From assembly GCA_947503175.1 (NCBI GenBank), contig CANNCO010000001.1:1-64000 (forward strand): a stretch of 64,000 nucleotides of DNA, written 5' to 3'. The position numbers and the translations under genes were made by a program. Source of the stretch: an uncultured Paracoccaceae bacterium (GTDB lineage Bacteria > Pseudomonadota > Alphaproteobacteria > Rhodobacterales > Rhodobacteraceae). The notes under the pieces are model-generated. The model was given only the letters and a program-made list of their open reading frames with translations, made no database searches and was not told where the DNA came from. Below are positions 1 through 64,000 of the stretch, in pieces (within the stretch, counting starts at the first letter, position 1; each line of letters opens with the position of its first letter).

Positions 1-74
1 GCGCGCAGACACTTTCCTTTCCGCTATCTGCCTCGCTGCAGCTATCTCATGGTGGACCTAATTGAGTCCTGACC

Positions 75-1646
75 CTAGCCCGCGTCCTTGTAGCTTACAG
101 TCTTGACATCAGCATCCGGGTCGGACTTTTCACGCCGCACCAGAAGCCGGTTCAGCGCATTCACATAGGCCTTGGCCGACGCGACAACCGTGTCGGTATC
201 CGCTGACTGACCGGTGACGATCCGCCCGTCTTCCTCCATGCGCACGCTGACCGTGGCTTGGGCATCGGTGCCCTCGGTCACCGCATGCACCTGATAAAGC
301 TGCAGATGCGCGTGATGGGGGAAAAGCGCCTTGACCGCGTTGAAGGTCGCATCCACCGGGCCATCGCCCTGCGCCGTGATCTGCTTGTCCTCACCGTCAA
401 TCGACAGCGTCAGGTCCGCCGATTGCGGCGCCTCAGTGCCGCAGATGACCCGCAGAAACTTGACCTGGATGCGGTCATGCACCTCGCCGCTTTCCTGATC
501 CCGCATCAGCGCGATCAGGTCATCCTCGAACACCTCTTTCTTGCGGTCGGCCAGCGCCTTGAACCGCACGAAGACATCGTTGAGCTGGTTGTCGGCCAAA
601 TCGTAACCCAGCTCTTTAAGTTTCGAGCGCAGCGCGGCCCGGCCCGAATGCTTGCCCATGACGATCGAGGTTTCTTTCAGGCCCACATCCTCGGGCCGCA
701 TGATCTCGAATGTCTCGGCGTTTTTCAGCATCCCGTCCTGGTGAATGCCGGATTCATGCGCAAAGGCGTTCTTGCCGACAATCGCCTTGTTGAACTGGAC
801 CTGAAAACCCGAAACCGTCGCGACCCGGCGCGAGATTGCCATGATCTTGGTGGTGTCGATCCCGGTCTTGTAGGGCATGATATCGCCACGCACCTTCATC
901 GCCATCACGACCTCTTCGAGCGCGGTATTCCCGGCCCGCTCGCCCAGGCCGTTGATCGTGCATTCGATCTGGCGCGCGCCGCCTTCGACCGCGGCAAGGC
1001 TGTTGGCCGTCGCCATGCCCAGATCGTTGTGGCAGTGGGTGGCAAACACCACGTCCGACGCGCCTGGTACCTCGGCGATCAACCGCCGGATCAGATCGGC
1101 GCTTTCAACCGGTGCGGTATAGCCCACCGTGTCGGGGATGTTGATTGTCGTGGCCCCCGCCTTGATCGCGATTTCAACGACGCGGGCCAGATAGTCCCAC
1201 TCGGTCCGGGTCGCATCCATCGGCGACCACTGCACGTTGTCGCAGAGGTTGCGCGCGTGTGTCACCGTTTCGTGGATGCGGTCGGCCATCTCGTCCTTGG
1301 TCAGGTTCGGGATGGCACGATGCAGGGGCGAGGTGCCGATAAACGTATGGATGCGCGGCCGATCGGCGTGCTGAACCGCCTCCCAGCAGCGATCGATATC
1401 CTTGAAATTGGCGCGGGCAAGGCCGCAGATCACCGAGGTTTTCGCCAGCCGGGCAATGTCCGAAACAGCCTCGAAATCGCCTTCGGATGCAATGGGAAAG
1501 CCGGCTTCGATGATATCAACGCCCATCTCGTCAAGCATGCCGGCAATCTCCAGCTTCTCGGAATGGGTCATGGTTGCGCCGGGGGATTGTTCGCCATCGC
1601 GCAAGGTCGTGTCGAAAATCAACACGCGGTCTTTGTCGGTCGTCAT
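75..1646 (-). CDS. leuA: 2-isopropylmalate synthase
   Basis: 523 aa ORF; N-terminal FDTTLRDGEQSPGATM motif, HCHNDLGMATANSLAAVEGGA and C-terminal LeuA regulatory domain typical of LeuA. Confidence 0.96.
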   Translation of the reverse strand: MTTDKDRVLIFDTTLRDGEQSPGATMTHSEKLEIAGMLDEMGVDIIEAGFPIASEGDFEAVSDIARLAKTSVICGLARANFKDIDRCWEAVQHADRPRIHTFIGTSPLHRAIPNLTKDEMADRIHETVTHARNLCDNVQWSPMDATRTEWDYLARVVEIAIKAGATTINIPDTVGYTAPVESADLIRRLIAEVPGASDVVFATHCHNDLGMATANSLAAVEGGARQIECTINGLGERAGNTALEEVVMAMKVRGDIMPYKTGIDTTKIMAISRRVATVSGFQVQFNKAIVGKNAFAHESGIHQDGMLKNAETFEIMRPEDVGLKETSIVMGKHSGRAALRSKLKELGYDLADNQLNDVFVRFKALADRKKEVFEDDLIALMRDQESGEVHDRIQVKFLRVICGTEAPQSADLTLSIDGEDKQITAQGDGPVDATFNAVKALFPHHAHLQLYQVHAVTEGTDAQATVSVRMEEDGRIVTGQSADTDTVVASAKAYVNALNRLLVRREKSDPDADVKTVSYKDAG

Positions 1647-1800
1647 TGGATCTCTCCTGTATCTCCTAAGTGCGTTCGGCGCTGAACCTCCCCTGAGCGG
1701 TCGCGCCGTCAGGCACGCTCAGAGGCGGCTAAGGAGAAGAAGCGACAGCAGACGGGCGCCCAGGTCGGACTATATGCTGTCGTTGTCATGGCGCGCATAT
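1647..1800 (-). promoter_or_regulatory. candidate leuA leader: Leu-codon run, stem-loop and anti-SD complementarity
   Basis: On the minus strand: ctgctgtcgcttcttctccttagccgcctctga (LLSLLLLSRL-stop), then a 10-bp stem (cccctgagcg 1690-1699 / cgctcagagg 1715-1724); tctccttag is nearly complementary to cttaggaga in the leuA 5' UTR. Confidence 0.5.
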
Positions 1801-1845
1801 TACCGGGGTTGCCCTGAATGAAAAGGTAAAAGTTGGAGCGGTGGT

Positions 1846-2613
1846 TCAGAACATTACGCAGTCGGCCCCAGGGGGCAGGGCCGCGGCATCTGATGGCAGG
1901 GTCGGGGTATAGTCGAAGGCCGAAATGCGCGCGCCACCGTCGAAGGCGATGAACAATTGGTTGCTGCCCGGGCGGATGGCGATGCCTTCGGGGTCTGCGC
2001 CGAACTCATAAAGCGACCATGTACCAAGGATTTCGCCATCCGGGTTCAGCTCGAACAAGCTGTTCGTGCCTTCCCAATCATCAACGATCAGCAAATGGCC
2101 CGTGCGGGGGTCGTGCGCGATGCCTTGTGGTTCGATCAGGGGCGGGTCCATCAGGTCAGCGTCGATGCGTTTTTGAACAGAACCATCGGGGGACATCCAT
2201 GTAATGGCCGCCGGATCATCCTCGACCGTGATGAGCGTGCCGTCGTCGGTGATTGTGATGCCTTCGGTATCGGCCCAACCGTTCGGATTGAACGGCTCTG
2301 ACAGGGGTGCGCCGTCTTTTGTCAGACGCTGAAAGCCACCATAGCCATCGGCGACCAGCAGGCCGTTACCCTCAACCGTGATCGCCTTGATCCGGGAAAG
2401 ACCGCTCGATATCCGGCGCAGTTCCAGACCGTCGAGCGTTACGAGCACCGCTTCGGGGCTTTCGTTCGCGATCCAGAGGCCGCAGAAGGAGGGGTCGTAG
2501 TCGAGGCTTGCGGGGCGGTTGAGCTGGTAGGTGGCGGTCAGCTTCAGATCGAGCGCGGCGGCGGGCATACCGGCAAGCAGACCGCAGGTAAGGAGGATGT
2601 ATAAGCAGCGCAT
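1846..2613 (-). CDS. secreted beta-propeller-like protein (SdiA-regulated / phytase-like esterase type)
   Basis: 255 aa with signal peptide and propeller-type repeats (GITITDDGTLITVEDDPAAITWMSPDG, EPQGIAHDPRTGHLLIVDD, DPEGIAIRPGSNQLFIA). Confidence 0.6.
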   Translation of the reverse strand: MRCLYILLTCGLLAGMPAAALDLKLTATYQLNRPASLDYDPSFCGLWIANESPEAVLVTLDGLELRRISSGLSRIKAITVEGNGLLVADGYGGFQRLTKDGAPLSEPFNPNGWADTEGITITDDGTLITVEDDPAAITWMSPDGSVQKRIDADLMDPPLIEPQGIAHDPRTGHLLIVDDWEGTNSLFELNPDGEILGTWSLYEFGADPEGIAIRPGSNQLFIAFDGGARISAFDYTPTLPSDAAALPPGADCVMF

Positions 2614-2668
2614 CAGTCATGCCTTTCGCAAAGGCTCGTCATAAGAAGAACTGGCGCTAGGTCGCGCG

Positions 2669-3352
2669 GTGTCAATGGAGGATGATTTGGAACGGGCATT
2701 GGTCATCGGTGCGTCGGGCGGTATCGGCGGCGCGGTCACGGGCGCGCTTTCGGCACGTGGCATGGAGGTCGTGGGGTTGTCGCGGTCCAGGGACGGGCTG
2801 AACGTCACCGACGAGGACTGCATCGCGCGGCATCTCGGAGTTCTGGAGGGCACGTTCGATTTGGTCTTTGTGGCGACGGGTGCGTTGGTGATCGATGGCG
2901 CTGAGCCAGAGAAGACGTTGCGGGCTCTGTCCGTGAAATCCCTTGCGGATCAGTATCTTCTGAATGCAATCGGTCCGATGCTGGTTCTGAAACACGCGCT
3001 GCCGCTCCTGCCGAAGGATAGAAGGTCGGTCTTCGCTGCGATCTCGGCGCGTGTGGGCTCGATTGGCGACAACCGGCTGGGTGGCTGGTACAGTTACCGC
3101 GCTGCGAAGGCTGGGCTGAACCAGTTGATCCACGGCGCGTCAATCGAACTTGGACGCAGTCATAAACAGGCGATTGCCGTCTGCCTGCATCCGGGAACGG
3201 TCGAGACGCCGTTCACCGCGAAATATGCGGGCGGCCACAAGACGGTTCCTGCGACCGAGGCGGTGGGCAACCTGCTGTCAGTGATCGACCGCTTGACGAC
3301 CGCCCAATCCGGCGGCTTTTTCGATTATGCGGGCCGGGAGATCGTCTGGTGA
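2669..3352 (+). CDS. SDR family NAD(P)-dependent oxidoreductase
   Basis: GASGGIGGAVTGAL nucleotide-binding motif, WYSYRAAKAGLNQ active-site motif. Confidence 0.85.
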   Translation: MSMEDDLERALVIGASGGIGGAVTGALSARGMEVVGLSRSRDGLNVTDEDCIARHLGVLEGTFDLVFVATGALVIDGAEPEKTLRALSVKSLADQYLLNAIGPMLVLKHALPLLPKDRRSVFAAISARVGSIGDNRLGGWYSYRAAKAGLNQLIHGASIELGRSHKQAIAVCLHPGTVETPFTAKYAGGHKTVPATEAVGNLLSVIDRLTTAQSGGFFDYAGREIVW

Positions 3353-4875
3353 ACCGTCTTGTTCTGGTGCTCGGGGATCAGCTTTCCCCCAATGTTGCGG
3401 CCCTGCGCGAGGCCGACAAATCGACCGATACCGTCGTGATGGCCGAGGTGCGCGATGAGGCAACCTATGTCCGCCATCACCCCAAGAAGATCGCGTTCCT
3501 TTTCGCCGCGATGCGCAAGTTCGCCGACCGTCTGAAGACCGATGGGTGGACCGTCGCCTATACGGAGTATGGCGACCCGGAGAATGCAGGCTCGGTTCCG
3601 GGCGAGCTGTTGCGGCGGGCAAGCGAGATGGGCGCGACTGAGGTCATCGCAACCCGCCCCGGCGAATGGCGGTTGATCGGCTTGCTGGATGAAATGCCGA
3701 TCCCGGTGACGCAGCTTGAAGACGATCGGTTCATCGCAACGCATTCGGAGTTCGATGCATGGTGCGCGGGGCGCAAGGAGCTTCGGATGGAGTGGTTCTA
3801 TCGCGACATGCGCCGCAAGACGGGGCTGTTGATGGAGGGCGACAAACCTGCTGGCGGCAAGTGGAACTACGATCGGGAAAACCGGAAATCCGCGCCGAAA
3901 GATGCGCGCTTCGTCGATCCGCTGAGATTTGAGCCGGATGAGACAGTCGCGGCGGTTCTTGACCTTGTGGAACGGGAGTTCAGCGACAATTTCGGCGCGC
4001 TCCGGCCGTTCTGGTTCGCCACGGACCGGGATCAGGCGCTGGAACAGATGGAGTATTGGGTCCATCACGAACTGCCGACCTTCGGGAACTATCAGGATGC
4101 GATGCTGACGGATCAGCGGTTTCTGTCGCATTCGATCCTGTCGCTCTATCTGAACGCGGGTCTGCTGGACCCTCTGGAGGTCTGCCGGGCCGTTGAAAAG
4201 GCATGGCAGGACGGTCATGCGCCCCTGAACGCGGCCGAGGGGTTCATTCGGCAGATCATCGGCTGGCGCGAGTTTGTGCGGGGTGTCTACTTCCGCGAGG
4301 GTCCGGATTATCCGCGCCGGAACACGCTGAATCAGCAACGCGCCCTGCCTGCGCTCTACTGGGCGGCCGAAACCCGGATGAAATGCCTGTCGCAGGCGGT
4401 GGAACAGACCCGGGACGAGGCCTATGCCCACCACATTCAACGCCTTATGATCACGGGGAATTTTGCGCTTCTGGCCGGGGTCAACCCGACCGAGCTGCAT
4501 GAATGGTATCTGGCCGTCTATGCCGATGCCTATGAATGGGTCGAGGCGCCCAATACGGTGGGGATGAGCCAGCATGCCGATGGGGGCATCGTCGGGTCGA
4601 AACCCTATGTCTCGTCAGGGGCCTATATCAGCCGGATGTCGGATTACTGTGGTGGCTGCGCCTATAAGGTGAAGGACAAGACCGGCCCCGATGCCTGTCC
4701 CTTCAACACTCTTTACTGGCACTTCCTCGACCGGCACCGTCACCGGTTCGATCGCAATCCCCGGATGGCGCAGATGTATCGCACATGGGACAGGATGGAC
4801 GCCGAAAAGCGCCGTGTCATCCTGACCGAGGCGGGTGAGTTTCTGGAGCGGATGGGCCGGGGCGAAACCGTCTGA
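3349..4875 (+). CDS. cryptochrome/photolyase family protein, FeS-BCP (PhrB/CryB) type
   Basis: LVLVLGDQLSPN N-terminus, GWREFVRGVYF, and C-terminal YCGGCAYKVKDKTGPDACPFNTLYW Cys cluster; GTG start overlaps the upstream stop (gtga). Confidence 0.9.
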   Translation: MNRLVLVLGDQLSPNVAALREADKSTDTVVMAEVRDEATYVRHHPKKIAFLFAAMRKFADRLKTDGWTVAYTEYGDPENAGSVPGELLRRASEMGATEVIATRPGEWRLIGLLDEMPIPVTQLEDDRFIATHSEFDAWCAGRKELRMEWFYRDMRRKTGLLMEGDKPAGGKWNYDRENRKSAPKDARFVDPLRFEPDETVAAVLDLVEREFSDNFGALRPFWFATDRDQALEQMEYWVHHELPTFGNYQDAMLTDQRFLSHSILSLYLNAGLLDPLEVCRAVEKAWQDGHAPLNAAEGFIRQIIGWREFVRGVYFREGPDYPRRNTLNQQRALPALYWAAETRMKCLSQAVEQTRDEAYAHHIQRLMITGNFALLAGVNPTELHEWYLAVYADAYEWVEAPNTVGMSQHADGGIVGSKPYVSSGAYISRMSDYCGGCAYKVKDKTGPDACPFNTLYWHFLDRHRHRFDRNPRMAQMYRTWDRMDAEKRRVILTEAGEFLERMGRGETV

Positions 4876-4879
4876 GTGC

Positions 4880-6334
4880 CTATTCGGTAGCCGTTTCGGC
4901 CTCGTCTTCGGCACCCGCAGCCGGGGTGATAAGCGCCCCGCCGGACCAGGTGCCTTCGGCAACCGTTCCCGAGGCATAGCGGATGACGCCTGGTCCTTCG
5001 CGGCGGCCATTGGCGAACATGCCCTCATAGACATCGCCGTTTGAGTAGGTGGCCACGCCCTGACCGCTGATCTCGCCCGCCACCCATTCGCCGGTATAGG
5101 TGAACCCTTCGGCCATTGTGATCGTCCCCTGGCCCTCGCGCAGCCCGGCCAAGAAATCGCCTTCGTAAACCGTGCCATCGGCATAGGTCGCGATACCCTT
5201 GCCCTGCCGCTGGCCGTCGACCCACGCGCCTTCGTAGCGGTAACCATCGGTATAGGTCATTACGCCCTGACCGTGGTTCTTGGCATTGCGGAACTCGCCC
5301 TCATAGACAAGACCGTTGGCATAGACTGCGCGGCCCGTACCCTCGATCACGCTGTTCACCCAGTCGCCCTCATAGGTCGATCCGTCGGCATAGGTGATCT
5401 TCCCCGTACCGTTGGGCACGCCGTCCTCAAGGAACCCGACAAAAACCGACCCGTCGGGATAGGTCACGCGGCCTTCGCCCTGAATATCGCCGTTGATCCA
5501 GCTTCCTTCATAGATATAGCCATCGGTCGCGGTAAACGTACCCTGACCATGGCGGCGGTCGGCCAGAAACTGGCCTTCATACACGTCCGAATTGGCATAG
5601 GTCACCTTGCCGTCACCCTCGCGCTGGCCGTTGACGAACTGGCCTTCGTAGACATCACCATTGGGCTGAACCAGCCGGCCCTGACCATGGATGTCGCCAT
5701 CGGCCCAGTCGCCCTCATAGATCAGGCCGTCGGGCATGGTCAGCTTGCCGGTGCCTTCGCGCTTACCGCGCACCAGCGTGCCCTCATAAACTGCACCGTC
5801 AGGATAGGTAATCGCGCCCTCGCCCTCTTTGACGCCATCGACCCATGTCCCTTCGAAGACATAGCCGTTCGGGCTTTCCATCCGGCCCTGACCGGAATGC
5901 AGCGCGTTGACGAAATCACCCTGGTAGCGAACGCCGTTGGCATAGACCGCGACGCCTTCGCCAGTCATTTCCCCGGCGACCCAGTCACCTTCGTAAGTGC
6001 CGCCATCGGCGAAGGTGATCTTGCCCTGACCTTCGGGTTTGCCCGCGACGAAAGCCCCTTCATAGACCGAGCCGTTCGGGAACTTGGCGATGCCGAAACC
6101 GCGGATTTCTCCGTCGACCCATTCGCCGGAATACTCATAGCCATTGGGCAGCCGGTAGGTGCCCTGACCGTGCTGCTTGCCATCCTTGAACGTGCCTTCA
6201 TAGATGCCGCCGTCGTCATATTGCTTGGTGACGACCTCGCCCTGCTGGGCAAATGCGATCCCGGCGCTCAGACCGGCGACAAGAAATGCCGCGGCGCCCG
6301 TGCGAAGAACCGCCGTCCATCCCGTACCTGCCAT
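4880..6334 (-). CDS. MORN-repeat protein with signal peptide
   Basis: About 18 tandem copies of a ~23-aa unit (YEGxFxxGxxxGxGxxxxxxGxx); N-terminal hydrophobic segment ending AFAQQ; start set at internal ATG (6334) of ORF 4880-6424. Confidence 0.88.
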   Translation of the reverse strand: MAGTGWTAVLRTGAAAFLVAGLSAGIAFAQQGEVVTKQYDDGGIYEGTFKDGKQHGQGTYRLPNGYEYSGEWVDGEIRGFGIAKFPNGSVYEGAFVAGKPEGQGKITFADGGTYEGDWVAGEMTGEGVAVYANGVRYQGDFVNALHSGQGRMESPNGYVFEGTWVDGVKEGEGAITYPDGAVYEGTLVRGKREGTGKLTMPDGLIYEGDWADGDIHGQGRLVQPNGDVYEGQFVNGQREGDGKVTYANSDVYEGQFLADRRHGQGTFTATDGYIYEGSWINGDIQGEGRVTYPDGSVFVGFLEDGVPNGTGKITYADGSTYEGDWVNSVIEGTGRAVYANGLVYEGEFRNAKNHGQGVMTYTDGYRYEGAWVDGQRQGKGIATYADGTVYEGDFLAGLREGQGTITMAEGFTYTGEWVAGEISGQGVATYSNGDVYEGMFANGRREGPGVIRYASGTVAEGTWSGGALITPAAGAEDEAETATE

Positions 6335-6496
6335 GTGCCTCTTCCTCTTTGCTGATCTGCCGCGCCCGTCCCGGCGCTTGTTCGCGTTCGCCCATAGCCT
6401 AGGAGACACCCCGGTGCCCTGCAACGGTTTTTGGCCCGGTGCTCTTTTCCTCGGGCGGTGTTCTGCTATGACGACGCCCTAGTTCGAGGAGCGCCG

Positions 6497-8164
6497 ATGA
6501 CCGCACGGTTTCGCCTGACCATGGCCCAGTTGAACCCGACCCTGGGTGATCTTGCCGGCAACGCTGCGCAGGCACGGCAGGCGTGGGAAGAGGGCCGGAA
6601 GGCTGGCGCCGACTTTGTGGCCCTGCCCGAGATGTTCGTGACCGGCTACCAGACGCAGGATCTGGTCATGAAACCGGCGTTTACCGCGGATGCGATGGGG
6701 GCCATCAAAGGCCTTGCCAAGGACTGCGCCGATGGACCTGCACTCGGGATCGGTGGACCCTGTGCGGTTGGAGACAAGCTCTACAATGCCTATTGGATCT
6801 TGTCCGGCGGGAAGGTGCAGACGCGGTTCTTTAAGCACGAACTACCGAACGAAACGGTCTTTGACGAGGTCCGTCTTTTCGAGCAAGGTCCCCTGCAAGG
6901 CCCTGTTTCCATTGGGCCTTTGCGTGTGGGTATCCCGATCTGTGAAGATGCCTGGCACGAGACGGTTTGTGAAACACTGGCCGAAAGCGGCGCCGATATC
7001 CTGATCGTGCCGAACGGCTCGCCCTATTATCGGGGCAAGTATGACACGCGGATTAATCACATGGTCGCGCGCACCGTCGAGACGGGCCTGCCGCTGGTTT
7101 ACCTGAACATGCTGGGCGGGCAGGACGATCAGGTCTTTGATGGCGCAAGTTTCGTTTTGAACCCCCATGGGCAGTTGGCGGCGGAGTTTCCGGCCTTCGA
7201 GACCGGGCTGTTCAACGTCGATTTTGTCGAGACCGACGAAGGCTGGCGGGCAGAGGAGGGGGATAAGGTTGTGTTCCCCGATGCTTGGGAACAGGATTAT
7301 CGCGCGATGGTCATGGGGCTCGGCGATTACTGCCGGAAAACCGGGTTCACGAAGGTTTTGCTGGGGCTTTCGGGTGGAATCGACAGCGCGATTGTCGCAA
7401 CGATCGCGGCGGACGCGCTGGGGCCCGAGAATGTGCGCTGCGTGATGTTGCCGTCGGAGTATACGTCAGAGCATTCGCTTGAGGATGCGGCTGAGGTGGC
7501 GGAGCGGTTGGGGTGCCGGTTGGACACCGTGTCGATCGCGGGACCGCGCGCTGCGGTAACGGAGGCATTGGACCCTTTGTTTGCGGGAACGACGCCCGAT
7601 GTGACCGAGGAGAACATCCAGTCGCGGTTGCGCGGCGTGATGCTGATGGCCTTGTCGAACAAGTTCGGCGAGATGCTCTTGACGACGGGAAACAAGTCCG
7701 AGGTCGCGGTGGGCTATGCCACGATCTATGGCGATATGGCGGGCGGCTATAACCCGATCAAGGACCTCTACAAGACGCGGGTGTTCGAGACCTGCCGCTG
7801 GCGGAACGCCAATCATCGCGAGTGGATGGCAGGTCCGACGGGCGAGGTGATCCCGGCGCGGGTGATCGACAAACCGCCCTCGGCAGAGCTGCGTCCGGAT
7901 CAGAAGGACGAAGACAGCCTGCCGCCCTATGAGGTTCTGGATGCGATCCTAGACGGGTTGATCGACCGCGAGGCGAGCATCGCCGATCTGGTGGCGGAAG
8001 GGTTCGACGCGGCGACTGTGAAAAAGGTTGAGCACCTGATTTATATCAGCGAATACAAGCGCTTCCAGTCTGCGCCCGGCCCGCGCCTGACCAAGCGTTC
8101 GTTCTGGCTGGACCGGCGTTACCCGATCGTTAACCGATGGCGCGATAAGTCCGGTGGCGCCTGA
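6497..8164 (+). CDS. nadE: glutamine-dependent NAD+ synthase
   Basis: N-terminal nitrilase domain (LPEMFVTGYQ, ICEDAWH) plus NAD synthase LLGLSGGIDSAIVATIA motif. Confidence 0.95.
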   Translation: MTARFRLTMAQLNPTLGDLAGNAAQARQAWEEGRKAGADFVALPEMFVTGYQTQDLVMKPAFTADAMGAIKGLAKDCADGPALGIGGPCAVGDKLYNAYWILSGGKVQTRFFKHELPNETVFDEVRLFEQGPLQGPVSIGPLRVGIPICEDAWHETVCETLAESGADILIVPNGSPYYRGKYDTRINHMVARTVETGLPLVYLNMLGGQDDQVFDGASFVLNPHGQLAAEFPAFETGLFNVDFVETDEGWRAEEGDKVVFPDAWEQDYRAMVMGLGDYCRKTGFTKVLLGLSGGIDSAIVATIAADALGPENVRCVMLPSEYTSEHSLEDAAEVAERLGCRLDTVSIAGPRAAVTEALDPLFAGTTPDVTEENIQSRLRGVMLMALSNKFGEMLLTTGNKSEVAVGYATIYGDMAGGYNPIKDLYKTRVFETCRWRNANHREWMAGPTGEVIPARVIDKPPSAELRPDQKDEDSLPPYEVLDAILDGLIDREASIADLVAEGFDAATVKKVEHLIYISEYKRFQSAPGPRLTKRSFWLDRRYPIVNRWRDKSGGA

Positions 8165-8173
8165 TCCATTCGA

Positions 8174-9232
8174 TCAGGCATGGGCCAGAAGCTTGCCCGG
8201 CAGAACGAAACAGAGCTCCAGAGCATGTGCTGTACCGGTGCGGCGGTGATTGAACATCTCGAACACACCGCCGCGTGACTCGATCCCGGCGCGAAGCCAG
8301 TTCTGGTCTTCCGCCAGAAGCGTGACCGGCCCGCTGTCGAGCAGATCGCATACAAGGCTGAACCGGATCGCGTTCAGACGCTGACCGTCGGGAACTGCCG
8401 TGATCTTGATCTCGCGCCCTACGATGGGGATCAAGCGGTCGAGCACGGAATGCAGGATCCATCTAACCGAGTCCGCGTTAGCTTCGATCTCTGCATCGGG
8501 GAACGAAACGCTGAGGTTCCTGCCCGGATCGGCCAAGGCCGCGATGTCGCGGCACAGATGTCCCAGATCGAAGGTGCCCGCCAGATCCTGCGTGAGAATT
8601 CCGTGATTGCCTCCCTCGTAGCTGTCGATTTCGTCAAGTGCCGAGACCGCGGTTTCCATCAGTAGATCGAGAATCTGGATTTTCTGATCGAGCGGCGGGC
8701 GTAGCTCGCTGCGCAGCATCTTGCAGAAGGTCAGAATGTTGTTCAGCGGGCCGCGCATATGCGTGACGGAGGCGTTCGACAATGTGCGAAGCTGCTCTGC
8801 GCGCCTTTTCAGCGTCGCAAGTTCCGACAGTGATGCATCCAGCTGCGCATTCTTCTGCGTGATATCGAACGATGTTCCGATGATTGCGGAGATACGCCCT
8901 TCATCCATGACCGGTACAAGTGTCGTTCGCCAGGCCCGGGGGCCGGTCGGCAGTTCCAGTAGCTCCTCGTAGGTCAACGGAACACCGCTTTCGAGGCAGC
9001 GCCGGTACCGTTCCGCAACGGCATCTGCAAGCCGGGGTGGAAGAACGGCGTGCGGTGTGTGCCCCGCAATCGTCGTGCTTTGGATGCCCGTAGCCGTTTC
9101 GTGGGCCCTGTTCAGACCAAGAAACCGAAGCGTCCTGTCAGGATCGACCAGAAGCATGAACATCGGCGTATCGAAGAGTTGCAGCGTGCCGAATACATCG
9201 GCAAGCCGGTCGGAAATCTGTAGCGTCGTCAT
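8174..9232 (-). CDS. PAS domain-containing histidine-kinase-like sensor with degenerate ATPase region
   Basis: PAS/PAC segment (TYEELLELPTGPRAWRTTLVPVMDEGRISAIIGTSFDIT), H-box-like THMRGPLNNILTFCK; no recognisable N or G boxes. Confidence 0.7.
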   Translation of the reverse strand: MTTLQISDRLADVFGTLQLFDTPMFMLLVDPDRTLRFLGLNRAHETATGIQSTTIAGHTPHAVLPPRLADAVAERYRRCLESGVPLTYEELLELPTGPRAWRTTLVPVMDEGRISAIIGTSFDITQKNAQLDASLSELATLKRRAEQLRTLSNASVTHMRGPLNNILTFCKMLRSELRPPLDQKIQILDLLMETAVSALDEIDSYEGGNHGILTQDLAGTFDLGHLCRDIAALADPGRNLSVSFPDAEIEANADSVRWILHSVLDRLIPIVGREIKITAVPDGQRLNAIRFSLVCDLLDSGPVTLLAEDQNWLRAGIESRGGVFEMFNHRRTGTAHALELCFVLPGKLLAHA

Positions 9233-9340
9233 CGTACCCCCAGGAAATCGTCAACCCAACCCTCTGCGTTCCTAACGGAAAGGGGTGAATCGACTCTCAA
9301 CGGTCCGGGACGGGTTCGATCAAATTGAACCGATCACAGG

Positions 9341-10291
9341 CTAGAGCGCGCAAACCTCGCATTCGCCCATCAGCTTTTCGGTCATCTCGCGATCGCAAAG
9401 GCGCGTGGCCTGGGTGGTCACGGCGGCACTGGCCGCAGCAACGCCGAAGCGCAGGCAATCCTCGACCTTCCATTCACGGGCGAGACCAAGGGTGAATGCG
9501 CCGACGAAACTGTCGCCCGCGCCGACCTTGGAGACGACGGGAACCTTCGCACCCACCGAATGCCAGCTTCCCTGCGCCGAGGCCAGAACCGATCCGTCCG
9601 AACCGCGGGCGACGATCACAAGACGGGCGACCCCGCGGGCCACGAGGCTTTCGGCAAAGCGCGCGCTGTCGGCGGGCGTCGGATGGGCTGCGCCCGCAAG
9701 TTCTTCGCATTCCTCGCCGTTCATACGCAGAACGTGGATTGCCTCGCGCGGTTTTTCGGCCAGATCGAACAATGCCGGGCCGGATGTATCGACGATGATC
9801 CGCGCGCCGCGTTCATTGATGTGCCCGGCCAGGATAGACGGAAATTCCTTGGCGACACCGGGGGGTTGCGACCCCGACAGCACGACAAGCGTGCCGTCGC
9901 CCGTGGCCTGATCGACAGTGGTCAGGGCGCGGGGCACATCCTCTTCCCGCCACGAGGGGCCGGGCATGACAAAGCGGTATTGTTCGCCCGTGCCTTCTTC
10001 GGTGATGGATACCGATTGGCGCGTTTCGCCCGGACCCTGAAAGGCCACGGTGGCCACGCCTTCCATCGCCAGAAGCTGCAACAGATGCGCGCCGGTGGCA
10101 CCGCCGATGGCGACCAGAGCGGTTGACTGACCGCCCAGTTGCCGGATTGCGCGGCTGACATTGATGCCGCCGCCGCCCGGGTCGATCTGGGGTTCCGCGC
10201 AGCGCAGTTTCGGGCCGGGAACGATCTCGGGCGCCGAGGTTGCGTAATCCACGGTCGGGTTCAGCGTGATGGTCAGAATATGCGCTTTCAT
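9341..10291 (-). CDS. PfkB-family hexose/1-phosphofructokinase-like kinase
   Basis: TITLNPTVDYAT, PGGGGINVSRAIRQLGG and KVGAGDSFVGAFTLGLA PfkB signatures. Confidence 0.88.
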   Translation of the reverse strand: MKAHILTITLNPTVDYATSAPEIVPGPKLRCAEPQIDPGGGGINVSRAIRQLGGQSTALVAIGGATGAHLLQLLAMEGVATVAFQGPGETRQSVSITEEGTGEQYRFVMPGPSWREEDVPRALTTVDQATGDGTLVVLSGSQPPGVAKEFPSILAGHINERGARIIVDTSGPALFDLAEKPREAIHVLRMNGEECEELAGAAHPTPADSARFAESLVARGVARLVIVARGSDGSVLASAQGSWHSVGAKVPVVSKVGAGDSFVGAFTLGLAREWKVEDCLRFGVAAASAAVTTQATRLCDREMTEKLMGECEVCAL

Positions 10292-10372
10292 ATTGGCCCT
10301 GCGACTATGTTCGCGCTAACAAAATCCGTTGTCGGGTGAAGGTCAACCGGAAAGCCGCGCCAAAGTGACAAA

Positions 10373-10396
10373 GGCCGGCCCGTTTCCGGACCGGCC
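10373..10396. terminator. hairpin, probable terminator
   Basis: ggccggcccg-tttc-cggaccggcc, 10-bp stem with one mismatch, in the intergenic gap. Confidence 0.5.
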
Positions 10397-10422
10397 CCGC
10401 AGTCTGACCTCCGGAGGGGATG

Positions 10423-11346
10423 TCAGAGCATCATCTGATAGCTTGCCGGCACATAGCGGAACCCGTCATCGCGGGCTTCGACAAAGCCCATGGCGGGGAA
10501 GGGCATGTGGTAGCCGATGAAGGGGATCCGGTCTGCAGCCAGCATGCCATAGACCTGACGTCGGGTCTGGGCGGCGGCGGCCTTGTCACGGTCAAAGCGG
10601 ACCTCCCAGTCGGGATAGGCGAGGGACCAGACGTAATGGTTCGCCGTATCGGCGGTCAGGACAAGCTGTTCGCCACCCGATTCAAGCATATAGATCATGT
10701 GGCCCGGCGTATGACCGAAGGCCGCCATGCCGGTGACGCCCGATGTCACCGCATCGCCATCGCCGATGAAGGTCGTTTTCTCGGCCAGGGGTTTGACGTT
10801 GTTGTCGAATCCTTCGTTGCCGGTGCCGTCGGTCGTATCAAACTCGACTTGGCCCGTGACATATGCGGCGTTGGGGAACGTCTCGGCGCCGTCGTTCATC
10901 AGGCCGCCAATGTGATCGCCATGCATGTGGGTGATCACCACGTGGGTGATCTGGTCGGGAGTGTAACCCGCCGCGGCAAGTGCCGTCGTGATCCCGCCTG
11001 CGTTCAGGCCGGTGTCGAACAGGATCAGCTCGGACCCGGTGTTCACGACGGTGGGCGTGAAGAAGAACTGTGATTTGTCGTCGGGGATGAAGTTGTCGCG
11101 CGACACCTGCTGGAACGTATCGGCATCGACATTCATCCCGAAGGTGCCCTGGGGGTCGTCCTCGACGGTGCGGGTGCCGGCGAGAAGCGCTGTGACCTCG
11201 AAATCACCCAAAAGAAAGCGGTTGTGGATCGGGCCGCTGGGCCCCTTCTTTTCGACCATCGCGGAGGCTGCTGTGGGTGCGACTGCGGTTGCGAAAGGCA
11301 GGGCAGCGGCGGATGCGAGGGCGGCGCGGCGGGAGATTTTCGTCAT
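10423..11346 (-). CDS. MBL-fold metallo-hydrolase, Tat-exported
   Basis: VITHMHGDHIGG metal-binding motif; N-terminal ISRRAALASAAALPFATAVAPTAASA Tat-like signal. Confidence 0.88.
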   Translation of the reverse strand: MTKISRRAALASAAALPFATAVAPTAASAMVEKKGPSGPIHNRFLLGDFEVTALLAGTRTVEDDPQGTFGMNVDADTFQQVSRDNFIPDDKSQFFFTPTVVNTGSELILFDTGLNAGGITTALAAAGYTPDQITHVVITHMHGDHIGGLMNDGAETFPNAAYVTGQVEFDTTDGTGNEGFDNNVKPLAEKTTFIGDGDAVTSGVTGMAAFGHTPGHMIYMLESGGEQLVLTADTANHYVWSLAYPDWEVRFDRDKAAAAQTRRQVYGMLAADRIPFIGYHMPFPAMGFVEARDDGFRYVPASYQMML

Positions 11347-11628
11347 TGGTGACCTCCGGTTATGCTGTTGTGGAGATCAAGATAGCTGGCGGGGGCGATT
11401 GGGAAAGGGGCAGGCGATCACAAGATGGTAAGACGGCCGGACCGTGGGCGCGGATTTGCTTCATGAAACCTGCTTAGAGGTGGAGGTTGCGCGCGGTGGC
11501 GAAGGCGGGTAGGGCGCATATCTGCTTAAGCCACTGAAACAGAACAGATTTCACAATGTGTATTTCATGCGCATACCATGCGGAAACCATGCGCATGGAT
11601 GACAGGGATCTGACATGTACCTGGCCCC

Positions 11629-13017
11629 TCAGCGGCGGTGGTGCAGGACCTGAAAAAGACGCAGGTCGCGGGTGAAGGGTTCGGGCGGAGAGCCGTCGCC
11701 TTCGTTCCTCATGACCCGGAAGGCAAGCCAGAGCGAGATCAGACCGAACACCACGCCGCCGACCGCCTGGCCGATCAGAACGCCAGGCGCGCCCAGCCAT
11801 GCGGCAAACAGGATGACCATGGGGATCGTGCCCACCGTGTGCCGCCCCCAGTTGACCCATGTGGAATAGAACGGATGGCCGAGATTGTTGAAAGCGGCGT
11901 TCGAGACGAACAGCATGCCGTTGAAGAAGAAGGCCAGCGCGAGTGGGCCGCAGAACAGAAAGACCAGCTCTTTTGTGATGCCGGTGGCGCTGAACAGACC
12001 TGCAATGGGCTCTCGCAGCACAAAGAGAATGGCGGTGATCAGCACGACGACGATGGCCGTGAAGATCAACGCGTCGCGGAAGGCGCCCCGGACACGGTCA
12101 TGGCGCTTCGCGCCGAAATTCTGGCCGATAATCGGGCCGACGGCGCCGGACAGCGCGAAGAGCACCCCGAAGGCCAGGGGTGTCATGCGGCCGACGATGG
12201 CCATGCCTGCCACGGCGTCTTCGCCGTATTCGGCCATGGCGCGGGTGACATAGGCCTGACCGACGGGCGTCGCCAGTTGCGTCAGGATCGCGGGAACGGC
12301 GATGGTCAGAACCGGCGGCAGGTCGCGGGCCAACCCGCCCGCATCGGGGCGCGTGAAGCCGCCGTGGTGCCGGATGAGCGGCAAGAGAGCGACGGCGGCG
12401 ATAGTGATGCGGGCGGCGACCGAGGCCAGCGCCGCGCCGGTCAGTTCAAGGTCCAGCCCGAAGATCAGGATCGGGTCGAGGATGGCGTTCACCACCCCGC
12501 CCCAGATCGTCGCCATCATGGCCCGGCGCGCATCGCCATGGGCGCGCAGGATCGCGCCGCCGACCATGCCGATGATCAGAAGCGGCATCGAGGGAATGAT
12601 GATCTGAAGGTAGCTGACGGCAAGGTCGAGCGTGTGGCCCGTCGCCCCCAGAAGGGCGGCGAGGGAGCGCAGGTTCACCCAGACAAGCGCGGCGAAGATC
12701 GCCCCGAAGATCACCGCGTAGATCAGCGAATTCGTGGCGCGGGAGCGGGCGAGGTCTTCGTTTCCTTCCCCAAGCGCCCGGGCGACAAGGGCACCCGCGG
12801 CAATGGCCATGCCGATCCCGAAAGAGGTCGTGAAGAACAGGATCGCACCGGCATAACCCACGGCAGCGGCCAGTTCCGCCTTGCCCAGCATCGAGATGAA
12901 GATCATGTCGATGAAGTCGACCGCGAAGACCGCCATCAGGCCGACGCTGGCGGTGAGTGACATCACCGAAATATGTCGAAAGAGATTCCCCTGAAGGAAT
13001 TTAGCCGGTTCCGCCAT
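11629..13017 (-). CDS. MATE family efflux transporter
   Basis: 462 aa with about 12 hydrophobic segments and MATE-like organisation (AFFFNGMLFVSNAAFNNLGHP). Confidence 0.88.
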   Translation of the reverse strand: MAEPAKFLQGNLFRHISVMSLTASVGLMAVFAVDFIDMIFISMLGKAELAAAVGYAGAILFFTTSFGIGMAIAAGALVARALGEGNEDLARSRATNSLIYAVIFGAIFAALVWVNLRSLAALLGATGHTLDLAVSYLQIIIPSMPLLIIGMVGGAILRAHGDARRAMMATIWGGVVNAILDPILIFGLDLELTGAALASVAARITIAAVALLPLIRHHGGFTRPDAGGLARDLPPVLTIAVPAILTQLATPVGQAYVTRAMAEYGEDAVAGMAIVGRMTPLAFGVLFALSGAVGPIIGQNFGAKRHDRVRGAFRDALIFTAIVVVLITAILFVLREPIAGLFSATGITKELVFLFCGPLALAFFFNGMLFVSNAAFNNLGHPFYSTWVNWGRHTVGTIPMVILFAAWLGAPGVLIGQAVGGVVFGLISLWLAFRVMRNEGDGSPPEPFTRDLRLFQVLHHRR

Positions 13018-13144
13018 GGCGCGACCCTAGCGGCGTGTGTTCTGCGCGGACAGAGCTTTTTCGCCTGACCTTGCAGAGGCGAGCGCCGTTGGCCTGAGGG
13101 CGACTCGCTTTGGATGTTCGGACGAGAAGACGAGCGGGTTGGGG

Positions 13145-14467
13145 CTAGAAGCTAAGGGGCTTCTGCAGCAGGGGCAGGACATCGGCCATTTCGGGCCCGC
13201 GCTCCTTGCCCGTCACAGCGTGGCGGAGCGGCATAAAGAGGCCGCGGCCTTTGCGGCCCGTTGCCTCTTTCACCTGTGACGTCCAGTCGCCCCAGGTATC
13301 AGGGCCGTAGGGATGGGGCGGCAGGAGGGCGATGGCCTGTTCCACGAAGTCGCGGTCTTCGTCAGCGACCATCGGCGTGGCGCCGTCACGGAACAGTGCC
13401 CACCAGTCGGCCATCTCGGCGCGGGTGGCGATGTTTTCGTGCACGACCTCCCAGAATCTCGCGGCGAGGGCGCCGGGGACGCCGAGTTCTTTGATTTCGG
13501 CGGCGACAGCCTCGAAGGGCAGGGCCGCGATGGTGCGGGCTGTCAGGGGTTTGAGGTCGTCGGCGTCGAACTTCGTCGGCGCCGCGCCGAAGCGGGTGAT
13601 GTCGAAGCCCTCGACGATCTCATCAAGTGATGTGCGCAATTCCACCGGATCGGCGCTGCCGAGCCGCGCCATGAGCGAGAGGATCGCCATGGGCTCGATC
13701 CCTTGCGCGCGCAGATCGCGAAGGGCCAGCGTGCCGAGGCGTTTCGACAGCGCCTCGCCCTGCGGGCCGGTCAGAAGCGAATGGTGGGCGAACCGGGGGG
13801 CTGTGCCGCCCAGGGCCGCGATGATCTGAATCTGGGTGGCCGTGTTCGTGACATGGTCGGCGCCGCGCACGATATCGGTGACACCAAACTCCGTGTCATC
13901 GGCGACCGAGGCGAGGGTGTAGAGGAACTGACCGTCACCGCGGATCAGGACCGGGTCGGAGACGCTGGCGGCGTCGATCGAAATCGGGCCGAGGATGCCG
14001 TCGGTCCATTCGATCCGTTCGTGATCGAGCTTGAAGCGCCAGACGCCGTCGCCGCGTTCGGCGCGGAGTTTCGCGCGGTCGTCGTCGGAAAGTGCCAGCG
14101 CCGCGCGGTCATAGACCGGGGGCTTGCCCATGTTCAAAAGCTTCTTGCGCTTGAGATCCAGTTCGGTGGGCGTCTCGAATGCCTCGTAGAGCCGGCCCGA
14201 GGTCCGCAGTTCATCGGCCGCGGCATTGTAGCGGTCGATGCGGCTAGACTGATGTTCTTCCCGGTCCCAAGTGAGGCCCAGCCATTCAAGGTCTTCGCGG
14301 ATCGCGTCGATATACTCCTGCTTCGAGCGTTCCGGGTCGGTATCGTCGAAGCGCAGGATGAAGGTGCCGCCCGCCTTACGCGCGATCAGCCAGTTGAACA
14401 GCGCCGCGCGCAGGTTGCCGATATGGATATAGCCGGTGGGCGAGGGCGCGAAACGGGTGGTGGTCAT
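13145..14467 (-). CDS. gltX: glutamate-tRNA ligase
   Basis: TRFAPSPTGYIHIGNLRAALFNWL (HIGH-type) and ALSKRLGTLALRDLR (KMSKS-type) motifs. Confidence 0.94.
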   Translation of the reverse strand: MTTTRFAPSPTGYIHIGNLRAALFNWLIARKAGGTFILRFDDTDPERSKQEYIDAIREDLEWLGLTWDREEHQSSRIDRYNAAADELRTSGRLYEAFETPTELDLKRKKLLNMGKPPVYDRAALALSDDDRAKLRAERGDGVWRFKLDHERIEWTDGILGPISIDAASVSDPVLIRGDGQFLYTLASVADDTEFGVTDIVRGADHVTNTATQIQIIAALGGTAPRFAHHSLLTGPQGEALSKRLGTLALRDLRAQGIEPMAILSLMARLGSADPVELRTSLDEIVEGFDITRFGAAPTKFDADDLKPLTARTIAALPFEAVAAEIKELGVPGALAARFWEVVHENIATRAEMADWWALFRDGATPMVADEDRDFVEQAIALLPPHPYGPDTWGDWTSQVKEATGRKGRGLFMPLRHAVTGKERGPEMADVLPLLQKPLSF

Positions 14468-14527
14468 GGAACTCTCCTTAGTGCGCGCCCTCTTTCATAT
14501 GGGCGGCGTTTTGTCCATATGGCGGGA

Positions 14528-14932
14528 ATGGAGTGGACCACACGCACCGCGCCCGATCTGGCGGATATCGAGGCGATGGCGCAGGCCGCGATTGCGGCGC
14601 TGCCCGAGGCCTATTGCGTGGCGGCGGCTGAGGTCGTGCTGCGGGTCGAGGAATTTGCGCCCGAGGCGATGCTCGCCCAGATGGGGCTAGAGGACGGGTT
14701 CGACCTGACCGGCCTTTACGAGGGTATCCCCCTGACCGAGAAATCGGTAGCGGATCAGCCGATGGTGCCTGATACGATCTGGCTGTTCCGGCGGCCCATT
14801 CTGGATGAATGGGTGGCGCGCGGCGACGTGGCGCTGGCCGATCTGGTGGGGCATGTGTTCGTGCACGAGCTTGCGCATCACTTCGGGTGGTCGGACGCGG
14901 ATATCGCGCGGATCGACCGGTGGTGGGAATAG
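14528..14932 (+). CDS. metallopeptidase family protein (zincin-like)
   Basis: HVFVHELAHHFGWSD HExxH motif; 134 aa; start within ORF 13703-14932. Confidence 0.85.
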   Translation: MEWTTRTAPDLADIEAMAQAAIAALPEAYCVAAAEVVLRVEEFAPEAMLAQMGLEDGFDLTGLYEGIPLTEKSVADQPMVPDTIWLFRRPILDEWVARGDVALADLVGHVFVHELAHHFGWSDADIARIDRWWE

Positions 14933-15300
14933 GCCGGCACTGTTGCGGGGCGCTGCCCCGGTTCCGCATCCTCGTCTGAAGCCGCGCGGTTGCCGGCGTT
15001 TGTGCCGCGGGCATCCCGGCATCCGCCGAGCGGCGAAAACTCTGTCGGCGGATCGTCATTTCTTTTCTTGACAACGGCTGAGCATTAATAAATCATTAGG
15101 TTTGCTAATGATGCATTAGCATTTGTGATTGTGACTGTCGGCAATGTGTATGTGACGGTCTCGGGGACGGTGTCGAGGCGAGGGCCAGGGCTATGATGCA
15201 TGGAGTTTCGAAGCGGCCAACGCCTGCCCGGAGACCGTAGAGAAAGTGTAACGAGTGGGGCGTTTTTTGCCCCGTGTTCTGTAGGGGGCAGTTCGACCCG

Positions 15301-15492
15301 ATGAGTGAGAAGACCTGGTTGCGCGACGCGCTTCACGACCTGAGAAAATATGCGCAGGAAAAGGGGCTGAAAGAGGCCGACGATGCCCTGAGAATCGCAA
15401 TTATCCGTGTGTCGCTGGAGGCGGATATTCCGACGGGCCTTTCGGTATCCGAACTGATCAGGGATCAGGACAAGGGCGGCGGGGGCGTGTGA
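15301..15492 (+). CDS. small hypothetical protein
   Basis: 63 aa MSEKTWLRDALHDLRKYAQEKGLKEADDALRIAI..., amphipathic composition. Confidence 0.5.
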   Translation: MSEKTWLRDALHDLRKYAQEKGLKEADDALRIAIIRVSLEADIPTGLSVSELIRDQDKGGGGV

Positions 15493-16218
15493 GCGGCCGC
15501 CCTTCTGAGCCATCAACGTTGTGACCGTTCGGCCTGCAATGCGACGATGGGCGCTGTAGGCCCAGGCCACAGCCTTTCACCACCTTATCGATACGAGGGT
15601 TCAAGCTGTTCGACCCAAGGATCGCCATATGACGCGGTCCCATCGGTCAGCATTTGCAGGAAACTGACCTCCACGCGAAACCGGTCGGTTCGTCAACCAT
15701 GGGGAGCGCATAGGGGCTTTTTATGACAGCCGCCCTGCAAAACAGGCCGCGACACCCTCGGCGCGATCCGCCAATGGTCCACCATGCGCTTTGAACAGTT
15801 CCTTTTGAGTGTGCCCGTCCCGCTCGGGCAGTTCGGGGACATCTCCGGTCAGATATTGATGCTCAAGCGCAAACTCTGCGAGACATTCGCCGATTTCACG
15901 CTGCGATCCGGCCATATGATCCGCCAAAGTTCAAAGGGGCTTTGCGATCTGCCCTGAGTCTGTTCTTCGAGAAGTTCACCGAAAGACCTTCTGCCACGCA
16001 CCTTGGGCTGGATATGTGATTGGGCCTTGGAAACCACAACAAGCATGGCTGTTTTCGTGTTCATCGATGCTCCCGAAAGAGGAGTGTTGATGGATCACGG
16101 GCCGCTCAAAGGTGGTCTTGCCGATGCTGGTCCGGGCGGATCGGCACGCGCGGCTTTTCGCGCATTGCCGGCGGCGAGGTCTTTGTTGCCGTGCCCCGGG
16201 TGAGCTTCTATCAGCCAG

Positions 16219-17094
16219 TCACCCCAGAAATCTCTCGACAAGCGCCGCTCCGATACCTGCCCGTTCGGCGACCGGCCGTGACACGGTCAGCGCCGCTGCC
16301 GCCTGACCGAACCGGGCCGCGTGTTTCAGTGTCCCGCCTCCGGCCCACGCCGCAGTCAGCGCGCCCACGAACATGTCCCCCGCGCCATGGGTGCTGACGA
16401 CCTTGACGGGATGGGCGGGAAGATGAGCGGGCCTACCATCTTCGTAGAGGACAAGCCCTTCATCCCCCAGCGTCACGATCACGGCGGCGGGGCCCTGCCG
16501 CGACAAGGCCTGTGCCGCCGCGACCGGATCGTCCGTTCCGGCCATGTCCGACGCCTCCACCCGGTTCACGACCAGGAGGGCGCAGCGTTCCAGCAAAGCC
16601 GGGTCGACCGCTCGGGCAGGGGCGGCATTCAGGATCAGCCGGACTTTGTCCGAAAGCCGCGCGGCAAGCGCCAGATTGGCCGCTTCCGGCACTTCGTTCT
16701 GCATCACGCAGACCCGCACGCCCTCGGGCAGCATATCCATACCGTTATTCAGAAGGTTCGCCGCCGACACGATCACCGCGCCGTAGCCACCTGTCTTGTC
16801 GGTGATGGCAACACTCATCCCCGAGGCGCCCGGAACCTCCGCCACCCGGGACCGGTCGACCCCGGCACGATCCAGTTCCGCCAGCATCGCCCGGCCCGCC
16901 GCATCTCTGCCGACCCGGCCGATCATCGCGACCGATGCGCCCATCCGGGCCGCAGCCACGGCCTGATTGCCGCCCTTGCCGCCAAATCGGTAGTCGACCG
17001 CGGTTCCTACCAGCGTCTCGTCCAGCCGCGGCAGGCGCGGGGCATCGACCACGACATCGTGGTGCAGCGCCCCGAGAACCAGAACCCGGCTCAT
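16219..17094 (-). CDS. PfkB/ribokinase family carbohydrate kinase
   Basis: RFGGKGGNQAVAAARMGASVAMIGRVG and STHGAGDMFVGALTAAWA signatures. Confidence 0.9.
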   Translation of the reverse strand: MSRVLVLGALHHDVVVDAPRLPRLDETLVGTAVDYRFGGKGGNQAVAAARMGASVAMIGRVGRDAAGRAMLAELDRAGVDRSRVAEVPGASGMSVAITDKTGGYGAVIVSAANLLNNGMDMLPEGVRVCVMQNEVPEAANLALAARLSDKVRLILNAAPARAVDPALLERCALLVVNRVEASDMAGTDDPVAAAQALSRQGPAAVIVTLGDEGLVLYEDGRPAHLPAHPVKVVSTHGAGDMFVGALTAAWAGGGTLKHAARFGQAAAALTVSRPVAERAGIGAALVERFLG

Positions 17095-18077
17095 GCGCCG
17101 TAAAGGGCGCGGGCGACGATCCGCTGGCTGACCGCCGCATCCTGCCGGGCAATCGCTGCGGCAAGCTCTGCATTTCCGGTCAGTTCCCCGGCCACGGCCC
17201 GCAACCGTTCCGTCAGCCGGATGTTCGTGCGCGCCTCTTCCACCGGGTCCAGCCCGCCATGATCGGGAAACGTGTCGAAATAGATCACGCCGTCATAGCC
17301 GATCCGGGCAAGCTCCACGAACAGCTCCACCGTCTGAACCGGATGCACGGTGCCGACCATCAGCCCGTCATCGCGCTTGCCGTAGCCGTCGTTCAGATGG
17401 ACGCCCAGCAATCGGGAATGGCGCGCAATCAGATGCGCCGCATGGGCCGGCATCTCGTCGGCATAAAGCACATGGGCAAAATCCAGTGTGACGCCGATAT
17501 TGTCGCGACGGGCCTCTTTCACGGCCAGAAGTGTCGTGGCGACATCGGGCATCAGCGCATAGGCCCTGGGTTCGTTCGGTTTGTATTCGATGGCGATCTT
17601 CACATCCCGGTTGTGGTCCGCAACGGCCTGAAGCGACGCAATCGTGTCGTCCCACATCCGCGCGTAGTCGCCCTGAAACGCGTAATCGACGCCATCCTGC
17701 CCCATCCAGAGCGTCATCAGGTCCCCGCCCATGGCCGCAAGCGCATCGATGCCCGCGCGGGTCACATCGATGGCCGCCTGCCGCACCTTCGGATCGGGAT
17801 TGGTGAAGGCGCCGATCGCGAATCCGGGATCGGTATAGTACCGCATGGCGAGGCCGTTCAGTGCCATCCCGGCCTCGCCCAGAAGCACGGAGACCTGTTC
17901 CGGCGAATGCGCGGCGAAATGATCGGGATAGTTCAGGTCGGCGGCGTCCAGACCGTCCACTCGCGCCGCCGCGCCAATCATATCCGCGACGGTCGGTTTC
18001 GAAACGTAGCAAACAGCCGCCTTGAACGCGTTCAGGCGCGCGGCATAGCGGGGCCGGTTTGGCAGGGTGGGGGGCAT
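17091..18077 (-). CDS. sugar phosphate isomerase/epimerase (xylose isomerase-like TIM barrel)
   Basis: AIEYKPNEP, NIGVTLDFAHVLYA, LLGVHLNDGYGKRDDGLMVGTVH; stop overlaps kinase start. Confidence 0.82.
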   Translation of the reverse strand: MPPTLPNRPRYAARLNAFKAAVCYVSKPTVADMIGAAARVDGLDAADLNYPDHFAAHSPEQVSVLLGEAGMALNGLAMRYYTDPGFAIGAFTNPDPKVRQAAIDVTRAGIDALAAMGGDLMTLWMGQDGVDYAFQGDYARMWDDTIASLQAVADHNRDVKIAIEYKPNEPRAYALMPDVATTLLAVKEARRDNIGVTLDFAHVLYADEMPAHAAHLIARHSRLLGVHLNDGYGKRDDGLMVGTVHPVQTVELFVELARIGYDGVIYFDTFPDHGGLDPVEEARTNIRLTERLRAVAGELTGNAELAAAIARQDAAVSQRIVARALYGA

Positions 18078-18101
18078 GAAAGGTCCTTTGCGGGGCTTGG
18101 G

Positions 18102-18827
18102 TTATTCCGGATCGAACAGGTCGGGATGCTTGCGTTCAAGCGGCACAAGCGCCTTCATCAGCTGGCGCAGATGCAGGCGCATGGCCACCCGCGCCGCGTC
18201 GGCATCGCGGGCTTCAAGGGCGGCGACGATGGCCCGATGCTCGTCCAACGTCTCGGCCAGCCGGCCCGGCACCGGCAGGATCAACTGCCTTGCCCGGTTC
18301 ACCTGAACCCAGGCCGTATCGGCCACCTGGCGCAGGCGCGGAAAGCCGGTGAAGGACAGGATCAGCCCGTGCATCTCGCCGTCCTGCGCATAGAATCCGG
18401 CCAGATCACGATCTTCGACCAAGGCCTCCTGCACCCGCAGGGTCCGGCGCAGCAGCACAAGCTGCTCTTCGGTCATCTTCGGGGCGATTTCCTCGATCGC
18501 CGCCAGTTCGATGGCTTCGCGCAGAAACGCGGCCTCGCGAATCTCGACCATGGAGAAGCGCGACACGAAACTGCCGGCCTGCGGGATGATCTGCACCAGC
18601 CCTTCCGCGGCAAGCCGCGCCATCGCCTCGGACACCGGACTGCGTGACACACCCAGCGTTTCGCAAATGTCGGCCTTCTTCAGGGGTGCACCGGGCCGGA
18701 ACTTCAGTGACAGGATGGCCTCGCGCAGGGACAGATAGGTCCGTTGCGCAAGCGATCCGGAATACCCGCCCAAAGGCCGCAAAAGCGCCGGTCCCGCTTG
18801 CGTATCGTCGATGGGCGTATCTGACAT
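18102..18827 (-). CDS. GntR family transcriptional regulator (FCD domain)
   Basis: N-terminal wHTH (LREAILSLKFRPGAPLKKADICETLGVSRSPVSEAMARLAAEGLV) and FCD effector domain. Confidence 0.92.
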   Translation of the reverse strand: MSDTPIDDTQAGPALLRPLGGYSGSLAQRTYLSLREAILSLKFRPGAPLKKADICETLGVSRSPVSEAMARLAAEGLVQIIPQAGSFVSRFSMVEIREAAFLREAIELAAIEEIAPKMTEEQLVLLRRTLRVQEALVEDRDLAGFYAQDGEMHGLILSFTGFPRLRQVADTAWVQVNRARQLILPVPGRLAETLDEHRAIVAALEARDADAARVAMRLHLRQLMKALVPLERKHPDLFDPE

Positions 18828-18921
18828 GTTAGAATGCTAGCGAGGGGTGGTTCACTGTCAAGGCGGCGCGCATTCCCCGCCAAGGGTCGACGCCGATCAG
18901 GGGCTGTGACAGGTTCGGCCC

Positions 18922-19572
18922 ATGACGATGCCGATCACCCTGACCAGCGATGAATTCGTGGCCGATACCCTGGCATGGGTGGCGACGGTTCCCAAGGGCG
19001 AACGCCGGGTGCTGGCCATCGCCGGTGCGCCGGGGTCGGGCAAGTCCACGCTTGCCGAGAAACTGACCGAGACGCTGAACAGATCTCAGCCCGGACTGGC
19101 GGCGATCCTGCCCATGGACGGGTATCACTATGACGACGAGGTACTGGAACCCCGCGGGCACAGGCTCCGGAAAGGCGCGCCTCATACCTTCGACATCGGC
19201 GGTTACGCGGCGATGCTTGCGCGCCTTCGGTCAAACGAGGAAGCGGAGGTTGCGGTGCCCCGCTTTGACCGGACGCTCGAGATTGCGCGTGCCGGGGCGC
19301 GGATCGTTCCGCAGAGCGTCATGCTGATCGTGACCGAAGGCAACTACCTCCTGCTCGACCGCCCGAACTGGGCCGTCCTGCGTGCGCATTTCGACCGGAC
19401 CGCCCTGCTCGATGTGCCGGAAGACGAACTTGCCCGCCGTCTTCGGGCCCGCTGGGACGGCTATGGCATGGATGCCGATGGGGTCCGGGCGAAGCTCGAG
19501 GAAAACGACCTGCCCAATGCCCGCACGGTCATCGCCGAAAGTGTCGATCCGGATATCAGGATCACCCCCTGA
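18922..19572 (+). CDS. nucleoside/nucleotide kinase family protein (FrcK/uridine kinase-like)
   Basis: IAGAPGSGKSTLAEKL P-loop, LPMDGYHYDDEVL, VTEGNYLLLDRPNW. Confidence 0.85.
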   Translation: MTMPITLTSDEFVADTLAWVATVPKGERRVLAIAGAPGSGKSTLAEKLTETLNRSQPGLAAILPMDGYHYDDEVLEPRGHRLRKGAPHTFDIGGYAAMLARLRSNEEAEVAVPRFDRTLEIARAGARIVPQSVMLIVTEGNYLLLDRPNWAVLRAHFDRTALLDVPEDELARRLRARWDGYGMDADGVRAKLEENDLPNARTVIAESVDPDIRITP

Positions 19573-19620
19573 CCGGTCCTTGCCCTTGACCTTCCGGCAA
19601 AACCCTTCACGCTAACGGTG

Positions 19621-21828
19621 ATGTCCAGAACCGCCCCCCTTATCGACCCGGACTCCGACGCCTACCGGGGCCTTCGGGCTTTTGCCGATGGCCGTTCGGA
19701 TGATCCCTTTGGCGTCATGGGGCCGGGCAAGGTTGCGCCGGGTGTTCTGACGGTATTCGCGCCGGGCGCCACCGGGCTTGAGGCGTTGACGGATGGTGCC
19801 GCCCATACTCTGAACCCGGTCGAGGGTCTTCCGTCGGTATTCGCCGGTAAGGCTCCCGATACCGACCCATACCAACTTCGGGCTATGGCCGAAGACGGCA
19901 CAAGCTGGGAGTTGGACGACCCCTATCGCTTTGGCCCGGTACTTGGTGAGATCGACGAATACCTCTTGGGCGAAGGCACGCATATGCGGCTTTGGCAGGC
20001 GCTGGGCGCCCATGTCATGACCCACGAGGGAACGCCCGGTACCCATTTTGCAGTTTGGGCCCCTAATGCGAAACGGGTGTCGGTCGTCGGGAACTTCAAC
20101 CACTGGGATGGCCGCGCCCATCAGATGCGCAGGCGGGGCACGACAGGGGTTTGGGAGATTTTCCTGCCGGGTATCGGCGAAGGTACGCCATACAAGTACG
20201 AGATTATCGGCCCATCCGGCGAAGTCCTGCCGCTCAAGGCCGACCCGGTGGGGTTCGGTTCGGAACACGCCCCGTCGAACGCCAGCGTCGTCCGCGATAT
20301 TCGGGGCTACGGCTGGGGCGACGATGACTGGATGGGAGTGCGCGCGGACCAGAACAACCGCGCCGCGCCCATTTCGATCTACGAGGTTCACCTTGGCTCG
20401 TGGCGCAGGCGGACGGACGAGGGCGGACGCCCGCTCAGCTACCGCGAGGCCGCCGACGAACTGGTCGATTATGCCGCCGACATGGGGTTCACCCATCTCG
20501 AACTGCTGCCCGTCTCGGAATACCCGTTCGACGGGTCATGGGGGTATCAGCCGGTGGGCCTGTTCGCGCCGACGATCCGCTTCGGCCCGCCGCACGAGTT
20601 CCGCGATCTGGTGGATGCGGCCCATCGCAAGGGGCTGGGTGTGATCCTTGACTGGGTGCCGGGGCATTTTCCCTCGGACGCCCACGGGCTGGGCTGGTTC
20701 GACGGCACGGCGCTTTATGAACACGCCGATCCCAAGGAAGGGTTTCATCAGGATTGGAACACCCTGATCTACAATTATGGACGCCGCGAGGTGGCCAATT
20801 ACCTGATCTCTAACGCACTGTACTGGCTGGAAGAATACCACATCGACGGGCTTCGCGTGGATGCCGTGGCCTCGATGCTCTACCGCGACTATTCCCGCGC
20901 GCAGGGCGAATGGATCCCGAACAAGGATGGCGGGCGCGAGAATTACGAAGCCATCGCCATGCTGCAACAGATGAACGTCACGACCTATGGCGCCGTGCCC
21001 GGCATCCTGACTGCGGCAGAGGAAAGCACGTCTTTCCCCGGCGTCTCGCAGCCGGTTGACCGGGGCGGTCTGGGCTTTGGCTTCAAGTGGAACATGGGGT
21101 GGATGAACGACACACTGTCCTTCATGGAAAAGGACCCGATCTATCGCAAATACCACCATAACCAGATGACCTTCGGGCTGGTCTATGCATTCTCGGAAAA
21201 CTTCATCCTGCCGATCAGCCATGACGAGGTGGTGCATGGGAAGGGCGCGATGCTTGAAAAGATGCCGGGATCGGACTGGGAGAAGTTCGCGAACCTGCGC
21301 GCCTATTACGGGTTCATGTGGGGCCATCCCGGCAAGAAGCTTTTGTTCATGGGGCAGGAATGGGGCCAGCGCAGCGAATGGAGCCATGACCGCCAGCTTG
21401 ATTGGGAGGCCGCAGAGCGCCCCGAACATGCCGGCCTGCGCGATCTGGTCCGCGATCTGAACCGGCTTTACCGCGAAACGCCCGCTTTGCATGTCAAGGA
21501 TTGCGAGGGCGACGGATTCCAGTGGATTGATGGTGGCGATGCCGAGAATGTCACGCTGAGCTGGATCAGGCGCGGCAATCCGGGCGACCCGGAAGTCGCG
21601 GTCATCTGCAACTTCACGCCGGTCGAGCGTTCGGGGTTCCGGATCGGGCTGCCGCAGGCGGGGCACTGGTCTGAGGTTCTGAACACGGATGCAGGCATTT
21701 ATGGCGGCGGCAATCGCGGAAACATGGGCGGCGTGACCGCAACCGCCCATCCCAGCCACGGCCAGCCAGCCAGTGCAGAAGTAACACTACCGTCACTGAG
21801 CACTATCATACTACGCTACGACAACTGA
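19621..21828 (+). CDS. glgB: 1,4-alpha-glucan branching enzyme
   Basis: GH13 motifs [45 protein letters not shown]. Confidence 0.95.
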
Positions 21829-21850
21829 ACGGTCGGTAGGGGAGGACCGC

Positions 21851-23116
21851 ATGCAGAAAGCACCCAGACGGTTATCAAGCCGGTCCATGGCGTTCGTCCT
21901 TGCCGGTGGGCGGGGATCGCGGCTGAAGGAACTGACCGACAGCCGGGTGAAACCGGCGGTCTATTTCGGCGGCAAGACCCGGATCATCGACTTCGCCCTG
22001 TCGAACGCGCTGAACTCCGGTGTCAGGCGGATGTCGATCGCGACGCAATACAAGGCCCACTCCCTGATCCGGCATTGCCAGCGCGGCTGGAACTTCTTCC
22101 GGGCCGAGCGGAACGAATACCTTGATATCCTGCCCGCCTCGCAGCGCGTGGATGAAAACAAATGGTATGTGGGCACCGCCGATGCGGTGACCCAGAACAT
22201 CGACATCGTCGACAGCTACGATGTGGATTACGTGCTGATCCTTGCAGGCGATCATATCTACAAGATGGATTACGAGTACATGCTGCTGCAGCATGTAAAC
22301 TCCGGTGCCGATGTGACGGTCGGCTGCCTGACCGTCCCGCGCGAGGAAGCATCGGCCTTCGGCGTCATGGCGGTGGACGACAAGGGCAGGATCACCAGCT
22401 TTCTGGAAAAGCCAGCCGACCCGCCTGCAACGCCGGAAGACCCAACACTGGCATTGGCGTCGATGGGCATCTATGTTTTCAACTGGAAGTTCCTGCGCGA
22501 ACGGCTTTTGGCCGATGCCGCCGACCCGGACTCACAGCATGATTTCGGCAGCGACATCATTCCCGACATCGTGGCGACGGGCAAAGCCGTCGCCCACCGG
22601 TTCGACGAAAGCTGTGTCCGCCACACCCCCGAAGCGCCGCCCTACTGGCGCGATGTGGGAACGGTCGATGCGTTCTGGCGGGCGAATATCGACCTGACGG
22701 ATTTCAACCCCGATCTGGACCTCTGGGACAAGAACTGGCCGATCTGGACCTATTCCGAAAGCGTGCCCCCGGCAAAGTTCATCCATGACGAGGAACACCG
22801 GCGCGGGTCGGCGGTCTCGTCCCTTGTCTCGGGCGGTTGCATCGTTTCGGGGACCGAGATCAGGAACTCGCTTCTGTTCACGCAGGTCCATACCAATTCC
22901 TATGCCATTCTGGACCATGTGGTGGCCTTGCCATATGTGAATGTCGCCCGAAGCGCACGGCTGCGAAACGCGGTTGTCGACAGGGGTGTTCGTATTCCGG
23001 AAGGCCTCGTCGTGGGCGAAGACCCGGAGGAGGACGGCAAGTGGTTCCGCGTGACCGAAGGGGGCGTGACGCTCGTGACGCAGAAGATGCTGGACAGGCG
23101 GGCCGACGCCAAATGA
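21851..23116 (+). CDS. glgC: glucose-1-phosphate adenylyltransferase
   Basis: [44 protein letters not shown]. Confidence 0.96.
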
Positions 23117-23126
23117 GCGTATTGCA

Positions 23127-24553
23127 ATGAAGCCTGTTCTGTCGGTTGCATCCGAATGCGCGCCATTGATCAAGACCGGCGGTCTGGCTGACGTCGCAGG
23201 CGCCCTGCCGGCGGCCATGGCGACGCAGGGCTGGGACATGCGGACGCTGATCCCCGGGTATCCGGCGGTCATTTCGCAGTCCGGCCGCGGGCGTGTGGTG
23301 ATGGAAGAGGATGACCTTTTCGGCGGACCGGCCCGAATCCGCGCTGTCATCGCAGACGGGCTGAAGCTTCTGATCCTCGAAGCGCCGCATCTTTTTGACC
23401 GTGGCGGCGGCCCCTATAACGATCCCTCTGGGCGCGACTGGCCCGACAACCCGGCCCGCTTTGCCGCCCTGTCGTGGATGGGCGCGCGGATCGGTGCCGA
23501 AGGCGTGGGGCGCTGGATGCCCCGCATCGTCCATGCCCATGACTGGCAGGCCGGGCTGGTGCCGCTTTACCTGTCGCAACGGGGCGACGACCGCCCCTCC
23601 AGCATACTGACGATCCACAACATGGCGTTTCTGGGCATGGCGCCGGCGAACCTGCGCGCCGCCCTGCGGCTTCCCGAAAGCGGCTTCACCCAGGACGGCT
23701 ATGAGTTCTGGAACCAGATCTCTGCGCTCAAGGCCGGTCTTGTCTGGGCCGATCACATCACCACCGTCAGCCCGTCCTATGCGCGCGAGCTTCTGACACA
23801 GGAATACGGCGCGGGGCTTGACGGGCTGATGCGGGCGCGGGCGGCGAACCTTTCGGGAATACTCAACGGGATCGACCTCGAAGCATGGAACCCCGCGACC
23901 GATCCCCATATCGAGACCTACAAGTCGCCGGGCGGAAAGCGCCGGGCCAAGGCGGCATTGCGGGCCGAGTTCGAACTGGACGAGGCCGATGGTCCGCTTT
24001 GCGTGGTCGTCTCGCGCCTGTCGGATCAGAAGGGCCTCGATATCCTTCTCGACGCGCTCCCGGCGCTTGTGGATCGGGGCGGGCAGCTGGCATTGCTCGG
24101 CTCGGGCGACAAAGGGCTTGAGACGCGGTTCCGGCAGGCCGCGAATGCGCATCCGAACATCGCGGTCCATATCGGCTATGACGAGGCGAAATCGCATCGG
24201 ATGATCGCGGGGGCCGATGCCATTCTGGTGCCGTCGCGGTTCGAGCCTTGCGGTCTGACCCAGCTTTACGGGCTGCGCTATGGCGCCGTGCCGATCGTCG
24301 CCTATACCGGCGGGCTGATCGATACGGTGATACCGGCCACCCCCATGGGCCTGCGCACGGGTGTGGCCACGGGCCTTCAGTTTCACCCGGTGACCAGCCA
24401 TGCACTGGCCGGTGCATTGATCGATGCGGTTACGCTCTATAAAAGACCCGGCACATGGGCGGCGCTTCAGAAAAACGGCATGCGGCAACAGGTCGGCTGG
24501 GAAGCATCCGCCCCTGACTATGCCGCCCTTTATGAGGAACTGTCCCCCGACTG

Positions 24554-24554
<1 letters not shown>
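23127..24554 (+). CDS. glgA: glycogen synthase
   Basis: SVASECAPLIKTGGLADVAGALP N-terminus; PSRFEPCGLTQLYGLRYGAVPIVAYTGGLIDTV. Confidence 0.96.
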
Positions 24555-29493
<4,939 letters not shown>

Positions 29494-29495
<2 letters not shown>

Positions 29496-30303
29496 GACAT
29501 TTCGCACCTTTCTGGCCTCGCTCTTCGTGGCACTTAGCACAACCAGCGCGCTGAGCCATGAGTTCTGGATCGATCCGGTCGCATTTTTTGTCCCGTCCGG
29601 AGAGCCCGTTGTCGCCGATATCCGCATCGGACAGGAATACGAAGGCTCCGCCTATGCCTGGATTCCGCGAAACTTCCGCCTGTTCGAAATCGCTCAGGGG
29701 GACAAACGAACGCCGGTCGAGGGCCGAATGGGCGACCGCCCGGCGCTGAACCAGATTGCCGGCGACGGGCTTGCCGTGGCGCTTCACGTCACGACGGACA
29801 GCCGGCTTGCGTGGAGCGAGTTTCAGAAGTTCGAGGATTTCGTCCGCCACAAGGATGCGGATTGGGCGCTGGCCGATCATGCCGACCGTGGTCTGCCAGA
29901 TGCCGGCTTTGCCGAGGCCTATTCGCGCTATGCGAAATCGCTGATTTCGGTGGGTGACGGGGCAGGGGCGGATCGCGAATACGGGTTGCTTACCGAGATC
30001 GTGGCGCTTGCGAACCCTTACACCGATGACATTTCGGGCGGGTTTCCGGTCAGGCTTCTCTATCGGGGAGAACCGCGTGCGGATGCGCAGATCGAGGTCT
30101 TTGCAAAGGATGCGGAAGGTCAGGTAACGATCACGACCGTTCGTACCGATGCGGGGGGAAGTGCGGTTATCCCGGTCACGCCGGGATCACGGTACATGCT
30201 GGATGCCGTGGTGTTGAGGGAACCGTCAGAAACGCTTTCCGCAGAGCGCAATGTCGTCTGGGAAAGCCTTTGGGCCAATCTGACCTTCGCGGTCCCGCGC
30301 TAA
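29494..30303 (+). CDS. DUF4198 domain-containing protein
   Basis: Signal peptide followed by SHEFWIDPVAFFVPSGEPVVADIRIGQ, typical of DUF4198. Confidence 0.8.
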
Positions 30304-30322
30304 AGGCGGGGCGCCGCAAAGA

Positions 30323-30466
30323 TCAGTCGTGATCACTGTCGATGAGCCAACCGCCAGGTCCCGCAATATGGTCGGGCAGAGTGACGATAAACACCTCGCG
30401 CAGTACAAGGCATGTGATGGCACTCATGACCAGGGTATCGAAAGATACAGTAAACAACGCTTCCAT
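30323..30466 (-). CDS. small hypothetical membrane protein, 47 aa
   Basis: Manual translation MEALFTVSFDTLVMSAITCLVLREVFIVTLPDHIAGPGGWLIDSDHD with a strong SD (ggaggttctg-ATG); below the ORF-track cutoff. Confidence 0.5.
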   Translation of the reverse strand: MEALFTVSFDTLVMSAITCLVLREVFIVTLPDHIAGPGGWLIDSDHD

Positions 30467-30633
30467 CAGAACCTCCATTTCACTGACCTCTTTGAACACC
30501 GGATTCGGGGCGCGAAATGGGCGGAGAGAGGGTTTTTGCGTCCCAAACCCGGGCGATTTTAGGACATTTCCTCCTTAACGGATGGTAAAGACGGGTTGAG
30601 CATGGGGGCTGTTTCCGATCCATGAACAAGCGC

Positions 30634-31401
30634 TCAGGCAAACGGATCCTCGGGATAACCGACTTCGGACAAGTAAAGCCCGTCCGGCGGCGCAACCGGC
30701 CCGCATGCTGCCCGATCGCGGGCTTCCAGCGCATCTTTCACGTCATCCCGGTCCCATTTTCCCGCCCCCACGCGTTCAAGCGTACCCACGAGCGAGCGCA
30801 CCTGATTGTGCAGGAAACTCCGCGCCCGAACGTCGAAACGTATCTCCCGACCGCCGGGGTAGGGGAGTTCTGCCACCTCCAGCCGGTCGAGCGTTTTGAC
30901 GGGGCTGTCGGCCTGACACATGGTGGACCGGAAGGTTGTGAAGTCGTGCTTGCCCAGCAGAACCTGCGCCGCATCGGCCATCGCAGCCGTATCCAGTTCC
31001 CCGTTCATACGCCAGGTCAGCCCGGCATCATGGGTCAGGGGCGCCCGCCGGCAGACCAGACGATACACATATTGCCGCTCGATCGCCGAAAACCGGGCAT
31101 GCCAGTCATCGGCGACCCGCGCGACCGCCACAACGGCGACGGGCTTGGGCTTCAAGTGCCAGTTCAGCGCCTCGCCCAGCCGGAACGGATCCCAGTCGCG
31201 GGCCATGTCGCAATGTGCCACCTGCCCCAGTGCATGAACGCCCGCATCCGTCCGGCCTGCGGCGGCAATCGACGGAACATCCGGCTCCAGCGCAGCCAGC
31301 GCCGCTTCGACCGCACCCTGCACCGAAGGCTGATCGGCCTGCCGTTGCCATCCCGCGAACGGGCCGCCATGATATTCGATCTTGAGTGCAAAGCGCGGCA
31401 T
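30634..31401 (-). CDS. truA: tRNA pseudouridine(38-40) synthase
   Basis: [53 protein letters not shown]. Confidence 0.96.
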
Positions 31402-31911
31402 GAGCCGGGACTAGCGCGCGGGCGGCCCGCGCGCAATCCGCTACATAACCGCCGGTGTTGAACGTCAAATAACTTTGACCTTCACGTCACCTACCTGACC
31501 CAAAACGAAAAACCGGACCTTCGCGCAGGATGCGGTGAAGGTGTCGAAAGAGCCCATGCTGTGAATTCGAATTTCTTGCTGCATGCGCTCGCAGCACGCA
31601 TAATGCTGCACATGTGTGTTTCCTGTTACTGCTACGATACCGAGAAACCGGCCATCCGTTGCGTGCACAACGGAAACAGGGAAATCGATTTACGTCTCGC
31701 GAACATTGCTGCTGTTCCAGGGCATGCCGGATTGGCGCAGTGCTTTCAGCCGGGGTTTGGTGCCACGCTCGCTTGAGCCCCAAATAGCCAGAACTGTCCG
31801 CTGTTGTTTCACCGAATTGTTCGTTCGAGCATTGGTCATTCGCCAAGCAAGTAGAGCTGTGGTGTCCGCGCGGTGCTGATGTTGGGCGGGGGGAGGATTG
31901 GAGGGCACAAC

Positions 31912-32544
31912 ATGCCAAGCGTTCAACTTGCCGCAATCACCTCGAAACACCGAGCTTGGAACAAGGGTCGGATCATCGGCCAAAAACGACCGCTCTTACC
32001 AAAACAGGTCTGGGGGATCCGAGCGCGGCTTGAACTTGCGGACAACCTTCGCGATCTGGCGCTGTTTAACGTGGCAATCGACAGCAAATTGCGCGGCTGC
32101 GATCTGGCGAAGCTAGCGGTCGCCGATCTGGTAAGAGATGACCGCGTCAGGGAACGGGTATCGGTCATCCAAAGCAAAATCAAAAGACCTGTCCAATTCG
32201 AACTCTCTGAGAATACCAGAGAGACGGTGACCTCATGGATCAAGTCGCCGGAAATGATTGGGTGCCGGTTCATGTTCCCCAGCCGATTTCATGACCGACT
32301 ACAGATCTCGACCCGACAATATGGTCGCTTGGTGCAGGATTGGGTAAGATCTATCAATCTGGACCCGAGCGGATACAGTACACATTCTCTTCGCCGGACC
32401 AAAGCCGCGGAGATCTATTGGAAAACTGGAAACCTGAGAGCGGTTCAGCTTTTGCTTGGTCACACAAAAGTCCACAGCACTGTGCGCTACTTGGGTGTCG
32501 ACTTGGAGGATGTGCTGAGCATCGCCGAGCGAATCGACATTTGA
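31912..32544 (+). CDS. tyrosine-type recombinase/integrase (catalytic domain only)
   Basis: Arg (DSKLRGCDL), HxxR-type HSLRRTKA, LLGHTK and STVRYLGVD (Tyr nucleophile) catalytic motifs; no typical N-terminal core-binding domain. Confidence 0.88.
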   Translation: MPSVQLAAITSKHRAWNKGRIIGQKRPLLPKQVWGIRARLELADNLRDLALFNVAIDSKLRGCDLAKLAVADLVRDDRVRERVSVIQSKIKRPVQFELSENTRETVTSWIKSPEMIGCRFMFPSRFHDRLQISTRQYGRLVQDWVRSINLDPSGYSTHSLRRTKAAEIYWKTGNLRAVQLLLGHTKVHSTVRYLGVDLEDVLSIAERIDI

Positions 32545-32749
32545 ATCAAGTTGGCGGTCGACATTAGTCGGCCGCCAATTCAGACCGGACGCAAGGCTCA
32601 TCTGTAGCATGCGGCTGGTGACGCCATGTTTTGGGATAATACATAACGCTCAGACGACCGCTACAGCACCTTGAATTTGTTCATTCCGTTTGACTTTCCG
32701 CCGTTCCCATCGATTGCTTCCGCGGCGTATACAAGCGTCCTTCCAATCA

Positions 32750-33373
32750 TCACAAGGTTGCTTTCACAGCATCACGCAATTCCGGATAAAGTATCCAATT
32801 TCCGGGATCTGTTTCATCTTGCGGCTCGCCCCGAACTACAAGAATTGAACCGTATTCCACTGCAGCGGGCTGCACTTTCGAATTGGCCTCCAAGGAAAGA
32901 TAACTGGATATCAAACGGCCTGCACTCGCGAGTGATCTGTTTGCCGATGCCAGCGACTTATACCCCGCTGCATTGGCCAATTGCGCTTCTGTTAACCCGT
33001 CTGCATCTGCGACCGACAATGCTGTCAGCATCGCGTGCTGCGTGCGGGTCAGCGCGACGTGGCCGAGTGCTTCAGCATATTCCTCGATGCTCGGCACCGA
33101 GATACCTGTGCGCGGGTCTTTTCTGCGGGCTTCAATCCTGCGGTTTTCCCTTGCGTCGATGACGTCGTGCAATGCTGTGATCGCGACCTCTTCGGTCATG
33201 CCGCTAGCTTCGGCGATCAATCCGCGCGCCTTGGTTGGCGGTTTTGCAAACGCGCGGGCAACGAATTTGCCTGCGAGGGGCCCTGACTTGATCTGATATC
33301 TGCCATGTATGCCGACCTGGATCTGGGGCGGTGTTTCTTTCTTGTTGTCCTTGACTTTCTTCTTCTTGGCCAT
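32750..33373 (-). CDS. hypothetical protein with Lys-rich N-terminus and possible helix-turn-helix region
   Basis: MAKKKKVKDNKKET...; ALTRTQHAMLTALSVADADGLTEAQLANAAGYKSLASANRSLASAGRLI resembles a wHTH; start chosen at internal ATG. Confidence 0.6.
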   Translation of the reverse strand: MAKKKKVKDNKKETPPQIQVGIHGRYQIKSGPLAGKFVARAFAKPPTKARGLIAEASGMTEEVAITALHDVIDARENRRIEARRKDPRTGISVPSIEEYAEALGHVALTRTQHAMLTALSVADADGLTEAQLANAAGYKSLASANRSLASAGRLISSYLSLEANSKVQPAAVEYGSILVVRGEPQDETDPGNWILYPELRDAVKATL

Positions 33374-33479
33374 GCCTTTGAAGAGGTCATGGCCCGCATC
33401 TGATCGGCCTTGTGCACTGGAACGTGTCATGGGGGTTCCTTTCGTGGATCGTTGAGTTTCATGTTTCGGTGTGACCGCA

Positions 33480-34113
33480 TTACGCGGTCAGCCGCCGTGC
33501 TTCGGCGAAGGAGACCAGCCGTTCGCCCCTTTCATCCAAGAGCGCCAGCTTTGCGCAGCGCAGGCTGTCACGGAGAGTGAGATGCCGGGCGTTGGCGAGG
33601 GCGTCGTGGTCCCGAAGGACCTCGGGAGGACGGTAGAACGGGATGCGGCTGGCCAGGTGATGAACATGCTGGACGCCGATATTCCCGGTATTCCTGGACA
33701 GTCAGCGTCGGCAAGTCGCCAATGCCGCGACGGTCCAGATTTCCGGTCGTCGCGTGCTGGATCGAGTGGTTCTTGCGCCAGACATCATAGGGCGTCAGCG
33801 TGACCAAGCCGCTGGCCCGTCCCATCCAGTCGCACGCGCGCCGACTGCGAACGAGGGACCCGTGGCCGCAATCATGCTGGATCATGAAAAGATGGACCAG
33901 GAAGGCCGCGTTCCCCAGTGCCAGAATGGGGGCCAGCTCTGTGCTGACCGACAGCATCCACCAGGCGACGGCCCAAATCGCGACAAACGGCGCAACCGTT
34001 ACGAACAGCTCGAAAAGGCTTCGGGCCGTGTGCGGCGTGCTGTATTGCGCCAGAAGGCGCCGCCATTCCGAGGCATCGCGTTGTGCTTGGGTCGTCTTAG
34101 TGGGTTCGGTCAT
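33480..34113 (-). pseudogene. fatty acid desaturase, internally deleted and frameshifted
   Basis: N-terminal part to TVQEYRE includes HDCGHGS and HSIQHATTGN boxes; C-terminal part in another frame reads GNIGVQHVHHLASRIPFYRPPEVLRDHDALANARHLTLRDSLRCAKLALLDERGERLVSFAEARRLTA-stop; middle missing at ~33684-33687. Confidence 0.88.
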
Positions 34114-34152
34114 GGCGATGGGGCGCCCCGCAGGAGCGCCCCCTTGCCTGTT

Positions 34153-34359
34153 TCAGGCGAGCGCGATGTTGGTTGCGCTTTCGCGGCCGTCACGACCGGC
34201 CTCGACGTCGAACGTCACCTTCTGGTCGTCGTTCAGCGTGGTCATGCCCGCGCGTTCGAGTGCGGAGATGTGCAGAAACACATCCTTTCCACCCGTTTCC
34301 GGTGCGATGAAGCCGAAGCCTTTGGTGGCGTTGAACCATTTCACTGTGCCATTGGCCAT
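34153..34359 (-). CDS. cold-shock protein (CspA family)
   Basis: MANGTVKWFNATKGFGFIAPETGGKDVFLHISALERAG, 68 aa. Confidence 0.95.
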   Translation of the reverse strand: MANGTVKWFNATKGFGFIAPETGGKDVFLHISALERAGMTTLNDDQKVTFDVEAGRDGRESATNIALA

Positions 34360-34611
34360 GTGAGTTTTCCTTTTTGATCGCTGCCCACGACATGCGGCAG
34401 CCCGGCTTCTTACGACAATGTCGAGCGCTGTGAGCCGGTGAAGGAAAACAGAAAGTCGAATGGAGGTCAGTAGCACCCTATACGTGGTAACCGCCCGGGG
34501 CGATTACAAGGCGCATCGCATGGCATTGATGTTTCCTTTGCCAAAGGGGCATCGATCCACTATGGCTAGCAAGCTGCCGGGCACCTTGGCAGCGAGCAAA
34601 GGAAAGCCCGC

Positions 34612-34746
34612 ATGTCGTTCAACGACCTGGCAAAGAAAGAGGCCGCCCACAAAAAGGCCTTGCAAGAAAAAGATGCCGCATCACCAACCAAAACCGACGA
34701 TAGCCCCGCATCTGGGACCAAGCCGGTCGATCCGCCACAGGACTGA
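34612..34746 (+). CDS. small hypothetical charged protein, 44 aa
   Basis: Manual translation MSFNDLAKKEAAHKKALQEKDAASPTKTDDSPASGTKPVDPPQD with SD-like aaaggaaag upstream; below the ORF-track cutoff. Confidence 0.5.
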   Translation: MSFNDLAKKEAAHKKALQEKDAASPTKTDDSPASGTKPVDPPQD

Positions 34747-34784
34747 ATGGCGCGCCGCAGGATTTCTGGTTCGCCCACGAAGCT

Positions 34785-35021
34785 CTAAGACCGGCGCGAC
34801 AGGTTTCCTGCGTCGATGATCTCGTTGATCAGATCGGCGGTTGCCGTATGCAATTGCCGTTCCGGTTCCGGGCCGTGTGCTTTTTCGTGGGTTTCCGCAG
34901 CATCGCGTAGAATACCGACGATCTCGCGTTCGGGAAGCACGTTGCGATCTAGCAGGGCGAGCAGCAAGGCCTCGCAAATCGAAAGTGCAGCCATGCCCGC
35001 GGGGTCTTGTTGGTCTGACAT
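34785..35021 (-). CDS. small hypothetical protein, 78 aa
   Basis: MSDQQDPAGMAALSICEALLLALLDRNVLPEREIVGILRDAAETHEKAH..., protein-like composition. Confidence 0.65.
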   Translation of the reverse strand: MSDQQDPAGMAALSICEALLLALLDRNVLPEREIVGILRDAAETHEKAHGPEPERQLHTATADLINEIIDAGNLSRRS

Positions 35022-35175
35022 CGCACCGTTCCTTTTCCGTTCGTCGCATCGCGAACGGGAGAGGTCGTGATGCTCTTGAACACTGTCACAGAAGTCTCTA
35101 TCGTCCGCACTGATTGAAAGCAGCCTCCATGATTAGTAACTTTTGACGTGTTCTCCGGTTCGAGAGGGCCCGGTA

Positions 35176-35907
35176 ATGGCACTTGAATCCAGCCCGCTTG
35201 CCCGAAAGCTCTCTGCGTTCGTAAAGCTTTCGACGTCAGAACTTTGCGTCCTGGAGCGGTTGCATGAACGGCGGAGATCCTTCTCAGCGGGGCGGGATCT
35301 TGTTCACCAAGGCCAATCGGAACAGGCGGCCTACATTCTGGCGGCTGGCTGGGTCGTGTCTTACAAGATCCAGCCCGACGGTTCGCGCCAGATCGTTGAT
35401 TTCCAGATACCGGGGGACTTTCTGGGGCTGCGCAGCGTTCTCTTGCACACGTCCGATCATGGTATCGAACCGATCGTCGAAATCGAGGCGGCGGAGGTTC
35501 TGGTGGGCGATCTTCTGCAAGCCTTTGCCGAGACGCCACGGCTTGCCACTGCCATTTTGTGGGCTGTGTCGCGCGACGAAGCCATGGTTGTCGAGCACCT
35601 GGTTGGGCTGGGACGACGCGACGCGGATGCGCGAATGGCGCATTTCTTACTGGAGCTTGGCGTAAGGCTGTCACTCGTGGGAATGGGCGACAAGAAAGGC
35701 TATGCGTGCCCGCTCACGCAGTATCATTTGGCCGATGCTCTGGGGTTGAGCGCAATCCATGTCAACCGTGTCTTGCGCAGACTCCGGGAAGCCGGGCTCG
35801 TCACGTTTCGGGACGGCTTCGTGGTGTTTGATGATTACGAGGGTCTGGTGACAGTGGCCGATTTCGATCCGGCGTATCTGGATCATGCGCGGCCTCTCTT
35901 GCCATGA
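35176..35907 (+). CDS. Crp/Fnr family transcriptional regulator
   Basis: Cyclic-nucleotide-binding-like beta-roll plus C-terminal HTH (LTQYHLADALGLSAIHVNRVLRRLREAGLV); no FNR-type N-terminal Cys cluster. Confidence 0.93.
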   Translation: MALESSPLARKLSAFVKLSTSELCVLERLHERRRSFSAGRDLVHQGQSEQAAYILAAGWVVSYKIQPDGSRQIVDFQIPGDFLGLRSVLLHTSDHGIEPIVEIEAAEVLVGDLLQAFAETPRLATAILWAVSRDEAMVVEHLVGLGRRDADARMAHFLLELGVRLSLVGMGDKKGYACPLTQYHLADALGLSAIHVNRVLRRLREAGLVTFRDGFVVFDDYEGLVTVADFDPAYLDHARPLLP

Positions 35908-35910
35908 AAC

Positions 35911-35939
35911 GGCCGCCCGAGGTCTGGCTTCGGGCGGCC
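35911..35939. terminator. perfect 10-bp hairpin between convergent genes
   Basis: ggccgcccga-ggtctggct-tcgggcggcc; no strong T-tract. Confidence 0.5.
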
Positions 35940-35965
35940 CAAGACTACACAGCGCGCTTATGGCA

Positions 35966-36166
35966 TCACATTAAGGCGCGGCTGGCTTCCTTGAGTTCCT
36001 TATGCGCCTCTTCGTCGTTTTCCGCCTCATGCGCCTTCTCGGCGGCCTGGTAATGCTTGAGCGCCGCCGCTTTCTTGGCGCCTTCGGGAGCCTTGTCCCA
36101 AGCGGCCTTGACGGAGGCCATGTGCTTGACGGTCTGGTTCTCTTGGCTTTGATTTTCTTCGTTCAT
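35966..36166 (-). CDS. small charged coiled-coil hypothetical protein
   Basis: 66 aa MNEENQSQENQTVKHMASVKAAWDKAPEGAKKAAALKHYQAAEKAHEAENDEEAHKELKEASRALM. Confidence 0.65.
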   Translation of the reverse strand: MNEENQSQENQTVKHMASVKAAWDKAPEGAKKAAALKHYQAAEKAHEAENDEEAHKELKEASRALM

Positions 36167-36337
36167 GCAGTGTCCTTTCCTGGACAATCCGAGAATAAGA
36201 GACGCAAAGACAATGCGGTACGAGGGAGGCACCGCTTGTGCCCCGCGCCTCTAAGATACTCGGAAAGATCGCCACCCCGAATTGCGGTGGTCACGTCCCA
36301 CCTAACCGGTTCCAAGGCGCCGACGTACTGACTGAGG

Positions 36338-36754
36338 TTAGCCCGTCTGCGCCAGATAGAAGATCCGCGCAATTACCGCGACGCCAATGAGCGCCGACAC
36401 GACCCAATACAATGAAACCTGTGGAAAGTTGGCGTTGCCTGTTTGACGTGCCTTGGTAAAAACAGGCGGTGCCTGCTTGGGTAGCAATGACACGAGCTTG
36501 GCCACCTTGCTCCCGCTTGCAAGAGCAAGCGCAGGTACGTCGGTCATTGCAACAAGATGTGCTTTCAGCCGGACTTCGGCGTCGTCCCTCTGAAGACGAG
36601 CAAGCTCTTTCGCTTCGGTCCAAGGTTCGAGCCCAAGACGCGCAAGCGCCGACAGAACCGTCACACCGGCACCGGCTATGTCCTCACCCACCTCTGCAAA
36701 CAGGAAGCGATCGTAGTCGGTGCCATCCGGGTGGAGGACGTCAGAGGCGGACAT
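36338..36754 (-). CDS. hypothetical protein with C-terminal transmembrane segment
   Basis: MSASDVLHPDGTDYDRFLFAEVGEDIAGAGVTVLSALARLGLEPWTEAKELARLQRDDAEVRL... VSLYWVVSALIGVAVIARIFYL. Confidence 0.65.
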   Translation of the reverse strand: MSASDVLHPDGTDYDRFLFAEVGEDIAGAGVTVLSALARLGLEPWTEAKELARLQRDDAEVRLKAHLVAMTDVPALALASGSKVAKLVSLLPKQAPPVFTKARQTGNANFPQVSLYWVVSALIGVAVIARIFYLAQTG

Positions 36755-36996
36755 GGGTTCCCTTTCAGCGGGAGGGTGAAATGAAGACTTACAGGCGAGC
36801 GTTTGAACTCGCGGACCGGCTTTCACACTCATCCTGACAGCAAAGAATTTGTCGGGTGCTAACCTCGATCAGCATGGTGCCCGGTCGAATTGGCTAGTGT
36901 ACGCCCAATTGCCTTGCTTTGACGAGGCCTCCTTTTCGACGCGTGCCGCAATGGCGCGGCCGGAAAGTTCGGCATTCAATTTAATGGAGACCCGGG

Positions 36997-37311
36997 ATGC
37001 TCACGCGTTCGACGACATCAAAGGTGACGTTTTGGAACGCCTTCATGTTCGGGGACGACCAACAGGAGTTGCCGCCCGGCACATACGAAATCGTTGTCGA
37101 GGAGGAGCTCTTGCAGGGCCTCAGCTTCGAGGCGTACCGACGCACCGCGACCTACCTGTTGGTCCACGGCAAAGGGAACCAAGCCGGTCAGACGACGATG
37201 CACATGACCACACAGGAGAATCTGGAGCACGCCATCGCATGTGACAGAGCCCATTGTGAAACAACTCAAAACAGCGAAGCGGCGCTTTCCCCGCAGGAGG
37301 ACACGACATGA
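36997..37311 (+). CDS. hypothetical protein, LPxGxYxI motif family
   Basis: LPPGTYEIVVEEELLQGLSFEAYRRTATYLLV; ATGA overlap with next gene. Confidence 0.7.
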   Translation: MLTRSTTSKVTFWNAFMFGDDQQELPPGTYEIVVEEELLQGLSFEAYRRTATYLLVHGKGNQAGQTTMHMTTQENLEHAIACDRAHCETTQNSEAALSPQEDTT

Positions 37312-37661
37312 CCACACCTGAATGGCTGAAACCCGGTATCTATGGCGCGCTTCTCGGCGCTGTGTTTGTCGGCATTGTCGGGTTTTCCTGGGGCGGCTGG
37401 ATGACCGGCGGCGGCGCGAACAAGATGGCAAGCGAAATGGCTCAGGACGAGGTTATTGCGGCGCTTGTGCCGTTTTGTCTCGACATGTCCCGCGCGGACA
37501 ATGAGCGCGTCGCAAAGCTGGCGACGATCCGCGACGCGACGTCGTTCAATCGCCGCACTGCCATGATGGAGACCGGATGGGCAACCATGCCGGGAGCGGA
37601 GGCTCCGAACCGGGACTTGGCCCAAGCGTGCCTGGACGGTCTGGAACTTGATGCGTCGTAG
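37308..37661 (+). CDS. small membrane-anchored hypothetical protein
   Basis: 117 aa with N-terminal hydrophobic Gly-rich helix (YGALLGAVFVGIVGFSWGGWMTGG). Confidence 0.7.
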   Translation: MTTPEWLKPGIYGALLGAVFVGIVGFSWGGWMTGGGANKMASEMAQDEVIAALVPFCLDMSRADNERVAKLATIRDATSFNRRTAMMETGWATMPGAEAPNRDLAQACLDGLELDAS

Positions 37662-38502
37662 TATGTTCACTTCATTGTCTCTCTGTTCGAAAGCAGCTGG
37701 TCTTTTGCTGACGGCAGGCATGGGCCGAAGCGCAGCATCAATGGCGCCGCTCTTTGCCCTCGCGGTTTCTGCGCTTGTCGCTGCCGGATCACCATCCGTC
37801 GCACAATCCCAAACCGCGCCCATGCCCGAAAACGCCCATGCCAGAAGTTATGGCGGAGGTTGGGACTGCGACCGCTCTTTTCGGCGCGATGGCGACGCAT
37901 GTCTTGCCGTCATCGTACCGGAGAACGCCTACGCGACGAACCGTACCTATGGTGCGGGCTGGGAATGCCTGCACGGATTTCAGGAAGTCGATGACATGAT
38001 CTGTCGCGAGGTCGTAGTTCCAGACGGCGGATATCTTGACCCATCTGGCAAGAGCTGGAGCTGCCTTCGTGGCTACATGGAGGTCGACGATCTCTGTCTC
38101 GAGATCGTTTTACCGCCGAACGCGTTTCTGGCCAACAGTTCCTTTGGATCGGTTTGGCTATGTGACCGGGGTTTCGAGGTGGATGGCGAAACATGCGCAG
38201 CTATCGCGGTGCCTGAAAACGCATTTCTGAATGGATCTAGCTTTGGGCAGCCATGGACATGTGAGCGGGGATACTTCGAGCGCGACGGCACCTGTGAGGC
38301 TGTGATCATTCCGAAGAACGCCTACTTTGACGATAGGGGTTTTGGACCGGGGTGGAAGTGCAATCGCGGCTTCGCGACTTCCGATGGTGGCTGCACGGAA
38401 ATCGACCTCCCCGAAAATGCGCATCTCGACAGATCGGGAAACCGATGGGAATGCCACCGCAATTTCCAGCGATCGCAAGGGCGCTGCGTTCTGAACGACT
38501 AG
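37651..38502 (+). CDS. secreted Cys-rich tandem-repeat protein
   Basis: N-terminal hydrophobic signal region then seven ~33-aa units of the form PxNAxxx..GxxWxCxRGFxxxxxxCxxixx. Confidence 0.72.
   Translation: MRRSMFTSLSLCSKAAGLLLTAGMGRSAASMAPLFALAVSALVAAGSPSVAQSQTAPMPENAHARSYGGGWDCDRSFRRDGDACLAVIVPENAYATNRTYGAGWECLHGFQEVDDMICREVVVPDGGYLDPSGKSWSCLRGYMEVDDLCLEIVLPPNAFLANSSFGSVWLCDRGFEVDGETCAAIAVPENAFLNGSSFGQPWTCERGYFERDGTCEAVIIPKNAYFDDRGFGPGWKCNRGFATSDGGCTEIDLPENAHLDRSGNRWECHRNFQRSQGRCVLND
37825..38499 (+). repeat. seven protein-level tandem repeats (~33 aa each)
   Basis: PENAHARSYGGGWDCDRSFRRDGDACLAVIV / PENAYATNRTYGAGWECLHGFQEVDDMICREVVV / PDGGYLDPSGKSWSCLRGYMEVDDLCLEIVL / PPNAFLANSSFGSVWLCDRGFEVDGETCAAIAV / PENAFLNGSSFGQPWTCERGYFERDGTCEAVII / PKNAYFDDRGFGPGWKCNRGFATSDGGCTEIDL / PENAHLDRSGNRWECHRNFQRSQGRCVLND. 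Confidence 0.9.
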
Positions 38503-38589
38503 CGCTCGATCCAAATTGAAACGCAGTTCAACCGCCCGAGCGCTTCATGTGATCGGACCCGGATAAACCCGCTCGGCAAAGGAAAAATC

Positions 38590-39768
38590 ATGGAAGCTAA
38601 CAACGCAGAGAAGCCAACGACGCGGCTGTCGACGATGGGTCCGCAAGCCCCACCGGACCGAGTCAGCAAGCCCCTGAATACAGAGACTCCGACCGCAGTT
38701 GTCTACTGCGAGGGGAACTTCGGACGGATCGACGGAAAGACAGCAAATGGGCTTGTCCGTCACTCACAAGCCTACCGTGTTCTTTCGGTGATCGACAGCC
38801 AGCTTGCCGGGCGCGACAGCGGGCAGGTGTTGGACAATGTCAGCAACGGCATTCCCATCCTTGAAGACATCGACGCTGCGGTGGCGCGAGAAGCAAGCGT
38901 CCCCGATACGCTGATCTATGGGATGGCTCCCTCGACTGGAAAGCTGGCGCTGCCGGATCGAGAGGTCGTTTTGGATGCGATCATGCTCGGTATGAACATC
39001 GTCAGCGGGCTGCATGAATATCTCGATGATGATCCCGAGATCTCATCGGCTGCTGATGCAGCCAATGTGACGATCCGCGATATACGCAAACCTCGACCCA
39101 GCAAAGATATGCGCCTGTTTGACGGAAGCGTCTCCAAGGTGAACGCGATCCGCATCGCGGTGCTGGGAACCGATTGTGCAATCGGCAAGCGTACAACGGC
39201 GACTGTCTTGGCGAAGGCACTGAACGCCCGTGGCATCAAGACTGTCCTTGTGGGCACGGGTCAAACCGGCCTGATGCAGGGGGCCAAATACGGAATCGCG
39301 ATGGATGCCGTACCACCTCAGTTTTGCTGCGGGGAACTAGAGCGTGTGATTGTCGCGGCATCTGATGACGAAGACCCAGACGTTATCCTGATCGAAGGAC
39401 AAGGGGCGCTCAGCCATCCGGCTTTTTGCACCTCGGCGTTCATTCTGCGCGGCAGCCAACCGCAGGGCGTCATTCTTCAACACGCGCCGCAGCGCTCCCA
39501 CCGATGCGACTTTCCCACCTTCCCTATGCCGGACACAAAAAGCGAAGTCGTCCTCATCGAAGCCTTTGCCGAGACACGGGTGGTCGGCTTGACGATCAAT
39601 CACGAGGCAATGACGGATGCCGAGGTGGACCTGGCAATCGAAACGCTTTCGCGCGAACTCGACATCCCGGTGACGGACGCGTTGACCCGTCCGGACGCGC
39701 ATCTGACCGATATGGTGCTAGCCGCCTTTCCGCAGCTGCGCCGTGTTCCTCTCGTGGTTGCGGAATGA
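38590..39768 (+). CDS. DUF1611 domain-containing protein (DgcN-like, P-loop fold)
   Basis: AVLGTDCAIGKRTTATVLAKAL P-loop-like motif, VLVGTGQTGLMQGAKYGIAMDAVPPQFCCGELE, IEGQGALSHPAF typical of DUF1611. Confidence 0.85.
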   Translation: MEANNAEKPTTRLSTMGPQAPPDRVSKPLNTETPTAVVYCEGNFGRIDGKTANGLVRHSQAYRVLSVIDSQLAGRDSGQVLDNVSNGIPILEDIDAAVAREASVPDTLIYGMAPSTGKLALPDREVVLDAIMLGMNIVSGLHEYLDDDPEISSAADAANVTIRDIRKPRPSKDMRLFDGSVSKVNAIRIAVLGTDCAIGKRTTATVLAKALNARGIKTVLVGTGQTGLMQGAKYGIAMDAVPPQFCCGELERVIVAASDDEDPDVILIEGQGALSHPAFCTSAFILRGSQPQGVILQHAPQRSHRCDFPTFPMPDTKSEVVLIEAFAETRVVGLTINHEAMTDAEVDLAIETLSRELDIPVTDALTRPDAHLTDMVLAAFPQLRRVPLVVAE

Positions 39769-40886
39769 CCACGCCGCGTGTCGAGATTGACCTTGGCAAG
39801 ATCACTCAAAACGCAAGATGTCTCGTCCGTCGTCTTGGCGCGCGTGGCATCTCTGTCACCGGTGTGACCAAGGCCGTTTCCGGTCATCCAGACGTCGCAA
39901 AGGCCATGCTGGACGGCGGCATCGCCGACTTGGTAGACGCGCGCATCAATAACATCATTCGGATGCGGGAGGCAGGGATCCATTGCCCAATTTCGATGAT
40001 CCGCGCGCCGATGTGGCACGATGTGGAGAACGTCATCCGTTGCTGTCATGCGAGCTACAACACAGAGGTGGACACGATCCTGAAACTTGGCTCTGCCGCG
40101 CGGCAGCAGGGCACTGAACACGATGTCATCCTATTGGTCGAAATGGGTGATATGCGCGACGGCATCATGCCTGAAGACCTCAACGAGGTCGCGTCGTTGG
40201 TCGTTGCAACGCCGGGCGTCACCCTCAAGGGGATCGCCGCAAACTTCGCCTGCATGGGCAACGTCGCGCCGACGGCTGGCGACATGGCAATGCTCTCGCG
40301 ACTGGCCGACCAGGTTGAAGGCGAATGCGGACCCTATGTGGCCCTGGTGTCTGCTGGCGGCTCGGCCAACTTGGCGTGGGCGCTTGGTAATGGAGCGACC
40401 GGACGGATCAACAACCTGCGTTTGGGCGAGGCGATCCTGTTGGGCATCGACCCCGTTTCGGGGCAATCGATCGATGGCCTTCATACAGATGCATTTGCTC
40501 TTTTCGCCGAAGTAATCGAAGCAAGGCTCAAACCGAACTCAATGTCGATTACATCGAGTGCACCGAACTACGGGAAGCTCGCACTGGTTTCGACAGAGGA
40601 TCAACTAAACCGTGCCGTCCTAGCTGTCGGGAGACAGGACACGGATGCAAGCGGCCTGATGCTGCCCTCGGGGATCGAGTATGTTGGTGCGTCGAGCGAT
40701 CACACCGTTGTCGACATGGGTGAATCCGACCTGTCCGTCGGGTCCGAGATGAAGATGGGCATGAACTACAGCGCGCTCATGCGGGCGATGAGCGCACCGG
40801 ATGTCGAAAAAGTCGTGCATCGCATGCTGCCGGTGATCGGGACGGTCAAAGACACCAGACCCCAGCCGCTTTTGAAGCTGATATGA
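39765..40886 (+). CDS. alanine/ornithine racemase-like PLP enzyme (fold type III)
   Basis: TPRVEIDLGKITQNARCLVRRL, PLP-Lys region SVTGVTKAVSGHPDVAKAML, NNLRLGEAILLGID; ATGA overlap with DUF1611 gene. Confidence 0.87.
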   Translation: MTTPRVEIDLGKITQNARCLVRRLGARGISVTGVTKAVSGHPDVAKAMLDGGIADLVDARINNIIRMREAGIHCPISMIRAPMWHDVENVIRCCHASYNTEVDTILKLGSAARQQGTEHDVILLVEMGDMRDGIMPEDLNEVASLVVATPGVTLKGIAANFACMGNVAPTAGDMAMLSRLADQVEGECGPYVALVSAGGSANLAWALGNGATGRINNLRLGEAILLGIDPVSGQSIDGLHTDAFALFAEVIEARLKPNSMSITSSAPNYGKLALVSTEDQLNRAVLAVGRQDTDASGLMLPSGIEYVGASSDHTVVDMGESDLSVGSEMKMGMNYSALMRAMSAPDVEKVVHRMLPVIGTVKDTRPQPLLKLI

Positions 40887-41064
40887 AGCTCGAATGACTC
40901 ACCCAGCCACCCAGTGCCATCATGTTTGGCTGGAAATTAAAGCGTCAGACGCAGGTACAAAACCGGGGTTCCCCGGTCCCAAAGGCATCCCGACCCAAGC
41001 ATCGCACGACCTTGGCGTTGCTCACTGCCGCGAGCGGGCCACTTTGATGAAAGGAACCACCACA

Positions 41065-41592
41065 ATGGACAACCAGAAGATCATGGCCGTCGTGGTATTT
41101 GACCGGCCTTTCAACATGCCCGGCTTCGATGAAACACTTCCTGCGGGTGAGTACGATATCGAGACCGAGCTCGAGCTCGCCTCGCCCCCGGATCACCGAG
41201 ACCCCGAAGCTTGGAAGGCTTCTGTGATGATCCATCTTCTTCCGCGTGCGTCCCATCCGGGGTTGATACGCGGTTTGTTGGTTTCGCTGGTGGATTTCGA
41301 CAATGCCCGCGCGAGGGATAAACTTACCGGGAAGCAGGTGTCTGAAGTCCTTCTCGACGAGATGCTGGCGGATCCGATGGTGCAACTCGTTATGCGGGCT
41401 GATGGAGTGTCCGAAGGGCAGTTGCGCCATCTCTATTCGGAATCGCGGACAACACAGACCGATACCGATCTCCTTGACCCGAAGTCTGATGACCATGGCC
41501 CGCTCGCACTGTCAGGAGAAAGCTCCGAGAACGATGTCGCCGAGAGTAAAGTGACGCCATGCCGGCCCAGCAGTTTATCCCCTACGGAGTAA
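41065..41592 (+). CDS. hypothetical protein, second LPxGxYxI motif protein
   Basis: FDETLPAGEYDIETELEL matches the motif region of the 36997-37311 protein. Confidence 0.68.
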   Translation: MDNQKIMAVVVFDRPFNMPGFDETLPAGEYDIETELELASPPDHRDPEAWKASVMIHLLPRASHPGLIRGLLVSLVDFDNARARDKLTGKQVSEVLLDEMLADPMVQLVMRADGVSEGQLRHLYSESRTTQTDTDLLDPKSDDHGPLALSGESSENDVAESKVTPCRPSSLSPTE

Positions 41593-41634
41593 CGATGGAA
41601 ACGCGATTTGCTCGCCATTGAACGTGTGGAGCCC

Positions 41635-41853
41635 ATGCAAACCAAATTACACGACATTGATATGGACCAGCCGAGGCGTGCCCATGGCGACGCACCAAAG
41701 GCGCGTTTGTGCTTGCGTTGCAGAGCTCCGTTTTGGAGCGAAGGATTCGGCCAGCGTATCTGTGCCCGCTGCAAAGGGTCTTCTGTCTGGCGCACGGCAA
41801 TGCCGGAGGGCATCGGTCAAGGGCGGCGCCGTTCCGGCGGCCGATCATATTAG
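41635..41853 (+). CDS. small zinc-ribbon-like protein
   Basis: RLCLRCRAPFWSEGFGQRICARCKGSSVWR: two CxxC knuckles; 72 aa. Confidence 0.6.
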   Translation: MQTKLHDIDMDQPRRAHGDAPKARLCLRCRAPFWSEGFGQRICARCKGSSVWRTAMPEGIGQGRRRSGGRSY

Positions 41854-41862
41854 GTCCAGCCC

Positions 41863-42744
41863 GTGGCGCTGATCACAATCACACACACAACCACCTATCG
41901 CTATCGAACCCCTGTGAGACCTGGTCCGCACAGGCTCATGCTGCGTCCCCGTGAGACGCGGGACCTCACTTTGACGTCTTTCGATCTCGAGATTGTTCCG
42001 CCCGCCCGCATCGACTGGTCCCACGACGTTGCGGGCAACGCCATCGCCGCCGCCAGTTTCGACGTCACAACGGATACGCTTTTGATCCGGTCTCGCACGA
42101 CAGTCGATCTGACGGCGCCTGCCTGGCCTGTTTTCCCGATCGCGGCATCCGCCGCCTCCTATCCATTCATCTACTCTGACGAGGACTGGACAGATCTGGG
42201 AGCGCTTTCAAAGCCTCAATACGTCGACGACGCCGGGCGCTTGTCGACCTGGGTCGAGCAGTTCGTGATGAACAGGCCGACCGATACGCTGTCTCTGTTG
42301 AAAGACATCAGTAGCGGCATCACGGCGCAAATCGCCTATGAGATCCGCGAGGCTGAAGGCACGCAAGGGCCGCTTGACACAATCGACCTGGGCTTTGGCT
42401 CCTGTCGTGACTTTGCCGTTCTCTTGGCTGACGCCGTCCGAACCCTTGGATTGGGGGCCCGCCTGGTGTCCGGCTACCTGTACGACCCCGCCGGTGACCA
42501 GCTTGGATCAGCGGCGGCAGGCTCCACGCATGCATGGGTCGAAGTCTATGTCCCCGGGGCAGGCTGGATCCCGTTCGACCCGACAAACAGGTCCATGGGG
42601 TCAGCGCACCTGATCCCGGTGGCGGTTGCCCGCGACATATCACAGATCACTCCGGTGATTGGCAGTTTTCAGGGCGAGAATGGTGATCTCATTGCCCTGG
42701 ACGTGACTGTCCGGGTTGAGGATGAGCGATTTCGCCGAGAGTAA
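41863..42744 (+). CDS. transglutaminase-like family protein
   Basis: Catalytic Cys/His/Asp context [45 protein letters not shown]-terminal bacterial TGase domain. Confidence 0.92.
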
Positions 42745-43332
42745 TTCGACGGTTGTAAGAGTGGGCCGAAGGAACACGCGGCATTCCACGACTCTTGGGC
42801 ATCTGTCCGATGCGGGCGCTGTTCGACTGCCTAGCCGAGCCGCTGCGCGATCCAGCGCCAGGCGGATCAAGCCTGTGCGGTCCATGTGCAGCCGGAAGAG
42901 GAACTCCGCAGCAGAAAACCCAAAGATCTTTCGTTTCCACGGGCCTGGCGGCGGTATTGCCCTGTATCTCGATCGTGGGCACAAACTGCATCAGATAGGC
43001 TGCTAAGACATGATACCCGAGACCGGCGTTCGATGACTGCTCTGGTAGACACATGCCAAGCGAAAGGAAGAGACCATCTGTCTTTCTGCGCCAGCAATAG
43101 CTGCGCCTACACAGGTCCGCTTCGTCCGCACAGCGGCCCGTCATTGGCTGGGCCGGGACGTTCGGTCTGGGACAGAAATGCGTGACGTTTGGGTCAATGA
43201 TGCCTGACGTCCCTATGTCGTTTGGTTCAGAAAATGGCGCGTATCGAGGCAAAGATGCGCGCCATTCTACAGCCGGTTTACGGGGAAAACGCCCGCGTCC
43301 TTCCCCTCTGGCAGGTTGCACCATGGCCCCTT

Positions 43333-44781
43333 ATGTTGCCTCCAGAGCAGGCAAAGGACCATCAGGTGATCCTGAACGATATTGCAGACGGGCTGACGCG
43401 GGGCGTCGAATCGACGGTTTCCACGGTGTCCGAGGCGTTTTTCGAGCCGGTGATCCGTCTGGGCGTCACCGGCCTTTCGCGTGCGGGAAAGACGGTGTTC
43501 ATCACCTCACTCGTCGCAAACATGATCGGTCGCGCCCGCATGGGGGCGCTTGCCGCCGCCGCCGATGGCCGTATCCGCGCGGCCTATCTGCAACCCCAGC
43601 CGGACAATACCGTCCCCCGGTTCGACTACGAATCCCACCTTGCCGCGCTGACCGGCCCCACACCCTACTGGCCCGATGGCACCCGCACGGTCAGCGAGTT
43701 GCGCCTGTCCCTGCGCGTCCAGCCCACGGGCCTTCTGGGCGGCGTGTCGGGCCCGCGCACCATCCATCTCGATATCGTGGACTATCCGGGCGAATGGCTC
43801 CTCGACCTTTCGCTCCTGGACAAAAGCTTCTCCGACTGGTCCGCTGAAACGCTTGCGCGGCTGGAAAATCGCGAGATCGCGGGCGAATTCCTCGCAACCC
43901 TCGCCGATACCAACCCCGATGCCAAGCTGGACGAAGTTCAGGCCAAGTCGCTCGCCGCCGCCTTCACCGGCTATCTGCAGGCCGCCCGCGCCCAGGGACT
44001 GTCCGACTGCACCCCGGGCCGGTTCCTTCTGCCCGGTGATCTGGCCGGGTCCCCGGTTCTTACCTTCGCGCCCCTGCCGCGCCCGGAAACGCCCCGCCGT
44101 CACGCCCTATGGCGCGAGTTCGAGCGGCGTTACGAGGCCTACAAGCGCGAGGTGGTCAAACCGTTCTTCCGCGATCACTTTGCCCGGATCGACCGCCAGA
44201 TCGTGCTGGTCGACGCGCTGGGCGCGATCCATGCCGGCCCACCGGCGGTCGAGGATCTGCGGCAGTCCATGGCCGATATCCTTGGCGCGTTCCGCCCCGG
44301 CAGAAATGCCTTTCTGACGCAACTCTTCCTTGGGCGCCGGGTGGAAAAGATCCTGTTCGCCGCCACCAAGGCCGATCACCTGCACCAGTCCCAGCACGCC
44401 CGCCTGACCGCGATCATCGAGGCGCTGGTGGCCGATGCGAAATCCCGTGCCGATTTCGCCGGGGCCGAAACCGCCGCCATGGCCATCGCCGCCCTGCGCG
44501 CCACGACCGAAGACACGATCGACCACGAGGGCCGCAGGCTCGACGTCGTGCGTGGCGTCCTGCGCGACACCGGCAAAAGTGCTGCCTTCTACCCGGGCGA
44601 TCTGCCGTCCGATCCTTCGCATCTTCTGACCCCCGCCCGCCAGGGGGCCGAGAAATGGCTGGATCAGGATTACTCGGTGATGAATTTCGCGCCCCGCCCG
44701 CTCACGCTCGATCCCGGCGAAGGTCCGCCCCATATCCGGCTGGACCGCGCCACCCAGTTCCTGATCGGAGACCGGCTGTGA
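43333..44781 (+). CDS. YcjX-like GTPase/P-loop protein (DUF463)
   Basis: LGVTGLSRAGKTVFITSLVANMI P-loop; HLDIVDYPGEWLLDLSLL; ORF extends to 43222, start uncertain. Confidence 0.9.
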   Translation: MLPPEQAKDHQVILNDIADGLTRGVESTVSTVSEAFFEPVIRLGVTGLSRAGKTVFITSLVANMIGRARMGALAAAADGRIRAAYLQPQPDNTVPRFDYESHLAALTGPTPYWPDGTRTVSELRLSLRVQPTGLLGGVSGPRTIHLDIVDYPGEWLLDLSLLDKSFSDWSAETLARLENREIAGEFLATLADTNPDAKLDEVQAKSLAAAFTGYLQAARAQGLSDCTPGRFLLPGDLAGSPVLTFAPLPRPETPRRHALWREFERRYEAYKREVVKPFFRDHFARIDRQIVLVDALGAIHAGPPAVEDLRQSMADILGAFRPGRNAFLTQLFLGRRVEKILFAATKADHLHQSQHARLTAIIEALVADAKSRADFAGAETAAMAIAALRATTEDTIDHEGRRLDVVRGVLRDTGKSAAFYPGDLPSDPSHLLTPARQGAEKWLDQDYSVMNFAPRPLTLDPGEGPPHIRLDRATQFLIGDRL

Positions 44782-45770
44782 CAGACCCGCAAAAAGGCCC
44801 CGTCCTGATCGAGATCGAGGATAGCGGGCCAACCCCCGCCGAAGCACCACCCATCGCCGACGAGGTGCCAACGGGGCAGGCGATGCAGACCATGGCCGTC
44901 ATCGCCGCCCGCCGCCCCTCGCGGCTCGTGCGCTGGTTTTGGCGGCTTCTGGCGACGCTGATCACCTTCGGCCTGTCGCTTTGGGCATGGGATTTCGTGA
45001 CCGGCCTGATCGCCCGCAATCCGATCCTGGGATATGTGGCGCTGGGCCTGACCAGCCTGTTCCTTCTGACCTGCCTTGCCATCATCATTCGCGAATGGGC
45101 GGCCCTGTCGCGCCTTGCCCGGCTCGACAAGATCCATTCCGCGGCAGACGCCGCCCGCACGGCCAATGACCTGCCCGCCGCCCGCGGCGTGACCAAGCGC
45201 ATCCTCGCGCTTTACGCGGGCCGCGCGGACCTTAAATGGGGCCGTGACCGGCTCGAAACCCGCATTCCGGAAGCGTTCGATGCTGATACGCTGTTCGATC
45301 TGACCGAATTGGAGCTTCTGAAACCCCTCGACACAGCCGCCCGCGCCGAGGTCGAAGCCGCCGCCCGGCAGGTCGCCACCGTAACCGCCCTCGTTCCCAT
45401 CGCCCTTGCCGACGTTTTCGCGGCGCTGGCCGCGAACCTGCGCATGATCCGCCGGATCGCCGAAATCTATGGCGGGCGCGGCGGAACGCTGGGGGCATGG
45501 CGGCTGACCCGCGCTGTCTTCACCCATCTTGTCGCCACCGGCGCGGTTGCCGTGGGCGACGACCTTCTGGGGTCCATCGGAGGTGGGCATCTTCTGGCCA
45601 AGGTCTCGCGCCGGTTCGGCGAGGGGCTGGTCAACGGCGCGCTGACCGCGCGTGTCGGCATCGCCGCGATCGAGGTCTGCCGTCCCCTGCCATTCCACGG
45701 CCAGAAGCGCCCGTCTGTATCGGGGACTGTGCAAAGGGCCCTCACAGGACTATTTGCTAAGGCAAGCTGA
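44778..45770 (+). CDS. YcjF-like membrane protein (DUF697, TIGR01620-type)
   Basis: GTG start in gtga overlap; two N-terminal TM helices; RAVFTHLVATGAVAVGDDLLGSIGGGHLLAKVSRRFGEGLVNGALTARVGIAAIEVCRPLPF. Confidence 0.88.
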   Translation: MTDPQKGPVLIEIEDSGPTPAEAPPIADEVPTGQAMQTMAVIAARRPSRLVRWFWRLLATLITFGLSLWAWDFVTGLIARNPILGYVALGLTSLFLLTCLAIIIREWAALSRLARLDKIHSAADAARTANDLPAARGVTKRILALYAGRADLKWGRDRLETRIPEAFDADTLFDLTELELLKPLDTAARAEVEAAARQVATVTALVPIALADVFAALAANLRMIRRIAEIYGGRGGTLGAWRLTRAVFTHLVATGAVAVGDDLLGSIGGGHLLAKVSRRFGEGLVNGALTARVGIAAIEVCRPLPFHGQKRPSVSGTVQRALTGLFAKAS

Positions 45771-45782
45771 CCGGAGAACCCG

Positions 45783-47396
45783 ATGGAACGACTGGCCGCC
45801 GATCTTGCCACCATGGTGCGCACCCCCCTGCATGACAGCCACGTGGCCGCGATGCGCCGGGTGGGGCAGGACAAGACCTATGCGAAGGGTGAAATGGTCG
45901 TCAATCCGGGCGATCCGATGGATCACTTCATCTATATCGAAGATGGCGAGCTGGAGCTTCTCGACCCGTTCACGATGCAGCGTCGGGTTCAGTTCACCCT
46001 CGGCCCCACCCAGTTCCTGGGCGAAATAGGCTTTCTCTCCGGGAGCCGTTTTTCCATGCCCATGCGGGCGGTTCAGGACACACGCGCGCTTGTTGTCGAA
46101 CGTGAAACGATGCTGCGTCTGATGTCCGAAATCCCCGAGATGAGCGATATCATCATCACCGTGTTTGCGGCCCGGCGGCGGCGGCAACTGGAACAGGGCG
46201 ACTCAAGCCTGACGATCATCGGCGCGGAAGAAGATCGGAACCTCGCGCGCATCGCCGTCTTCGCCTCGCGCAACCGCATCCCCGTTCGCCTGATCCCGCT
46301 CAATACCGAGGAGGCCGAGGAAGAGGCACAGGCCTGCGCCCTGATGCCGTCCGAACCCGTTCTCGTTTTCGGCAAGGAGCACATTGAAGACCCGACACCG
46401 GCCAAGGTCGCGCGCATCCTGGGCCTCGATCTCGCGGCAGAGGTGGATCATGTCTATGATGTTGTCATCGTCGGCGGTGGCCCCGCTGGTGTGGCCGCGG
46501 GCGTCTATGCCGGGGCCGAAGGTCTCTCGGCACTGGTCCTCGACGATCTTGCCGTGGGCGGTCAGGCGGGCACATCCAGCCGGATCGAGAACTACATGGG
46601 CTTTCCAACGGGCATTTCCGGTGCCGATCTCTGCTGGCGTGGCGAGGTGCAGGCGATGAAGTTCGGCACCCGTTTTGCCGTACCGCGCCGGGCCACGGCG
46701 CTGCGGCGGGACGAGGACGGCACTTTTTGCATCACCCTCGACAACGGGTCCGAGGTCTGCGCGCGCTCGGTCATCGTCTCGACCGGTGTTCAGTATCGCC
46801 GTCTGCCCGTCGAGGGGCTGGAAGAGTTCGAAGGCGCGGGCGTCTATTACGCCGCGACCGATCTGGAAGCGCGGTACTGCAAGGGGACCGAGGTCGTCGT
46901 GATCGGCGGCGGCAATTCCGCCGGACAGGCCGCAATGTTCCTGTCGCGCACCGCAAAGCACGTTCATGTCCTTGTCCGCGGCCCGTCGCTGGCTGCCTCC
47001 ATGTCGGATTACCTTCTGTCCCGGCTCGAACGCGATCCGGCGATCACCATTCACTACAACACGCAGATGACGGCGCTTCATGGCGGTGAGCAGCTCGAGG
47101 GCGTGACGATCCATGATCGCACCGCCGCACAGGACTGGCGCGTTCCCTCGCGGGCGGTTTTTGTGATGGTCGGCGCGGCCCCGAATACCGGCTGGCTGTC
47201 GGGCCTTGTGGAACTCGATGACAAGGGTTTTGTGCAGACAGGCGATGCCGCCGGCGCGGCCTCTCCCTATGAAACCTCGCATCCCGGGATATTCGCAGTG
47301 GGTGATGTGCGCGCGGGGTCGGTCAAACGGGTTGCCTCAGCCGTGGGCGAAGGCTCGGTCGTGATCTCCAAGGTCTGGGACTTCGTGAACGAGTAA
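45783..47396 (+). CDS. cyclic-nucleotide-binding domain fused to thioredoxin-reductase-like FAD oxidoreductase
   Basis: N-terminal CNB beta-roll; VVIVGGGPAGVAAGVYAGAEGL, VVVIGGGNSAGQAAMFLS; CxxC region replaced by YYAATDLEARYC. Confidence 0.9.
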   Translation: MERLAADLATMVRTPLHDSHVAAMRRVGQDKTYAKGEMVVNPGDPMDHFIYIEDGELELLDPFTMQRRVQFTLGPTQFLGEIGFLSGSRFSMPMRAVQDTRALVVERETMLRLMSEIPEMSDIIITVFAARRRRQLEQGDSSLTIIGAEEDRNLARIAVFASRNRIPVRLIPLNTEEAEEEAQACALMPSEPVLVFGKEHIEDPTPAKVARILGLDLAAEVDHVYDVVIVGGGPAGVAAGVYAGAEGLSALVLDDLAVGGQAGTSSRIENYMGFPTGISGADLCWRGEVQAMKFGTRFAVPRRATALRRDEDGTFCITLDNGSEVCARSVIVSTGVQYRRLPVEGLEEFEGAGVYYAATDLEARYCKGTEVVVIGGGNSAGQAAMFLSRTAKHVHVLVRGPSLAASMSDYLLSRLERDPAITIHYNTQMTALHGGEQLEGVTIHDRTAAQDWRVPSRAVFVMVGAAPNTGWLSGLVELDDKGFVQTGDAAGAASPYETSHPGIFAVGDVRAGSVKRVASAVGEGSVVISKVWDFVNE

Positions 47397-47446
47397 ACTG
47401 TGCGCGCTCTACAACGATCCGGGTCTCAGTTCGTCACATCTCCGCG

Positions 47447-48193
47447 TCATCGCCCTCCGGCAACGTCAAGGATTGCACCGGTGCAATACGATGCGTTTTC
47501 GCCACTGAGCCAGATGATCGCTTCGGCAACCTCTTCGGGTGTGCCGGGACGCGCTAAGGGAACCGATTTACCAAGCCGTTCTGCCCTGTCCGGCTGTCCG
47601 CCGCTTGCATGGATTTCTGTTTCGATCAGTCCCGGCCGGACGCCGTTGACACGAATGTTTGATCCCGCAAGTTCCTTTGAAAGGCCTATGGTCAGCGTGT
47701 CAATTGCACCCTTTGAGGCCGCGTAGTCCACGTATTCAAACGGCGAACCGATCCGCGCGGCTACGGAAGATACAAAAACGATTGATCCGAACTCATCTGA
47801 CTTGGCGGCTGGCAGCCTTCGCGCAGCTTCCCGGGCAAACAGAAAAGCACCCAGGATATTAGTGTTGAGTATTGTCTGCATGCGCTCGGTGGTCATTTCC
47901 GCAAGCGTCATTGAAGGTCCGACAATCCCGGCGTTTACGACCACCGAGTCGAGGCCACCGAATTGGTCAATCGCCGTATCAAATGCGTTGATGACATCTT
48001 TCTCGCAAGCCGCGTCCCCCTGAATGGCTTTTGCCTTGCCGCCATTGTATTCGATCTGTGCAACGGTCGCGTCGGCGGCCGCCGCATCGGACCGATAGGT
48101 AATTGCGACTTGCCAGCCTTTCGAAGCGGCAAGCAGGGCCGTTGCCTTGCCAATACCTCGGGAACCGCCGCTGATCAGGATCACTTTTGCCAT
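47447..48193 (-). CDS. SDR family oxidoreductase
   Basis: ILISGGSRGIGKATALLAA, YVDYAASKGAIDTLTIGLSKEL, C-terminal TGAILDVAGGR. Confidence 0.92.
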   Translation of the reverse strand: MAKVILISGGSRGIGKATALLAASKGWQVAITYRSDAAAADATVAQIEYNGGKAKAIQGDAACEKDVINAFDTAIDQFGGLDSVVVNAGIVGPSMTLAEMTTERMQTILNTNILGAFLFAREAARRLPAAKSDEFGSIVFVSSVAARIGSPFEYVDYAASKGAIDTLTIGLSKELAGSNIRVNGVRPGLIETEIHASGGQPDRAERLGKSVPLARPGTPEEVAEAIIWLSGENASYCTGAILDVAGGR

Positions 48194-48195
48194 CG

Positions 48196-48627
48196 TTATC
48201 GATCACTTTCCGCTTCGGCAGCCAAAGACAACGCCAAAACACGGTCCACATCGTCACTCAGCGAAATGCGCTGCTCAAATACATCTTCGTAAGGAATCCA
48301 CGATGCTTCATAAACATCGTCCCGTCCGATGGGATTGCCCGAGACATAGCAACAGTGAACGGCAACAAGGTAGAAATGGTGATCGATCAACCCCGCATCC
48401 GAGCGGATGATGGTATCCAAACCGGTCAGAATGCGGTCGGGGTTCGCGTGCACGCTTGTTTCTTCCAGCAACTCCCTGCAAGCCGCGTCACCAATAGGCT
48501 CACCATATTCCACGCGCCCGCCGGGAAAGCCCCAAAGTCCAGCATCCGGTTCGGCCTTTCGTCGGGCCAGTAAGACCGACGCGTCTTTTGTCACCACGGC
48601 GAGGGCTGCGAGGATTGGCTGTTTCAT
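48196..48627 (-). CDS. NUDIX hydrolase
   Basis: GGRVEYGEPIGDAACRELLEETSV Nudix box. Confidence 0.93.
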   Translation of the reverse strand: MKQPILAALAVVTKDASVLLARRKAEPDAGLWGFPGGRVEYGEPIGDAACRELLEETSVHANPDRILTGLDTIIRSDAGLIDHHFYLVAVHCCYVSGNPIGRDDVYEASWIPYEDVFEQRISLSDDVDRVLALSLAAEAESDR

Positions 48628-48792
48628 GCACCGAACTTAGCCGAGCGGTATTCGGCCACAAGCGGGTAATGTTATTAATTCCAAGGCCAATCACTTTGCG
48701 CCGCCGCGCGGGATCGATGCCCCGTTCCATGCGCATTGCCGTCTTGATCCGTCTCAAAGTCGACCTCTCCCCTGTCTGACAGACTTCCCGAC

Positions 48793-49503
48793 ATGAAAGA
48801 GCATGGCCATTCTCACGCAGAGATCGCGGCACGTTTCGCCGCGCCCCCCAGCGGAGGGTATCTGCGCGACAGCGTCTACGGCGCGATCGACGGCTGCGTC
48901 ACGACCTTCGCCATCGTCGCGGGCGTGGCGGGTGCCGGGCTTTCGCCTGCGATCATCATCGCGCTCGGTCTTGCGAATGTCTTGGCGGACGGGTTTTCGA
49001 TGGCGGCGGCAAACTACTCCGGCATCAAGGCCGAGGCCGACAATATGGCCCGCCTGCGCAGGGTGGAAGAGCGGCATATCCGCGAAACGCCGGACGGCGA
49101 GCGTCGCGAGCTGCGCGAGATCCTGCGCCGCAAGGGGCTGTCCAGTGACGTGCTCGACGCGGCAACCGATGCTATCGCCGCCGATACCGAGAAGTGGATC
49201 GACATGATGCTCATCGATGAGTACGGGCTATCCCCGGCAGAGCCGCGCCCCCTGCGCGCCGCCCTTGCCACGTTCGGGGCCTTCCTTGCGGCCGGTCTGG
49301 TGCCGCTCGTTCCGTTCGTCTTTGTCCTTGAGAACGCCTTTTCGCTTGCAATCGGCCTGACCGCAGTCGTGTTCTTCGCCATTGGCACACTCAAGAGTTA
49401 CTGGTCGCTTGAACCGTGGTGGCGTTCGGGCATCGAGACCCTCGTTATTGGCGGTGTCGCGGCGGGCATCGCGTTTGGCGTGGGGTCACTGTTCCGCGTC
49501 TGA
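48793..49503 (+). CDS. VIT1/CCC1 transporter family protein
   Basis: YLRDSVYGAIDGCVTTFAIVAGVAGAGLSPAIIIALGLANVLADGFSMAAANY. Confidence 0.93.
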   Translation: MKEHGHSHAEIAARFAAPPSGGYLRDSVYGAIDGCVTTFAIVAGVAGAGLSPAIIIALGLANVLADGFSMAAANYSGIKAEADNMARLRRVEERHIRETPDGERRELREILRRKGLSSDVLDAATDAIAADTEKWIDMMLIDEYGLSPAEPRPLRAALATFGAFLAAGLVPLVPFVFVLENAFSLAIGLTAVVFFAIGTLKSYWSLEPWWRSGIETLVIGGVAAGIAFGVGSLFRV

Positions 49504-49732
49504 TCGGCGTCAGGTCCCGCAGCCCCCATGCGCATGGTTTCCGCATTGGTGTTTTTGGCGTCTTGCCGCCCCCCGCGCAGCCCCCTATAACCCGCCCCGA
49601 GATGTGCATATTCGCGATCATCATTCGAATTACAGGCCCGGCGCTCTGAACCATGAGCCGCCGGGACAAGGCGTATGACCCATCGCGCCGCCCCCTCGTC
49701 CGAACTCCGAACTGCCCCTGAGGACACGTCCC

Positions 49733-52627
49733 ATGTGTGCCGACACGCCTGACTACAAAGAAACACTCGCCCTTCCAAAGACCGATTTTCCGATGCGGGC
49801 GGGGCTTCCGAACCGCGAACCTATCTGGTTGGAAAAGTGGGAAAAAATCGGCATCTACGACCGGCTGCGCGAGAAAGAGGGGCGCGAACCCTTCATCCTT
49901 CACGACGGCCCGCCCTATGCCAACGGCAACCTTCATATCGGTCATGCGCTGAACAAGATCCTCAAGGACATGGTGGTGCGCAGCCAGCAGATGATGGGCC
50001 GCGACGCGCGTTATATCCCCGGCTGGGACTGTCACGGTCTGCCGATCGAATGGAAGATCGAGGAAAAGTACCGCTCGAAGGGTCAGGATAAGGATCAGGT
50101 CGATGTCGTCGATTTCCGCCAGGAATGCCGCAAGTTCGCCGAGGGCTGGATCGACGTTCAGCGCAATGAATTCAAGCGTCTGGGTGTCACCGGCAAGTGG
50201 GAAAACCCCTATGTGACCATGGACTTCCATGCCGAGCGCGTGATCGCGGAAGAGTTCCAGAAGTTCCTGATGAACGGGACGCTTTATCAGGGCTCGAAGC
50301 CCGTGATGTGGTCGCCGGTCGAGAAAACCGCGCTGGCCGAGGCGGAGGTGGAGTATCACGACCACCAGAGTCACACGATCTGGGTGCGGTTCCCGGTTAC
50401 GTCCGACGGCCCGCTCTCGGATACGACTGTCATCATCTGGACCACCACATCCTGGACGATCCCGCAGAACCGCGCGGTCTGTTACGGACCCGATATCTCT
50501 TACGGTCTATATGAGGTCACTACCGTGCCCGACGAGTGCTGGGCAAAGGTGGGTGAGAAGCTTCTGGTGGCCGATGCGCTGGCCGAAAACATCTTCACGC
50601 AGGCCCGCGTCGGGATGGAGGGCGTGAAACGCCTGCGCGACGTGTCTGCGGACGAGTTATCGGGCCTCGTCTGCGCGCATCCTTTACGGGGTGTGGACGG
50701 GGCGAACGGTGAATGGGACTACGATGTGCCGCTTTTCCCCGGCGATCACGTCACCGACGAGGCCGGCACGGGGTTCGTGCACACGGCCCCGTCCCACGGC
50801 GAAGACGACTATCAGATCGGCCTGAAACACGGGCTGCCGATGACCTATAACGTGCTGGAAGACGGTAGTTTCCGTGAGGATCTGCCGCTCTTCGGCGGCA
50901 CGCGCATCCTCAAGCCCAACGGGAAAGAGGGCGATGCGAACAAGGCGGTGATCGACACGCTGGTCGGGGTCGGGGCGCTTCTGGCGCGCGGGCGGCTGAC
51001 GCACAGCTATCCCCATTCATGGCGCTCGAAGGCGCCGCTGATCTATCGCAACACCCCGCAATGGTTCGCGGCCATCGACCGTCCCGTTGGCGACGGTCAG
51101 GACGACTATGGCACGACGATCCGCGAGCGGGCGCTGGCCTCGATCGATCAGCTTGTGACATGGACCCCACAGACCGGGCGCAATCGTTTATACTCGATGA
51201 TTGAAGCGCGCCCTGACTGGGTCCTGTCGCGCCAGCGGGCCTGGGGCGTGCCGCTCACCTGTTTCGTCAGGAAAGGGACCAAGCCCGACGACGCCGATTT
51301 CCTCCTGCGCGATCCGGCGGTCAACACCCGGATCAATGACGCGTTCGAGGCCGAAGGCGCGGATGCCTGGTACAAACCGGGCGCGAAAGAGCGGTTCCTC
51401 GGAAACGACTACAACCCCGACGATTACGAGCAGGTTTTCGACATTCTCGACGTCTGGTTCGATTCCGGATCGACCCATGCCTTCGTCCTGCGCGACCGCG
51501 AGGATGGCTCGGATGACGGGCTGGCCGATCTCTATCTCGAAGGCACGGACCAGCACCGGGGCTGGTTCCATTCCTCAATGCTTCAGGCTTGCGGCACCAT
51601 CGGTCACGCGCCCTATCGCGGGGTGCTGACCCACGGCTTCACGTTGGACGAAAAGGGCAACAAGATGTCCAAATCGCTTGGGAACACGATTGTTCCCGAG
51701 GCGGTGGTGAAGCAATACGGGGCGGATATCCTGCGGCTTTGGGTGGCGCAGGTCGATTTCACGAACGACCAGCGGATCGGCCCGGAAATCCTGAAAGGCG
51801 TGGCTGACAGCTATCGCCGACTGCGCAATACCTTGCGCTTCATGCTTGGCAATCTGGCGGAGTTTGACGAAGGCGAAAAGGTTGCGCCCGCGGATATGCC
51901 CGAGTTGGAACGCTGGGTGCTGCATCGCCTTGCCGAACTCGACCACAAGGTGCGCACGGGCTATGCGGCCTATGACTTCCAGGGTGTGTTCCAGGCGATT
52001 TTCACTTTCGCGACGGTGGATCTTTCGGCGTTCTATTTCGACATCCGCAAGGATGCGCTTTATTGCGATGGCCCATCGGACAGACGCAATGCGGCGCGGA
52101 CCGTTCTTGATATCCTGTTCCACCGGCTCAACACCTGGCTCGCCCCGATCCTCGTTTTCACCATGGAAGAGGTGTGGCTGGAGCGATTCCCGGGCGATGA
52201 CAGTTCGGTTCACCTGCAGGATATCCCCGAAACCCCCGCCGATTGGCGGGATGAGCCACTGGCGGCCAAATGGGCAGCGATCCGGCAGGTCCGCCGGGTC
52301 GTGACGGCCGCTCTGGAAATCCAGCGGCAGGACAAGGTGATCGGCGCATCGCTGGAGGCCGCCCCCATCGTCCATGTCCGCGACGCCGATATGCTGGCGG
52401 CTGTCAAATCGGTGCCGTTCGAGGATGTCTGCATCACCTCGGCCATCGGCCTGACCGCCGACCCGATCCCGGCCGAAGCATTCCGCATGCCCGAGATCGA
52501 AGGGGTGGGCGTCGTCTTCGAAAAGGCCGATGGCGAGAAGTGCCAGCGCTGCTGGAAGCTGCTTCCCGATGTGGGCACCCACGCGCATGCGGGCACCTGC
52601 GGGCGGTGCAACGCGGCTCTGGGATAA
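49733..52627 (+). CDS. ileS: isoleucine-tRNA ligase
   Basis: HDGPPYANGNLHIGHALNKILKDMV, GNKMSKSLGNTI, C-terminal zinc-binding CQRCWKLLPD...CGRCNAALG. Confidence 0.98.
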   Translation: MCADTPDYKETLALPKTDFPMRAGLPNREPIWLEKWEKIGIYDRLREKEGREPFILHDGPPYANGNLHIGHALNKILKDMVVRSQQMMGRDARYIPGWDCHGLPIEWKIEEKYRSKGQDKDQVDVVDFRQECRKFAEGWIDVQRNEFKRLGVTGKWENPYVTMDFHAERVIAEEFQKFLMNGTLYQGSKPVMWSPVEKTALAEAEVEYHDHQSHTIWVRFPVTSDGPLSDTTVIIWTTTSWTIPQNRAVCYGPDISYGLYEVTTVPDECWAKVGEKLLVADALAENIFTQARVGMEGVKRLRDVSADELSGLVCAHPLRGVDGANGEWDYDVPLFPGDHVTDEAGTGFVHTAPSHGEDDYQIGLKHGLPMTYNVLEDGSFREDLPLFGGTRILKPNGKEGDANKAVIDTLVGVGALLARGRLTHSYPHSWRSKAPLIYRNTPQWFAAIDRPVGDGQDDYGTTIRERALASIDQLVTWTPQTGRNRLYSMIEARPDWVLSRQRAWGVPLTCFVRKGTKPDDADFLLRDPAVNTRINDAFEAEGADAWYKPGAKERFLGNDYNPDDYEQVFDILDVWFDSGSTHAFVLRDREDGSDDGLADLYLEGTDQHRGWFHSSMLQACGTIGHAPYRGVLTHGFTLDEKGNKMSKSLGNTIVPEAVVKQYGADILRLWVAQVDFTNDQRIGPEILKGVADSYRRLRNTLRFMLGNLAEFDEGEKVAPADMPELERWVLHRLAELDHKVRTGYAAYDFQGVFQAIFTFATVDLSAFYFDIRKDALYCDGPSDRRNAARTVLDILFHRLNTWLAPILVFTMEEVWLERFPGDDSSVHLQDIPETPADWRDEPLAAKWAAIRQVRRVVTAALEIQRQDKVIGASLEAAPIVHVRDADMLAAVKSVPFEDVCITSAIGLTADPIPAEAFRMPEIEGVGVVFEKADGEKCQRCWKLLPDVGTHAHAGTCGRCNAALG

Positions 52628-52714
52628 GGTATAAGGTACCGGGCGCGTTTCAATCGCGTCCGGCTTCGTCATGTCAAAAATACGCTCTTAAGCGGCGTCG
52701 GTCCGTATGCACAC

Positions 52715-53425
52715 TCAAAGCTCCTCGCGATAGATCAACTGCTGTACCGCACCGGCCGTCATGAGATAGATCGTGGTCACGATCAGCCCCCAGATGGCCC
52801 AGCTTTCGGGATAGAAATCGACCCATGCGGCCCAGCCTGCGAAGAATGTCCAGGCGAATGCGGTGGGCAGGGTGATCCAGCGCCAGCGGTCCGTGCGCAC
52901 TGGATGCACGAACTTGACCGGAACGAACATCAGCACGGCAAGGGCCACCACGACCACCAGCGAGACCCAGAAGTTCGGCTCGACCGCAAACAGGACCAGC
53001 ACCACCATGTTCCAGCAGGCCGGAAAGCCGGAAAACGAATAATCCTTTGTTTTCATGCGGCTGTCGGCAAAATACATCGCGCTTGCAAAGGTGATGACGA
53101 TGATCGCGCACCAGCCGGTCCAACCCGGAAGAAGCCCCGATGTGAACAGCGCATAGGCCGGTATGAACGTATAGGTCAGATAGTCGATGATCATGTCCAG
53201 AAGGTTGCCGTCATAGCGCGGCGCGTTCTTCTTGACGTTATAGTACCGGGCGAGCGGCCCATCGATCCCGTCGACCGCGAAGGCCACCACGAGCCACAGG
53301 AACATAAGGCTCCATTCCCGCTCGGAGGCCGCAAGCATCGCCAGCATGGCGAACACCGCGCCCGACGCCGTCAGGAGATGGACCCCTAGAGCACGCCATA
53401 GCGGTGGGGGAGATGCGTCTGTCAT
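52715..53425 (-). CDS. pcs: phosphatidylcholine synthase (CDP-alcohol phosphatidyltransferase)
   Basis: DGIDGPLARYYNVKKNAPRYDGNLLDMIIDYLTYTFIPAY: CDP-alcohol phosphotransferase motif. Confidence 0.9.
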   Translation of the reverse strand: MTDASPPPLWRALGVHLLTASGAVFAMLAMLAASEREWSLMFLWLVVAFAVDGIDGPLARYYNVKKNAPRYDGNLLDMIIDYLTYTFIPAYALFTSGLLPGWTGWCAIIVITFASAMYFADSRMKTKDYSFSGFPACWNMVVLVLFAVEPNFWVSLVVVVALAVLMFVPVKFVHPVRTDRWRWITLPTAFAWTFFAGWAAWVDFYPESWAIWGLIVTTIYLMTAGAVQQLIYREEL

Positions 53426-53464
53426 GAAAACGTCATGGCCGAATTCTCCACCGGGCGCAAACGG

Positions 53465-54391
53465 TCAGGACCGGGGATGGGCGGAGCGGTAGATCTCCAT
53501 CAGGCGGCTTGTGTCCACAGCTGTGTAGGCCTGTGTGGTAGAGAGAGACGCGTGGCCGAGAAGGTCCTGAATTGCCCGCAGGTCGCCGCCTGCCGCCAGC
53601 AGATGCGTCGCAAAGCTATGCCGCAGCGCGTGGGGTGTGGCCGAGCCGGGCAAGCCAAGCTGCGCGCGAACACTCTGCATCATCCGCTGCACAAGGCGTG
53701 GGTTCAGCGCGCCGCCCCGAACCCCGCGGAACAACGGTCTGTCCGGGGTAAGATCATGTGGGCAAAGCTCGACATAGCGGGTTACGGCGATGCGGGCGGC
53801 CGGGATCACCGGAACGATCCGCTCCTTGTCGCCCTTGCCCCGTATCCGCAGGACGTCCGGAAAAGGTGCTTCGCTGCCCTTCAGCCCGAGCGCCTCGGAG
53901 ATACGCAACCCCATCCCGTAAAGCACGGTCACCACGGCCGCATCGCGGGCCGCGATCCATGGCTCTTCCGACTGAGTTCCCGCACCGGCGATCACGGCGC
54001 GTGCCGCCTCTTCGGCCAGCGGCCGGGGGAGCTTGGCCTGAAACGACGGGCCGCGTACCGAGAGGACCGCTGTGGGGTCGAAGCCGTCGCGCTCGGCCAG
54101 CCAGCGCACGAACCCCTTGACCGAAGACAGCGCGCGGGCCAGCGACCGGGCCGACAGCCCGCGTGCACGTTCATGCGCCATCCAGGCGCGCATGTCGGAC
54201 AGCCGTAGTTCGGCGAAGGCCGCCGTGTCCGCAGGTCCGCCCCGATGAGATGCGAGGAAAGCCATAAAACCCAGAACATCCGCCTGGTAGGCTTCGGCGG
54301 TTTTCGCCGAACGCCCCTGCGCGCCCGTCAGCCCGGCCAGCCAATCCTCAAGCGCCTGAGCGGCGCCCTCGGAAACGGGTGTATGGCTCAT
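53465..54391 (-). CDS. xerC: tyrosine recombinase XerC
   Basis: Catalytic HALRHSFATHLLAAGGDLRAIQDLLGHASLSTTQAYTAVD; N-terminal core-binding domain present. Confidence 0.94.
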   Translation of the reverse strand: MSHTPVSEGAAQALEDWLAGLTGAQGRSAKTAEAYQADVLGFMAFLASHRGGPADTAAFAELRLSDMRAWMAHERARGLSARSLARALSSVKGFVRWLAERDGFDPTAVLSVRGPSFQAKLPRPLAEEAARAVIAGAGTQSEEPWIAARDAAVVTVLYGMGLRISEALGLKGSEAPFPDVLRIRGKGDKERIVPVIPAARIAVTRYVELCPHDLTPDRPLFRGVRGGALNPRLVQRMMQSVRAQLGLPGSATPHALRHSFATHLLAAGGDLRAIQDLLGHASLSTTQAYTAVDTSRLMEIYRSAHPRS

Positions 54392-55095
54392 GCCAGCCAG
54401 CGCCGCATGGCGCGCTCCACCGAGCCCGCGAAAAAGCCCAGCAGATCGGTGCCTTGCGCCGAGGTGAACTGATGCGGGTCTTCGGACCCCATGGCCAGCA
54501 TACCGGGCAGGCGGCCCGCGCCGAAATCAAGCTTCAGGCAGGCTTCGGACCTGATCCAGTCGCCGCCATCGCCGTAGATGCGCCCTTCGCCGTCGCCCAA
54601 CTGGCGGAGCGTAACGGGGCGGATCGGCGACTGGCGGCCTTGCGAGATGTAATCATCCACGTAACCGGCAGGCACCACCATCATCACATCCTGAACGGTG
54701 TCCAGACCATGTACTTCGCTTGGGCCATCGGTTTCCAACAGAAGCCGCGCGGAATCCACCCGCAGGATTTCGGTCACGTCAGAGCAAAGCTCGGTCAGGA
54801 ATGTCGTGAAATCCGTGGCTTCCAGCATTCTTAGAACCGCACGATGGATCTGATTGGTCCCCGCAAGGTTTTCATATGCTGCGGCAATGACGCTGCGATG
54901 CGTGTCTTCAAGCCGCATCAGGCGCGATTCAAGCCGTTCCATCGCGATGCCGCGCAGGTCGACGACATTAGAACCAAGCGCCTTTTCATTCGCCGTTACA
55001 AGCGCGCGCATGACGCCCGGATCTTCGAGAATCACGTCAGGTTCGGCAAGGATGCGGTCGCGCAACTTGTCGCGCGTCGCGGCTGTGTCGCTCAT
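54388..55095 (-). CDS. DUF484 family protein
   Basis: Start at internal ATG (MSDTAATRDKLRDRILAEPDVILEDPGVMRALV); 4-nt overlap with xerC. Confidence 0.85.
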   Translation of the reverse strand: MSDTAATRDKLRDRILAEPDVILEDPGVMRALVTANEKALGSNVVDLRGIAMERLESRLMRLEDTHRSVIAAAYENLAGTNQIHRAVLRMLEATDFTTFLTELCSDVTEILRVDSARLLLETDGPSEVHGLDTVQDVMMVVPAGYVDDYISQGRQSPIRPVTLRQLGDGEGRIYGDGGDWIRSEACLKLDFGAGRLPGMLAMGSEDPHQFTSAQGTDLLGFFAGSVERAMRRWLA

Positions 55096-55254
55096 CAAAA
55101 GCCCCCTCGGCTGGATCAGTTTGCGGGTGCTTGCCCCGAAGTTGTCCACAGGTATGCCAGAGCGGCACGGGATGCCTCAAGGGGCAGCCCAAATCCTTTG
55201 GCCAGATCGGCCCGAAGCGCGGCGGATCGGCCACGGTGACCGAGCCGGTTCACG

Positions 55255-55911
55255 TTACGAAAGGATCTTCTGACCGGTTTTCTCCCAATCCTTCAGGAAC
55301 CCCTCAAGACCCTTATCGGTCAGGGGATGGGAGGCCATCTTGCGGATCACATCGGGCGGTGCGGTGGCGACATCGGCACCGATGCGGGCCGCATCCGTCA
55401 TGTGGTTGACGGTGCGGATCGACGCCGCGAGGATCTGGGTCTCGTAGCCGTAATTGTCATAGATTTCGCGGATATCCGAGATCAGTTCCATCCCGTCGAG
55501 ATTGATGTCGTCCAGCCGACCGATGAAGGGCGAGATGAATGTTGCGCCGGCCTTTGCCGCCAGAAGCGCCTGATTGGCCGAGAAACACAAGGTCACGTTG
55601 ACCATCCGGCCTTCGCCCGAAAGGACCTTGCAGGCCTTCAGACCATCCCAGGTCAGCGGGACCTTGATCGTGATGTTGTCGGCGATCTTGGCCAGTTCAC
55701 GGCCTTCGGCGATCATCCCATCGGCGTCCAGAGCGACGGTTTCGGCACTGACCGGCCCCGGGATCATGTCGCAGATCTCTTTGGTGACTTCCTTGATGTC
55801 ACGGCCCGATTTCATGATCAGCGAGGGGTTTGTGGTTACCCCGTCGACCATGCCCAGGTTGTTCAGGTCTCGGATTGCATCGGTATCGGCGGTATCGACG
55901 AAGAATTTCAT
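55255..55911 (-). CDS. fsa: fructose-6-phosphate aldolase / transaldolase-like
   Basis: [52 protein letters not shown]. Confidence 0.92.
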
Positions 55912-56014
55912 GGCCGCTCCCTTGGCGTTCGGTTCTGTTTGCGGCACTGATAGCCTATCGGTGCCGGGGCCTGAACCCTGAATCGGTGCCGTCCCCGAAC
56001 ACAGGATCGGTTCA

Positions 56015-56653
56015 ATGGATTTCTCACTCTGGCTGGCCTTTGTTGCCGCATCTACCGCGCTTTTGCTGATACCAGGGCCTACGGTCCTTCTGGTTCTTGC
56101 CTATGCGGTGGGGCAGGGAAAGCGTGTGGCGGTTCCCACCGCATTGGGCGTGGCGACCGGCGATCTGATCGCGATGAGCGCGTCGCTGGCGGGTCTTGGC
56201 GCGCTGGTTCTGACGTCGGCCACGCTGTTCATGGCGCTGAAGTGGGCGGGTGCGGTCTACCTTGTCTGGTTGGGCGTGCGGATGCTTTTGAGCGCGAAAC
56301 ACGCGACATTGGACCTTCCCAATGCCGCGCCCGGTGCCGCGGTCGGGCCGCAGACGGCGTTTCTGAACGCGGCGACTGTTACTGCGCTTAATCCGAAGTC
56401 GATCGTGTTCTTCATCGCGTTCGTACCGCAGTTTCTGGACCCGGCCGCGCCGATCCTTGGCCAATCGGCCATTCTGATCGCGACCTTCGTGGGTCTCGCT
56501 GCCTTCAACGCGCTGGCCTATGCGCTTCTGGCGGCACGGTTGCGCGCCACGATCCGGCGACCGGCGATCGTTCGCTGGCTGACCCGGGCGGGCGGGACCA
56601 CATTGATCGGGATGGGCGTGGCAACCGCCACAATCCGCCGCGCGACTGCGTGA
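56015..56653 (+). CDS. LysE family translocator
   Basis: [36 protein letters not shown]; five to six TM segments. Confidence 0.92.
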
Positions 56654-56660
56654 GGGCAGG

Positions 56661-58850
56661 GTGATTCGGCAGTTTGACGAAGGCGATCTGATCGGGGTCC
56701 TGACGACGCAGCCGTTGGACAAGGTGCTGGACTATCGCGCGCCCGAGGGTGGTTGCCTGACAGGCGCTTTCGTCGAAGTGCCGCTTGGCCCGCGCAAGGT
56801 TCTGGGTGTCGTCTGGGGGCCGGGCGAGGGCGGCTATGACCTGTCGAAAGTGCGGTCGGTGATCCGCGTTCTCGATGCGATACCGATGCGCGACGAAATG
56901 CGCGAGTTCCTGATCCGGGCGGGTGAATACACACTGACGCCGATGCCCGCGATGCTGCGTCTGGCCACCCGGTCTCCGGGGCTTGGCGATCCGCCGTCCA
57001 TGCGGAACGTGTACCGGTTGGGATCGGCACGGCCGGACCGGATGACCGATGCGCGAACCCGGGTGATCGGGGTGCTGCAGGATTATGGCGGGCTGGCCTT
57101 CACACTGGGCGAGTTGGCGGAACAGGCCGCTGTGACGCCCTCGGTGATCAAGGGCCTCGTCAAACAGAATGTTGTGCTGGAAGAGCAGAGCCCGCGCGAT
57201 CTGCCCTATCCCCGGCTTGAGGCGGGGCCATCGCGTTACACACTGACCGACGAACAGGAGAGGGCTGCGGCCAGCTTGCGCGCGGGTGTTGAAGCAGGCG
57301 ATTACGGCACGACACTTTTGAAGGGCGTAACCGGATCGGGCAAGACCGAGGTCTATCTGGAGGCCGTGGCGGCCTGTCTGGCCAAGGGTCGGCAGGCGCT
57401 TGTGCTTCTGCCCGAGATTGCGCTGACCGCCGAGTTCCTGTCGCGTGTCGAAGAACGGTTCGGTGCAAGGCCCGCCGAGTGGCATTCGGGTGTCACCATG
57501 ACCGAACGCCGCCGGTGCTGGCAGATGGTGGGCGAGGGCGGTGCGAACTTAGTGGTGGGCGCGCGGTCGGCCCTGTTCTTGCCCTTCCGCGACCTTGGCC
57601 TGATCGTCGTGGATGAGGAACACGACACCTCCTACAAGCAGGAGGATGGCGTTCTTTACAATGCCCGCGACATGGCGGTTCTGCGGGCCTCGATTACCGG
57701 GGCGCAGGTCGTTCTGGCTTCGGCCACACCGTCGCTTGAAAGCTGGGCCAATGCCGAGGCGGGAAAGTACAAGCGGCTAGAACTGACTGCGCGCGTGGGC
57801 GCGGCGGTGATGCCCGAACTGGCCGCGATTGACATGCGGGATGAGGTGCTGCCATCGAACCGTTGGATATCCGAAGCGCTGGCGGGCGAGGTGCGCACGC
57901 GTATCGAGCAGGGGGAACAGGCGCTTTTGTTCCTGAACCGCCGAGGTTATGCGCCGGTCACGATCTGTCGGGCCTGCGGGCATCAGATCGGCTGCGATCA
58001 CTGCGACGCGCGGATGGTCGAGCACCGGTTTCTGAAGCGGCTTGTTTGCCACCAATGCGGTGAGTCGAAACCGATCCCCGCGAAATGCCCATCCTGCGAA
58101 GCCGAGGATCGGCTGGCCCCTGTGGGTCCGGGCGTGGAGCGGTTGGGCGAGGAGACGACGGCACTGTTCCCCGAAGCGCGGGTGGCAGTGCTGTCTTCCG
58201 ACCTCTTCGGATCGGCCCGCGCGCTCAAGGCACAGATCGAGGCGATTGCGGCAGGCGAGGCCGATATCATCATCGGCACGCAACTGGTCGCGAAGGGGCA
58301 TAACTTCCCGCTGCTGACACTGGTGGGCGTGATCGATGCCGATCTGGGGCTTCAGGGGTCCGATCTGCGAGCTGCGGAACGCACGTTTCAGCTGATGCGC
58401 CAGGTCGCCGGACGGGCCGGGCGAGCGGACAAGCCGGGTGTGGCGCTTCTTCAGACATATCAGCCGGAACACCCGGTGATCCGTGCGATCCTGTCGGGCG
58501 AGGAGGAGGCGTTCTGGCGTGCCGAGGCCGGGGAACGACAGGCTGCGGGCGTTCCGCCATACGGGCGGATGGCCGGTATCGTCCTGTCATCGCCCGATGT
58601 GCAGCAGGTTTTTGACCTGGGTGGTGAGATGGCGCGGCGTGATATGCCGCTGCGCCGGATCGGGGCGCAGGTCTTTGGCCCGGCACCTGCGCCTATCGCC
58701 CGCATCCGGGGGCGGCACCGGGTGCGCCTGCTTGTGAAGGCGGCGAAAGGCGCGCCGCTGCAGGCCGCGCTGAGCGAATGGGTGGGGCAGTTCCGGCTGA
58801 AAGGCGACCTACGGCTGTCGGTGGATATCGATCCGCAAAGCTTCTATTGA
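56661..58850 (+). CDS. priA: primosomal protein N' (replication restart helicase)
   Basis: LKGVTGSGKTEVYLEAV, VVDEEHDTSYKQEDG, Zn-binding CRACGHQIGCDHCDARMVEH...CHQCGESKPIPAKCPSC. Confidence 0.97.
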   Translation: MIRQFDEGDLIGVLTTQPLDKVLDYRAPEGGCLTGAFVEVPLGPRKVLGVVWGPGEGGYDLSKVRSVIRVLDAIPMRDEMREFLIRAGEYTLTPMPAMLRLATRSPGLGDPPSMRNVYRLGSARPDRMTDARTRVIGVLQDYGGLAFTLGELAEQAAVTPSVIKGLVKQNVVLEEQSPRDLPYPRLEAGPSRYTLTDEQERAAASLRAGVEAGDYGTTLLKGVTGSGKTEVYLEAVAACLAKGRQALVLLPEIALTAEFLSRVEERFGARPAEWHSGVTMTERRRCWQMVGEGGANLVVGARSALFLPFRDLGLIVVDEEHDTSYKQEDGVLYNARDMAVLRASITGAQVVLASATPSLESWANAEAGKYKRLELTARVGAAVMPELAAIDMRDEVLPSNRWISEALAGEVRTRIEQGEQALLFLNRRGYAPVTICRACGHQIGCDHCDARMVEHRFLKRLVCHQCGESKPIPAKCPSCEAEDRLAPVGPGVERLGEETTALFPEARVAVLSSDLFGSARALKAQIEAIAAGEADIIIGTQLVAKGHNFPLLTLVGVIDADLGLQGSDLRAAERTFQLMRQVAGRAGRADKPGVALLQTYQPEHPVIRAILSGEEEAFWRAEAGERQAAGVPPYGRMAGIVLSSPDVQQVFDLGGEMARRDMPLRRIGAQVFGPAPAPIARIRGRHRVRLLVKAAKGAPLQAALSEWVGQFRLKGDLRLSVDIDPQSFY

Positions 58851-58934
58851 GCCCGGTTCAGCGCTGTATCGCTGTGCCCCAGCGCACATTGCTTTTGCTT
58901 CCCATCGGGTCGCGACAGGCGTAAGCCCAAAAGA

Positions 58935-60164
58935 ATGCGCACCGTTCCGCTTCATGAGGCGCGCCAGTTTCCGTTCTGGCGCAGGCCGATCACGCTTCTG
59001 TTCCTGATGGCGGCGGCGATGCCGCTTGCCTTTGCCACATGGTCGGCGCTTCTGAACAACTTCGTCATCGAGGCGGCGCAGTTCACCGGGGTCGAGATCG
59101 GCTGGCTGCATACGATCCGCGAGATCCCGGGCTTTCTGGCCGTGGGTGTGATTGCGATCATCATTTTCGTGCGCGAACAGGTGCTCGGCCTCGTCTCGCT
59201 GATCATGCTGGGCGCAGCGACGGCAGTGACGGCGTGGTTCCCGTCGCTGGGCGGTATTCTGACGGTCACGATGATTTCGTCGATCGGGTTCCATTACTAC
59301 GAGACGGTGAACCAGTCGCTACAGCTTCAGTGGATCGAGAAGGATCGCGCACCGGAGGTTCTGGGCTGGATTGTCGCGGCCGGATCGGCGGCATCGCTTC
59401 TGTCCTACAGCCTTCTGGTCGTGACGTGGAAGACGTTCGACCTGTCCTATAACTTCGTCTACATGATGGCCGGTGGCGCGACGGTGGCCATCGCTGTTTA
59501 TTGCATGATTGCCTATCCGCAATTCGAAGCGCCCAACCCGCAGACCAAGAAGCTGATCCTGCGCCGCCGCTACTGGCTTTACTATGCGCTTCAGTTCATG
59601 TCCGGGGCGCGGCGGCAGATATTCATCGTCTTTGCCGCCTTCATGATGGTGGAGCGGTTCGGGTTCGAGGTGCATCAGGTCACGGCGCTGTTTCTTGTCA
59701 ATTTCATCGCCAACATGCTCTTTGCCCCCCTGATGGGTCGTGCTGTCGGTCATTTCGGCGAACGTAATGCACTGGCCTTTGAATACATCGGGCTGATCTC
59801 GGTGTTTCTGGCCTATGGCGGGATTTACTGGCTGGGCTGGGGCGTTCTGGTGGCAGCCGGATTGTACATCCTTGACCACCTGTTCTTTGCGCTGGCCTTT
59901 GCACTGAAAACCTATTTCCAGAAGATCGCCGATCCTTCGGATATTGCCCCGACGGCCGCCGTGGCCTTTACGATCAACCATATCGCGGCGGTGTTCCTGC
60001 CTGCGGCTTTGGGATATCTCTGGGTCGTCTCGCCGGGCGGTGTCTTCGTTCTGGCGGCCTCGATGGCGGGGATCTCGCTGATCCTTGCGCTGATGATCCC
60101 GCGCCACCCCGAACCCGGTCACGAGACGGTGTTCTCGCGACCGCTTGCCGCGGTTGCCCGCTAG
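58935..60164 (+). CDS. MFS-type membrane transporter
   Basis: 409 aa with about 12 hydrophobic segments. Confidence 0.78.
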   Translation: MRTVPLHEARQFPFWRRPITLLFLMAAAMPLAFATWSALLNNFVIEAAQFTGVEIGWLHTIREIPGFLAVGVIAIIIFVREQVLGLVSLIMLGAATAVTAWFPSLGGILTVTMISSIGFHYYETVNQSLQLQWIEKDRAPEVLGWIVAAGSAASLLSYSLLVVTWKTFDLSYNFVYMMAGGATVAIAVYCMIAYPQFEAPNPQTKKLILRRRYWLYYALQFMSGARRQIFIVFAAFMMVERFGFEVHQVTALFLVNFIANMLFAPLMGRAVGHFGERNALAFEYIGLISVFLAYGGIYWLGWGVLVAAGLYILDHLFFALAFALKTYFQKIADPSDIAPTAAVAFTINHIAAVFLPAALGYLWVVSPGGVFVLAASMAGISLILALMIPRHPEPGHETVFSRPLAAVAR

Positions 60165-60220
60165 ATTGATATGCCGTGCCGCCCTATATCAGAGGCAATG
60201 CGACGCCAAGGAGACATGTG

Positions 60221-60874
60221 ATGTTCCTGTTCCAGAAAAAGAAGTCCGAGATGGTCGACCCCGCAGCCGCGCTGCCGGGCCGCGATACGCCGATCCCGAC
60301 GGCACCCACGCACTTTCTGTCCGATCTGCCGCTGACCCAGGATGTGCCGGACGGCATGGAGGCCGCGATGTTCGGCATGGGCTGTTTCTGGGGCGTGGAG
60401 CGGATGTTCTGGAAGGTTCCGGGCGTGTATCTGACCATGGTCGGATATGCGGGTGGCTTCACGCCGAACCCGACCTATCAGGAGGTATGCTCAGGTCAAA
60501 CCGGCCATAATGAGGTTGTCCGCGTGGTTTATGACCCGGATCAGGTGTCTTACGACGATCTGCTGCGGGTGTTCTGGGAAGGTCACGATCCGACGCAGGG
60601 CATGCGCCAGGGGAATGATATGGGCACCCAATACCGCTCCGGTATCTACACCTATTCCGAAGCACAGAAATCGGCCGCGGTCGCTGCGCAAAAGGCCTTC
60701 CAGAAACGTCTGTCGGCGGCTGGATACGGGGCGATCACGACCGAGATCGTGGACGCGCCCGCGTTCTACTTCGCCGAAGATTATCATCAGCAATACCTCG
60801 CAAAGAACCCCGGAGGGTATTGCGGGATCGGCGGTACAGGCGTGACCTGTCCGATTGGGGCCAACGTCGCCTGA
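60221..60874 (+). CDS. msrA: peptide-methionine (S)-S-oxide reductase
   Basis: [42 protein letters not shown]. Confidence 0.97.
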
Positions 60875-60880
60875 CGCGCC

Positions 60881-61429
60881 TTGGATCGGCGCATTCATAT
60901 CACCGGGGCCAGCGGTTGCGGCACGTCAACCCTTGCACGCGTGCTGGCCAACCGGCTGGGCAGTCAGTCTTTTGATACCGACGACTTCTATTGGCAGCCC
61001 ACCGATCCACCGTTTCAGACCCCGCGCCCGATCGCGGACCGGCTGGCGCTGATGGATCAGATGTTCATTCCGCGCGCCGATTGGGTTCTGTCGGGTTCGC
61101 TTCACAGTTGGGGCGCGCCCGTGATGGCGTATGTGACCCATGTGGTGTTTCTTACCCTGTCGCAGGGGGCAAGGCTTGCGCGGCTCAGGGCGCGCGAGCG
61201 GCGCCGGTTCGGTGACCGGATTGCGCCCGGCGGCGATCTCGATGCCGGCCACCGGGGCTTTCTGGACTGGGCCATGGGGTATGACGATCCAGGCAATCAG
61301 GGCCGCAGTCGCGCCAGCCATGAAGCGTGGCTTGCGACGCTGACCCAGCCGGTGATCCGTCTCGATGCAAGCCCCGATCCGTCGACGCTTGCCGATGCGG
61401 CGCTTGACGCGCTGATCGCCGCGGACTAG
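60881..61429 (+). CDS. P-loop adenylate kinase-like protein
   Basis: ITGASGCGTSTLARVLANRLG P-loop; likely TTG start. Confidence 0.78.
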   Translation: MDRRIHITGASGCGTSTLARVLANRLGSQSFDTDDFYWQPTDPPFQTPRPIADRLALMDQMFIPRADWVLSGSLHSWGAPVMAYVTHVVFLTLSQGARLARLRARERRRFGDRIAPGGDLDAGHRGFLDWAMGYDDPGNQGRSRASHEAWLATLTQPVIRLDASPDPSTLADAALDALIAAD

Positions 61430-61461
61430 GCGCGGTGTGATCTGTCGCCGGAAACACCACC

Positions 61462-62337
61462 ATGCCCACATTCACCGCACTGACCACGCTGCCGGGCGAA
61501 GCCCCGGCGCAGGCGCTTGCCTCGGCCCTTGAGGGGGCGCATCCCGAACCCACCGGGATCGGTGTGTTCGAGGTCGAGGATGGATCGGGCCTGTGGGAAG
61601 TCGGCGCGTATTTCGAGGACAAGCCGGACAATGCGGCGCTCGCCGTTCTGGCTGCAGCCTTTGGGGCGGCTGACTTTGTAGTATCCGAACTGCCCGACAC
61701 CGATTGGGTTGCCCATGTCCGGCGCGAGTTGTCGCCGGTCGAGGCGGGCCGTTTCTTCGTTTACGGTAGCCACGATGCCGACAAGGTTCCTGAAGGTCGG
61801 ATTGCCCTTCTGATCGAAGCGGCGATGGCCTTTGGCACCGGCCATCACGGAACGACACTCGGGTGCCTGCGGGCGCTCGACAGGCTCGCCGGTCAGGGGT
61901 TTTCGCCCCGCAACGTCGCCGATATCGGCTGCGGAACCGCCGTTCTCGCGATGGCCGCTGCGCGGCTTTGGGACGTGCCGGTTCTGGCGTCGGACTTCGA
62001 TCCCGTTGCCGTGGATGTGGCCAGGGCGAACCTGGCGGCGAATGACCTGACGGGTCGTGTGACATGTCTTGTGGCCGCGGGTTTCGACCACCCCGATCTG
62101 GCCGCCGAAGCTCCATTCGATCTTGTTTTCGCGAATATCCTCAAGGGACCCTTGATCGAACTTGCCCCGGATATGGCGCGCATGACCGCCCCCGGGGGCC
62201 ATGTGATTCTGTCCGGATTGCTGAATACGCAGGCCGAAGAGATACGCAACGTCTATTCACGTTCCGGGTTCAATCAGGTTAATCAGCAGGAGATTGTCGA
62301 CTGGTCGACCCTAATACTTCTCCGATCGGACATCTGA
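61462..62337 (+). CDS. prmA: ribosomal protein L11 methyltransferase
   Basis: FGTGHHGTTLGCLRAL, VADIGCGTAVLAMAAARLW, DLVFANILKGPLIELAPDM. Confidence 0.95.
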   Translation: MPTFTALTTLPGEAPAQALASALEGAHPEPTGIGVFEVEDGSGLWEVGAYFEDKPDNAALAVLAAAFGAADFVVSELPDTDWVAHVRRELSPVEAGRFFVYGSHDADKVPEGRIALLIEAAMAFGTGHHGTTLGCLRALDRLAGQGFSPRNVADIGCGTAVLAMAAARLWDVPVLASDFDPVAVDVARANLAANDLTGRVTCLVAAGFDHPDLAAEAPFDLVFANILKGPLIELAPDMARMTAPGGHVILSGLLNTQAEEIRNVYSRSGFNQVNQQEIVDWSTLILLRSDI

Positions 62338-62447
62338 AGGCCCAGATTCGTGCATGGCCGCCACGATTGCCATAGTTTGGCCCAATTCAAGATGAACCAT
62401 TCTCCGGTCCCGGGAGGGGGCAGCGAGATTGCCTGATGGAGCGCCCG

Positions 62448-62792
62448 ATGGCCCATACCAACACGCAGAATTTCGATAAAAGACTTGAGAAGATTCTTCG
62501 CAAGCACCAGAAAATGTCGCGCGGCTATGTTCCGACGCTGACCGAAGACGGGCTGATCGTGGCGACGCCACGTCGGCGGGTGCGGCTGCCCTGGCGGGCC
62601 GGCCTGTTTCTTCTTGTGGTCGTCCTTGGCTTCAAGGCCATTCTTCTCGCCGCGATCGGGACAACCGCATATGCTGAACGCGTCGCTGGTCTTCAGGCCG
62701 GAACGCAGATCGAACGGGCTGGCGCCTGGGTCATGACTGCCGATCCGGTAACGGTCTGGCTGTCAGAGCGGATCGTTCTGCTCAAACCCTGA
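62448..62792 (+). CDS. small hypothetical protein with one TM segment
   Basis: MAHTNTQNFDKRLEKILRKHQKMSRGYVP... AGLFLLVVVLGFKAILLAAIG. Confidence 0.7.
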   Translation: MAHTNTQNFDKRLEKILRKHQKMSRGYVPTLTEDGLIVATPRRRVRLPWRAGLFLLVVVLGFKAILLAAIGTTAYAERVAGLQAGTQIERAGAWVMTADPVTVWLSERIVLLKP

Positions 62793-62847
62793 TCCCTGCC
62801 GGGACAGGAGTTGTCCTTTCCGTCCTCCACACGCTGATCTCAACGAA

Positions 62848-62881
62848 AAACGGCCGCAACGCTTTCACGCTGCGGCCGTTT
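62848..62881. terminator. rho-independent-type hairpin (bidirectional)
   Basis: aaacggccgca / tgcggccgttt: perfect 11-bp stem flanked by A/T tracts. Confidence 0.75.
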
Positions 62882-62908
62882 CCTGTTCGGGGGCGTTTGG
62901 ATCCTACC

Positions 62909-63103
62909 CTAGCGGGTGCTGATCCGTTCGATGTCACCACGCACAAGTCCGATATCGTCAAGCTCACGGTCCGAGAGCGCCGACAGGGCCTTGCGGGTTG
63001 CACGAGCGTCGTTCCATGCGACGATCGCCGAAATCAGAGCGGACAGGCGACCCCCGAGAGAGCGTCCGCCCGCATGCGTGCGGTTCAGATCATAGGTGGC
63101 CAT
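62909..63103 (-). CDS. DUF1127 domain-containing protein
   Basis: C-terminal RKALSALSDRELDDIGLVRGDIERIS motif. Confidence 0.93.
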   Translation of the reverse strand: MATYDLNRTHAGGRSLGGRLSALISAIVAWNDARATRKALSALSDRELDDIGLVRGDIERISTR

Positions 63104-63437
63104 TTCAAGTGTCCTTTTGGAGTTTCGTAACTTGCCTGCAATCAGGCATAAGCGGCAGATAGAGAGACGCCAGCATCCGGACAAGCGCCGGTTTTGCATT
63201 GCCGATATGCAAGGCGGTCATATCTAAGTTTTTAGCTAAATCATTGTAAATGCTTTTGAAAAACTGCGCGATCTCTGATCAATCACCTATGGCTTCATCC
63301 AGATGGCTGCTATGCCACACGGTAAACGTGGCCCGTCGCGCTTTTCGATGGCCGAAAGGGGGGCGGTGCTTCTTCGTTGGCAGGTGCCACGCCTTGTGTT
63401 ACGCCCTTGGGACAAAAGCAGAACGAGCAGGGCAAAG

Positions 63438-63941
63438 ATGCGGGTATTGGGGATTGATCCCGGCTTGAGGAACCTCGGCTGGGGTGTCATCGACACGAAC
63501 GGTTCGCGGCTGTCCCACGTCGCCAACGGGATCTGCCGGACCGATGGCGGAGATCTGGCGGAGCGGTTGCTGTCGCTCCATCGCGCATTGACGGATGTGA
63601 TTGCCGCGCACAGGCCCGACACCGCGGCTGTTGAACAGACCTTTGTGAACCGCGACGGTGCGGCGACGCTGAAGCTGGGACAGGCGCGGGGGATCGCCCT
63701 TCTGGTGCCCGCGCAGGCCGGGCTTGCGGTCGGTGAGTATGCGCCCAACGCTGTGAAAAAGACCGTGGTCGGGGTCGGCCATGCGGATAAGGGACAGATT
63801 GCTCACATGGTCAAAATGCAGCTTCCCGGTGCTGATATTGCAGGGGCCGACGCGGCCGATGCTCTGGCCATTGCGATCTGTCATGCCTTCCATCTTCAGA
63901 CGGCAGGACGGGTCGCAAAAGCGATGGAGCAGGCGCGTTGA
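63438..63941 (+). CDS. ruvC: crossover junction endodeoxyribonuclease RuvC
   Basis: [32 protein letters not shown]. Confidence 0.97.
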
Positions 63942-64000
63942 TCGGGCGTATCGCGGGCCGTGTCGATTTTCGCGGCACTGATCACGTGCTGATCGATGTG
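63938..64000 (+). CDS. ruvA: Holliday junction branch migration protein RuvA (5' end only)
   Basis: TTG start overlapping the ruvC stop; (M)[20 protein letters not shown] matches the RuvA N-terminus; truncated by the window. Confidence 0.88.

Follow-up and report, generated by a model that had tools for sequence, protein, structure and literature searches.

The nearest characterised counterpart of the enzymes described here is DgcN-DgcA, a two-gene unit in which a DUF1611-family D-glutamate N-acetyltransferase, DgcN, is partnered by an enolase-type enzyme, DgcA (EC 5.1.1.25). The DgcN activity is cited as EC 2.3.1.312 in PMC11747546. A second point of comparison is the alanine/ornithine family of PLP racemases, in which ornithine racemase (Orr) is accompanied by amino-acid fermentation genes. 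Among Crp/Fnr-family regulators, FNR has boxes that consist of two half-sites with 5-N4-5 spacing. A further parallel is provided by the TLPQC or locus of heat resistance (LHR, tLST) islands, which are mobile, carry stress and proteostasis genes that double functions of the core genome (GroESL, HflKC, NhaA, cold-shock) and have dna-shsp20-clpG as their defining core operon (PMC7685784).

Here we analysed eight genes, P1 to P8, in the window (the whole 64,000-nucleotide stretch of DNA under study), which an initial annotation had read as a candidate joint system. We found that they are the cargo of a horizontally acquired, mobile stress-type island in marine bacteria. The arrangement supported is a five-gene core operon, P1-P2-P3-P4-P5, plus an accessory backbone, and P4-P5 is probably an enzyme pair that makes and caps an unusual D-amino acid.

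The eight genes lie on an island between truA and ycjX

An integrase-bearing island of 11.8 kb houses all eight genes and was recognised from interrupted adjacency and GC contrast. In 10/11 relatives truA and ycjX are neighbours, with a spacing of about 40-250 bp, and the GC content of the island is 52-61% as against 63-68% in the flanks. The island and its features ahead of P1 are as follows.

31402..43233, unstranded: genomic island, between truA and ycjX
31873..32544, + strand: tyrosine recombinase/integrase, 223 aa (Pfam Phage_integrase)
33568..34113, - strand: fatty-acid desaturase, truncated (Pfam FA_desaturase; 181 aa vs 352 aa in a full-length relative)
34156..34362, - strand: cold-shock domain protein (Pfam CSD, 2.9e-24)
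35143..35907, + strand: Crp/Fnr-family regulator, candidate local regulator (cNMP_binding and HTH_Crp_2)
35966..36232, - strand: hypB, small helical backbone protein (26/110 P4 loci; 9/13 islands without P4)
36328..36341, unstranded: predicted operator site 1, CTGACTGAGGTTAG, upstream of hypB
36338..36832, - strand: hypA, conserved protein divergent from P1, with a C-terminal TM judged by eye (33/110 P4 loci; 11/13 islands without P4)
36859..36872, unstranded: predicted operator site 2, CTAACCTCGATCAG, between hypA and P1, 138 bp before P1

The integrase family of the island was also present in 35/110 P4 loci and beside Vibrio copies. Integration borne by a tRNA was rejected, as the window holds no tRNA genes and the island ends no convincing direct repeats. 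Like TLPQC/LHR, the island combines signs of mobility (the integrase and the interrupted truA-ycjX) with stress xenologues (the Csp and the desaturase fragment), its relatives carry GroESL/HflKC/NhaA, and it brings a DgcN xenologue as a duplicate of a core function. It differs, however, in its genes, host taxa, regulator and site of insertion, and neither its genes within the window nor the recurrent neighbours include the dna-sHsp20-ClpG core. The initial annotation had overlooked the island, its linked Crp/Fnr regulator and the predicted operator.

More widely, P4 recurs beside NhaA, HflKC, GroESL, Hsp20 and cold-shock genes, as tallied by inspection without matched control loci. Its carriers are Roseobacter islands, Vibrio plasmids and prophages; relatives without P5 were found on plasmids of V. 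coralliilyticus and V. nigripulchritudo and on prophages, where P4 is alone, so P5 is not always required. A role in anti-phage defence was rejected, since PADLOC gave 0 matches among all eight proteins and hypA.

P1 to P5 form a core operon beside an accessory backbone

The eight genes are listed below.

36997..37311, + strand: P1, LPxGxYxI protein (core gene; 57/110 P4 loci)
37308..37661, + strand: P2, membrane-anchored protein (92/110 P4 loci)
37651..38502, + strand: P3, exported protein, seven EGF-like repeats of two Cys each (91/110 P4 loci)
38590..39768, + strand: P4, DUF1611 protein, distant relative of DgcN (Pfam, trees, motifs)
39765..40886, + strand: P5, fold-III PLP racemase, alanine/ornithine racemase family (Pfam, tree)
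41065..41592, + strand: P6, second LPxGxYxI protein, accessory backbone (ORF open from 40894; start most likely as given)
41635..41853, + strand: P7, CxxC..CxxC mini-protein, accessory backbone (ORF open from 41608; start most likely as given)
41863..42744, + strand: P8, transglutaminase-like protein, accessory backbone (Pfam Bact_transglu_N and Transglut_core)

ORF calls in the window bore out the eight co-oriented + strand genes of the initial annotation, and its overlaps at 37308-37311, 37651-37661 and 39765-39768 proved exact. Its short gaps did not extend to P5-P6: P6 most likely starts at 41065, with AAAGGA upstream and homologues of about 177 aa, which makes this gap 178 nt. For P7, homologues of about 70 aa point to ATG 41635 as the most likely start. 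The products proposed for P4, P5 and P8 were recovered by Pfam, and P8, in which both transglutaminase domains are present, has readable triad motifs (GSCRD / STHAW / FDPTN). The seven repeats of P3 also stood, with two Cys in each and every Cys invariant among homologues; a signal peptide was judged by eye, and the only Pfam match was of EGF type and sub-threshold. P1, P2, P6 and P7, on the other hand, matched no accepted Pfam family, and a fold search with P1 returned no significant match; P2 has a single N-terminal TM, also judged by eye. Values of dN/dS of 0.09-0.21 for P1-P5 and P8 indicate purifying selection and, together with a gene order kept across many genera, place the cluster beyond chance.

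Co-occurrence elsewhere, the check named in the initial annotation, separated these genes into two sets. Among distinct loci with a P4 ortholog, P5 was present in 98/100 and P3 in 82/100, and the 4-nt start/stop overlap was found in 93/99 P4-P5 junctions. Orthologs of P4 and P5 occurred in the identical 20 of 199 family genomes (p 7e-28), and P3 in 16 of those 20 vs 17/179 of the remaining family genomes (p 2.5e-11). The order P2-P3-P4-P5 is retained in many genera despite differing flanks. For 80 P4 loci only the best matches from a contig search were taken, so that sample leans towards close relatives. The core, from P1 or P2 to P5, thus recurs, whereas P8 was near 18/110 P4 loci (a count that possibly includes its paralogue Z297), P7 near 31/110 and P6 near 26/110, yet each of the three was found in 11/13 islands without P4-P5. 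P6-P7-P8 belong to a wider stress backbone, with Crp/hypA/hypB/GroESL and P1-P2(-P3), that exists also without P4-P5; a single eight-gene pathway is therefore unsupported, and we rejected it on co-occurrence.

P4 and P5 form clades separate from DgcN and ornithine racemase

P4 belongs to the DUF1611 superfamily (Pfam DUF1611_N 8e-27, DUF1611_C 3.4e-69). Like DgcN, it retains the P-loop and the GTDCxxGK, TGQTG and EGQG motifs, and its gene is paired with that of a stereochemical partner. It scored 173 bits on the DgcN model NF041892, however, far under the NCBIfam equivalog cut-off of 480 bits, whereas the DgcN of the host genome reached 546 bits. The gene adjoining P4 encodes the PLP fold-III racemase P5 rather than an enolase-type DgcA, and a complete, true DgcN-DgcA is present elsewhere in the host genome (locus L055).

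P5 is a fold-III PLP racemase by Pfam (Ala_racemase_N PF01168, 2.4e-23) that aligns full-length with the alanine/ornithine racemases and keeps the invariant PLP lysine, Lys36, and the remaining family-wide residues. It differs from Orr in its DUF1611 partner and in its score of 262 bits on the Orr model NF040742 (NCBIfam cut-off 480 bits), with the Vibrio copy at 372 and the L040 copy at 277, all below the cut-off. In the trees the P4 clade and the P5 clade, each at 100/99 and with agreeing subgroups, are separate from DgcN and ornithine racemase, respectively. The identities P4 = DgcN and P5 = Orr were rejected on the curated cut-offs and the trees; as both proteins fall under the NCBIfam cut-offs, neither DgcN nor Orr activity is transferable to them.

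A predicted operator tracks the linked Crp/Fnr regulator

The island regulator has the cNMP-binding and Crp HTH domains of the Crp/Fnr family, and its recognition helix, HVNR[VI]LR, is invariant across 44 copies. It differs from FNR in this helix (HVNR vs ExxSR) and in having no N-terminal cysteine cluster of the Fe-S type, its only cysteines being at 3, 35 and 189, with Cys189 alone shared among copies. Upstream of P1, P2 and P4 no FNR or CRP consensus boxes were found above chance; an FNR-like pattern upstream of Crp was seen in 5/25 copies vs 1 expected and is absent in the window.

The pattern CTAAC-N4-RTCAG, first spotted by eye in the regions upstream of crp copies, occurs 94 times over 2.07 Mb of loci vs 13 expected, and 72 of these sites adjoin hypA/hypB/P1/P2. 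It shares the spacing of FNR boxes but has half-sites CTAAC/RTCAG vs TTGAT. The entire 4.0-Mb host genome contains exactly two sites, both within the island, and across seven further genomes 19/20 sites are located in such islands. An upstream Crp and the box co-occur (Fisher 4e-18), an association that is partly linkage because one piece of DNA carries both; roughly half of the P4 loci have neither. CTAAC-N4-RTCAG is a new predicted operator that tracks the linked Crp/Fnr regulator, and it gives a specific tool for locating the remaining regulon. The regulator most likely binds the copy between hypA and P1.

A candidate route to an N-acyl-D-amino acid

At roughly even odds (about 0.5), we favour a reading in which the P1-P5 operon on the stress island is switched by Crp and P4-P5 makes an N-acyl-D-amino acid. 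The regulator would turn on the operon from P1 via the predicted operator, and P1 (a small beta protein), P2 (the membrane anchor) and P3 (exported EGF-like repeats) would work at the envelope. P5 would use PLP to convert a free amino acid between its L and D forms, and P4, as a DgcN-like DUF1611 enzyme, would N-acylate the D form, pulling the P5 equilibrium towards the N-acyl-D-amino acid. This product, poorly degraded by the host, may act as a stress protectant or safe sink, and P6-P8 would lie outside the P4-P5 chemistry, in the wider island backbone. We infer the binding of the operator by Crp as well as the activities, direction, substrate and protective role of the pair. It counts against this reading that no deacetylase, transporter or other conserved gene points to the substrate. 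What survives of the D-amino-acid or peptide pathway originally proposed for all eight genes is the pairing of a racemase with an acyltransferase-type enzyme, which points to D-amino-acid chemistry. There is precedent for N-acetyl-amino acids as thermoprotectants (PMC4685198). Only tentatively do we extend the proposal to a mobile, dedicated stress-metabolite pathway, in which an N-acyl-D-amino acid protectant under the island Crp/Fnr and its new operator would be spread by islands, plasmids and prophages among marine Proteobacteria.

It is conceivable, if doubtful, that P4-P5 is instead catabolic or detoxifying and enables the host to consume D-amino acids from its surroundings, or to render them harmless, in parallel to DgcN-DgcA. 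In favour of this, the nearest characterised relative of P4 is the catabolic DgcN, Roseobacters use D-amino acids (PMC11747546), and the P4 copies that prophages and Vibrio plasmids carry with no P5 would suit N-acetylation as a self-sufficient way of disposing of a D-amino acid. Against this, the host already has its complete DgcN-DgcA, no deacetylase or uptake gene is conserved, and the neighbours are stress genes. PLP racemases cannot act on N-acetylated amino acids, so P5 could not substitute for DgcA downstream of P4.

The modules do recombine, as P1-P2-P3 occur also without P4-P5, some copies with HflKC, and P4-P5 is alone in other families. Such mixing would be expected if P1-P3, P4-P5 and P6-P8 were independent cargo of a shared integration platform with no common function, which we consider improbable given the stable order of P2-P3-P4-P5 among differing flanks and the predicted operator that heads an operon of this type in Crp-type islands. 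Improbable too is a role in envelope modification, with the D-amino acid derivative of the pair attached to peptidoglycan, lipid or P3 and the transglutaminase coupling it. The TM of P2 and the signal peptide of P3 fit the envelope action of the initial annotation, these predicted envelope proteins are the most frequent genes upstream of P4-P5, and in one alphaproteobacterium (L170) the pair is situated within a pseudaminic-acid locus; P8, however, is near few P4 loci and mostly in islands without P4-P5, and the Vibrio P4-P5 has neither P2 nor P3.

The analysis resolves the cluster into something that can be put to the test: a PLP racemase paired with a DUF1611 protein, its regulator and operator predicted, carried by mobile stress islands of Roseobacters and by Vibrio plasmids, with P4 by itself also on prophages. 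If the pair does make an N-acyl-D-amino acid, this would be a new DUF1611 function, a new route by which mobile DNA raises stress tolerance and a new marine source of D-amino-acid derivatives. In support of the favoured reading, DUF1611 is partnered by an epimerase elsewhere too, both in the host DgcN-DgcA and in Halorussus, where it is found with a dipeptide epimerase.

The eight genes and their island

We confirmed on the window sequence all eight ORFs of the cluster (P1–P8), with the place, strand and overlaps claimed for them by the initial annotation, although the starts are more likely at 41065 for P6 and 41635 for P7.

Features of the window:
4880–6424 (−), protein of many YEGxW-type repeats, by eye MORN-repeat-like
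33568–34113 (−), truncated desaturase gene, a frame of 181 aa versus 352 aa in an island relative
35143–35907 (+), Crp/Fnr-family regulator (Crp)
36997–42744 (+), P1–P8

Pfam placed P4 in DUF1611, P5 in the alanine-racemase fold and P8 in the transglutaminase fold, while P1 and P6 (LPxGxYxI proteins), P2, P3 and P7 (a CxxC..CxxC mini-protein) had no accepted Pfam family. Compared with a close relative, the six genes tested (P1–P5 and P8) gave dN/dS values of 0.09–0.21, and are therefore genuine constrained genes. By eye, P2 has a single N-terminal membrane span and P3 is exported; the seven two-Cys repeats of P3 yielded a predicted model (pLDDT 78, pTM 0.43) resembling EGF tandems, with NEL/NELL2 EGF repeats as the best Foldseek match (E 3e-5, low TM-scores). 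P1 is predicted to be a small beta protein, and a fold search with its predicted structure returned no match. P1–P3 may act at the envelope.

The genes truA and ycjX are adjacent in 10 of 11 relatives, with about 40–250 bp between them; in the window ~11.8 kb lies between the two. This insert opens with a 223-aa integrase and has a lower GC content (52–61% versus 63–68%). The eight genes sit in this island, preceded by genes for a cold-shock protein, a truncated fatty-acid desaturase, the Crp/Fnr regulator and by the conserved small genes hypA and hypB.

P4 and P5 are the tightest pair of a probably transferred unit

Whole genomes, plasmids and a genome-contig scan supplied 100 distinct P4 ortholog loci; the scan contributed its best 80 matches, which lean to close relatives. 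P5 was present in 98 and P3 in 82, and the start and stop codons of P4 and P5 overlapped in 93 of 99 loci. Near P4 (110 loci), P2 was found in 92 and P1 in 57. In a family survey of 199 genomes, almost every one another genus, P4 and P5 orthologs occupied an identical set of 20 genomes, and P3 accompanied them in 16, against 17 occurrences among the 179 other genomes; these counts are phylogenetically non-independent. Co-occurrence and overlap therefore define the unit as (P1)-P2-P3-P4-P5, with P4-P5 the tightest pair. The expectation that all eight genes would recur together held for this unit but not for P6, P7 and P8, found near only 26, 31 and 18 of the 110 P4 loci. Two small proteins of 78 and 93 aa (L031, 10367–11009) come after P5 in roughly half of the P4 loci, though not in that of the window.

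The P4 and P5 trees contain the same three groups (Roseobacters; mixed alpha- and other proteobacteria; Vibrio and relatives), so the pair has moved as one, and its patchy spread across genera and plasmids argues for transfer.

Thirteen islands chosen by P2/P3 and lacking P4-P5 share the order GroESL, small gene, Crp, hypB, Y140, hypA, P1, P2, then variable cargo (HflKC, a 157-aa protein, P3), a transglutaminase, P6, P7 and a second transglutaminase. This places P6–P8 in a wider stress backbone. Annotated plasmid examples (Paracoccus pPZ02, Phaeobacter pP97_c, Ruegeria conchae) carry HflKC, NhaA, desaturase and Crp together as one set. The known TLPQC/LHR stress islands resemble the window island in their working and also carry core-gene xenologues (PMC7685784), but their defining dna-shsp20-clpG core is missing from it.

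A predicted N-acyl-D-amino acid pathway

P4 and DgcN, a D-glutamate pathway enzyme of the same cell, share about 33% identity, and P4 retains the GTDCxxGK, TGQTG and EGQG motifs of the solved DUF1611 proteins 2g0t, 2obn and 7xrj. It scored 173 bits on the DgcN model, which requires 480, and its clade stands apart from DgcN (support 100/99). P5 keeps the PLP lysine and other residues common to the racemase family, scored 262 on the ornithine racemase model (480 required) and forms a separate clade; other racemases, at 37–39% identity, lie in different contexts without DUF1611.

A PLP racemase requires a free amino group, and P5 would therefore act before P4, never after it. P5, a predicted racemase, would supply a D-amino acid and P4, a predicted acyltransferase, would acylate it second; as there is no linked deacetylase, the predicted end product is an N-acyl-D-amino acid. 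In the pathway of PMC11747546, also given in PMC10845958, a D-amino acid is first N-acetylated by a DUF1611 protein of the DgcN type (EC 2.3.1.312) and DgcA then epimerises the N-acetyl product (EC 5.1.1.25). The P4-P5 pair is a new form of this DUF1611-epimerase theme; within the open-access library searched we found no paper on a DUF1611-racemase pair and only two unrelated papers on DUF1611 itself.

P4 also occurs without P5, adjoining HflKC on a Vibrio coralliilyticus plasmid and, in prophages, flanked by a cold-shock gene with an NhaA antiporter and by a UmuC-family polymerase. This suggests that the predicted acylation is the essential step and that the host can sometimes supply the D-amino acid. 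Recurrent neighbours (GroESL, Hsp20, HflKC, NhaA, cold-shock) point to a putative stress role for P4-P5, and N-alpha-acetyl-lysine, a heat-induced solute, offers a precedent (PMC4685198).

DUF1611 in other contexts

In L170 (G585, 6868–17230), a pseudaminic-acid locus (pseB, C, F, G, I, H) encloses P4-P5 and one further gene. A truncated copy of pseH directly precedes P4 and an intact one follows P5, as though P4-P5 had inserted with a duplication. A PAS-type protein follows P4-P5 in L171 (4237–5808) and L172 (7424–8551), from two other families, that of L172 being a PAS histidine kinase by Pfam; on Vibrio plasmids (L033, L034, L057, L058) a small GspS-family (T2SS pilotin) lipoprotein follows P5. 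Prophage-like IMG/VR contigs (L217–L222, 2581–6056) carry the cold-shock gene, NhaA antiporter and P4-type DUF1611 without P5 as cargo between a P22-type portal gene and the UmuC-family polymerase. Jumbo phages of Erwinia and Dickeya (34 records), among them Erwinia phage Alexandra (L169, 6812–7867), encode a DUF1611 protein ~31% identical to P4 and annotated as hypothetical. A third DUF1611 type is partnered by a DgcA-like enolase-family protein (L022, L025, L030); in L022 and L030 it adjoins an HDAC-like deacetylase (by eye), possibly completing an acetylate-epimerise-deacetylate pathway for another D-amino acid.

A candidate operator for the island regulator

Regions upstream of P1 showed low conservation between subgroups, save for one 14-bp dyad, CTAAC-N4-RTCAG, observed 94 times versus 13 expected in 2.07 Mb of loci. 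Most sites (72/94) adjoin hypA, hypB, P1 or P2. The window's own 4.0-Mb genome has exactly two, at window positions 36328 and 36859, and such islands contain 19 of the 20 sites in seven other genomes. Among P2 loci, 38 of the 42 that have an upstream Crp contain the box, versus 4 of the 56 that lack one, an association that is partly physical linkage. The Crp recognition helix reads HVNR in 44 of 44 copies and the FNR cysteine cluster is absent from the copies compared, which fits an altered half-site. The island Crp may bind the CTAAC-N4-RTCAG box.
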